From: Bdellovibrionales bacterium
Lineage (GTDB): Bacteria; Myxococcota; XYA12-FULL-58-9; SYDY01
Direction: 5' to 3'
NCBI GenBank assembly: GCA_005801425.1
Contig: SYDY01000054.1
Span: 1-42,222 of the forward strand
Length of the DNA stretch: 42,222 nucleotides
Part shown: positions 1 through 42,222 of the stretch, one piece after another
How the letters are laid out: the number at the start of each line of letters is the position of its first letter
Numbering within the stretch: position 1 is the stretch's first letter
Notes under the pieces: generated by a model
Told to the model about the DNA's origin: nothing
Database searches by the model: none
The model's input: only the letters and a program-made list of their open reading frames with translations
Translations under genes and position numbers: made by a program

Positions 1-330
1 CATGCGTGTGTTGCTTGCGAACCGGGTTCCACCCGATCCGCCGGCGATTCTGCGACGGGCAACGATACAACTTGCAACATTACGACATGTGGTGAGAACT
101 ATCATGTTTCGAATCATGCATGTGTTGCTTGCGTCCCGGGTTCCACCCGATCCGCCGGCGATTCTGCGACGGGCAACGATACAATTTGCAACATTACGAC
201 ATGTGCTGAGAACTATCGTGTTTCGAATCATGCATGTGTTGCTTGCGCCTTGGGTTCCATCCGGCCCGCCGGCGATTCTGCGACGGGCAACGATACAATT
301 TGTGCCGTCTCATGTGCAACGGCTAATAAC
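1..330 (+). repeat. 114-bp in-frame tandem repeat
   Basis: The motif beginning CATGC(A/G)TGTGTTGCTTGC recurs at 1, 115 and 229, exactly 114 bp apart (38 codons), with only a few substitutions between copies. The third copy decays after about position 300. The near identity at DNA level suggests recent expansion or gene conversion, and the copy number upstream of the window is unknown. Confidence 0.9.
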
Positions 331-1011
331 TTTTCGTGGAATGGAACATGCGTATCTTGCATGAGTGGTCTTACTCGTGTACCTGATACCGATAACACCA
401 GGGTTGGTAGCCGTTGTACAGGCGTATCAAATACGCATCAGGCCGTTGTCGATGCAGCGACCAGCTTACAATCAGTGCTTGATTTGCATTCGGAACTCAA
501 CCCTGCTGACTTATATGGTGTATTCTATCGTGGTGGATATCTGTTTGATTACGATGAAAACACGAAGATAGGTTTGGTTTTTGCCCCGCGTGAATTCTTC
601 GGCCAGCATTATGTTACTAATATATGTACAGATGGTGCTGGGCACGATCTGTGCACGGATGGTAATGATGGCGCAAATAATACCGCAGAATGGATGCGCC
701 AGTCATCTATCTGGGATACGGCTATTATTAGCCTGGTTGCAAATCTCACCGATGGAATATACGATGACTGGTTTTCACCAGCGACAATGCAGCTTGATAA
801 ACTCTATGATACGGTTAAACTTAAGGGGTTTACGCGTGTTGGGGAGAGCAACTACACCAATGTTGATACCACGATTGTCACCTCAAGTACCTATGGTGGA
901 AGTGGTCAGATAGGCGGTGTTAATTTTGCTAATGGTGAGATTACGAGTGGTACCAGATGGCTTGGATCCGGATCGATGGTTGGGTTTGCCATTCGTCAAT
1001 TCGAGGACTGA
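1..1011 (+). CDS. Cys-rich repeat surface protein, C-terminal part (5' end outside window)
   Basis: The reading frame is open from base 1, so the start lies upstream. The N-terminal visible part carries about 2.7 tandem copies of a 38-residue repeat with cysteines at repeat positions 3, 6, 25 and 30 (HACVAC ... NDTxCNITTC). Glycine/aspartate-rich CxxC repeats of this sort are known from deltaproteobacterial extracellular proteins and resemble ciliate immobilisation-antigen repeats. The last ~190 residues look like a DUF1566/Lcl C-terminal type domain: GGYLFDYDENTKIGLVFAP, then a YDDWFSPATMQLDKLYD block (family pattern YSDWxLPSxxELxxLY), and a final VGFAIRQF strand. I infer a secreted or surface protein with disulfide-rich stalk repeats and a C-terminal globular domain. 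It converges on the kinase operon. Ligand and function are unknown. Confidence 0.75.
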   Translation, partial: HACVACEPGSTRSAGDSATGNDTTCNITTCGENYHVSNHACVACVPGSTRSAGDSATGNDTICNITTCAENYRVSNHACVACALGSIRPAGDSATGNDTICAVSCATANNFSWNGTCVSCMSGLTRVPDTDNTRVGSRCTGVSNTHQAVVDAATSLQSVLDLHSELNPADLYGVFYRGGYLFDYDENTKIGLVFAPREFFGQHYVTNICTDGAGHDLCTDGNDGANNTAEWMRQSSIWDTAIISLVANLTDGIYDDWFSPATMQLDKLYDTVKLKGFTRVGESNYTNVDTTIVTSSTYGGSGQIGGVNFANGEITSGTRWLGSGSMVGFAIRQFED

Positions 1012-1113
1012 GTAGATTTCACGGGGAAGATTACGCAATCTGTCGTCTGTACACTTATCATCCAGGACTATCAATTTTGCCACTCTCCGTGTGAATGTAC
1101 CAGGCCCCAACCC

Positions 1114-3036
1114 CTATAGGCGTTGGAAGGTCAGCGGAAACGTAAATGAAAAATTATCCACAGGTTGTGGGCGGAAGTGGATACCATGTAGGCTTTTGAG
1201 TAGGCACTGCTGGAAGGGCCCGGGGGTGAGTGGTGGATCAAATGTCACGTCGGTGACCGCACCTGCCGTGTTGATGGTGAGCTTTGTATTGGCCGAAGGG
1301 AGTGCGACGCTGGCCGCATCGGCGCGCTGTACGCATGCCTGAATGCTCCCTGCTTGCCGCTGGAGACTTTGTTGAATTTCTGCACCTGTAAGTGGTTTGG
1401 GCGGTTGTTTAACAGGCGTGGGTTGCGGTGGTGGTACTGGCGCTTCTTTGTCGGGAGCGGGCAAGGAAACGGTGGTTTCAAAACGGGGCAAATTATGTGC
1501 ACGGATTTGCATGCCTGCAAACACATCGGCCAGGCACGCTTCAACTTGGCCGAATTTGGCGATGGATGGCATATACGTGGTTTGGGCTATTTTACCTGTC
1601 GAAGCGACCACCAACGCGACATCTAGTTTATGGATCGTTCGAAATATGTGATTGCTTCGGGCATAGCATTTTATAATGCTTGGGCGTTCTGCGTTAACGG
1701 CCAGCTGTATTTCGTCCTGACTTACTTCGTTATTGGGTTTGGGCAGCTCAGGCGCTTCTGTTGGGCTTGGCGCGATGGGGGTCTTTGATATTTCCACAGG
1801 TTTCTTTTGGGTCGCGTAAAGTCCAACAGCTACAGAAGCCGCAATAAGAACGACGAGAGCAATACTTAAGGCAGCGACCAGTGAATGATCTGATTTTTGT
1901 TTGCTCACCAGAATTTTTTTGACGGATGGAATTTTATCGATGGGTGTTGTGTCCGGGATTGCAGCTTCTTTGCTGTCTTCGGGGGCTTCATCGGGGGCGA
2001 ACATATCGGGATATTTGGCAAAATATTGTTTGGTGTAGCGAAATACATCATCCGCAGTTTCGGGAAAAATCGCTGTGTTGAGATCGCGCAAATATGCATC
2101 GGCGCTTGGGTAGCGCTCTTGCGGATTGGCCGCGAGTGCTTTGCGCATTACTTTTTCGATGCCTTCAGGAACGTCATCCCGCAATGTCGACATCGCTGGG
2201 ATATTGCACTCACTGATCATTCGAAAAGTATCAGCTTCGGTGGGGCCTTTGAATAATCGTTTTCCGGCTAGCATTTCCCAGAGCAAAATACCCGCACAGA
2301 AAATATCAACCCCTTGTTCAGCGGGTTTTCCTGCAAGTTGTTCGGGGGCGATATACCCGATTTTTCCTTTGATCATCCCAGGGCTTGTCGTTGATATTTC
2401 GTTGCGTGCTTTGGCGATCCCAAAGTCTGTGATTTTGACCCAGCCTTCGGAGGTGACCAAAATATTTTGCGGTGTAATGTCGCGATGCAAAAGATGGATT
2501 GGGTTGCCTGCCGGATCACAAAGTTCATGGGCATAGGCAAGGCCACGCAACACCTGCATGGTGATATGCACGCAAATGGGTACGGGGAGTTTTTCGTTGC
2601 GTTGTACCGTGCGTTGAATAATTTTTCCGACCGTGGAACCAGGAACGTATTCCATGGCGATGTAATATTCATTGCCGTCTTTGGATAAATCATAGATCTG
2701 AACAATATTGGGATGATGAAGCAAAACCGTAAGTTTGGCTTCTTTGATCATCATGTTAATAAAATCGGGATCTGCCGAAAGATGAGGAAGCATCTTTTTG
2801 ATGGCGACCTCACGCTCAAATCCTTCAATGCCGCCCAGTTTCCCAAAATAGATCTCACCCATGCCGCCGGATGCTATTTTACGTTCAATGACGTAGTTGC
2901 CGAGACGACGGTGGTGCGCAAATTTGGGGCTGAGTGGCAGCCTTTCACCGCAGACACATCGGACACTGGGATATTTCTTGGCACGGCTATCGTCGATATT
3001 AAATGCACGATGGCAGCTGCTGCAACGAACTTCCAC
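1114..3036 (-). CDS. Membrane-anchored serine/threonine protein kinase with zinc-ribbon head and AgmX-like tail
   Basis: The 640-aa protein begins at a GTG with TAGGAG 12 nt upstream. Residues 1-35 hold a CxxC...CxCG zinc-ribbon-like head. Residues ~46-325 are a Hanks-type kinase: glycine loop SGGMGEIYFG, catalytic Lys80 in VAIKK, HRDITPQN loop (Asp186, Asn191), DFG at 204-206, and APEQ. One transmembrane helix lies at ~385-408. The periplasmic tail has two copies (about 445-535 and 555-640) of a Cys-containing domain resembling the repeat at the C-terminus of myxobacterial AgmX-type proteins (I..C...., G.v, ..C......F). All key kinase residues are present, so it should be active. It is last in a unit with a YkgJ-like protein, an outer-membrane barrel and a FecR-type lipoprotein, which suggests envelope sensing. 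Confidence 0.93.
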   Translation of the reverse strand: MEVRCSSCHRAFNIDDSRAKKYPSVRCVCGERLPLSPKFAHHRRLGNYVIERKIASGGMGEIYFGKLGGIEGFEREVAIKKMLPHLSADPDFINMMIKEAKLTVLLHHPNIVQIYDLSKDGNEYYIAMEYVPGSTVGKIIQRTVQRNEKLPVPICVHITMQVLRGLAYAHELCDPAGNPIHLLHRDITPQNILVTSEGWVKITDFGIAKARNEISTTSPGMIKGKIGYIAPEQLAGKPAEQGVDIFCAGILLWEMLAGKRLFKGPTEADTFRMISECNIPAMSTLRDDVPEGIEKVMRKALAANPQERYPSADAYLRDLNTAIFPETADDVFRYTKQYFAKYPDMFAPDEAPEDSKEAAIPDTTPIDKIPSVKKILVSKQKSDHSLVAALSIALVVLIAASVAVGLYATQKKPVEISKTPIAPSPTEAPELPKPNNEVSQDEIQLAVNAERPSIIKCYARSNHIFRTIHKLDVALVVASTGKIAQTTYMPSIAKFGQVEACLADVFAGMQIRAHNLPRFETTVSLPAPDKEAPVPPPQPTPVKQPPKPLTGAEIQQSLQRQAGSIQACVQRADAASVALPSANTKLTINTAGAVTDVTFDPPLTPGPFQQCLLKSLHGIHFRPQPVDNFSFTFPLTFQRL

Positions 3037-3090
3037 GGCTATTGTGAACTCCTACAGGATCTATAATAAACAGATCCCATCTAAATTGCG

Positions 3091-5115
3091 CTAATCCTGC
3101 CAAATGTCACGTACTTGATACGTACTTTGTTTTTCGTCACGCCAGGTCTGATAAGTGATGCTATTGTGGCCTTTTTGAAGGACGATGTTTTCGGAGAAAC
3201 CTGACGAGGCGCCGATGGCGACGGTCTTTCCGTTGATTTTGAGATGGGTTCCATTGGGTACGCTTCCATGGCTGATGATAGTTTTTGTTTTGATGTGCGT
3301 ATTGACCGCAGGGCTTTCGATATAAAGCTCGCTGAGCGTGTTGTCATGGCGCAAAAGAAGGGTATTCATGGGGCTTGTGCCCACCTGCTGGCCGCTTGCG
3401 TTTGAGCCTACCGCCAACCAGTAATAGGTTCCCTCAGGCAGGATCCCGCTTGGAATTGTGATTTCCGGAATGGGCGTTTGTTCTTTGCGAGAGGGTTGGC
3501 TTAGCGCATCGCCGCGAAACAATTTGAATTCGTAATGTGTGGCATCTGCATGAGCTGGCCATGTAAATGTTATCTCGGGGGGGGTTCGCTGATAGTAGAT
3601 CACGGTTTGATCGCCGGTGGCGCTGACTCGATTGGTTCGCGCGCAATTTTTACATCCTGTTCCACCCGCATGTTGCCGAAGAACAATATGCCCTTCAACG
3701 AGGCCGATACTGTTCTCCACTTTCCACAAATACCTACCTGGTGCGAGAGGGCTTATTCTAAATGTTTCTGCATTTGTTTTGACCGAGAGGATCACATCGC
3801 GCGTGGTGGTCTCGTTGATGAGGGTGAATGTGAACGGTCCTGTACGTTGTAGGATCGACCAATCAAAGGCAATTTTAGGGACGTGCATGTCGTAATTGAC
3901 GTCGATGTGTTCACCTGGATGTGCATTGATATGGGTTTGAAAAATAGGTACAATATTTGGGCTTCCGCCAGGGGTTTGCTCAAACCGATAGCCGGGGTCA
4001 ATGGCTTTTTTATCTCGGAGCGTCACTTGGCCTTGCGTTGTGGTGATGCGCGTTTGTTTCGATGTGTTAAGAAAAGTCACCTGGCTGTTGTCTTGTTCGT
4101 TGGATAGTTCCGCTATCTCTGAGCCCACACGGATCCTATGACGATGCAATGTTTCACTGCGTTTAACGAATAGAGTGATGCCGCCTTTGAGGGCGTAGCT
4201 TACGGATAGGTTGTTGCTGCGTTCAGCATTTCTTTCTATCGATTCGAAAGTTATTTCCGTAAGGGGATTCATGTGAAGGATTGAACTCTCATTGTCCAAA
4301 GTGATGATCGCAGCTTGGGTCGCTGTGATTGTTGTGCCAGCAGTGATTTTTCCGTCTGAAGAAGGCGGTTTTATTTTTAGATATGCAAGATCGCCTCGCA
4401 AAATGAGGCTTGGTGCCACAGGCGGCGGTGGTGGTTTGGGCTTGAGCGTGAAAGATAACCCGGATACCGAAGCGATAGGGATCACAAGACCATCCAAGGT
4501 CATGCTGTTTCCCGCGAGAACGGTTTTTTTGTTTCCATCAGGAGCAATCAGATCAATATTTCCCACCAAAACACTGAACCCAGTGACGGTACTGATATGG
4601 ACTGTGGATGAGGTGGTTCTGCCTATTTCGGTCAATCCAAATGGCGTGCCGATCATTAAGCGTGGTGTTTCTTGGACGTCATATTTTTCGGTTGTTTTAA
4701 CCGTTTTGGCTTGTGCATTGCCCGAAAGAACAATGGCGCCGATGATGACTGGAGAAGGCTGGGAGCCTGTTTGTATCTCTCCAATATCTACTTTAAATTG
4801 TGATTTATCTTGGATCACAATGCGGGTGTCGGGTCCCAATGCAAGTTCACTTCCTCCTTGGAATGTGATGGTCGCGCTTGCCTCGGAACCTGTTTGAATG
4901 ATGTCGCCAAAATAAAGCCCATCGTTGAGGTTTGCTTGGATATCATAGGCTACTTTGATGTGGGTGATGGTTACTTTGCCATGGGTTGCCGTGATATGTG
5001 CAGGATATTCAACCTTAGGGCTCGAACAGCCATCGGTCAAGAAGCATACGACGATCAGGAACCAACCATTAAGGCTTCTGCGTGAGATCGATGTTAATGA
5101 TGATGACATCGCCAT
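3091..5115 (-). CDS. FecR-domain lipoprotein
   Basis: This 674-aa protein has a signal peptide ending in a lipobox (FLTDGC, Cys30). A FecR-like beta domain covers ~40-130 (GDIIQTGSEASATITFQGGSELALGPDTRIVI region, split by DNA-binding-free beta strands), and a second FecR-like stretch lies at ~250-390. The rest appears to be beta-sandwich (fibronectin/Ig-like) modules including a GTYYWLAVG strand. FecR domains here are extracytoplasmic structural or sensing modules, not the FecI-coupled membrane protein, because no cytoplasmic part or transmembrane helix is seen. The start overlaps the 3' end of the upstream barrel gene by 47 bp; the ATG two codons later (5109) is an equally good start. It precedes the kinase gene with a 54-bp gap. 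The C-terminus may bind a partner, but nothing in the sequence names it. Confidence 0.8.
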   Translation of the reverse strand: MAMSSSLTSISRRSLNGWFLIVVCFLTDGCSSPKVEYPAHITATHGKVTITHIKVAYDIQANLNDGLYFGDIIQTGSEASATITFQGGSELALGPDTRIVIQDKSQFKVDIGEIQTGSQPSPVIIGAIVLSGNAQAKTVKTTEKYDVQETPRLMIGTPFGLTEIGRTTSSTVHISTVTGFSVLVGNIDLIAPDGNKKTVLAGNSMTLDGLVIPIASVSGLSFTLKPKPPPPPVAPSLILRGDLAYLKIKPPSSDGKITAGTTITATQAAIITLDNESSILHMNPLTEITFESIERNAERSNNLSVSYALKGGITLFVKRSETLHRHRIRVGSEIAELSNEQDNSQVTFLNTSKQTRITTTQGQVTLRDKKAIDPGYRFEQTPGGSPNIVPIFQTHINAHPGEHIDVNYDMHVPKIAFDWSILQRTGPFTFTLINETTTRDVILSVKTNAETFRISPLAPGRYLWKVENSIGLVEGHIVLRQHAGGTGCKNCARTNRVSATGDQTVIYYQRTPPEITFTWPAHADATHYEFKLFRGDALSQPSRKEQTPIPEITIPSGILPEGTYYWLAVGSNASGQQVGTSPMNTLLLRHDNTLSELYIESPAVNTHIKTKTIISHGSVPNGTHLKINGKTVAIGASSGFSENIVLQKGHNSITYQTWRDEKQSTYQVRDIWQD

Positions 5116-6556
5116 GACGAACCTGGATCTCTTTCTTTTGCGTGATGTAACCGGGACTTGTGATTAAGACAGGGTAATTTCCAATGGGAACGTTGAACTG
5201 AAATTGACCGTTGGCATCGGTGGGTATTTGTTTTTCAAGCGATGGAATGAAAACAGTGCCAGCAAGCGTTGCGCCTGTTTCCGCATTTTTTAAACTGCCC
5301 TTCATGATGCCACCTTGACGTCCTGTCACGGGTTGTAATGCGATGACTATTTCTTTGATTTCATCCTTTTTCCCTGGCGCGACAGTGATTTCATTCATGA
5401 GATATCCACCTGCAGTTGTTTTTATTTGGTACAATCCTTCACCGATGGTGAGCGCCCACGTGGTAAATTCGCCGGTTGCAGGATCTGGAGAGATGTGTGT
5501 CGCTTCTCCCGCAATGTCGATAACAGCGCCGGGGATGGGTTTTTTGGTGTCTGTGCTCACGATTTTTCCGTGAATTTTAAAGGTGTCAGGACTTCGCACG
5601 ATCTCTTTGATTTTTTCTTGGATCACGGTTTTGGTTTGTGTGGGTACGATGGGAGTCGGTGCCGCAGACATATGCATGGTGATACGAAAGAAGAGATCCC
5701 ATTTCGCAACACCGCTTAGCGGATTTGAAGATCCTGGTGCGCCGTTAAGACCGACATCGGTTCCTATCCCCACCTCCAACTGCCGACTTGGCAGCAAAAG
5801 CGTATTGAGGCCGACGCTTGCGATGACGGGTTGTCGTGACATACTGCCACGATTGGTGAGGGCACCACTGAGTTCAACGAAAGGTGCAACACCGACATAA
5901 CGATGTGCATCCCAGATCCCAGTGAGTCCCATGGCGTACGTAAATTGTTGGCTGTCGCTCCATCCAAAGCCAAAACGTCGCGTTGCATTAACAGTGGCAG
6001 GCGCTGAGCCCAAGGTGCGATCGAGGCGATAACCCAGTGTGGTTGATGCTTCAAGCCAGGTTCGCGGTCGATACGTCGCGGTACCCGAAATATCAAAACG
6101 TGGTGAATCGAAGGCGATGGAGCTGTTTGTGGATGATGTTGGGAACATGAGCGAAGATCCTGCACCCACGGTGAGGTTGGTGAGCAGGGGAAAATTGTAC
6201 CGTGCTTCAAGGGCAGGATCGCCGATCAGTTGCACAGCCTCGAGTGCATTTTTGGTGGTGACAATGCGGTGATGCAATCCCAAGGCAAATCGTGCGTGGG
6301 GAGCGTAGGTTAAGCTGAGGGTTTGCGCATGGCGTTCCACCGTATCACTGCTGAGGATAAGATCTGAGCTTTTTGTGAAATCGAGACCGTAACCGAAGGT
6401 GAGTCCGTGTTTCATAAAAGGCACTGCACGTTGTGTTTTTCGAAGTCCGGGCATGCCTGTTTGAGCGGAAATGCGTGTTGCCATGTCTTGGGCAGAGGCT
6501 GCTGGGATCGCGAGAATTAAAGAAGCAAGAAAAACTAAAACTAAAACTTTACTCAT
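5069..6556 (-). CDS. Outer-membrane beta-barrel protein with carboxypeptidase-regulatory-like tail
   Basis: This 495-aa protein has a clear signal peptide (residues ~1-22, ends AASAQ). Residues ~45-300 alternate short amphipathic strands and turns (RPRTWLEASTTLGYRLD, PFVELSGALTNRG) as in an outer-membrane barrel. A linker rich in Thr/Lys/Glu (~310-325) leads to two beta-sandwich domains: KIHGKIVSTDTKKPIPGAVI (~325-400) and MKGSLKNAETGATLAGTVFI (~415-490), both with the GxVxDxxTxxPlxGAxV signature of carboxypeptidase-regulatory-like/PEGA-type domains. The start codon overlaps the stop of the upstream YkgJ-like gene in an ATGA arrangement, so translation is probably coupled. Barrel function (porin, assembly or secretion) cannot be told from sequence. 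Confidence 0.8.
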   Translation of the reverse strand: MSKVLVLVFLASLILAIPAASAQDMATRISAQTGMPGLRKTQRAVPFMKHGLTFGYGLDFTKSSDLILSSDTVERHAQTLSLTYAPHARFALGLHHRIVTTKNALEAVQLIGDPALEARYNFPLLTNLTVGAGSSLMFPTSSTNSSIAFDSPRFDISGTATYRPRTWLEASTTLGYRLDRTLGSAPATVNATRRFGFGWSDSQQFTYAMGLTGIWDAHRYVGVAPFVELSGALTNRGSMSRQPVIASVGLNTLLLPSRQLEVGIGTDVGLNGAPGSSNPLSGVAKWDLFFRITMHMSAAPTPIVPTQTKTVIQEKIKEIVRSPDTFKIHGKIVSTDTKKPIPGAVIDIAGEATHISPDPATGEFTTWALTIGEGLYQIKTTAGGYLMNEITVAPGKKDEIKEIVIALQPVTGRQGGIMKGSLKNAETGATLAGTVFIPSLEKQIPTDANGQFQFNVPIGNYPVLITSPGYITQKKEIQVRHGDVIIINIDLTQKP

Positions 6557-7269
6557 AGGACCCTTTGCGACGCATCGATGCGCAAGTATTTTGTGAGTCC
6601 TAACGCCGTGAGTTCGTCCATCGCGTACGCCATGAGAATCAGATCCTTAATGCGCTCATTGTAGCTGACGACCGCATGGGCAGCCATAACTTCGGCACGT
6701 TCTTGTCCATCACTTCGGATCCAGAAAGAGTCGCAACGAGGACTGTAGAACACTTCGCGGTCTTCTGCATGAAAGGCATAGGGAAATCGTGCGCATGACA
6801 AAGGCCAGTGAGGATAAAGGGAACAACGTCCTTCTTCGGTGAGTGCAAGGCATGCGCCGTAGGCGGTTCGTTTGAGAATAGGAAAGATCTGCCAGCCTGC
6901 GGATGATGTTTGGCGTCTGAGTGCGGGCCTATCGCTCAATTCGTCTTCAGAAAATGTGGGTTTTTCATGGGTTATCAGATCAGTACGCTTAACATCAATA
7001 AGTGATGCAATATCTCGCAATCGTAAGAGAACGATACTTCGAGGCCCAACACAGCAGTTGTTGAGACAATTGCTGCAATCGTTGATTTTACCGACGGGCG
7101 CACACGTGGAAACGCTGCTTGGGTCAATGATTTGAAGTCGGGTTTGTGCGCGCAGCTTGATGTATTTAAAGAAATTGGGTGGTGCATACAGCGGACGTTC
7201 TTGAACGCGTTTCCATAATTCATCCAAAGCAGAAACGATTGACGTTGGCATCGAAATATTGGGGTTCAC
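6553..7269 (-). CDS. YkgJ-family cysteine-cluster protein
   Basis: A 238-aa protein with the YkgJ/UPF0153-type metal cluster: DCSNCLNNCC near residue 65-74, then CLALTEEGRCSLYPHWPLSCARFPY (approximately residues 139-163) and a further Cys in SPRCDSFW. Members of this family bind Zn or an Fe-S cluster through such cysteines, and their substrate is unknown. The GTG at 7269 gives the longest form; the ATG at 7251 (MPTSIVSALDELW) is the alternative. Neither has a strong Shine-Dalgarno sequence. It is the first gene of the minus-strand unit that continues with the barrel protein (ATGA overlap), and it is divergent from arginine deiminase with only ~30-47 bp between them. Confidence 0.85.
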   Translation of the reverse strand: MNPNISMPTSIVSALDELWKRVQERPLYAPPNFFKYIKLRAQTRLQIIDPSSVSTCAPVGKINDCSNCLNNCCVGPRSIVLLRLRDIASLIDVKRTDLITHEKPTFSEDELSDRPALRRQTSSAGWQIFPILKRTAYGACLALTEEGRCSLYPHWPLSCARFPYAFHAEDREVFYSPRCDSFWIRSDGQERAEVMAAHAVVSYNERIKDLILMAYAMDELTALGLTKYLRIDASQRVL

Positions 7270-7289
7270 ACCGCATCTTGTATGATAAT

Positions 7290-7294
7290 AGGAG
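7290..7294 (+). promoter_or_regulatory. Ribosome binding site that fixes the arcA start
   Basis: AGGAG followed by a 4-nt spacer and ATG at 7299. No comparable site precedes the earlier in-frame codons back to 7179. Confidence 0.7.
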
Positions 7295-7298
7295 TCTT

Positions 7299-8537
7299 AT
7301 GCCAATCCTGGGAAGAGAACATCGTTTCCGTGTGAACAGTGAAGTGGGTGTTTTGCGTGATGTCATGGTGCATACACCAGGTCGTGAACTTCTCGCAGTC
7401 ACGCCAGCGACCCGGCGTGAATATCTGTACGACGACTTGTTGGAACGTGAACGTGCGCGTGTAGAGCATGGCGTTTTCAAGGCGGTTCTGGAGCGTTTTT
7501 CTCGTGTGCACGAATTGCGTGATCTGTTGCATGAGGCGTTGCTTTATCCTGAGGCGCGTCAATTTTTAATTAGCCGATCGGTGCAGGCCACAGGCATGGA
7601 TCATTTGCTTGGATCTTTCGAATCACTGGACATTTCAACATTTTCAGAGCGATTTATCAGCGGATGGAAAGTTCCCACGGGGCCCTTCTCAAGGGATCTT
7701 GCGCGTCCTGCCTATCTGCTGCCTCCGCTCCCCAACTTATTTTTCCCGCGTGATGCTTCGGTGATGCTTGGAAACGATGTGGTGATTGCCAATATGCGTC
7801 ATTTAAGCCGATGGCCTGAGGCAGCCTTGATGCGAACCATTGTTGGATTTCACCCTTCTTTTGCTGATCTTCGTGTTTTGCACGATGGCAGCGCCATGCG
7901 TCATCGTGATCTCACCCTTGAAGGAGGTGATATTCACGTGATTTCGCCTGAGGTGGTGATGATCGGGCTTTCTGAACGCACCCAAGCCAATGCTCTCGAT
8001 ATGTTGAGTGATACTTTATTTGAAAGTACAAAAATTACCGATGTGATTGCAGTGGTGTTGCCTGAAGGCTGTTTGGCCATTCATCTCGATATGATTTGGA
8101 CACAGCTCGATCATGATCTTTGTGCGGCCTATCCACCTTTGATTGCGCAACCAGGCTGGGCCACGGTTCTTCATCGCCGCAAAGGAAGCGGCACATTGCG
8201 TCGCTGCACAGGCATTTTAGAAGCCCTGGCCAGTGTGGGCTTACCCATGGACGTGGTGTTGTGTGGCGGTGATTCGCCGGAAAGTCAGGCCAGGGATTTA
8301 TGGGCGTCCGGATGTAATTTTCTTAGCGTCGCGCCAGGTATTGTGTTGGCTTATTCCCGCAATGAAGAAACTCTAAGTTCGCTTGAGGGTGCCGGTTTTG
8401 ATATTGTGGCAGGTGAAGATTTTTTACGTCGTGATGCTGCACCGAGCGTTCGTACTGTGATTACTTTTCCAGGCTCAGAGCTTGTGCGTGGTGGCGGTGG
8501 CCCGCGTTGCATGAGTTGTCCATTGCTGAGGGATTAA
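7299..8537 (+). CDS. arcA: Arginine deiminase
   Basis: Hydrolyses L-arginine to citrulline and ammonia (EC 3.5.3.6), the first step of the arginine dihydrolase pathway. From the ATG at 7299 the protein is 412 aa, the usual family length; AGGAG at 7290-7294 sits 4 nt upstream, so the longer frame from 7179 is rejected. Family landmarks are all present: SEVGVLRDVMVHTPGREL at the N-terminus, LFFPRDASVMLGNDVVIANM, LEGGDIHVI, the HLDMIW histidine region, and the C-terminal GGGGPRCMSCP with nucleophile Cys404. The usual residue after CMS is Met or Cys. No arcB or arcC is in the window, so energy conservation through carbamoyl phosphate cannot be inferred; it may serve nitrogen supply or acid resistance. 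It heads the plus-strand gene run to bolA. Confidence 0.95.
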   Translation: MPILGREHRFRVNSEVGVLRDVMVHTPGRELLAVTPATRREYLYDDLLERERARVEHGVFKAVLERFSRVHELRDLLHEALLYPEARQFLISRSVQATGMDHLLGSFESLDISTFSERFISGWKVPTGPFSRDLARPAYLLPPLPNLFFPRDASVMLGNDVVIANMRHLSRWPEAALMRTIVGFHPSFADLRVLHDGSAMRHRDLTLEGGDIHVISPEVVMIGLSERTQANALDMLSDTLFESTKITDVIAVVLPEGCLAIHLDMIWTQLDHDLCAAYPPLIAQPGWATVLHRRKGSGTLRRCTGILEALASVGLPMDVVLCGGDSPESQARDLWASGCNFLSVAPGIVLAYSRNEETLSSLEGAGFDIVAGEDFLRRDAAPSVRTVITFPGSELVRGGGGPRCMSCPLLRD

Positions 8538-8545
8538 TACACACA

Positions 8546-9400
8546 ATGCTCTTGACCATTCTATATGTTGGGCTCATGATTCCAGCTGCCAACGCGCCGC
8601 AGGAGAAAGATACCATGTCTACTGCACGGGTACGTCTTGGTGACTTGGCCCCTCAGGCCTCGCATGTGTTTGCACCGTTGCTTGTGGTCAATGCGTTACA
8701 ACAAGCGCGAACTGAACGCGGATATAATGCAGCAACTTTCAATCCTGCTGACCGTGTTCTTCGCGATTCTCGCGCTGATTCGTTTGAAAACATTCGAATA
8801 AACCCAGTGATTACGTCTGCAGCTTTTCAGCCCGTGTTGGAAACTTTGGGTATGGCCACGGGGCTTAAGGCGCAAATAGGTGCACGCGCCATTGTTCATT
8901 TTGGTTCGGCTCCAGATTCACAGACCGGCAGCTGGTTCAGTGGATTTTCGGCCGATATGAGTGTGATGTCGCTGCGTCCAACAGCCCCACAGCACGCACC
9001 GTGCCGTACCGGGGTTTACAATGCACAAGGGCAACGCGATTTATCCAAACTTGATGCATTGCCTTGGAACAATGGCGAACTGACACAATCTGCTTTCCAT
9101 GGTTGGGTTGATCGACAGGCGGGCACAGGCTGGACTATCCCAGTGGTTGGACGTTTATGGAATTCGTTGCCAACCATGCCTGCGAGTGCTTCCAAGGCAG
9201 AATACGGCGCGTTGTTTAGTGCTATGCAGGCAGCAGGGCAAACACATGCCACCACTTCATGGTTTGGCCTTGTGACCAGGCAAGAACCCTACGTGACCCG
9301 CCAACAGGTCAATCAGTTTTACGAGCATCCTTTGGATTTTTGGAGCAATGTGATGCGTATGCAACTTGGACAAACGGTTGCTTGGCCAACCCAGAGTTGA
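8546..9400 (+). CDS. Secreted caleosin-like protein (tentative)
   Basis: From the ATG at 8546 the 284-aa product starts with a signal peptide (MLLTILYVGLMIPAANA). An upstream TTG at 8507 would overlap arcA by 31 bp and looks wrong. The body follows the order of caleosins: an EF-hand-like stretch running into an amphipathic helix (INPVITSAAFQPVLETLG), a hydrophobic or structured middle, then TGVYNAQGQRDLSKLD, an acidic/helical FHGWVDRQ block, SKAEYGALFSAM and VTRQQVNQFYEHPLDFW, which line up in order with the C-terminal half of plant caleosins (TYDTEGRF, SKMEWGLLY, LSKEAIRRCFDGSLFEY). Caleosins are Ca-binding, haem-containing peroxygenases of lipid droplets. The match is by eye, the EF-hand loop is not convincing, and the secretion signal is atypical. 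It follows arcA by 8 bp. Confidence 0.5.
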   Translation: MLLTILYVGLMIPAANAPQEKDTMSTARVRLGDLAPQASHVFAPLLVVNALQQARTERGYNAATFNPADRVLRDSRADSFENIRINPVITSAAFQPVLETLGMATGLKAQIGARAIVHFGSAPDSQTGSWFSGFSADMSVMSLRPTAPQHAPCRTGVYNAQGQRDLSKLDALPWNNGELTQSAFHGWVDRQAGTGWTIPVVGRLWNSLPTMPASASKAEYGALFSAMQAAGQTHATTSWFGLVTRQEPYVTRQQVNQFYEHPLDFWSNVMRMQLGQTVAWPTQS

Positions 9401-9428
9401 TTGTTGCTCCTGAGCTGTTGCCGGGTGA

Positions 9429-9460
9429 CCTCAAGTGCCGTTAAAGTCGGACACTTGAGG
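9429..9460 (+). promoter_or_regulatory. Stem-loop covering the ribosome binding site of the lipoprotein gene
   Basis: CCTCAAGTG (9429-9437) pairs perfectly with CACTTGAGG (9452-9460), and CCG/CGG inside extend the helix past a single bulged A, leaving a TTAAAGT loop. The 3' arm contains the only purine-rich Shine-Dalgarno candidate (TTGAGG, 9455-9460), 8 nt before the GTG start at 9469. No T-tract follows, so it is less likely to be an intrinsic terminator. The stem could limit translation of the downstream gene relative to the upstream ones. Confidence 0.5.
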
Positions 9461-9468
9461 TAGTCCCT

Positions 9469-10887
9469 GTGAAACATTTGATCCTATTGGCCGTTGTGTG
9501 TGCTGGTTGTTCTTTTTCTCGCGTCGATCCCAAAACCCTGGTGCCATCCACCGCTGAAAGCGTTTTTGTGGTGGACGATTTTAAGAGCACATTGCGTGGC
9601 GTAGGCACCTATGCGCGCGCGTTGCTTGGCAGTGAAACCGCTGAGAATGTTCGCAAGCAAATCGCAAAACCAGGGCTTTTGTCGTTCGATATGTTTTCGC
9701 CCGGTGAATATTCAAAGCGAGGCTTTGACTTTAACAAAGGGTTATTAAGCTTTACCCTTCAGGACCAAACAGCGCCTGTTATTCTTTTGGGCATTAAAAA
9801 CGAGAAAAAAGCACAAGAAGCGTTGATCGAAATTATCAAGGGTTTAACCCGTGCCGAACGCTACGACAAAAAAACAGAGAACGGCATTGAATGTCACTCG
9901 CTGGGTCGACCTTTTGGCGATGAGGTTGCACCTGTTCTGTATTGGATTTTTTCAAAGGATGTTGTTCGTATTTCAGCTTCCAAAGAAGCACTGCTGGCAG
10001 CCAATCCTACGACGCCGTCGTTTTTCCAACTCCCTGAAGTACAAACCATCGATTTGGCCATGGGGAAACAATCCGGAATGCTGTTTGCAACACGTCGCGA
10101 CGGCTACATGGGTATGCTGCGTGTGCGTGTCGCTTCCACGGGCATTGATGCCGATGGTTTGCTCGCGACACCCGCCGGTGAAGTCAAAACCATGACAGGA
10201 ACGCCGCGCCAAGCCATGCCAAGCGCTCCTGCAGACAGTATTTTAACTCTTCTCGCGGGTGGTCTTGATGCCGATCACATGGATGCGTTGTCGCGCGCGC
10301 GTGTTGCATCGCATTTGGGAATATCCGAGGCCGCTGTTGCGCAATTGCTGAAAACACTTTCTGGCCCCATGGCGGTGAGCGTTTCACCACGAGGGACAGT
10401 GCGTGAACTTGTGCGTTTGCCGGAGGCTGAACGAAATTTTGATGGCATGATCAATATGACGATCACGTCTTCTGCAAAGCCTGACATGATCCCATTGTAC
10501 GATATTTTAAAAACACCCGCGGCCGATCGTGTTGACGGTAAACCTTTAATTCTCGGCGAAAAAAAGCAGGCGCGTTTGTCGGTGGGGCCTCGTGGCGTGT
10601 TGCTTGAGCGTACCCCTACTGATCCTACAGCACCCGACCTCACCACCTTTGGCTTTCAGCCATCAGCCTTGATTGAGCCCTATTTGGATAAAGCAGGCGG
10701 TATGGTGATTGTGTTGCGTCCACAGTTGTTGAGCGCAGAATTGCTTGGGCAAGACGGACAAGATACGGTCGAAGTGGTGAAGAAAGCAGGGCAGATTTTT
10801 CAACGTATAGGTGACGTGATGTTTGCAAGCTATCCCGATGGTACCGACCGTCTTCACATGGTTATTTCGCATAGAATAACCCCATGA
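9469..10887 (+). CDS. Putative lipoprotein, unknown function
   Basis: A 472-aa protein starting at GTG (MKHLILLAVVCAGC), with a short signal peptide and a lipobox cysteine at residue 14; the -3 residue is Cys, slightly off the usual Leu. The mature part is mixed alpha/beta and begins with PxTLVPSTAESVFVVDDFKS, a pattern seen in DUF3352-like or anti-sigma-type lipoproteins that open with 'x-P-x-x-a-x-x-v-x-x-d'. No catalytic motif is recognisable. The last codon overlaps the permease start (ATGA at 10884-10887), so the two are probably translationally coupled and may act together, for instance as a periplasmic partner of the permease. Confidence 0.75.
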   Translation: MKHLILLAVVCAGCSFSRVDPKTLVPSTAESVFVVDDFKSTLRGVGTYARALLGSETAENVRKQIAKPGLLSFDMFSPGEYSKRGFDFNKGLLSFTLQDQTAPVILLGIKNEKKAQEALIEIIKGLTRAERYDKKTENGIECHSLGRPFGDEVAPVLYWIFSKDVVRISASKEALLAANPTTPSFFQLPEVQTIDLAMGKQSGMLFATRRDGYMGMLRVRVASTGIDADGLLATPAGEVKTMTGTPRQAMPSAPADSILTLLAGGLDADHMDALSRARVASHLGISEAAVAQLLKTLSGPMAVSVSPRGTVRELVRLPEAERNFDGMINMTITSSAKPDMIPLYDILKTPAADRVDGKPLILGEKKQARLSVGPRGVLLERTPTDPTAPDLTTFGFQPSALIEPYLDKAGGMVIVLRPQLLSAELLGQDGQDTVEVVKKAGQIFQRIGDVMFASYPDGTDRLHMVISHRITP

Positions 10888-12182
10888 ACACATTCTGGTT
10901 TCGACTCGCATGGTTTGAATTGTGGCGAAATCGAACCAGAACTTTGCTTTCCATCATCGGTCTTGCCGCTGGCATTGCGGTGCTGACATCGATCATCGCA
11001 CTTGGTGTTGGTATGCGTGTGCATGTCCTAAAAGAAGTTGTACGCGAGATCCCTGTAGATTTGGTTGAAGTGGTGCCAAGGCGTTTGGCCCTCGGGATGT
11101 TCGAGCTTTCAACGGGATCTCTTCTTGGTGGCTCCAAACTTGATGCCAATACCGTACGCTCCATCGAAGCACTTGCCATGGTGCGCGATGTTTACCCCAC
11201 GCGCGATATTGCGTTGCCTTTGGGGGTCCAAGGCGGGCAGCGTCTTATCGGCAAATCGGTCTATATGGACGTTGTGGCCAACGGTGTGGATGAACGTTTG
11301 CTGGGGGACAATATTGTAGCATCACAACTGCATGCTGTGCCAGGCGCATTCGATGTTCCTGTGATCATTTCGCCGCAATTGCTCACCATGTTCAATCACA
11401 GTGTGGCGCCGGCACTTGGTGTGCCGCGATTGTCGAGCGATGCGTTGGTGGGACTTGGCTTTGATCTTACCGTGGGCCAATCGATTGTTTTAGGACAACG
11501 GGGTGCGCGTGGTGTGGGGCGTACCAGTGCGCGTATTGTAGGCATGTCGCCCTTTGCCATGCGCTTGGGGATCACGTTGCCCTTGAAAGTCGCAGAGAAG
11601 CTTCTTGCGCAATACAGCAGCGATCCTAACTTGCCGACGCATTATGCATCCCTGTGGGTTCGTGCCACTTCGGCGGATCAATTGCCGAAATTGCTCAAAG
11701 TGCTTCAATCCATGGGCCTTTCGGTGGACGATTCGGCGGAACGACTCGCCCGTGTGATCAGCATGGGAACTTTTCTTGCGTCGCTGTTGGGTGTGCTTGT
11801 TCTGCTTATGTCGGTTCAGCATATTTTTTACAGTTTTGTGGTGGCCTTGATGGAACGGCGTCATGCGCTTGGGATTTTCCGAGCATTGGGTGCGCGTCGC
11901 GGTCAGATCCTGGCCTCGGTGTTGCTACACGCGGCGATATTGGGTTTTTTGGGCGGTGTGTTGGGTTTGGTATTGGGTCGTCTGTGCGGCATGGCCGTCG
12001 ATGGTGTTGTTTTATCCTGGTTTGATGACTTCCCATTTCACCCCACGTCGCTGTTCGCATTTACGTGGGCGCGTGATACACTATTGCTCGCTGTGGCCAT
12101 GCTTGCAGCGCTTGGGGGTGCTCTTGGTCCCGCATTGGCGGCAACGCGTATGGGTTTGCAGCGTGCGCTTGCCCAAGATTGA
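10884..12182 (+). CDS. MacB/FtsX-type ABC transporter permease
   Basis: This 432-aa protein has the fold of the MacB/LolC permease family: an N-terminal transmembrane helix preceded by an RLAWFELWRNRTRTLLS amphipathic start, a large extracytoplasmic domain (~45-290), and three C-terminal helices (about 298-322, 345-375, 395-425) forming an FtsX domain with the family's ERRHALGIFRALGARRGQI segment. Such permeases work as dimers with an ATPase for lipoprotein trafficking, efflux or envelope signalling. No ATPase gene is next to it in this window, so it either uses one encoded elsewhere or pairs with another permease. It follows the lipoprotein gene with a 4-bp overlap. Confidence 0.88.
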   Translation: MNTFWFRLAWFELWRNRTRTLLSIIGLAAGIAVLTSIIALGVGMRVHVLKEVVREIPVDLVEVVPRRLALGMFELSTGSLLGGSKLDANTVRSIEALAMVRDVYPTRDIALPLGVQGGQRLIGKSVYMDVVANGVDERLLGDNIVASQLHAVPGAFDVPVIISPQLLTMFNHSVAPALGVPRLSSDALVGLGFDLTVGQSIVLGQRGARGVGRTSARIVGMSPFAMRLGITLPLKVAEKLLAQYSSDPNLPTHYASLWVRATSADQLPKLLKVLQSMGLSVDDSAERLARVISMGTFLASLLGVLVLLMSVQHIFYSFVVALMERRHALGIFRALGARRGQILASVLLHAAILGFLGGVLGLVLGRLCGMAVDGVVLSWFDDFPFHPTSLFAFTWARDTLLLAVAMLAALGGALGPALAATRMGLQRALAQD

Positions 12183-12194
12183 GGAGTGATTAGA

Positions 12195-12422
12195 ATGTTT
12201 CCAAAAGATGAAATCAATCGTCGTATTTGTGTCGCATTTGAAGATGCCCAAGTGGAAGTGATTGATCTTACAGGTGGACAAGACCACTATCAGGTGACGA
12301 TTGTATCGTCGGTATTTGTAGGGCTTGCGCCATTAGAGCGGCATCGTAAAGTATATGCTCTTTTTGCGGATGTTGTGGGGGGCGATTTGCACGCCCTGTC
12401 GATCAATACCAAAACACCTTAA
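12195..12422 (+). CDS. bolA: BolA-family protein
   Basis: A 75-aa protein; GAGGAG at 12181-12186 lies 8 nt before the ATG, and the in-frame GTG at 12186 would lie inside that site, so ATG is preferred. The sequence has the BolA fold landmarks: an N-terminal helix, a VxVIDLTGGQDHYQVTIVS beta hairpin, and the helix-turn FVGLAPLERHRKVYALFADVVGGDLHALSI, matching the F.G....RHR.VY...... iHAL signature with the conserved histidines. BolA proteins bind monothiol glutaredoxins and Fe-S clusters and take part in iron and redox control. It is the last gene of the plus-strand run and converges with the outer-membrane protein gene, only 2 bp apart, so transcripts must overlap. Confidence 0.9.
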   Translation: MFPKDEINRRICVAFEDAQVEVIDLTGGQDHYQVTIVSSVFVGLAPLERHRKVYALFADVVGGDLHALSINTKTP

Positions 12423-12424
12423 AT

Positions 12425-13129
12425 CTATATCTTAAACACAACCGCACCATTGATACCCCAGTACATGGCTTGGTCGCCTGAGAAAAAGGCATCGTTTCCT
12501 GTGTTGAGTGTTGTGCCTGCTGTACCGCTCACATCGAGGTACAGCCCACTGTGGCCAGCACCGATAGGGAGCACACGGACTTGAAGGCCTGCGGTGCCTC
12601 GTACGGTCGCAAAGGATACAGTATTTCTTCCATCGGGGCATGAAGCACTGGGCGTGCCATTGTTATCACATTGGCTGTTTAGAATAAAAAATTGCCCGCC
12701 AACGCCGACCTCGATGTAAGGCACGAGAGGCAGCAAAGCGACATCCATGGGGCTCCATCCAGCGAAAAATCCAACATCGACATACACGGGATTTTTTAAA
12801 TCAAAGGACGCAAATTCGCCGGTCAGCCCGCCGGATGAAGCATCAAGGCCTCCATAAAATCCGTAGGGCCCTTGGATCCCCCCCTTGAAATTTGCGGTCC
12901 AGACACGATCAAGCAATCCGCCATGGTTCCAATTCAGCATGCGCATGCTCACGCCAGCGAACAGGACATACTCGGGTGCTTCTTGGACGACAATGGCGCG
13001 TGCGGGGACCATCTCAGGTGCGGGCACGACTTGTGTAGGTAGAACTTGTACGGGAATGACGGTTTGTTGTTGGGTTGCATCACTTGCATTGGGAACAGTG
13101 GCTAGAAAAACTATGGTCATAAAATTCAT
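12425..13129 (-). CDS. Putative outer-membrane protein, paralogue of the upstream gene
   Basis: A 234-aa protein with a short hydrophobic N-terminus (MNFMTIVFLATVPNASDA) and a Pro/Val/Gln-rich segment, followed by ~180 residues of alternating beta strands. It shares in order with the neighbouring gene: TANFKGGIQGP, GFYGGLDASSGG, KNPVYVDVGFFAGWSP, LVPYIEVGVGGQFFIL, SFATVRGTAGLQV and YLDVSGTAGTT. The pattern of short aromatic-ended strands suggests a small 8-10-stranded barrel with no recognised family. The ATG start at 13129 lacks a clear Shine-Dalgarno site; ATG at 13120 is an alternative. It is the last gene of the guaA-aceE unit, 44 bp after its paralogue. Confidence 0.7.
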   Translation of the reverse strand: MNFMTIVFLATVPNASDATQQQTVIPVQVLPTQVVPAPEMVPARAIVVQEAPEYVLFAGVSMRMLNWNHGGLLDRVWTANFKGGIQGPYGFYGGLDASSGGLTGEFASFDLKNPVYVDVGFFAGWSPMDVALLPLVPYIEVGVGGQFFILNSQCDNNGTPSASCPDGRNTVSFATVRGTAGLQVRVLPIGAGHSGLYLDVSGTAGTTLNTGNDAFFSGDQAMYWGINGAVVFKI

Positions 13130-13173
13130 GCAGCCAGAAGCCTATCAGACATGAGCATACAGTGCTTGTTTCA

Positions 13174-13914
13174 TTAAAAAATCGCAACCTTGCCGAGCAA
13201 TGCACCATGAACGCCCCAGTACAATGATTGATTATCCGAGTAGAGCGCGTTGTCGCTGTCGAAGGTTGCGCCTACCGTGCCGCTCAAATCCATGTACAAT
13301 CCGCCATTTCCCGAGCCAAAAGGTATCAAAAGAACTTGAAGGCCTGTTGTACCTCGTACGGTGGCGAAGGATTGGGTGTCTCTGTTGCGGCACGTGCTGC
13401 CGCCACCAAAGTCATCATCATAACAACTCCTACGAAGAATAAAAAACTGCCCACCGGTGCCGACTTCGACATAGGGAACGAATGGAGCGAGGGCCAGCTG
13501 AATGGGGCTCCACCCCACAAAGAAACCGAAATCGACATAGGCGGGATTTTTTAAATGAAGAGACGACAATTGACCGGTAAATCCACCCGATGAAAAATCG
13601 AGCCCAGCATAAAATCCTTGGGGTCCTTGGATGCCCCCTTTGAAGTTCGCACTGAATGTATGCTCGAGAAGACCGTCACCGGTCCAGCTTAATACGCGCA
13701 TGCCTATGCTGCCGAATGCGATGTATTCGGGCATGAATTGGACGCGCATGACGGGACTTGGTGGTGCCTCGCGTATGGGCTGACCCTCTGTTGCATGGGG
13801 CGATGGGGTCGTAGGCGTCAGTAATTTTTGAACGTCGCTGGACTGCTGCTGGTTTAAATCAATGGTGCTTGCAGCAGGAGCAATCGCGAGGGCAATAACG
13901 GCAAAAAAATGCAT
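13174..13914 (-). CDS. Putative outer-membrane protein, paralogue of the downstream gene
   Basis: A 246-aa protein with a signal peptide (MHFFAVIALAIAPAAS) and then a Gln/Thr/Pro-rich segment (about 20-55), after which the beta-rich core matches the neighbouring 12425-13129 product block for block (SANFKGGIQGPQGFYAGLDF, GFFVGWSPIQ, PYVEVGTGGQFFIL, FATVRGTTGLQV). The loop RRSCYDDDFGGGSTCRNRD holds a Cys pair where the paralogue has NSQCDNNGTPSASC, suggesting a conserved disulfide in an extracellular loop. AAGGTGGG precedes the ATG by 7 nt. It lies 31 bp after aceE, so it is probably co-transcribed with a central-metabolism gene, which is an odd pairing. Confidence 0.75.
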   Translation of the reverse strand: MHFFAVIALAIAPAASTIDLNQQQSSDVQKLLTPTTPSPHATEGQPIREAPPSPVMRVQFMPEYIAFGSIGMRVLSWTGDGLLEHTFSANFKGGIQGPQGFYAGLDFSSGGFTGQLSSLHLKNPAYVDFGFFVGWSPIQLALAPFVPYVEVGTGGQFFILRRSCYDDDFGGGSTCRNRDTQSFATVRGTTGLQVLLIPFGSGNGGLYMDLSGTVGATFDSDNALYSDNQSLYWGVHGALLGKVAIF

Positions 13915-13945
13915 TTGATACCCACCTTAATGAAAAAAAACAGCG

Positions 13946-16618
13946 TTACGCCAGAAATGCATCAAGCCTGTCTGGCGCGATGTTGAATCGTTTCATGGCA
14001 TTCTCCAAGACGTCAACCCCAACGGTGCCTTCATCGATGAGACCACTGAGTGCTGCAATCACCACATGGGCTGCATCAATTTCAAAATGGCGACGCAAGG
14101 CCTCTCGGGTATCGGAACGTCCATAACCGTTGGTGCCGAGCGGAATAAACGTATTGGGAATATAGGGTGCAAGCAATTGAGGCAGCTCTTGCACCCAATC
14201 ACTTGTGGCGACCACGGGACCTTTGGCGTGCTTGAGCAACTGGGTGACATAGGGCGTGCGTTTGGTTTCCCGCGGGTTCATCCTGTTCCACCGCGTGGTT
14301 GCACGTGCATCGCGATACAATTGGGGGTAGCTTGTAATGCTCCACACATCGGCACGTACGTCATAATCATCTGCAAGAATTTTTTGTGCTTGCAGTGCCT
14401 GTTGGATGATGGGACCCGAACCAAACAATTGAACGTGTTTGGATCCTTTATCGCCGCTTTTAAATAAGTAGGCACCTTTGAGTATGCCTTCTTCAACGCC
14501 TTCAGGCATGGGTGGCATTTCGTAATTTTCGTTGTACAGCGTGATGTAATAGAAAACATCTTCGTTGTTTTCATACATGCGCTTCAGGCCATCTTTGACG
14601 ATCACCCATGTTTCGTAGGCAAATGCAGGATCGTACGCTTGGCATGAAGGGACCAATCCCGCCATGACTTGGCTGTGGCCGTCTTCGTGCTGCAATCCTT
14701 CACCATTGAGTGTTGTACGACCGGCTGTGCAGCCGAGCATAAAACCGCGGCCACGACAATCACCAAAGGCCCAGATCTGATCCATGGTGCGTTGAAAACC
14801 GAACATCGAATAAAAAAGATAGAATGGCACCATGGGTTCACCGTGGGTACTGTAAGCCGTACCTGCGGCTTGAAACGATGCCATGGAACCGGCTTCGGTG
14901 ATCCCTTCTTCAAGGAGCTGACCCGACTGGCTTTCGTGGTAATTGAGAAACATATTGGAATCGACAGGTTCGTATTTTTGTCCCTGCGATGCATAAATTC
15001 CAAATTCACGAAAAAAGGCATCCATACCGAACGTGCGCGCTTCATCGGGAATGATCGGCACAACGCGTTTGCCCAAGTTTTTATCGCGCAGCAAGTTACG
15101 CATCAAACGGACGAAACCCATGGTGGTTGATGCGGCAACACCCGCTTTGCTGCCTGCTTTGAATTCGTCAAAGGGTGCAGTGTTTTCAATCGGGATGCTG
15201 ACCATATTGCGGTTTCGCGAAGGCACAGCGCCACCAAGCTCTCTTCGGCGTTCGCGTAAATATTTTACTTCGTCGCTGTTGGGGCCTGGATGGTAGTAGG
15301 GTGCATCGGGAAGTTTATCATCGCTGATGGGCAATTCGAGCTTGTCACGAAATTTTTGTAAATGCGCCAGATCGAGTTTTTTCATTTGGTGGGAGACATT
15401 GCTTGCTTCAAAGCCTTCACCCAACGTCCAACCTTTGACTGTTTTTGCAAGAATGGCCACGGGCTGGCCTTTGTGCTCGGTCGCCGCTTTGAAGGCTGCA
15501 AAGACTTTGCGATAGGAATGTCCGCCACGGGATAGTTTGGTCAGATCATCATCGCTGAGATCTTCGACCATTTTGAGCAAGGTTTCGCTGGTACCAAAAA
15601 AATCTTTGCGAATGTATGCGCCACTTTCAACGGCATATTTTTGGAACTGTCCATCGACCACTTCGGCCATGCGACGGACGAGTTGCCCATCGGTATCGCG
15701 TGCAAGAAGCTTGTCCCATTCGGGGCCCCAGATGACTTTGATGACATGCCATCCAGAACCGCGGAAATTGGCTTCAAGTTCTTGGATCACTTTGCCATTG
15801 CCGCGCACGGGACCGTCCAAGCGTTGCAGGTTGCAGTTCACAACAAAGATTAGATTGTCGAGTTGTTCGCGTGCTGCAATGGATAGCGCGCCGAGGCTTT
15901 CAGGTTCATCGGATTCGCCATCGCCCATAAAACACCACACGTTTTGTGATGAGGTGTCTTTGATGCCGCGATTTTGAAGGTAGCGATTGAAGCGTGCCTG
16001 GTAAATGGCTGCGATGGGTGACAATCCCATGGACACGGTGGGAAATTGCCAGAAGTCAGGCAAAAGCCATGGATGAGGGTAAGACGACAGGCCCTTGCCG
16101 CTGGTTTCACGCCGAAAATGCTCGAGTTGATCTTCGGTGATCCTGCCTTCGAGAAATGCACGTGAGTACACACCTGGTGCAGCATGTCCTTGAAAAAAGA
16201 TTTGATCACCGCCGCCGGGGGCACCGGGGCCGCGGAAGAAGTGGTTGTAGCCGACTTCGTAAAGGCTCGCGCTTGAGGCGTAGCTTGAAATATGACCACC
16301 CAAACCATCGTATTTTTTGTTGGCGCGTGTGACCATGGCCATGGCATTCCAGCGAACGATGCGGCGGATCCGTTTTTCCATCCATTCGTCGCCAGGGAAC
16401 TCAGGCTCTTCCCAGGTGGGAATGCTGTTGATGTAGGGCGATTGAACTTGAGGTGGGACGGGAACATCCAACTCACGGGCGCGATGAAAAATACTGCTTA
16501 GAATATACCTGGCACGCGATGCACCATGGACGCGAACGATGTCTTCAATGGCATCGCGCCATTCTTGGGTCTCTTGCGGATCTAAATCCGGGATCTGCGA
16601 CAGGTATTCATAAAACAT
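13946..16618 (-). CDS. aceE: Pyruvate dehydrogenase E1 component, homodimeric type
   Basis: The enzyme decarboxylates pyruvate and passes the acetyl group to the E2 lipoyl domain (EC 1.2.4.1), feeding acetyl-CoA to the citric acid cycle. The ATG at 16618 gives 890 aa, close to the 887 of E. coli AceE, and has GGGG 9 nt upstream; the ORF extension to 16645 would run into guaA. Landmarks include GGHISSYASSASLYEVGYNHFF, the thiamine-diphosphate motif GDGESDEPE with NLQRLDGPVRGN, and the C-terminal transketolase-like domain with YFLFYSMFGFQRTMDQ-type and LGTNGYGRSDTREALRRHF blocks. The E2 and E3 genes are not in the window, so the operon usually seen for this complex is broken here. It is 17 bp after guaA. 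Confidence 0.97.
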   Translation of the reverse strand: MFYEYLSQIPDLDPQETQEWRDAIEDIVRVHGASRARYILSSIFHRARELDVPVPPQVQSPYINSIPTWEEPEFPGDEWMEKRIRRIVRWNAMAMVTRANKKYDGLGGHISSYASSASLYEVGYNHFFRGPGAPGGGDQIFFQGHAAPGVYSRAFLEGRITEDQLEHFRRETSGKGLSSYPHPWLLPDFWQFPTVSMGLSPIAAIYQARFNRYLQNRGIKDTSSQNVWCFMGDGESDEPESLGALSIAAREQLDNLIFVVNCNLQRLDGPVRGNGKVIQELEANFRGSGWHVIKVIWGPEWDKLLARDTDGQLVRRMAEVVDGQFQKYAVESGAYIRKDFFGTSETLLKMVEDLSDDDLTKLSRGGHSYRKVFAAFKAATEHKGQPVAILAKTVKGWTLGEGFEASNVSHQMKKLDLAHLQKFRDKLELPISDDKLPDAPYYHPGPNSDEVKYLRERRRELGGAVPSRNRNMVSIPIENTAPFDEFKAGSKAGVAASTTMGFVRLMRNLLRDKNLGKRVVPIIPDEARTFGMDAFFREFGIYASQGQKYEPVDSNMFLNYHESQSGQLLEEGITEAGSMASFQAAGTAYSTHGEPMVPFYLFYSMFGFQRTMDQIWAFGDCRGRGFMLGCTAGRTTLNGEGLQHEDGHSQVMAGLVPSCQAYDPAFAYETWVIVKDGLKRMYENNEDVFYYITLYNENYEMPPMPEGVEEGILKGAYLFKSGDKGSKHVQLFGSGPIIQQALQAQKILADDYDVRADVWSITSYPQLYRDARATTRWNRMNPRETKRTPYVTQLLKHAKGPVVATSDWVQELPQLLAPYIPNTFIPLGTNGYGRSDTREALRRHFEIDAAHVVIAALSGLIDEGTVGVDVLENAMKRFNIAPDRLDAFLA

Positions 16619-16635
16619 CGTGGGATCCCCTTTTT

Positions 16636-18492
16636 TTACTGCCACTCAACCGTAGCGGGTGGTTTGCTTGTGACATCGTACAGCACAAGATCTATTTCAG
16701 GGAAAGAAGCGCAGATGTCATGCGCCAAATGTACCAATACATCCGCTGGAATATCTTTGCCAAATTCGGCGGGTCTTCCAGTCATGAAGTCGTTGGTGAT
16801 GATGGTTCGAATGGCCACGGAGAGCTTTTTGGTGATGCCCACGCCCAATAACACCACGAAGTATTGGCTAAAATTGTAGGTGCTCAAGCGTGCGGTGACG
16901 ATGTCGTCGACGGCGCGCAAAAGATCGGCATTTTGACGTGTAATGTGCAATGGGTGGCTGCGTACGATGCCGTTCAAGTGAGGGGTATTCAGCACGTAGG
17001 CCATGCGATTCACGCAATTGACGTCGTTGGGAACCGATCGTCCGAGTCCAAACAAGAGATCTGTGTTGATGGTGTTGATATCACCCGCAACGATCCCCAA
17101 ATGGCGATAGCTTCGATAATCGCCTTGAACGCCAACGCTTTTGAGTGCGAGCAATTGGGCTTCAATGCCAGGCATGTATTTTTCACATGCTTGTTGTGTC
17201 GCGAGTTGATCGGCATCGCTTGGGAGCTCGGGCCCGTCATAGCACATAATACGAACGGCGAGGCCAGGTCCGGGGAAGGGTTGCCTTGCAGCCACGGCTT
17301 CATCGAGGCCCAATTTGCGCGCGACTTGGCGCACTTCATCTTTGTGCCAATCCCAATTGGTTTCAACCACAAGGCCTTTGTCACGTGCTTTGCGAACCAG
17401 ATCCACATCATTGTGATGTGTTTTTATTTTGCTTGCAAAGTGACTTACCTGAGGGTTGCCGCTTTCGATGAGATCGGGCCGTAGGGTGCCTTGTGCCCAA
17501 TAGGTGTGTTCAAAGTCCAAGCCCAAAGAAGCGCATGCATCTTGTACCACGTGCACAAACGCATGACCGATGATTTGTCGTTTTTCTTCGGGATCCACCA
17601 GTGCGGTCAGTGGGCCCATAGATTTTCCATTAATATCAATGGCTTTGTCAAAAAACGCATCGGTAGCGTTCACGCGTTTAAGATGCACAAACCCAAGTTT
17701 TTTTAAGTCTTCGCAAATGCGATCGCTTTCGTGGAGGCGCATCAAACCGTGATCAACGTGTACGGCATAAACGCGTTCAGGCCCCAATGCTTTCAGAAGC
17801 AACGCCGCGCTTACGGCTGAATCAACACCGCCACTCACAAGGACGATCACGGGGTTTTCACCCACTTGGTCGCGAATTTTTTGTATGGCAGTGTCGATGC
17901 GATCGTCCAAAACAAAATTCCCAGAAAATCCGCAAATGCGTTTTAGGAAATTGTTGAGAATCTGTTTTCCATTATGTGTGAGATCCACTTCGGGATGAAA
18001 CTGCACGCCGTAAATTTTGCGTGCAGGATCGCCTATCACTGCGATGATATTTTCAGATTGTCCGTAGGCTTTGAATCCGGGTGCCAACGTGCGTACCGAA
18101 TCGCCATGGCTCATGAGCACACGTTGCTTGGATTCGAGATCTGCAAAGAGTGGACATGCAGGATCGATGGTGATGTCTGTTTCACCATATTCGCCACTTG
18201 ATGATGGAAGGACTTCACCCCCAAAGTGCTTGTTGATCAGCTGCATGCCGTAGCAAATGCCCAGCACGGGAATGCCGAGGTCGAGCATTGCGTCATCGTA
18301 GATAAGTCGGTCTTTTGTCCACACGCTGCCTGGGCCGCCGGACAAAATGATGCCACCAAACGCCTTCAGTTTCTCTGCGGGGGTGGTAATGGGCAAAATC
18401 TCAGCACAAACTTGTAATTCTCGGACTTTACGGTCGATGACTTTGGTATATTGTCCGCCGCAGTCAAGAATGGCGACAGTGTCGATATGCAT
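16636..18492 (-). CDS. guaA: GMP synthase (glutamine-hydrolysing), long form
   Basis: Makes GMP from XMP, ATP and glutamine (EC 6.3.5.2). From ATG 18492 the protein is 618 aa, about 90 longer than E. coli GuaA. The class I amidotransferase (~1-190) has GICYGMQ with the nucleophile Cys and an HPEV histidine; the ATP-pyrophosphatase has VLVSGGVDS and the PFPGPGLAVR block. The C-terminal dimerisation part is of the long type: LKSVGVQGDYRSYRHLG is followed by an extra ~70 residues before RTIITNDFMTGRPA and the TSKPPATVEW end, which parallels eukaryotic GMP synthetase. The frame is open to 18534, but that start would leave only 18 bp to the divergent mscS-type gene, so 18492 is preferred even though its Shine-Dalgarno site is weak. 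Confidence 0.95.
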   Translation of the reverse strand: MHIDTVAILDCGGQYTKVIDRKVRELQVCAEILPITTPAEKLKAFGGIILSGGPGSVWTKDRLIYDDAMLDLGIPVLGICYGMQLINKHFGGEVLPSSSGEYGETDITIDPACPLFADLESKQRVLMSHGDSVRTLAPGFKAYGQSENIIAVIGDPARKIYGVQFHPEVDLTHNGKQILNNFLKRICGFSGNFVLDDRIDTAIQKIRDQVGENPVIVLVSGGVDSAVSAALLLKALGPERVYAVHVDHGLMRLHESDRICEDLKKLGFVHLKRVNATDAFFDKAIDINGKSMGPLTALVDPEEKRQIIGHAFVHVVQDACASLGLDFEHTYWAQGTLRPDLIESGNPQVSHFASKIKTHHNDVDLVRKARDKGLVVETNWDWHKDEVRQVARKLGLDEAVAARQPFPGPGLAVRIMCYDGPELPSDADQLATQQACEKYMPGIEAQLLALKSVGVQGDYRSYRHLGIVAGDINTINTDLLFGLGRSVPNDVNCVNRMAYVLNTPHLNGIVRSHPLHITRQNADLLRAVDDIVTARLSTYNFSQYFVVLLGVGITKKLSVAIRTIITNDFMTGRPAEFGKDIPADVLVHLAHDICASFPEIDLVLYDVTSKPPATVEWQ

Positions 18493-18498
18493 GTGGCT

Positions 18499-18527
18499 AA
18501 GTAGGGATTTTGCAGCGTAAGTGTCAA
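18499..18527 (-). promoter_or_regulatory. Candidate guaA promoter (weak)
   Basis: TTGACA (a perfect -35 hexamer) is at 18527-18522 on the minus strand. A 17-18 bp spacer leads to CTACTT/TACTTA, a poor -10. If real, the transcript would start at or next to ATG 18492, which would explain the lack of a Shine-Dalgarno site by leaderless translation. Confidence 0.25.
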
Positions 18528-18552
18528 CATGCAATGAGTCGGAGGATTAAGA

Positions 18553-19464
18553 ATGAGTATGCATTGGGGACGTGAAGTGTTTTGGCGCGTTGTGCGCCCG
18601 ATGTCGTATTGCTTGATTGCATGGGGTTTGCTGCTGTGGCTTCCCCATGCGGCTTTGCCTTCGCGTTGGGTTTTTGTGTTGCAATTTTCGGCCAAATTAA
18701 TCATGGCGGTGGCCTTTGTTTTGGCCTCCACCAACATGGTTGATGTGCTGGGTGACTGGATGGCCCAGAGAGCGGCACAAACGGCCAGAAAACTTGATGA
18801 TCACCTGGTGCCTTTAACGATACGGATCATCAAGCTGGTGGTGATTGCGTTGGGCTCTGTTTTTGTATTGCAAAATCTTGGTATCGACGTCCGCAGTTTG
18901 ATGGCTGGTCTTGGGATTGGTGGTTTGGCGCTTGCCTTTGCGGCGAAAGAAACCTTGGCGAATGTGTTTGGAACTATGACCATTTTTGCCGACAAACCAT
19001 TTCAAATCGGCGATTGGATTGTGTTGAATGGTGCAGAGGGAGCGGTTGAACAGGTTGGATTTCGCTCGACCCGTTTGCGTACGGCTTCTCATACGCTTGT
19101 GACTGTGCCCAATGCGAAAATCGTTGATTCGATCATTGATAATTTGAGTGCACGGGATCCGCGTCGTGTTCAATTTGTTTTGGGCCTAAATTATCAAACG
19201 TCGCCTGAGCAGATCCAAAGTATTGTTGAAGGCATACGAAATATTCTTTTGGAACAACGTTCTGTAAAGAAAAATTCCATTGAAGTGTATTTTTCAAAAA
19301 TAGGCGCTGTGTCGCTTGATGTTTCAGTGACCTTTTCTCTTGATGTTCATGAACAGGCCTCCGAAGTGCGCGAAAAACACAATATTTTGATGGCGATTAT
19401 GAAACTGTCGGGTCAGTTGGGTGTGTCGTTGGCATCGCCCAAAAATGCTGCAATTCATGATTGA
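18553..19464 (+). CDS. MscS-family mechanosensitive ion channel
   Basis: A 303-aa inner-membrane channel that opens on membrane stretch during osmotic downshock. GGAGGA at 18541-18546 is 6 nt before the ATG. Helices are seen at ~15-34 and ~42-64, and the pore helix TM3 at ~98-130 carries the Gly/Ala pattern GIGGLALAFAAKETLANVFG. The beta domain follows with DKPFQIGDWIVL and the family's RSTRLRT and TVPNAKI motifs, and an alpha/beta C-terminal domain to the end. Length and layout match the small MscS type. It is divergent from guaA and has no same-strand neighbour downstream except the mobile element. Confidence 0.93.
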   Translation: MSMHWGREVFWRVVRPMSYCLIAWGLLLWLPHAALPSRWVFVLQFSAKLIMAVAFVLASTNMVDVLGDWMAQRAAQTARKLDDHLVPLTIRIIKLVVIALGSVFVLQNLGIDVRSLMAGLGIGGLALAFAAKETLANVFGTMTIFADKPFQIGDWIVLNGAEGAVEQVGFRSTRLRTASHTLVTVPNAKIVDSIIDNLSARDPRRVQFVLGLNYQTSPEQIQSIVEGIRNILLEQRSVKKNSIEVYFSKIGAVSLDVSVTFSLDVHEQASEVREKHNILMAIMKLSGQLGVSLASPKNAAIHD

Positions 19465-19540
19465 TGGTGCGGTGTTCGTTTATATAAAATGTCATTCCCG
19501 CGAAGGCCTCATCATTTGTCTCTTGTCAATACTGCTGATT

Positions 19541-19602
19541 GTTTTGAAAGAGATCCGTCATTGCGATCCCGAGTCATCGAGGGCGAAGCAACCCAGGCTC
19601 TA
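19541..19602 (+). repeat. 62-bp inverted repeat, left copy
   Basis: Identical to the reverse complement of 19960-20021. It starts GTTTTGAAAGAGATCCGTCA and ends in the CCCAGGCTCTA that contains the stop codon of the GIY-YIG gene. The core resembles the common intergenic repeat containing CGTCATTGCGA and CGAAGCAA. Confidence 0.95.
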
Positions 19603-19893
19603 GTAAAATTCCTCATACAAATCGCCCCATTCCGGGTTTCGGCTTTCAATGAGCGCTAATTTCTTTTTCCTTGATCCTCCTTTGATTTGCTTTTCCCGCG
19701 CAATGGCACTCAACATATTTTCGAATTGTTCATAGTAGACTAATGTTTTGCAGCCGTATTGGCGTGTGAACCCATCTGTTTCGCCGTGTTTATGTTCATA
19801 AACTCGCTTCATCAAGTCACTTGTTACACCAGTATAAAGTGTTCCGTTGCGTTTATTGGCCATGATATAAATTGCTGGATTACGTTGATTCAT
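19600..19893 (-). CDS. GIY-YIG family endonuclease
   Basis: A 97-aa single-domain protein beginning MNQRNPAIYIM. The GIY-YIG signature appears as IYIMANKRNGTLYTG, followed by the catalytic Arg in KRVYEHK and the family's DGFTRQYGCKTLVYYE and AIAREKQIKGG segments, and the C-terminal NPEWGDLYEE tail. This is the stand-alone YhbQ/UPF0213-like class, commonly found alone in intergenic regions. A frame extension upstream to 20001 only reads the inverted repeat and is not credible. The protein is basic and small enough to bind and nick DNA; whether it cuts its own flanking repeats is unknown. It is flanked by no operon partner. Confidence 0.9.
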   Translation of the reverse strand: MNQRNPAIYIMANKRNGTLYTGVTSDLMKRVYEHKHGETDGFTRQYGCKTLVYYEQFENMLSAIAREKQIKGGSRKKKLALIESRNPEWGDLYEEFY

Positions 19894-19959
19894 TTTTATT
19901 TTCCAACCGTGAGATATTAGTCGTCTTTTTATTACGAGTGATGTCCAATTTCTAGATAT

Positions 19960-20021
19960 TAGAGCCTGGGTTGCTTCGCCCTCGATGACTCGGGATCGCA
20001 ATGACGGATCTCTTTCAAAAC
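19960..20021 (-). repeat. 62-bp inverted repeat, right copy
   Basis: Perfect reverse complement of 19541-19602. It lies 66 bp upstream of the GIY-YIG start codon, so it could also carry its promoter or fold with the other copy into a long hairpin in the transcript. Confidence 0.95.
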
Positions 20022-20109
20022 GGTTCGCAGTATTGACATTTATAGAAGCGATAAATGATGAGGCGAAGGCGGGAACCCAGTTTATGTAGAGGCGGTTCGC
20101 GAACCACCC

Positions 20110-20877
20110 TCATTTCCTATGCAACCACATTATAGGCTCAAGCGGTTCTGTATTGCGCCGCATTTCAAAATAAAGAATTGAATTTTCGCCCACGATCCCG
20201 AGAACGCTGTTTTGTGACATTTTTTGCCCTACGCTGACCAACGTTTGATCGAGCTGTCCGTAAATACTATGAAAATCATGACCATGATCCACCACCACGG
20301 TATTGCCAAGATCGCCCAGTGTCCCAGAAAAAACGACCACACCCGGATAAACCATTTGTACCGATTGTGCGTGTTGTACTTCGATGAAAATCCCATCGTT
20401 GGCGCTTCGTGTGCCAAGCAAAGCTTCTCCAGATCCGCGAAGGATACGACCCTCAACGGGCCATGGTAGATTTCCTTTGCTTGAGGCAAAAGGCAATAGA
20501 GGGTGATGATTCACTAGCGAAGATGGCTTGCTTATGGGAGATGATTTTTTTGTCGATCTGTTTTTTCTTTCGATCATGTTTTCTTGGTGACTAAGTTGTT
20601 CGATATCCTTTTGCATGCGCAGCAATGAAGTGCGTTCACGCATACTGGCCCAACGCATCATGCGGTTCTTCATCATGGCTTCGTCAATTTGTTCTGATGT
20701 TTGAAACGCTGCGTTTTTGAGATGAAGTGAGGTTTTGGTGAGTGCGAGAAGTGTGCAATGAAACTGCTTGATGTGTTGGGCATTTTCCATGGCGATTTGC
20801 GCTTTGTGTACCGAAGTTTTTGCAAGATCATTGGACGTGGTTGCCAATGCACTTGTCAGTATCCATACCATGATCAT
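20110..20877 (-). CDS. envC: EnvC-like murein hydrolase activator with degenerate LytM domain
   Basis: A 255-aa periplasmic protein with an N-terminal signal or anchor helix, a coiled-coil-like helical stretch (~20-110; AMENAQHIKQF, MRERTSLLRMQKDIEQLSHQ) and a C-terminal LytM domain (~135-255: LPWPVEGRILRGSG, VVVDHGHDFHSIYG, ILYFEMRRN, PIMWL). The zinc ligands of active LytM peptidases are replaced: the first His/Asp site reads NDGIFIEV and the HxH site reads SILYFEM. This is as in EnvC, which activates amidases rather than cutting. It overlaps ftsX by 4 bp (ATGA), completing ftsE-ftsX-envC, where FtsEX uses ATP to pull on EnvC at the division site. Confidence 0.8.
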   Translation of the reverse strand: MIMVWILTSALATTSNDLAKTSVHKAQIAMENAQHIKQFHCTLLALTKTSLHLKNAAFQTSEQIDEAMMKNRMMRWASMRERTSLLRMQKDIEQLSHQENMIERKNRSTKKSSPISKPSSLVNHHPLLPFASSKGNLPWPVEGRILRGSGEALLGTRSANDGIFIEVQHAQSVQMVYPGVVVFSGTLGDLGNTVVVDHGHDFHSIYGQLDQTLVSVGQKMSQNSVLGIVGENSILYFEMRRNTEPLEPIMWLHRK

Positions 20878-21764
20878 GTTTGATTTTCTCTCATACGAAG
20901 AACACTTGCACTTCCTAGGAAACCAATGCTTACGCCCAATGCTATTAAAATAGGTGCATGTCCTTGCGCTAGGATGTCAAAAGGAAAATCACCCCAAAGA
21001 GGTCCAATCCATTGATGTGCAATATGGGTGTCGATGTGGCGAAATAGCCACAAGAGTATGATTCCCAAACAAGATCCCGAAAATCCCCAGACACAACCGG
21101 CCGCAATAAACGGCATGGTGATATAAAATCGTGATGCACCGATCATGCGTAATATTTGCAACTCTTTTGTGCGTGAGAGCATCGTCAGGCGCATGATAAT
21201 TGCCATAAGCAATGCGGTTGCCCCAAAAACAATGCTTGTGATGATGAAGCCGGTCATCCGCGCTGCATGAATGCTTGCGATGATATGCATATGATCGGGC
21301 AAGCCGGTATCAACCATTTCTACGCCACTTATCTTTTGTATCTCGTTTGCGATGTGTTGGATGTCTTCCCATGTCGCCGATGCTTGGGGAGAAACATCTA
21401 AAGTATGTGGCATCCATGTGGGATCAACGCCATCGACAAGATCTGCCATGGGACTTCCCATACGCTTGAACTGTTCCAATGCTTTTTCAGGGGCAACATG
21501 GGTGACTGAAGAAACATGTTCGAGTGCTTGTACTTTGCGTGCAATGATATTTGCGAGAGCCCCATCGGTTTCTTCCGAAAGATATACGGCGATGCGGGTT
21601 GCATCACGCAGACGTGTTTCAACGAGGTGCGATCCAGATAGCAACGCCAGTGTGAACCCAAGAAGCAAGGTGCATATGCCAAGGGTGACCGATGCGAGAA
21701 TGCCCATGCGCGTGAATGGTCGGCTTTGTTTGCATGCATGATAGAATTGCCATACGAGGCTCAT
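20874..21764 (-). CDS. ftsX: Cell division ABC transporter permease FtsX
   Basis: A 296-aa permease with the FtsX layout: N-terminal cytoplasmic part, TM1 (~27-48, SVTLGICTLLLGFTLALLSG), a periplasmic domain (~50-165, with the conserved VYLSEET, HVAPEKALEQFKR and LPDHMHII features), then three helices. The cytoplasmic segment MLSRTKELQILRMIGASRFYI is the coupling loop. Start: the GTG at 21773 is possible but ATG 21764 has AAGGTG 7 nt upstream and gives the ATGA overlap with ftsE, so it is preferred. It acts in the divisome with FtsE and the EnvC-like protein. Confidence 0.93.
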   Translation of the reverse strand: MSLVWQFYHACKQSRPFTRMGILASVTLGICTLLLGFTLALLSGSHLVETRLRDATRIAVYLSEETDGALANIIARKVQALEHVSSVTHVAPEKALEQFKRMGSPMADLVDGVDPTWMPHTLDVSPQASATWEDIQHIANEIQKISGVEMVDTGLPDHMHIIASIHAARMTGFIITSIVFGATALLMAIIMRLTMLSRTKELQILRMIGASRFYITMPFIAAGCVWGFSGSCLGIILLWLFRHIDTHIAHQWIGPLWGDFPFDILAQGHAPILIALGVSIGFLGSASVLRMRENQT

Positions 21765-22429
21765 GCAGCACACCTTGTTGGGTGGTGGGTTCCTACATCA
21801 AGGCGCAAAACAGGCCCCGTATGTTGTGCGATCAATCTCGGATTATGGGTCGTCATGATCACGGTGGTGCCACGCACGTTGGCATGACGCAAAAGTGCCA
21901 TCAGCTGTTCACCCATGATTTCATCAACGCTCCCCGTGGGTTCATCGGCGAGTAAAAGAATGGGATCATGCACCAACGCACGGGCAATGGCCACGCGCTG
22001 TTGTTCTCCGCCGGAGAGCGCTGCAACAGGCATATGCAAATGCTGTGCGAGTCCCACACCATGGGCAATGTGCAAACACTTGCGGGCAATGGCGTGTGGT
22101 GCAAAACCGATGCTTTCAAGTGGCAGTGCGATGTTTTCTTGCACGGAACATTCTTCGAGCAAACGAAAATCTTGAAACACGATCCCCATCCGTCTTCGGA
22201 GTGCGAGAATACCGCTTGGCTTCAAGGATCCGACATGAATTCCTGCCACAAGCAACTGACCGCTACTTGGACGCATGGCACCGTAGATAAGCTTGAGAAG
22301 TGTTGATTTCCCAGCCCCGGAAGGTCCTGTGATCAACGCAAAATCGCCATGCTCGATATGAAAATTAACATCGTGCAATGCAACTTGCCCGGATGCATAG
22401 GAATGATGGAGATGAAACGCGCGTAACAC
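21761..22429 (-). CDS. ftsE: Cell division ATP-binding protein FtsE
   Basis: A 222-aa ABC ATPase starting at GTG with GAGG about 7 nt before. Walker A is [12 protein letters not shown], the Q-loop region is [19 protein letters not shown], the signature is [15 protein letters not shown], Walker B is [13 protein letters not shown], and the H-loop is TTHNPRL. The DFRLL stretch after the Q-loop is characteristic of FtsE. It is the first of three genes with ATGA overlaps. It powers conformational signalling through FtsX rather than substrate transport. The leading gene begins after an 80-bp gap that holds a small hairpin. Confidence 0.95.
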
Positions 22430-22487
22430 GATCCAACCTCATAGGATCATGCGTGCGTATTTGGAAGTTTTTGTCCTGGAAGGGCGG

Positions 22488-22500
22488 GCGGGACACCCGC
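22488..22500. repeat. Small GC hairpin, possible dispersed-repeat remnant
   Basis: GCGGG-ACA-CCCGC in the gap between ftsE and the unknown gene. The surrounding GGGCGGGCGGGACACCCGC resembles the GGGCATC/GATGCCC element at 24607-24647. No run of T follows on either strand. Confidence 0.3.
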
Positions 22501-22509
22501 ATAAATACG

Positions 22510-23109
22510 TTAGCCTTGTTTGCTAATCGATTGCTTGATGGCGTCGTGTCTTGCTTTCATCATGGTTGAGATAAGACTTGTGCTCTTGCTCAACCACTCT
22601 GCACGGTATTGGGCTTCAAGATATTTGTAGTTATCTTGGCGCATGTGGTCGTTCATTTTGTCCATATAGGACATGGCACCGCTGGTACCGAGGCCTGGTT
22701 TATTTACCAAGGCCCCAAGGCCGTCTTGATTGTCTTCGTAGCCTCGGTGAACGGCATTGCCGATTTCTTTGAGTGCGTCTTTTTCTGCGCCAGGCTGATT
22801 ATTTATTTTGAAATTACTCACAAAGGCATTGCGGTATTGTGAACCGTTTTTGGCTGTTCGCTCACCCAATTCTTTGAGTTGTTTCGAAAGGACATGATCC
22901 AAGACCTGGCCACCAGGAAGATTCGAGGCATCTGGATTTTTGGGTTGCTGGCCCTTACCGTTACCCATCAAATGGGTAAAATCACCGCCCGGAACGAGGA
23001 AGTTACTCCCGACTTTGTCGCCCTTTTTCGTTGTAATCGTCGAGGAACGATTCTCCGAATTGATGCGATTCATGTCGGCGGGTATATGTCTTCCAATGTC
23101 ATTTGCCAT
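22510..23109 (-). CDS. Conserved helical protein, unknown function
   Basis: A 199-aa soluble protein starting at ATG 23109 (AGGA 8 nt upstream; the ATG at 23115 has only 2-3 nt spacing). There is no signal peptide or membrane helix. The first half is polar and Gly/Asn/Lys-rich (NGKGQQPKNPDASNLPGG), probably disordered. The second half is helical with Tyr/Met/Lys heptad-like spacing (YMDKMNDHMRQDNYKYLEAQYRAEW, residues ~150-174) and ends in a basic helix MMKARHDAIKQSISKQG. The helical tail recalls, in general character only, C-termini of small type III secretion rod or needle-related proteins; that is not strong enough to name it. Orthologues in related genomes would be needed to assign it. 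Confidence 0.6.
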   Translation of the reverse strand: MANDIGRHIPADMNRINSENRSSTITTKKGDKVGSNFLVPGGDFTHLMGNGKGQQPKNPDASNLPGGQVLDHVLSKQLKELGERTAKNGSQYRNAFVSNFKINNQPGAEKDALKEIGNAVHRGYEDNQDGLGALVNKPGLGTSGAMSYMDKMNDHMRQDNYKYLEAQYRAEWLSKSTSLISTMMKARHDAIKQSISKQG

Positions 23110-23169
23110 GGCCATATTCCTAAGGTGAAAAGGTCCGCTATGGCTACATAAGCATAATGGGTCCGATAT

Positions 23170-23191
23170 GGTTAGAAAATATGGTTAGAAA
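23170..23191. repeat. Short tandem direct repeat
   Basis: ATATGGTTAGAAA occurs twice in succession between the unknown gene and hpf. It may be slippage or a paired protein-binding site upstream of the 22510-23109 gene, whose promoter should lie here. Confidence 0.3.
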
Positions 23192-23197
23192 AGTAGC

Positions 23198-23215
23198 GGC
23201 GCAGCTTGCTGCGCC
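23198..23215 (-). terminator. Candidate terminator of hpf
   Basis: GGCGCAGCTTGCTGCGCC is a near-perfect palindrome (stem of 7-8 bp) starting 10 bases after the hpf stop codon. On the minus strand it is followed by GCTACTTTTCT, a short T-tract. This is a weak intrinsic terminator at best. Confidence 0.35.
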
Positions 23216-23224
23216 ATGATTTCA

Positions 23225-23575
23225 TCACACAAGGTGGGCGGACGCATGTGCTTTCCGCAGACGTGATGTACGACTGCGTTCCAACTCACGCTTCACCAGC
23301 GTAAGAATGCGGTCGTGGGCGAGATCGATAGCCTTGTACATGTTGCTGTCCACTTCGTTTAAAATAAGTGGGCGATGCCGTGGCATGTAGACATGAATAC
23401 GACAGGCCTTGTTGCTCTCATGGCGATGCAATTGACCAAGATCGTCAAGCTCAACCAGCAGATGCATGGCATCACTATCGGCTATCTTGCGCAAAGAAGC
23501 ACCCAGCTTCTCCTCTGCATAACTCCTTAACGCCTGGGTGAGATTCATGTGCCTAGCTTTGACTATAACGTGCAT
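23225..23575 (-). CDS. hpf: Ribosome hibernation promoting factor, short form
   Basis: A 116-aa protein with the YfiA/HPF domain: VIVKARHMNLTQALRSYAEEKLG, an LVELDD beta segment, CRIHVYMPRHRPLILNEVDSNMYKAIDLAHDRIL, and a basic tail (VKRELERSRTSRLRKAH). It binds the 30S subunit and blocks the decoding and mRNA sites in stationary phase. The tail is short, without the dimerisation domain of long HPF, so it fits the short HPF/YfiA type. GAGGAG lies about 9 nt before ATG. Upstream is a ~305-bp gap with a possible promoter. The partner gene rpoN, often next to hpf, is not seen here. Confidence 0.88.
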   Translation of the reverse strand: MHVIVKARHMNLTQALRSYAEEKLGASLRKIADSDAMHLLVELDDLGQLHRHESNKACRIHVYMPRHRPLILNEVDSNMYKAIDLAHDRILTLVKRELERSRTSRLRKAHASAHLV

Positions 23576-23646
23576 AACGACGCACTCCTCAAGGCATACG
23601 TGTCATGAGATGTGATCCCACGAAGCACAATATGTCTCATAAAACC

Positions 23647-23652
23647 ATTATA
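23647..23652 (-). promoter_or_regulatory. Candidate -10 of the hpf promoter
   Basis: Perfect TATAAT on the minus strand, giving a 5' leader of about 65 nt for hpf. The -35 match is only 3 of 6. Confidence 0.3.
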
Positions 23653-23814
23653 CTCCTCCTGAGACGGGGTGCTCGAAAAAATGACTTTCATTGTCTGGGG
23701 CAATTTGCCGGTCGCCATTTATATTTATTGATATTTTGTGTGGTGATTCCCAGCATCAAGCTTTGGGTATGCCATTTGAAACGCGATGTTCGCTCCGTAG
23801 TTGTTCTTATTAAC

Positions 23815-23866
23815 CTCTCCCGCTTGCGGGGGAGATCGTCGCGTAGCGGCGGGTGAGCGTATTCGC
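23815..23866. repeat. Dispersed two-hairpin repeat, copy A
   Basis: CTCTCCC-gcttgc-GGGGGAG (23815-23834), then GTCGC-gta-GCGGC (23838-23850), and the tail GCGGCGGGTGAGCGTATTCGC (23846-23866). The tail matches copy B with one difference, and the hairpin stems differ in sequence but keep their pairing. Confidence 0.6.
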
Positions 23867-23880
23867 ACCAGCACAAAAAA

Positions 23881-24549
23881 TTAATTCGTCCTCGAATACA
23901 CCGGTGGGTGTCCAAATTTGATCATCGCTTCAGCAATGACATCGATCAGCTGCAAGAGACGTTGCTTAAGGCTTGTGGTTGCAAGCAGCTCCTGCTGACG
24001 TAAATGATCGTTAACGAGTACTGCACCTAGGATATCAGCCAAACGCAAAGGGTCAGCCGTCGAGCGCAGCATGGCGGCCAATTGCTCATCGTGGGTTTCT
24101 ACACACGCTTGCAAATTCACCACGCAACTTTGAAACGATGCCATTTCACTGCGTGCCTCAAGAATAGCATCGTGCGACGGCGCCTCAATGGCCGCAATGT
24201 GAAACGAGCGATAGCTGGAGCGTTTGTGAACCTCTTGAAGGAGTCTGCATCGGTCGGTGCCTTCAAGCAGTATGTTGTATCGCCCACTGGGCAATCGCTC
24301 CGCATGAATCAGTTTTCCAAGACAACCGACGTCACATAACTCAGGATGTCGCGAATGTTCTTGGCCTGGTTTAATCATCACAGCACTGAGCAAACCGTCC
24401 ACCTCCAATACATCTTTGATCATGTCGCGATATCTTGTTTCTTGCACGTGCAATGGGATCACCACACCCGGAAAAATCACAGTGCCGGGCAATGGAAAAA
24501 CGGGAAGCTCACGCGCTACGTGGGACGGATATGTCTTCTGATTGTTCAC
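23881..24549 (-). CDS. LON peptidase substrate-binding domain protein
   Basis: A 222-aa protein consisting of the N-terminal domain of Lon without AAA or protease parts. The family start pattern ELPVFPLPGTVIFPGVVIPLHVQETRYRDMI is clear, followed by GCLGKLIHAERLPSGRYNILLEGTDRCRLLQE (the G..g.i.....l.dGr..i...G..R...l pattern), and a helical C-terminus (~150-215). It is the stand-alone class found in many proteobacteria. The start GTG at 24549 has a weak site (TTAGGG). It is divergent from the giant lipoprotein gene, with a ~170-bp spacer. Its function is not settled in the family; substrate recruitment for a protease or ligase is the usual proposal. Confidence 0.9.
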   Translation of the reverse strand: MNNQKTYPSHVARELPVFPLPGTVIFPGVVIPLHVQETRYRDMIKDVLEVDGLLSAVMIKPGQEHSRHPELCDVGCLGKLIHAERLPSGRYNILLEGTDRCRLLQEVHKRSSYRSFHIAAIEAPSHDAILEARSEMASFQSCVVNLQACVETHDEQLAAMLRSTADPLRLADILGAVLVNDHLRQQELLATTSLKQRLLQLIDVIAEAMIKFGHPPVYSRTN

Positions 24550-24606
24550 TCTCAGACCCTAAGATGCGCGTCAGGATGAGGCAATTTCTGTGTTTTTTTG
24601 GAACTC

Positions 24607-24647
24607 GGGCATCCTGCCCGCACATCATTTACGCGGGGAAGATGCCC
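24607..24647. repeat. Inverted repeat in the divergent spacer
   Basis: GGGCATC (24607-24613) pairs with GATGCCC (24641-24647), with CCCGC/GCGGG nested inside. The type is a common dispersed intergenic repeat. A related GC-rich motif is at ~22481-22500. Confidence 0.4.
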
Positions 24648-24665
24648 TCGCTCCAAATGTGATCT

Positions 24666-24721
24666 CATAAAATTCGTAGGGAATGCGATTTTCATGAGAA
24701 AATGTGTCATCCGGGGGTCGT
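24666..24721 (+). promoter_or_regulatory. Conserved upstream block of giant lipoprotein gene 1
   Basis: CATAAAATTCG (24666-24676) and CATCCGGGGGTCGT (24708-24721) recur before gene 2 at exactly the same distance (58 bp from block start to ATG). The first block may be a -35/UP region and the second contains the Shine-Dalgarno-like GGGGG. A -10 is not obvious: GAAAAT here aligns near TAGAAT before gene 2. Confidence 0.45.
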
Positions 24722-24723
24722 GA

Positions 24724-27700
24724 ATGATTCGTTGTGCTTCTAAAGCGGTTGTTGCGGCGTTGATCTGTGTTGCGATGGTGGGCTGTAAGGGCTCTTCATC
24801 ATCTCCGGTTGTTGGAATTGCGTCGTTTTCTGCCGAGGGTGGCACCGGTAGGGATCCTGGTGACGACGTGACGCTGACATGGTCCGTATCCAACGCGGCG
24901 GCGTGCTCCATTGTGGATGGTGATGGCGTCAGTGTTGTGTCTAACACCACGGCGAGTACGTTTGAATGGACCGCACACAAATCCACTATGCTGGTTCTTT
25001 CGTGTGTTGATGCAGATGGTCATGTTGCCAGTAAGTCGCTGTACATGACGGTGTCAGTTGTTGAAATTGCGTCGTTTACTGCCAAATTGGGCGATACGCC
25101 TATCACCGCCGATGTAGAAAAAGACGCGACGGTAACGCTTGCATGGTCTGCGCTCAATGGAACCACATGTTCCATTGTTGACGCCAAGGGTAACAGCGTT
25201 GTTGAGGACACCACCGAGAGTACAGAGGAGTGGACCGCAGACGCATCGACCATGTTGACGCTTACATGTACCGATTCAGAAGACAATACCGTAACCAAAT
25301 CGTTGTATGTGGGTGTGAAAGGCGCGCCGGGTATTCCTTCATTTGCAGTGTCTCCTGAACACACATATCCGGACGGAACAGTGACATTCACATGGGTATC
25401 GCAAAATACAACCGAATGTGTGTTGAAATCAGGCGGTACGGCCATCACGGGTGGCTCTAACTTGGCTGCGAGTGGCTCAAAGACAGGTGTTACCGTTGCT
25501 GAAACGACGACTTTTACCCTTGATTGTACAGGAACCAATGGCACGCACACGACCAGCGAAGTGACCGTCACAACCGATGTGTTGCGTATTGCGTCGTTTC
25601 AAAAAGAAGGCCCCAACAATGCAGGGGCCTATACCGTCACGTGGCGTGTGGACAATGCTGAATCATGCGTCATGAAAGGCAATGACTGTGCGTGGACAGC
25701 ACAAAACAATCTGTGCAGCTTTGCCCTCTCCAGCGCATCGGGCAGTCCCACAGGTTCCGGGAGTGTGAATGTCACGCCGTCAGAACCACTCACACTGGAA
25801 CTTTCGTGCACCAAGGGCAGTGATACAAAAAAAGCCTATCTTGCACTTTCAGGTACGCAGGCCATTATCAACAGTTTTGATGTCTCCCCCTCGCACCTTA
25901 AAGGTGAAGAGACACTGACATTTGCATGGCGAACATCCAATACAAAAGAAAACACATGCGATTTATATGCAGGCAATGTTGCGGTTAATGGAAAAACAAA
26001 TTTGCCCTCCAATGGACTCACCACACTGGCCGCTACAGACGATGCAATCTACATTTTGAAATGCAAAAATTTAACGGAAAGTGAAACGATTGTTTCAGAT
26101 GAACATGCCGTAACGGTGGACGTTGCAATTACAGCTTTTGCATCGAGCTCAGGAAGCGCGCCCGTGGAAGCAGCCGGTACGCCTACTATCACCATCACAG
26201 CGGTTGATGCAAAAGCGAACAACGCTTGTACACTGACCGATGATCGCAACAGCACACCGGTATCATTCATGCATTCTGAAAATACGACGACATATACTGC
26301 AACGTACACCGTCCCAGCATTCAATGGTAACTCAGTGCTTCAGCTTACTGTTAATTGTACAGGCAACAATACCCTCACCACCGACACTGCCAGTAAAACA
26401 TTAATTCTGTATTATGCAGCAGGAACGCTTGGCAGTACATTGATTGCAACGCCATCGCTAATTACTGTGAAAGATGGCCCCAGCACCATTACATGGGGTT
26501 CACAAGGCGCGCAGGGATGTTCACTTAAAGAAGACGTAACGAACGCACCTGAATTGAAATCAGGCACATCAGGCAGTTTGACTGTAGAAAACCTGACCAC
26601 CAAGAAAACCTACAAACTGACGTGCAATAATTTTGGCTCAACGTCCACCGACATAAAAACCGTCGATGTGGATGTGTTTTATTTTGATAACGTGAATGAT
26701 CCGAGCAATCCCCTAAAGCCTACGGTCGATAAAGCATCAGTGAAGAAGTATCTTGAGAACATCACTGTCAGTGCAAAAATTACAGGAGCAACGACAGGCG
26801 ATACATGCACAGTAAATACAGGTTGGATAGTATCGGATCCTACGAATGGCGTATTTACTGCGACAGGCCCCATATCAGGAACTACCGATGTGGTGATGAC
26901 GTGCAAACGCGGCACCACAGCGATTGTTAGCGATGCAGTGAGAGTGACTGTCACGGACCCGAATGTTTCCCCAAGCATCACATTTGTTACCACACCCGCT
27001 GCGACCACGGTGGATTCGGTGACGGCGACGAGGATTGATTATCGCAAGGACGTGACCATTACAGCAACGGTAGCAGGTACAATAGATGGCGATACCTGCA
27101 CTGCGGATCCAGGAGGCTCATTAAGTCGGTCGGGCAATGTATTCAGTGGTACCAGTGTTGGCTTGTCGGCTCAGAACAGTAACATCACGGTGACCTGCAA
27201 GCGCGGCGATATTATCATTGCCACCGCCACAGTGCCCGTTATCGTAACACAGCCTGCCATTGCCATCACGACCACACCTGCACAGGTATCTGGGGTCACG
27301 ACAGTTGATTATCTCCAGGACATGACTCTCACAGCAGTCTCATCAGGATTGCCAACGACTTCATGCGAGGCCAGTACAGGTTGGTCCGTTACAAAGAGCG
27401 ATAACACGTTTACCTTCCGAGGTCGCTTGGCAGAAACAACTTCCATCACGGTGACGTGCACGCAAGCAACGCCCAGCGCGAGTATTTCGGCGAGCTTAGT
27501 GGTGAATGTGAGGCAGTCGGCAGCGAGTGTCAGTAATTCGTCGAGTTCGGGTGAGACCTGCGATATTTTTGTAAAACCTGGTGGAGGCAGCCCCCAAGAT
27601 GGCACCACATGGGCCAAGGCATATGCATCTCTCGCTCCCATTCAGGCCAAAACGGTGTGTGTTCCAAGTGGTTTCTCTTTCACCGGCGTGACTGTTCCAG

Positions 27701-30700
27701 CATATGTACGTGTGCGTTCGGATTGTACACAGTCAGCGGTTGCGAACGGTACTTCGTGCCTTAGCGGTGATACAGGCGTGTGTCACTTTTATGTGAAGAC
27801 GGGTGGTAGCGATAGTTCAAATAACGGCACCACGTCTTGGAGTACGGCATTCGCAACTTTTGGTCCTTTACTCGGCAAAACCGTATGTGCTGGCGTTGGT
27901 GTCAGTATACCAAGCAGCATTCCAGGATACCTGACGGTGAAGAAAAATTGTACATCTACAGGCGCGACGACAACATGTTCAGCCGAAGACCAAACACCTA
28001 CGTGCAATTATTATGTGACGACGACAGGAGGAGCGACAATCAAGGATGGGTCTTCCTGGACCAACGCGTATGACAGCATGTCTCCAGTTCTCGCTTTGGT
28101 CTCTCCTGCGGCTTCTGCTTCTGCTGTTCTGAGTGGAAAAAAAGTATGCATGGCCTCAGGTGTCTATTCTGATCCTGATTCTGTGGTGAATGAAGATAGG
28201 AATGTTCTTGTGGCAAGCAATTCAATCGCCACCAAAACGACGTTTAAGGGCGGGTGTGTGGCCGATGCTGTGACTACAGACACACCGCCAGTTTCGATAT
28301 GCACGCCTTCAGCCTCAGAGACCATCCTCGATGGCCATCGCTTAACACGCCTCATGACCATCCGGAGTGGATCTGTCACTTTAAAAGATCTCACATTTCG
28401 CGCCGGACGAACGACATCGGCAGCCAACTACGGGGGCTGCTTGCTTATCACCGATGGCGCGAGCGTTGCCATGGAGAATGTCAATTTCGTCGAGTGCATG
28501 GCGGAGCATACCACCGATGGTTTTGGCGGCGGTATCTACGTGGGAAAAACCACCAGTGTGTCAACTGCGGGTGTCATTACCGTCAATGCCGCCAGCACGA
28601 CACCTTCCCAGCTCGCATGGCGCGGCGGTTGGGCCCAGGGCAATGATGCATTTCGGGGCGGTGTACTGATGGTTGACGTTGGGAGCACGGTCCAGATCTC
28701 TGATCTTACCGCTGTAAACAATGGGAGTCTTGGTCTTGGAGGGTCGGGTGGCGGAGTGATTGCAGTCTATGGCGATACTTCTGCAGTGAGCGTTGAAAAT
28801 AGTATCTTTAAAAGCAATATTTCTGACAGTGCTGGTGGCGGTGCTATTTATCTACAAAACAATAGTTTCCTTGATGTCGCTGGGTGCTCTTTTTTAGGCA
28901 ACATCGCAAGCTATTATTATGGTGGCGCAATTTACGGGAATGGAGTTGCACCCGTAGTGCGTGTTCGTCACTCTCTGTTTAATGGAAATACGACCAACTG
29001 GGGTTCCGTTGTTACATATGGAGGAGCCATCAGTCTGATCTCTTCAGGCCCTGCGGCCAATGCGCGTGCAAATTTATTGATAAGTGGTAGCACTTTTTCT
29101 GGCAATACCGCACGTACTGGTGGTGCTATTTATGCAAAAGACAGTGATGTCATTTTCTCCCAGAGTCGGTTTGATGGGAACAGTTCATACGAGAGAGGTG
29201 GCGCTGTTTATTTCGAAGAATCCACAACGAGTCAGTTGTTAAGTTTTGGCATTTTTGAGACGGAGTTCACCTACAATCAGTCTTATCCCGTTGTCTATGA
29301 TGGAAGTAATGGGTTTGGTGGCGCAATCTCCGTGTCTTCTCAAAAACTTAATTTTCGAATTGAAGACAGCCGATTTCAATACAATACAGGCAACAACTGG
29401 GGAGGAGCAATCGACGTACGTATGAATAGTGCGGTATCCTCAGTGGTTATTAAGCGGAGCAGTTTTGAGGGAAATGGTGTGAATACCATTGCGCGTGGAG
29501 GAGCCATCTCTACCTATGAGGGTTCACTTGCTGATGTAGAGATCGAAGATAGTGAGTTTATTGGGAATCGGGCCTATCATACGGGCAATGTTGCCTGGTA
29601 TGGAGCGGGCGGCGCTCTTATGTTGGAGCAGGGGCAAAATCGACTTAGAATCGATCGAAGCTATTTTGCTTACAATCGTGCGACAGAAGGCGGGGGGGCC
29701 ATTACCGTTGGCAATGATAGTGGCAATGTGCTCAAGCAGCTTGAAATCAGCAATACGACTTTTATTGGCAATAGTTTATACTCACCCGACGCATCTGCTT
29801 CGCGAACTTTTGCAGGTGTTGCGGTTTCCATGAAAGCTACTGTGAATGCGGGTTTCATTCGAGATACTTCATTTCGCGAAAATGTAGGCGCTTTAAATTG
29901 GCCTGGAGCAAGCACGCAGAGTTTTGGCGGCTCTCTCTATTTCCATTCGACGGTGGGCGTGTCGGGAACACCATTTCGTCTTGAACGCGTCAATTTCTTG
30001 GACAACGTACACACCACCGGCAGTTCTGCTGGGCTTTCCGCAAATACTACGGCGTACATGACGATTGAAGACAGTACGTTTGCGCGCAACACAGCAGGGC
30101 GATTTGCAGCCCTTGAGTTTGATGGAGACAATAGCGTGTACTCCATTGTTAATTCGCGCATCATCGATAATCTGAATGAGAACATCTATGTTGATGGGAT
30201 TAACACTGTAAATGGCGGTGCAGTCTACCTAAGAGGAACAGCGACGCTTGAAGGTGTACAATTCAAAAACAATAAAGGCGCATACAATGGCGGCGCTATT
30301 TGGCATCACAGCGGAACGACAACAGTGCGCGACTGTGATTTTATCAACAACGAAGTATCCAATTTTGGTGGTGCGATATATGAGTATTCTGGTACGCTGA
30401 ACGTTGTTAACTCCACCTTTGCAGGGAACAAAGCCTTGGATGGGGGCGCTATTTATCAAAATCTCAGTTCGCCCGGTCCTGGTACGCTTAAAATTTATCT
30501 TTCGACGTTTACTGGCAATATCGCAACAACAACAACAACGCCCAGTTTTGATGTGAAGCAATCAGGTGCAACCATTAAGGCCTCTGTGTTTGCATCGTCG
30601 GCCGCCAGCTCCGGTGTTGCGGAGAGTACGAACGGCGCGAACGGAATTTGTGTTTCAACCTCGGCTGTCACACTGGTGGGGGATAAGTACTTCTATACTC

Positions 30701-33555
30701 AGCCAGCATCACTGGGGCCAAACAGTGGTTGCAAAGGTAATTCGAGTGACATCACGATGACGACGAGTGCTCTTTCTCTCATTATGGGTTGCTCGGGTAC
30801 TTGTTTGGATTTTACGTCAGCATTTGCAGACTACACGCTTGAAGGGAACGATGGCACTGACGGCAGCGGCAATCCAATTAAAGAGAATGGGTCAAGCGCG
30901 AGTGTTTTTCCTGGCCGACACTACAAGGTCTCGACACGACGTCTTTATGTGAAGCCCAATTCTGGCAATACCTGCACGTTGGAAAATACGACGGTTAGCG
31001 GACGGACCATTACGATGGACGGCACAAGTTGGGAGAGTGCGTTTCCGTGTCCTTCCAATGCCGTTGTGGCCATCAACCGATTTGCTCGCATTCAGCCAGG
31101 CACCACAATCCTCGAACACTACGAAGTGTGGGTACAAAAAGGGGTCTACAATGAGACCGCTACTCTTGTTCTTCCTGAGCGTACCTCATGGTTTGGTGGC
31201 TTTGAAGGCGTGGTAGAAGAAAAAGAGCGGTTCCACCGTCCGGCTCTATGGAGGCTTCCTGATGCAGGGTGGAGCAAAATCCAATACACAAGCGCTAATG
31301 CCGGAGAGGTGATGAAGTATGCAGGGACAAGTAGTACCCCGAAAACCACCCCGGCGAGTGTCGATGGATTTATTTTGTCTCGCAATTCAAATGCAACGGC
31401 AACATCAGTGACCGGACTTAAAGTTGAATACGTAGCCGACTTCACCGCCCGCAACATGCGGCTCGAAGGCAATATTGGCGCAAAGCCGGGGTTTGAAGCC
31501 AGCAATGTCACCGGTGCATTGGTGCTTGAAAATGTGCAGGCAAAAGGCAATAATTTCTCCGGTACACCTGCCGTTCTCACATTCAACGTGACGCCCAATG
31601 CACGTTTGGAAAATGTATATATTGATCATGGTTCAGCAACAGGAGGAGCAACAGGCGTTTCGGTGACAGGCATATCAACACTTTACGCCCGTAATCTGAC
31701 GTTGAGAGGTGCAATTGTCGATGATACAGGCATCAAGCAGGATGCAACCGCCAAAGTGTATTTGAGCGAGAGTGTGGTGTACAACCCAGCATCAGGAAAA
31801 TCCAGCGATGTCACTTCGGGTGGTCAACTACTGTTGGCCAATACCTGTTTGTTTGCTGCAGCAAGCGGAACACCACCCACAGATCACAAAAGCTGGAACG
31901 TTATCATAACCCCAGCAACATCTTTGAGCACCGATAATTTGTTAAACCCTGCGAGTGCTTGCGCCGATGCAGTACAACCTTTGCCTGCATGTCCCAATGA
32001 AGGCGCAACAACGCCTTTGTTGACTGCAACCGGTAGGCGTTGGTGTATGGATGCACAGGGGATCGAACGTATTTGCACCGGTACGTTGGTCTCTTCTACC
32101 ACGACTTGGACCTGCGCAACGGCAACGATCCCATCGGACACCGGCATCGCTCGCAATGGATCCACCCGCACCGACAAACTATGGGATGTTGGGCGCAAAG
32201 ATTTCGGTTTCCATACGCCTGCTCGTATTTGGTATGTCAATCCAGAAGCTGATGCTGGTGGTGATGGTAAAAGTTGGGGCACAGCTTTTCAAACCATCAC
32301 AAGTGCAACAGCGGCTGCAACAACAGCAGGTGACGCCATCTGGATCACCGGCGGTACGTATCGTGCGACCAATGTACGTGATGCTGTGCTCAAAGTTCCC
32401 GCAGGTGTTTCTGTGTTTGGTGGATTTGCGGGGTATGAATCAAGTCCCATCCACAGACGTCGTGGTTTAACATCCACTGTCACTATTTTTGATGGTGATA
32501 TGAATGGCGACGCGGCATGGTCGGCCGAGGACAGCACCAACGTTTCAACAAACGCAGGGGATATTGCACTTGATGGTGTGCGCATCACAGGAGGCAATGG
32601 ACGAGGTTCAAACGATGGCGCAGGTCTTTACGTTGCTTTGGCGTCTAGTCAATCGGCGCTTTTGAGTAATCTCGAAGTGATGCGCAATACGGCGAGAAGT
32701 GGCGCTGGAATGTATATCACCTCTTCGTATGATAGACCTACTGCGCCCAACGTATTGCTTTACAATGTGCGCACGCACGACAATCACGCTGTTGTCGATG
32801 GCGGTGGTGTATATCTCGCCGCCAAGGTCAATGCGCTTATTGAAGATGGGTCGATGCGTAACAATGGCGTCGATCAATCGGGTGGTGCGTTGTATAACGC
32901 AGGCCAGGTTGAATTGCGCAACGTGGTGATTGATCGCAATGCTGCTCTTAATGGCGGCGGTATTGCGCTTGCCAATGATGTACTCACCACGCTGTCCAAT
33001 GTGCAGCTCTCGCGCAACGATGGTGGCTTGGGTGGCGGCATCTACATTGCAAAATTCTTCAAGCTTGCGATCATTCAAAGTACGCTTGCCGAAAATACCG
33101 CAAACAAAGGTGCTGCGATTTTTGCAGAGAGCTTTAATGGTGGTACAACGGTTGCTGTCACTCAAAGCATCGTTGCGGGCAACCTTTCTTCCGATGGAAA
33201 GGTGTTCGCTTTGGCAGATGCTGCGTTGACTGTTTCGTATAACGGGTCATGCGTAGATCTTACGGGAAGCACGACGGAGGGCACGATCTACGGCATTGAT
33301 AGCAACGCCGTCGTAGCCGTTCCTTGGACCACCGGTGAAGTCAATTATGTATTGCCAAAGGCCAGTGTGTGCCGCAATTTGGGAGGTACCGTGGGTGCAG
33401 GCGTGGCGTATGATCTGCGTGCACGCAGCACGTCGCCTGGCGGTGAATCCGAATACAGCCGTGACACATGTACCGCCTATTCACCCGACCCCGGATATCA
33501 CGCCCCCGCCATCGACCGTACCTTCTGCGCCTATCGCCCCGGCATTGATCTATAA
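24724..33555 (+). CDS. Giant surface lipoprotein 1 with Ig-like modules and beta-helix repeats
   Basis: A 2943-aa protein with a signal peptide ending in a lipobox (VAMVGC, Cys21). About ten Ig-like modules of ~85-95 residues follow to ~940, each with a Cys pair (one near W.s.N...C, one near L.C), matching a disulfide per module. Next are three degenerate copies of a DUF1565-like start (YVKTGG...GTTSWSTAFATF, ~945-1130). Residues ~1200-1920 are a polymorphic-type right-handed beta-helix with many GGAI and FxxN repeats (GGAIYLQNNSFLDVAGCSFLGN). Two further DUF1565-type modules begin near 2072 and 2500 (WYVNPEADAGGDGKSWGTAF, FGGFAGYE), the second with its own short helix. The tail ends GYHAPAIDRTFCAYRPGID. 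There is no autotransporter barrel, so it is anchored by lipid. Likely a large adhesin or cell-surface shield. Confidence 0.9.
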   Translation: MIRCASKAVVAALICVAMVGCKGSSSSPVVGIASFSAEGGTGRDPGDDVTLTWSVSNAAACSIVDGDGVSVVSNTTASTFEWTAHKSTMLVLSCVDADGHVASKSLYMTVSVVEIASFTAKLGDTPITADVEKDATVTLAWSALNGTTCSIVDAKGNSVVEDTTESTEEWTADASTMLTLTCTDSEDNTVTKSLYVGVKGAPGIPSFAVSPEHTYPDGTVTFTWVSQNTTECVLKSGGTAITGGSNLAASGSKTGVTVAETTTFTLDCTGTNGTHTTSEVTVTTDVLRIASFQKEGPNNAGAYTVTWRVDNAESCVMKGNDCAWTAQNNLCSFALSSASGSPTGSGSVNVTPSEPLTLELSCTKGSDTKKAYLALSGTQAIINSFDVSPSHLKGEETLTFAWRTSNTKENTCDLYAGNVAVNGKTNLPSNGLTTLAATDDAIYILKCKNLTESETIVSDEHAVTVDVAITAFASSSGSAPVEAAGTPTITITAVDAKANNACTLTDDRNSTPVSFMHSENTTTYTATYTVPAFNGNSVLQLTVNCTGNNTLTTDTASKTLILYYAAGTLGSTLIATPSLITVKDGPSTITWGSQGAQGCSLKEDVTNAPELKSGTSGSLTVENLTTKKTYKLTCNNFGSTSTDIKTVDVDVFYFDNVNDPSNPLKPTVDKASVKKYLENITVSAKITGATTGDTCTVNTGWIVSDPTNGVFTATGPISGTTDVVMTCKRGTTAIVSDAVRVTVTDPNVSPSITFVTTPAATTVDSVTATRIDYRKDVTITATVAGTIDGDTCTADPGGSLSRSGNVFSGTSVGLSAQNSNITVTCKRGDIIIATATVPVIVTQPAIAITTTPAQVSGVTTVDYLQDMTLTAVSSGLPTTSCEASTGWSVTKSDNTFTFRGRLAETTSITVTCTQATPSASISASLVVNVRQSAASVSNSSSSGETCDIFVKPGGGSPQDGTTWAKAYASLAPIQAKTVCVPSGFSFTGVTVPAYVRVRSDCTQSAVANGTSCLSGDTGVCHFYVKTGGSDSSNNGTTSWSTAFATFGPLLGKTVCAGVGVSIPSSIPGYLTVKKNCTSTGATTTCSAEDQTPTCNYYVTTTGGATIKDGSSWTNAYDSMSPVLALVSPAASASAVLSGKKVCMASGVYSDPDSVVNEDRNVLVASNSIATKTTFKGGCVADAVTTDTPPVSICTPSASETILDGHRLTRLMTIRSGSVTLKDLTFRAGRTTSAANYGGCLLITDGASVAMENVNFVECMAEHTTDGFGGGIYVGKTTSVSTAGVITVNAASTTPSQLAWRGGWAQGNDAFRGGVLMVDVGSTVQISDLTAVNNGSLGLGGSGGGVIAVYGDTSAVSVENSIFKSNISDSAGGGAIYLQNNSFLDVAGCSFLGNIASYYYGGAIYGNGVAPVVRVRHSLFNGNTTNWGSVVTYGGAISLISSGPAANARANLLISGSTFSGNTARTGGAIYAKDSDVIFSQSRFDGNSSYERGGAVYFEESTTSQLLSFGIFETEFTYNQSYPVVYDGSNGFGGAISVSSQKLNFRIEDSRFQYNTGNNWGGAIDVRMNSAVSSVVIKRSSFEGNGVNTIARGGAISTYEGSLADVEIEDSEFIGNRAYHTGNVAWYGAGGALMLEQGQNRLRIDRSYFAYNRATEGGGAITVGNDSGNVLKQLEISNTTFIGNSLYSPDASASRTFAGVAVSMKATVNAGFIRDTSFRENVGALNWPGASTQSFGGSLYFHSTVGVSGTPFRLERVNFLDNVHTTGSSAGLSANTTAYMTIEDSTFARNTAGRFAALEFDGDNSVYSIVNSRIIDNLNENIYVDGINTVNGGAVYLRGTATLEGVQFKNNKGAYNGGAIWHHSGTTTVRDCDFINNEVSNFGGAIYEYSGTLNVVNSTFAGNKALDGGAIYQNLSSPGPGTLKIYLSTFTGNIATTTTTPSFDVKQSGATIKASVFASSAASSGVAESTNGANGICVSTSAVTLVGDKYFYTQPASLGPNSGCKGNSSDITMTTSALSLIMGCSGTCLDFTSAFADYTLEGNDGTDGSGNPIKENGSSASVFPGRHYKVSTRRLYVKPNSGNTCTLENTTVSGRTITMDGTSWESAFPCPSNAVVAINRFARIQPGTTILEHYEVWVQKGVYNETATLVLPERTSWFGGFEGVVEEKERFHRPALWRLPDAGWSKIQYTSANAGEVMKYAGTSSTPKTTPASVDGFILSRNSNATATSVTGLKVEYVADFTARNMRLEGNIGAKPGFEASNVTGALVLENVQAKGNNFSGTPAVLTFNVTPNARLENVYIDHGSATGGATGVSVTGISTLYARNLTLRGAIVDDTGIKQDATAKVYLSESVVYNPASGKSSDVTSGGQLLLANTCLFAAASGTPPTDHKSWNVIITPATSLSTDNLLNPASACADAVQPLPACPNEGATTPLLTATGRRWCMDAQGIERICTGTLVSSTTTWTCATATIPSDTGIARNGSTRTDKLWDVGRKDFGFHTPARIWYVNPEADAGGDGKSWGTAFQTITSATAAATTAGDAIWITGGTYRATNVRDAVLKVPAGVSVFGGFAGYESSPIHRRRGLTSTVTIFDGDMNGDAAWSAEDSTNVSTNAGDIALDGVRITGGNGRGSNDGAGLYVALASSQSALLSNLEVMRNTARSGAGMYITSSYDRPTAPNVLLYNVRTHDNHAVVDGGGVYLAAKVNALIEDGSMRNNGVDQSGGALYNAGQVELRNVVIDRNAALNGGGIALANDVLTTLSNVQLSRNDGGLGGGIYIAKFFKLAIIQSTLAENTANKGAAIFAESFNGGTTVAVTQSIVAGNLSSDGKVFALADAALTVSYNGSCVDLTGSTTEGTIYGIDSNAVVAVPWTTGEVNYVLPKASVCRNLGGTVGAGVAYDLRARSTSPGGESEYSRDTCTAYSPDPGYHAPAIDRTFCAYRPGIDL

Positions 33556-33588
33556 CTGTCGCCCGCTTTTATCCTGCCATTATCAATC

Positions 33589-33644
33589 CATAAAATTCGC
33601 GGACGTACTCTTCTTTACATAGAATGGCTCCATCCGGGGGTCGT
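33589..33644 (+). promoter_or_regulatory. Conserved upstream block of giant lipoprotein gene 2
   Basis: CATAAAATTCG (33589-33599) and CATCCGGGGGTCGT (33631-33644), spaced exactly as in gene 1, with less-conserved bases between. TAGAAT at 33620-33625 is a possible -10. Confidence 0.45.
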
Positions 33645-33646
33645 CA

Positions 33647-36600
33647 ATGATTCGTTGTGCTTCTAAGGCAGTTGTTACGGCGTTGATTTGCATTGCGATG
33701 GTTGGTTGCAAGGAATCCACGTCGGCATCTCCGGTTGTTGGTATTGCATCATTTGTCGCCGATGTTGGCAGTGGTCGGGCGATACCCGGCGATGAAGTGA
33801 CGTTGACATGGGCTGCGTCCAATGCGGTGGCGTGCTCCATCGTGGATGGTGATGGCGTCAGTGTTGTATCCAACACCACAGCGAGTACGTTCGAGTGGAC
33901 TGCTCACAAATCCACCATGCTGGTTCTCTCTTGTATTGATGCGGATGGGCATGTTTCCAGCAAATCGTTGTATGTTTCGGTGTTTGTTGTTGAAATTGCG
34001 TCGTTTACGGCCAAATTGGGAAGTACACCTGTCGCTGGCGATGTAGAAAAAGATGCAACCGTGACGCTCGAATGGTCTGCGCTCAATGCAACCACATGCT
34101 CGATTGTTGATGCCAAAGAGAATAGTGTTGTTGAAGATACGACCGAAAGTACGGTGCAGTGGACTGCAACCGCATCGACCATGTTGACCCTTACATGCAC
34201 CGATTCAGAGGACAATACTGCAACCAAGTCGTTGTACGTGGGCGTGAAAGGCGCGCCGGGTATTCCTTCGTTTGTGGCATCGCCCACGAACACATATCCC
34301 GGCGGAACAGTGACGTTTACATGGGCATCACAAAACACCACAGGATGCGTACTTAAGTCAGGAGAAACAATCATTGCAGATGATTTGGCAGTTGAAGGTT
34401 CCAAGGCGAATGTTGTCATTGCTTCAACAAAAACATTCACTCTTAATTGTACTGGTACCAACGGCACACACACGACCCGCGAAGTGACAGTCACAACCGA
34501 TGTGTTGCGTATTGTGTCATTTGAAAAATCTGTACCTAGCTGTACCGGCTCTTGCGAGGTGACGTGGCATGTCGACAACGCCACGTCATGCGATTTGTGG
34601 GGCAATGGGTGCAAGTGGGTTAGCAATGCTTCGTGCAGCTTTTCTGTAAATAATCAAACAGGCACGATGGCTGCATCAGGAACCGCCATTGTAAGTTCTG
34701 ACAAGCAGCTTACTTTGGAGCTTTCATGTCAGAAGGGAAATAACACCGCAAGTGCCTTTCTTTCACTTCAGGGAACGGAACAGGCCATCATTAACAGTTT
34801 TACTGTTTCGCCCAGAGAGTCCAACCCCAAGGGTGGAAGTGATTTGACATTCGCGTGGCGAACATCAAATACAAAACCAGATTCGTGTGCGATTTATGAT
34901 GGAAACAATACTTCCGTGAAGTCCAATTTGGCTTCCAACGGACTCACCACACTTACAGCGACAGATGATGCAACCTATGTTTTGAAATGCAGAAATGCCG
35001 CAGATACCGGAGATGTTCTTTGGGAAACACCCCTTGCAGTAACGGTCGATGTGGCGATTACAGCGTTCACGTCAAGCTCAGGCAGTACGGCAATTACAGC
35101 AGCCTCTTCGATTATCCTCACCATCACAGCAATCGACGCAAAAACGAGCGATGCCTGTACCCTGACCGATGACCGCAACAGCACACCTGTATTGTTCACG
35201 CCCTCCGAAAGCATTCCGACCACGTATACTGCAGAATATACCGTTCCAGATTTCAACGGCAATTCGATTCTCCAGCTCACGGTGAACTGTACAGGGAACA
35301 ACATCAACCCCGACACTGCCAGCAAATCACTTATTTTGTTCTATGCGGCAGGTGATCTTAAGAGCACGTTGGTTGCAACACCTTCTGTTATTAGCATCAA
35401 GGGTGGGTCCAGTACCGTCGCATGGGGGTCACAAGGGGCGCAGGGATGTTCACTTAAAGAAAATGTAACGGACGCACCTGAATTGAAATCAGGCACATCA
35501 GGCAGCTTAAATGTAGAACCGATCACCAAGACAACCTACAAACTGACGTGCAATAATTTTGGTTCAACGTCCACCGACGTAAAAACCGTCGATGTGGATG
35601 TGTTTTATTTCGAGAACACGCCTACAGCTTCACCCTCGACGGGTGTCAAAAAATATCTCGATGATGTCACGATCACTGCGACGATAACGGGCGCAAAAGA
35701 GGGCGATACCTGCACAGTGAATACCGGATGGGGTCGTGTTCTGGACACCCAACCAGGAGAGTTTGCATTCAAAGGCCGGCTGTCTGGAAATACTGATATT
35801 GTCATGACGTGCAAACGCGGCACAACGGCGATTGTGAGCAGCCCTGTGGCCGTGAGTGTCGAAGATTCGGGCATTGCATTTGTCACGGTTCCTGCCGCGA
35901 CGACAGTGGAAGGTGTGACGGCGACGCGTGTCGATTATCTCCAAAATATAACAATCAAGGTAACTATCGACGGTGCACAAAATGGCGATCAATGTACTTC
36001 AAACACCTGGGGTGAATTGACTCGAGATGGTACGCTATTTACAGGGCAGGGCAGTTTGACCGCCTCAACAAATATTGCTGTAACATGCAAACGCGGCGAA
36101 ACGACGATTGCAACCGGTACCGTGCCTGTTACAGTGATGGCCATCGCATCATTTCCTCCGCCGGCAACAGCGACCACTTGTTCTCATTATATTACGCCTG
36201 ATGGGATGAGGCCCAGTGACTCAATGTATCCAGAAGATACAACGCCATCCGACTCATTGTATATGCGCTTTGTGGACCTTTACGGTTACAACTGCACTGG
36301 ATCCTCTGGTAACTCGTTTAGTTGTTCTGGAGCTGGCACTTGCAATGGTGCTACGAGTGCAAATGCCACCGTGGCATCTGGTGCTGCCGCCTGCACGGGA
36401 TCGATAACAGCAAAAACATGTACTGCACCGTTCACTTGTACTTCATCTGGCGCGCTATCAGGTACGTGCGCAAGCTTAACTGCCCCAACCGTAACAGGAG
36501 CCACTTGCAACCTTTCGACGATTTCGCAGAATCTCGACAACAAAACCATCTGCATGACCACCGGTGTTCACTTTGTGAATCGCACCGATGCCAGTCTTAC

Positions 36601-39600
36601 CGCCACCAAAGATGATTCATTAACGCTTACGGGCACAGGTTCCGTGACTTTTGTAGGCGGATTTCCCAATCCGGCATCGACAGAATCAAGAACAATTCTC
36701 GATGGTCGTTACTTGTCGCGTTTGATGACTCTTAAGGGTTTAGGCAGCAAGGTAACACTAAAAGATGTGGTCTTTCGTTCAGGGAAGATGAGTACGAATG
36801 CAGACGTATCCCGTGGTGGATGTTTGCGTATTGAAAGTGGTGCGAGTGCATCGCTTGAAAATGTCGATTTTTTGGAGTGTTTTGCCGGAGATACGACTGG
36901 CGGGAGTGCGACTGTAGGCCATGCTTTTGGCGGCGCAATTTATCTCACAGGTGGCAGCAGTAGCCTTTCATGGCGTGGCGGACTGGCTATGGGAAATGAT
37001 GCCGGCAAGGGGATGGTTCTTTCTGCGAATTTAGGAAGTTCCGCGTATATTGGATCGGTGACAGTGCGCAATAACGGCAGTGGTTATGGCTTTATTTCTT
37101 CTTATAGCGAGACGGGACCCATCTCTCTCGAAGGGAATAATACTGCGGTGTCTGTTGTTAATTCTCTTTTCCAAAATAATTCCGGAGAATCCTATGGTGG
37201 CGCCATCTCTTTGACCCATAATAGTTTCCTTGACGTGTCCGGCTGTGTTTTCCGAAATAACAGCAGTGCATATTACGGGGGTGCTATTGGGGCCCATGAT
37301 TTATACGGCGTCGTACCAAGTCCAAGTCCCGTGGTACGCGTTAATCATTCTCTTTTTGAAAACAACAGCTCATATTATGGGGATAATGGCGGGCGAGGTG
37401 GCGCAGTCTCTGTCTATTTAGCAGCGGGTGCATCGCGCGGAACACTCCTCGTTGCAGAGAGTCGTTTTGTCGGGAATGTGGTCAATGTTGATGGCGGTGC
37501 GCTTCATGTTCGGAATGCCGATGTGACGTTGGATAGCAACACGTTTGAATCCAATAAATCAGGGCACAATGGCGGTGCGATGTATTTATACGACTCAACT
37601 GATGGCGCTAGGCCAGGGGGCGGTCTTAATGTTCAGATACGAAATAGCAGTTTCCTATCGAACATCGCTGCGGAGTTGACTGGCGACAATGGGAATGGTG
37701 GGGCTCTGTTTCTCGTTACCGAGAATATTGGTTCGCCTATGCGTATTGTTATCGATGATGCGATATTTGAAAACAATGCAAGCAACACCTCGGGTGGGGC
37801 CATTTCATTGACTGGCCCTGCGCCCAGCTCGGTAACGATTAGACGTAGTTTGTTTCGAACCAATGTTGCACGCAATGATGGCCTGAGCGATGCAGCAGGT
37901 GGTTTGGGCGGTGCTATTTTTGCCGATTCTACCACGTCATTAGATATCTCCGATTCCGAATTTTCAGGCAATCGTTCCTATGCTGAAGATAATGGGCCGG
38001 CCGAAGGCGGTGCCATCTACGGCAATACAATGGAAAGCCTCAAAATCGCCCGCAGTATGTTCGCATACAACCGAACCGAGAGATATGGTGGTGCGATACG
38101 TTTAAATGCTTCCATAAACGTTTTAGAAATCACAGATTCTGATTTTTTTGGTAATGGTCTCTCGACGCGCGTCAATGATGGTAAACGTGGTTTGGCAATG
38201 ATGACGGGTTCTGTTGGTGCTGGATTCATTCGCGGAACTACCTTTCGATCGCATGTGGGAAGTTCGTTTAATGGTACATCCCCAGTCGATGGCTACGGCG
38301 GTACGATTCATTTCAACGCAAAAATAGGCGATAAAGCAGCACCCTTCCGCATTGAAGATACACGTTTTGAAGACAATGTTTTTACCAATGGAGTGTCGGC
38401 AGGAATTTCCAGCGGGGATATGGGAGCAGGTGGCTTACTGGTGCAGCGCTGCACGTTTGCGCGCAACAGTGCGAGTCGCGCCGCAGCGATGCTAGTGGCG
38501 GGCACCAACAGTGGTACGCTGAGTATTGTAGATAGCAAATTTATAGATAACGTGACCAATGCATCAAAGGGTGTCGACATAGAGACAGGCGGTGCTCTTC
38601 ATCTTAATATGAATACAGGATCGGTTGTGATTGAGGGCTCTTTATTTCAAGGCAACACAGGACGTGTGGGGGGGGGCATTCTGTTCTATAATGGTGCCAC
38701 TGGTAATACTTATACCGCTACGGTTCGCAACAGTACGTTTCTCAATAATCACGCATATCGCCATGCTGCAGAAGCAACGGACTCAAAGGCCGGATTTGGT
38801 GGTGCGATTGGTGTTTTAAATGGACAACACACCGTTAACGTCGTGAATAGCACTTTTGTAGGCAATATCGCAGATGCAGACGGCGGCGCCATTGTCCAAT
38901 ATGGAGCTACGATTAATGTCTATTTGAGTACTTTTGTGGGAAACACGAAAGGGGCGTCGGGAACTGGGGCGGATTATAAATACCAATTAGGCGTTACTGG
39001 AGGAGTATTCAATAAAGCAGCATCCGTTTTTGCTTCTACAAGTCCGGGGGTGACAGCAGTTATTGCTGATGCTGTATGTGTCTCTCCTAACGCCTTAACG
39101 GCTGTAGATCCCAACGGTAGATACTTTTTTCAAACCCCCACTACTGATTCCGATGGATGCACGGGCACGGCTACAAATGCGACGATTGCTGCTGCCAGTG
39201 GCTGGATGGGTTGTTCCTCCACATCGACAAATCCAACATACCTTTGTGTTGGCTCCACGTCTTCGCAATCATCGCTGATACGTGAAGATGCTGATGGAGC
39301 GAATGATAAAGTTTTCCCCGGCCGCCACTACAAAGTAGCAACGCGTCGCATGTATGTTGCGGTTGGTGCTTCGGGTAAAGCCGATGGAACAAGTTGGGCC
39401 GATGCATTCACACTTCCATCCCAAGCCATCACCGCCATCAACAAGTTTGCGCGTATCACATCAAGCACAACGATTCTCGAAAACTACGAAGTGTGGGTGA
39501 AGCAAGGAACATATAACGAAACGGCAACGCTTTCATTACCAGATCGCTCTAAATGGTATGGTGGCTTTGAGGGCACTGAAACAGAACTTTATCAACGTCC

Positions 39601-42007
39601 TATGCCGATCACGTATTCGGTGTTGAGTACAACAAGCAACATCGCATTTCATCGGGCAGAAATTGCCGGCACCACAACGACCACGCGAGTGGCCGTTGTC
39701 TTCGATGGCTTTCGCCTACAAAAAGGGGACCGCGCAGAAGGCTCAACCGCTGCGACCGCTTTGACGATTTATAAGGCATCAAATGTCATTGTTCAAAATA
39801 TATACATAGATGCGAATGAGACCAAAGCATCGGGTTTACGAATCGAGAATTCCACCGATGTATTTTTGGGCAATGTGGTTGTTGATCAAGCAGTCGATGG
39901 CGGCGTATCGGCGATTTTGACCCAAGATGCCAAGGTCGTCGCTGACAATATCTATGTCGCAGCCAGGAGGAGTAGCATTGGCGCCTCACTGACGTACGGG
40001 ATCACGATTAAGAGCGCAAGTACCACAGCGAGCGCGTCTCAGGTATGGCTTCGCAATGCAACTGTGACGACAGAGGCAACAGCACTCGGTATCCAATTGC
40101 TGAAAGATAGCGTCATCACCAACGCAAGCGCACCGGAACTTTATATCACAGAGAGTGTATTGGATCTGACGGCAATTGCGAGCACGCAGAGTGTTCAAAT
40201 CAATTCAAACACACTTTTCATTGCAAACAGCTTGCTCCGTGAAGATGCATCCAACAAAGTTGCAACATCTAATTTGGCTTGGAACGTAACATCACTAGCC
40301 TCAGGTACGGTGGCAAGCTTGCTTGATACAACAGCATCCCATCCTCGCCCAATCCGCACCGATTTAACACAAAGTATTGAAGTGCAGCCGCTGCCACCGT
40401 GTCCACTTACGGGTGCGACAGAAACTTCATCACAAGGATCTCGTTGGTGTGTAGATAGCACAGGCACCGAACGTATTTGTCTCTCTGCTGCTGCATCGCC
40501 ATTCGCTTGGTCTTGCAGCCTTGCAGTTCCCACCAACACTGGCCTCGCTCGCAACGGTTCAACCCGCAAAGATAAACTCTGGGACGTGGGTCGCAAAGAC
40601 TTCGGTTATCACGCACCAGATCGCGTTTGGTACGTTGATGCATCGGCATCTTCGAGTACCGATTGTGGCAAAAGTTGGGCAACTGCTTGCCCACTCCTCA
40701 GTGATGCCATCGCAAAAGCAACAAGAATAGGCGACGCCATTTGGATTGCCGATGGCACGTATCGCGCCACATCGTCCAATAGAACAGTATTGAATGTTCC
40801 CGCAGGCGTATCGGTGTTCGGTGGATTTTTCGGACGTGAAACAAATCCAGATCAACGTCGCCATGGTGTTGCATCCGCAACTACCATTCTTGATGGCGAC
40901 ATCGATGGGGGTGGTGCATGGTCCGCCGAAGACAGCACCCATGTGGTGACCAACGCAGGCGATATTGCGCTTGATGGTTTGACCATTGCGGGCGGCAATG
41001 CATCCAACAGCAACGGTGGCGGTGTTTCTCTCTCCATGACAGGCACCACATCAGCACTGTTGAACGGACTTGATATTTATCACAACGCGGCATCCAAAGG
41101 CGGTGGCGTTTATGTTACATCATCGGCGCTACCAAGCAATCCAAGTATCAATTTCAATTTGCGCACCTACAACGTGCGTATGCATGACAACCGTGCAGGA
41201 ATGGATGGCGGTGGTATGCACATTGATACCAACGTGAGCGCACTCATTGAGGGTGGCTCATTCCGCAACAATGGTGCTGACCAAAATGGTGGTGCATTGT
41301 ACAGTGTCGTTGCCACGGAATTGCGCAATGTGGTCATCGATCACAATGCCGCACTCAAAGGCGGTGGTATTGCATTGGGTGATGCTGTGGGCTCCATTAC
41401 GCTGAAGCAGGTTCAGTTATCTCGCAACGATGCAGGCTTGGGCGGTGGTTTATATGGCGCTGGCACGTTGAGTGCTATTGTTGTAAATCAAAGCACTCTT
41501 GCAGAAAACACCGCCCATCGTGGCGCTGTGGTGTTTTTTGAGAAGAAAGCCTCCAGTCCAACGCCAATGATGGGACTCAACAGCGTTGTATTGGTGGCCA
41601 ATACCTCCGAGGCTTTGTGTACGCCCCTGGAAAATCCTGCCACAGCCCCCACATCATCAAAAACAGAAGTGATTTGCGCAGCCAACGTGGCATTCCCAAC
41701 AACGGATGCTACTTCTTGCATCAATCCAGCGGATGCATCAGCCGTCGTCGCTGTTCCTTGGACCACCGGCGAAGTCACCTACGTATTGCCCAAGGCAAGC
41801 ACATGCCGCGGTTTGGGTGGCACAGTGGACTCCGGCATCTTCGATCTCCGCTCACTCAGCACCTCCCCCGGCGGTGAGTCCGAATACAGCCGTGATGGGT
41901 GTCCCTCAAGTCCGCAAAGCTCCGGCGATATTGCGAAACGCGACCCCGGCTACCACGCCCCGGCCATCGATCGCACTTTCTGTGCCTACCGCCCGGGCAT
42001 CGATTGA
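33647..42007 (+). CDS. Giant surface lipoprotein 2, tandem paralogue of lipoprotein 1
   Basis: A 2786-aa protein with the same signal peptide and lipobox (IAMVGC). It shares the N-terminal Ig-like modules (for example VLSCIDADGHVSSKSLYVSV, SIVDAKENSVVEDTTEST), the beta-helix core and the C-terminal DUF1565-type modules and tail (GYHAPAIDRTFCAYRPGID). It has about one Ig-like module fewer than protein 1. Where protein 1 has three DUF1565-like units, this one has a distinct Cys-rich insertion (~residues 880-960; YNCTGSSGNSFSCSGAGTC, CTAPFTCTSSG). The beta-helix differs in repeat number and sequence (AFGGAIYLTGG, GGAIGAHDLYG). Both proteins have no C-terminal barrel. It lies 91 bp after gene 1, with its own upstream block, so it can be transcribed separately. 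Confidence 0.9.
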   Translation: MIRCASKAVVTALICIAMVGCKESTSASPVVGIASFVADVGSGRAIPGDEVTLTWAASNAVACSIVDGDGVSVVSNTTASTFEWTAHKSTMLVLSCIDADGHVSSKSLYVSVFVVEIASFTAKLGSTPVAGDVEKDATVTLEWSALNATTCSIVDAKENSVVEDTTESTVQWTATASTMLTLTCTDSEDNTATKSLYVGVKGAPGIPSFVASPTNTYPGGTVTFTWASQNTTGCVLKSGETIIADDLAVEGSKANVVIASTKTFTLNCTGTNGTHTTREVTVTTDVLRIVSFEKSVPSCTGSCEVTWHVDNATSCDLWGNGCKWVSNASCSFSVNNQTGTMAASGTAIVSSDKQLTLELSCQKGNNTASAFLSLQGTEQAIINSFTVSPRESNPKGGSDLTFAWRTSNTKPDSCAIYDGNNTSVKSNLASNGLTTLTATDDATYVLKCRNAADTGDVLWETPLAVTVDVAITAFTSSSGSTAITAASSIILTITAIDAKTSDACTLTDDRNSTPVLFTPSESIPTTYTAEYTVPDFNGNSILQLTVNCTGNNINPDTASKSLILFYAAGDLKSTLVATPSVISIKGGSSTVAWGSQGAQGCSLKENVTDAPELKSGTSGSLNVEPITKTTYKLTCNNFGSTSTDVKTVDVDVFYFENTPTASPSTGVKKYLDDVTITATITGAKEGDTCTVNTGWGRVLDTQPGEFAFKGRLSGNTDIVMTCKRGTTAIVSSPVAVSVEDSGIAFVTVPAATTVEGVTATRVDYLQNITIKVTIDGAQNGDQCTSNTWGELTRDGTLFTGQGSLTASTNIAVTCKRGETTIATGTVPVTVMAIASFPPPATATTCSHYITPDGMRPSDSMYPEDTTPSDSLYMRFVDLYGYNCTGSSGNSFSCSGAGTCNGATSANATVASGAAACTGSITAKTCTAPFTCTSSGALSGTCASLTAPTVTGATCNLSTISQNLDNKTICMTTGVHFVNRTDASLTATKDDSLTLTGTGSVTFVGGFPNPASTESRTILDGRYLSRLMTLKGLGSKVTLKDVVFRSGKMSTNADVSRGGCLRIESGASASLENVDFLECFAGDTTGGSATVGHAFGGAIYLTGGSSSLSWRGGLAMGNDAGKGMVLSANLGSSAYIGSVTVRNNGSGYGFISSYSETGPISLEGNNTAVSVVNSLFQNNSGESYGGAISLTHNSFLDVSGCVFRNNSSAYYGGAIGAHDLYGVVPSPSPVVRVNHSLFENNSSYYGDNGGRGGAVSVYLAAGASRGTLLVAESRFVGNVVNVDGGALHVRNADVTLDSNTFESNKSGHNGGAMYLYDSTDGARPGGGLNVQIRNSSFLSNIAAELTGDNGNGGALFLVTENIGSPMRIVIDDAIFENNASNTSGGAISLTGPAPSSVTIRRSLFRTNVARNDGLSDAAGGLGGAIFADSTTSLDISDSEFSGNRSYAEDNGPAEGGAIYGNTMESLKIARSMFAYNRTERYGGAIRLNASINVLEITDSDFFGNGLSTRVNDGKRGLAMMTGSVGAGFIRGTTFRSHVGSSFNGTSPVDGYGGTIHFNAKIGDKAAPFRIEDTRFEDNVFTNGVSAGISSGDMGAGGLLVQRCTFARNSASRAAAMLVAGTNSGTLSIVDSKFIDNVTNASKGVDIETGGALHLNMNTGSVVIEGSLFQGNTGRVGGGILFYNGATGNTYTATVRNSTFLNNHAYRHAAEATDSKAGFGGAIGVLNGQHTVNVVNSTFVGNIADADGGAIVQYGATINVYLSTFVGNTKGASGTGADYKYQLGVTGGVFNKAASVFASTSPGVTAVIADAVCVSPNALTAVDPNGRYFFQTPTTDSDGCTGTATNATIAAASGWMGCSSTSTNPTYLCVGSTSSQSSLIREDADGANDKVFPGRHYKVATRRMYVAVGASGKADGTSWADAFTLPSQAITAINKFARITSSTTILENYEVWVKQGTYNETATLSLPDRSKWYGGFEGTETELYQRPMPITYSVLSTTSNIAFHRAEIAGTTTTTRVAVVFDGFRLQKGDRAEGSTAATALTIYKASNVIVQNIYIDANETKASGLRIENSTDVFLGNVVVDQAVDGGVSAILTQDAKVVADNIYVAARRSSIGASLTYGITIKSASTTASASQVWLRNATVTTEATALGIQLLKDSVITNASAPELYITESVLDLTAIASTQSVQINSNTLFIANSLLREDASNKVATSNLAWNVTSLASGTVASLLDTTASHPRPIRTDLTQSIEVQPLPPCPLTGATETSSQGSRWCVDSTGTERICLSAAASPFAWSCSLAVPTNTGLARNGSTRKDKLWDVGRKDFGYHAPDRVWYVDASASSSTDCGKSWATACPLLSDAIAKATRIGDAIWIADGTYRATSSNRTVLNVPAGVSVFGGFFGRETNPDQRRHGVASATTILDGDIDGGGAWSAEDSTHVVTNAGDIALDGLTIAGGNASNSNGGGVSLSMTGTTSALLNGLDIYHNAASKGGGVYVTSSALPSNPSINFNLRTYNVRMHDNRAGMDGGGMHIDTNVSALIEGGSFRNNGADQNGGALYSVVATELRNVVIDHNAALKGGGIALGDAVGSITLKQVQLSRNDAGLGGGLYGAGTLSAIVVNQSTLAENTAHRGAVVFFEKKASSPTPMMGLNSVVLVANTSEALCTPLENPATAPTSSKTEVICAANVAFPTTDATSCINPADASAVVAVPWTTGEVTYVLPKASTCRGLGGTVDSGIFDLRSLSTSPGGESEYSRDGCPSSPQSSGDIAKRDPGYHAPAIDRTFCAYRPGID

Positions 42008-42022
42008 TTCTTTTTGCAGAAA

Positions 42023-42109
42023 ACTCTCCCTCTGGGGGAGTCGTTTGCGAAGCAAACGGTGGGGGTGTTCGAATCAAAGTAATATCAAGCGGCGGGTGAG
42101 GGTATTCGC
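42023..42109. repeat. Dispersed two-hairpin repeat, copy B
   Basis: ACTCTCCC-tct-GGGGGAGT (42023-42041) and CGTTTGC-gaa-GCAAACG (42042-42058), then a tail containing GCGGCGGGTGAGGGTATTCGC (42089-42109). The first hairpin could also act as a weak terminator for gene 2, although no T-tract follows. Beyond it, 42110-42222 shows no gene. Confidence 0.6.
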
Positions 42110-42222
42110 TTTAAAGCAATATCCATCGTTTCGTTGACACACAACCCACCATCCTGTTAACTCCGTGCCCACAATCAAGCGATGGGGCGTCGCCAAGTTG
42201 GTAAGGCACTGGTTTTTGATAC

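Follow-up and report, generated by a model that had tools for sequence, protein, structure and literature searches.

The window, that is, the whole stretch of 42,222 nucleotides analysed here, belongs to a draft genome of 121 contigs (3.38 Mb assembly), in which a search for 16S rRNA gave no match. It encodes two giant modular proteins, A and B, whose long reading frames are both intact and lie 91 bp apart (33556-33646), as described in the initial annotation of this DNA (Table 1). The neighbouring genes are of ordinary kinds and encode a Lon-type domain protein (upstream), FtsE/FtsX/M23, a mechanosensitive channel and GMP synthase. No Rfam families were found in 23000-42222. The contig starts inside the gene of a cysteine-rich protein (fragment 1-1011), which lacks a Pfam match and carries a 114-bp tandem repeat at 1-302 (2.6 copies, 93% matches). 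At the other end, the contig breaks off within a sequence (42180-42222) that looks like the beginning of a tRNA gene (TGGGGCGTCGCCAAGTTGGTAAGGCA...), although ARAGORN calls none.

Table 1. Features of the locus encoding the giant proteins A and B (positions are those of the window)
Feature	Position	Strand	Evidence or remark
Gene A, giant modular predicted lipoprotein, 2943 aa	24724..33555	+	Intact ORF; Chlam_PMP repeat E=1.1e-12
Gene A signal peptide and lipobox (AMVGC, +2 Lys)	24724..24786	+	PROSITE PS51257 pattern match
Gene A stalk, ten Ig-like modules m1-m10 with paired cysteines, aa 28-931	24805..27516	+	Module alignment and tree; AlphaFold2 model of the B stalk all-beta, Foldseek tandem-Ig matches
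Gene A pre-helix units, DUF1565-head-like, repeated, aa ~932-1145	27517..28158	+	Cys-rich unit instead in B and C
Gene A Pmp-type beta-helix core, aa ~1146-2065	28159..30918	+	GGAI/FxxN repeats far above shuffle; PF02415
Gene A C-terminal helix units 2 (aa 2066-2484) and 3 (aa 2485-2943), conserved tail	30919..33552	+	
Intergenic region with CATAAAATTC and CATCCGGGGGTCGT	33589..33646	+	Common to the region upstream of A (24666-24723); putative function
Gene B, giant modular predicted lipoprotein, 2786 aa	33647..42007	+	Intact ORF
Gene B stalk, nine Ig-like modules m1-m9, aa 29-830, A-like	33731..36136	+	A-B fourfold-site difference 0.43
Gene B Cys-rich pre-helix unit, aa ~871-960	36257..36526	+	Homologue in C, none in A
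Gene B beta-helix core, aa ~961-1892, C-like	36527..39322	+	Amino-acid identity and fourfold-site differences
Gene B C-terminal helix units 2 and 3, conserved tail	39323..42004	+	
Strongest A-B conversion-like tract, module 7	26492..26684 (partner 35421-35610)	+	92% over 190 bp
Second A-B high-identity tract, modules 1-2/3	24889..25340 (partner 33818-34269)	+	85% over 452 bp

The start codons of A and B are preceded by similar sequences, CATAAAATTC and then CATCCGGGGGTCGT, and the pattern CATAAAAWTC has three matches in the window versus 0.28 expected. Because this short pre-start sequence is common to both genes, B is predicted to have, probably, its own promoter and ribosome-binding region.

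We identified a third paralogue, C, on contig C87 of the same genome (L009:9760-17784), which the initial annotation had missed. Its better start is the ATG at L009:9775, behind GGAGG, giving a product of 2669 aa. No copies beyond A, B and C were found in the assembly. The lipobox reported earlier for A and B matches the PROSITE pattern PS51257, with a lysine after the cysteine, and this lipobox with Lys at +2 is common to all three proteins. Thus A, B and C are predicted lipoproteins, with a lipid anchor seen only at the level of the motif.

Behind the lipobox comes a stalk whose modules measure 82-105 aa and contain one or more cysteine pairs each. The module alignment bears out the earlier description of cysteine-paired Ig-like modules that differ in number between A and B, and the counts of ten, nine and five in A, B and C uphold module gain or loss. 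The modules of A and B pair by position (m1-m9), always as best partners, with 48-88% identity; m10 is an extra module of A without a partner in B, and the modules of C are counterparts of m4, m5, m6, m7 and m9. In the module tree, m5 and m7 of C lie on long branches, and m8, m9 and m10 are mutually related with weakly resolved branching. No Pfam model matched the stalk modules. An AlphaFold2 model of the B stalk is all beta, with low confidence (pLDDT 50 for the stalk; mostly 65-86 over modules 1-3 and poor later), and its best PDB matches in Foldseek are tandem Ig-like proteins, among them GhpA, titin, DSCAM and contactin. Since the chain has several domains and the model is weak, superposition scores are low, and the matches therefore support the fold class only. 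The top match, the Aureispira grappling hook protein GhpA (9fly, 9flp), is likewise a giant bacterial surface protein with tandem Ig-like domains, but it is far longer, and the match reflects a generic Ig fold at low model confidence and low TM-scores, for which no homology is claimed. We predict a disulphide-stabilised, Ig-like stalk.

The unit between stalk and helix differs as the initial annotation had noted, with DUF1565-head-like units in A (aa ~944-1145) and a Cys-rich unit in B (aa ~871-960). The head that follows is a Pmp-type beta-helix. Over the whole proteins, GG[AG][ILVM] motifs number 20 and 22 in A and B, versus about 1.3-1.4 in shuffled sequences, and FxxN motifs 19 and 24, versus about 5.6-5.8; the middle region matches PF02415 (Chlam_PMP, E=1.1e-12). 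Two further helix-like units resembling DUF1565 come after the head. FPGRHY or G[FY]H.P motifs close all three helix units, and the final one lies inside a conserved 21-aa tail. Unit 3 of A gave weak DUF1565/Chlam_PMP matches below cut-off (12.3 bits versus a cut-off of 20.3 for PF07602, DUF1565), and its likeness to DUF1565 is a resemblance only. Full-length scans gave no Pfam match to the Pmp middle region (E<=0.1) or to the autotransporter barrel (PF03797). The AlphaFold model of the C-terminal part (pLDDT 39) is too poor to use and adds no weight on the question of a barrel.

The initial annotation reported an identical tail and took conserved ends with a diverged middle as what exchange between A and B would give. 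The last 21 residues, DPGYHAPAIDRTFCAYRPGID, are indeed the same in both proteins, but 10 of the 21 codons differ silently. Gene conversion is thus rejected as the cause of the identical tail, which is kept by selection at the protein level instead. Conservation of the ends holds for the stalk only; in the C-terminal unit, A and B share about 58% identity, and their silent divergence lies just short of saturation.

Sliding comparison of the three paralogues places B with different partners along its length. In the stalk, B mostly shares 60-88% amino-acid identity with A (about 50% in modules 4 and 9). Over the pre-helix unit and the helix core it mostly shares 49-75% with C, and there A and B mostly share 30-55%. 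Informative sites supporting AB:BC:AC stand at 157:31:28 for the stalk and at 84:248:41 for the middle, and the best breakpoint (A 773/B 764/C 439) has a max-chi2 of 145 versus a maximum of 21 in 2000 permutations. Lineage-specific acceleration could mimic some of these amino-acid patterns, but silent sites argue against it. Because amino-acid counts could reflect uneven selection, we used fourfold-degenerate sites, which saturate at about 72%. At these sites the A-B difference is 0.43 in the stalk versus 0.76 in the middle (p=3e-14), and in the middle B and C differ by 0.60 versus 0.76 for A and B (p=1e-4); for B-C, the middle compared with the stalk gave p=0.09. Divergence along A and B is thus non-uniform at silent sites too, which favours the recombination proposed earlier over uniform decay of an old duplication.

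In terms of sequence relationships, B is a mosaic, with an A-like stalk and a C-like pre-helix unit and helix core. Assembly chimerism is an unlikely source of this pattern, since exact common runs are at most 34 bp. Old stable duplications under region-specific selection, in which the differences in identity reflect constraint and not recombination, would account for the tail conserved at the protein level with its silently different codons. They would also fit the C-terminal unit, where the three paralogues are nearly equidistant (informative sites AB:BC:AC 59:50:48; fourfold differences of 59-64% for all three pairs). This explanation is improbable, because the silent fourfold sites differ by region, and the stalk is not simply codon-constrained, given that A-C (76%) and B-C (69%) are saturated in the same stalk. 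It also leaves the pre-helix unit common to B and C and missing from A to be explained. Silent-site divergence points to different ancestry of the two regions, not to selection. The recombination between tandem copies suggested by the initial annotation is therefore supported as to mosaicism and patchy, conversion-like tracts, but A-B recombination alone does not explain the pattern, because the middle of B resembles C. As the comparison covers three sequences and no outgroup, the transfer direction is tentative, and so is some of the signal for the topology.

Silent divergence is patchy both in the A-B stalk (variance, p=0.0006) and in the B-C helix (variance reached in 0 of 5000 shuffles). 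Nucleotide comparison of A and B revealed short conversion-like tracts of the kind that had been anticipated; the best, in module 7, contains 20 identical codons in a row (p=0.006). All of this exchange is old, because the longest exact A-B match is 34 bp and the A-B fourfold-site difference is at least 0.21 in every stalk module (the longest B-C match is 31 bp). Judged from these alignments, exchange happened long ago and probably more than once.

The earlier suggestion of surface antigen variation finds no support in its active form. If ongoing conversion or slippage among A, B and C switched surface heads, it could explain the mosaic structure, the patchy tracts and the differing module numbers, and a G9 tract inside B (38668-38676) would offer a site for slippage. 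Such phase or antigenic variation is nevertheless very unlikely. The exact runs stop at 34 bp (A-B) and 31 bp (B-C), the best long tract is only 92% identical, and the reading frames of A, B and C are all intact. We found neither recent high-identity exchange nor contingency repeats at A, B and C. Poly-G slippage in B was rejected as well: G9-or-longer runs occur genome-wide at about chance (25 overlapping hits), and the tract is ordinary. On present evidence this is not a supported case of an actively switching antigen locus.

Relatives were sought in 8 genomes of the same order and 195 of the phylum. Matches occur in 13 of the 195 phylum genomes (own genome included); outside the own genome they reach about 30-45% identity over partial stretches, and none is a close homologue. 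Of two contig searches for orthologues, one found none and the other only two distant helix proteins. Within the order, the relatives L012, L013 and L029 combine a lipobox and a beta-helix with a stalk that is Cys-rich or beta-sandwich-like. L028, whose lipobox fails the PROSITE pattern, and L031 match this architecture partly. L031 is a lipoprotein with four near-identical tandem Cys-paired Ig modules, cut by the contig end, in which no helix was seen; the A/B/C module profile matches it (E=1.5e-31 in a one-sequence search). The module duplication in L031 looks recent. These same-order lipoproteins share with A, B and C the stalk and a DUF1565-type or Pmp-type helix, but their open frames are 643-1299 aa long and their identity of about 30-45% covers short stretches only. 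The architecture, considered unusual in the initial annotation, is thus not exceptional in the order, because lipobox, stalk and beta-helix recur in distant relatives from its other families, and Pmp-like helices are documented outside Chlamydiae. Striking as the design is, it is built from known ingredients; what is special here is the size and the three-paralogue mosaic.

Like chlamydial Pmp proteins, A and B repeat GGA[ILV] and FxxN motifs along the helix core at intervals of ~27-35 residues (Chlam_PMP E=1.1e-12). Unlike them, A and B carry a lipobox and an Ig stalk and match no model of the Pmp middle region or autotransporter barrel, and the locus is not chlamydia-like. Debrine and colleagues reported PF02415 in more than 100 non-chlamydial species, as well as a Pmp-type helix in MBQ2830912.1, an Ig-like domain repeat protein of Methanobrevibacter (PMC10715098), and these documented cases weaken the novelty of a Pmp helix outside Chlamydiae. 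MBQ2830912.1 resembles A and B in combining a Pmp-type beta-helix with Ig-like repeats, but it is archaeal, whereas A, B and C are bacterial, are predicted to be lipoproteins and join an N-terminal stalk to three helix units. The same authors argue that the motifs are buried, placing exposed loops on one face (PMC10715098), which supports a role of the head in loop display.

We consider it likely, though well short of certain, that A, B and C form a lineage-specific family of giant surface-displayed lipoproteins shaped by ancient module gain, loss and exchange, the third gene included. In this family of putative outer-membrane proteins, the lipid anchor would hold a long disulphide-stabilised Ig-like stalk that carries the Pmp-type right-handed beta-helix, the two helix units and the conserved tail. 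Variable loops on the helix face may bind to a surface, a polysaccharide or another cell. Diversification of the family would have come about by ancient duplication and by stalk-module loss or gain. In the direction of transfer that we infer, recombination close to where stalk and head meet joined an A-type stalk to a C-type head in B; alternatively, the head of A was replaced instead. The short conversion patches would have come later.

The proteins may instead be periplasmic or released, for instance as a polysaccharide-binding scaffold. A search of the genome for the Slam/SlipAM exporter (PF04575) gave no match, as did the control genomes, and no barrel was identified; DUF1565-type helices are generic, and a lipobox alone does not establish surface topology. 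We still regard this as unlikely, since a size of ~2700-2900 aa, together with a long Ig stalk and a loop-bearing helix, is typical of extracellular adhesins. Under the E. coli rule, moreover, Lys at +2 does not predict inner-membrane retention. Surface display thus remains our preferred reading, with the proteins presumably located at the outer-membrane surface and acting in adhesion or recognition.

A more speculative and rather doubtful extension is that the three genes form a stalk/head shuffling set, in which boundary recombination swaps whole binding heads and related strains hold other combinations; if true, it would be a modular system for altering what the cell binds. The locus preserves a silent-site record of module exchange near the stalk/head boundary in giant, apparently lipid-anchored Pmp-type proteins outside Chlamydiae. 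Barrel-free lipoprotein beta-helices recur in this poorly sampled order of bacteria and pose the question of how lipoproteins so large would reach the surface.

A dispersed palindromic repeat, composed of GGGGGAGTCG, a variable stem-loop and CGGTGGGG, occurs just 3' of B and 3' of C and is paired on either side of C (42035-42064; L009:9480, 9577, 17822 and 18263; L010:5307). There are seven strict copies in the genome, and other copies adjoin ordinary genes. As the pattern was derived from these very sites, its enrichment is only suggestive, and it could serve as a recombination substrate. The repeat also lies directly 3' of another very large Cys-rich protein of the same genome (L039:526-6294; 1922 aa).
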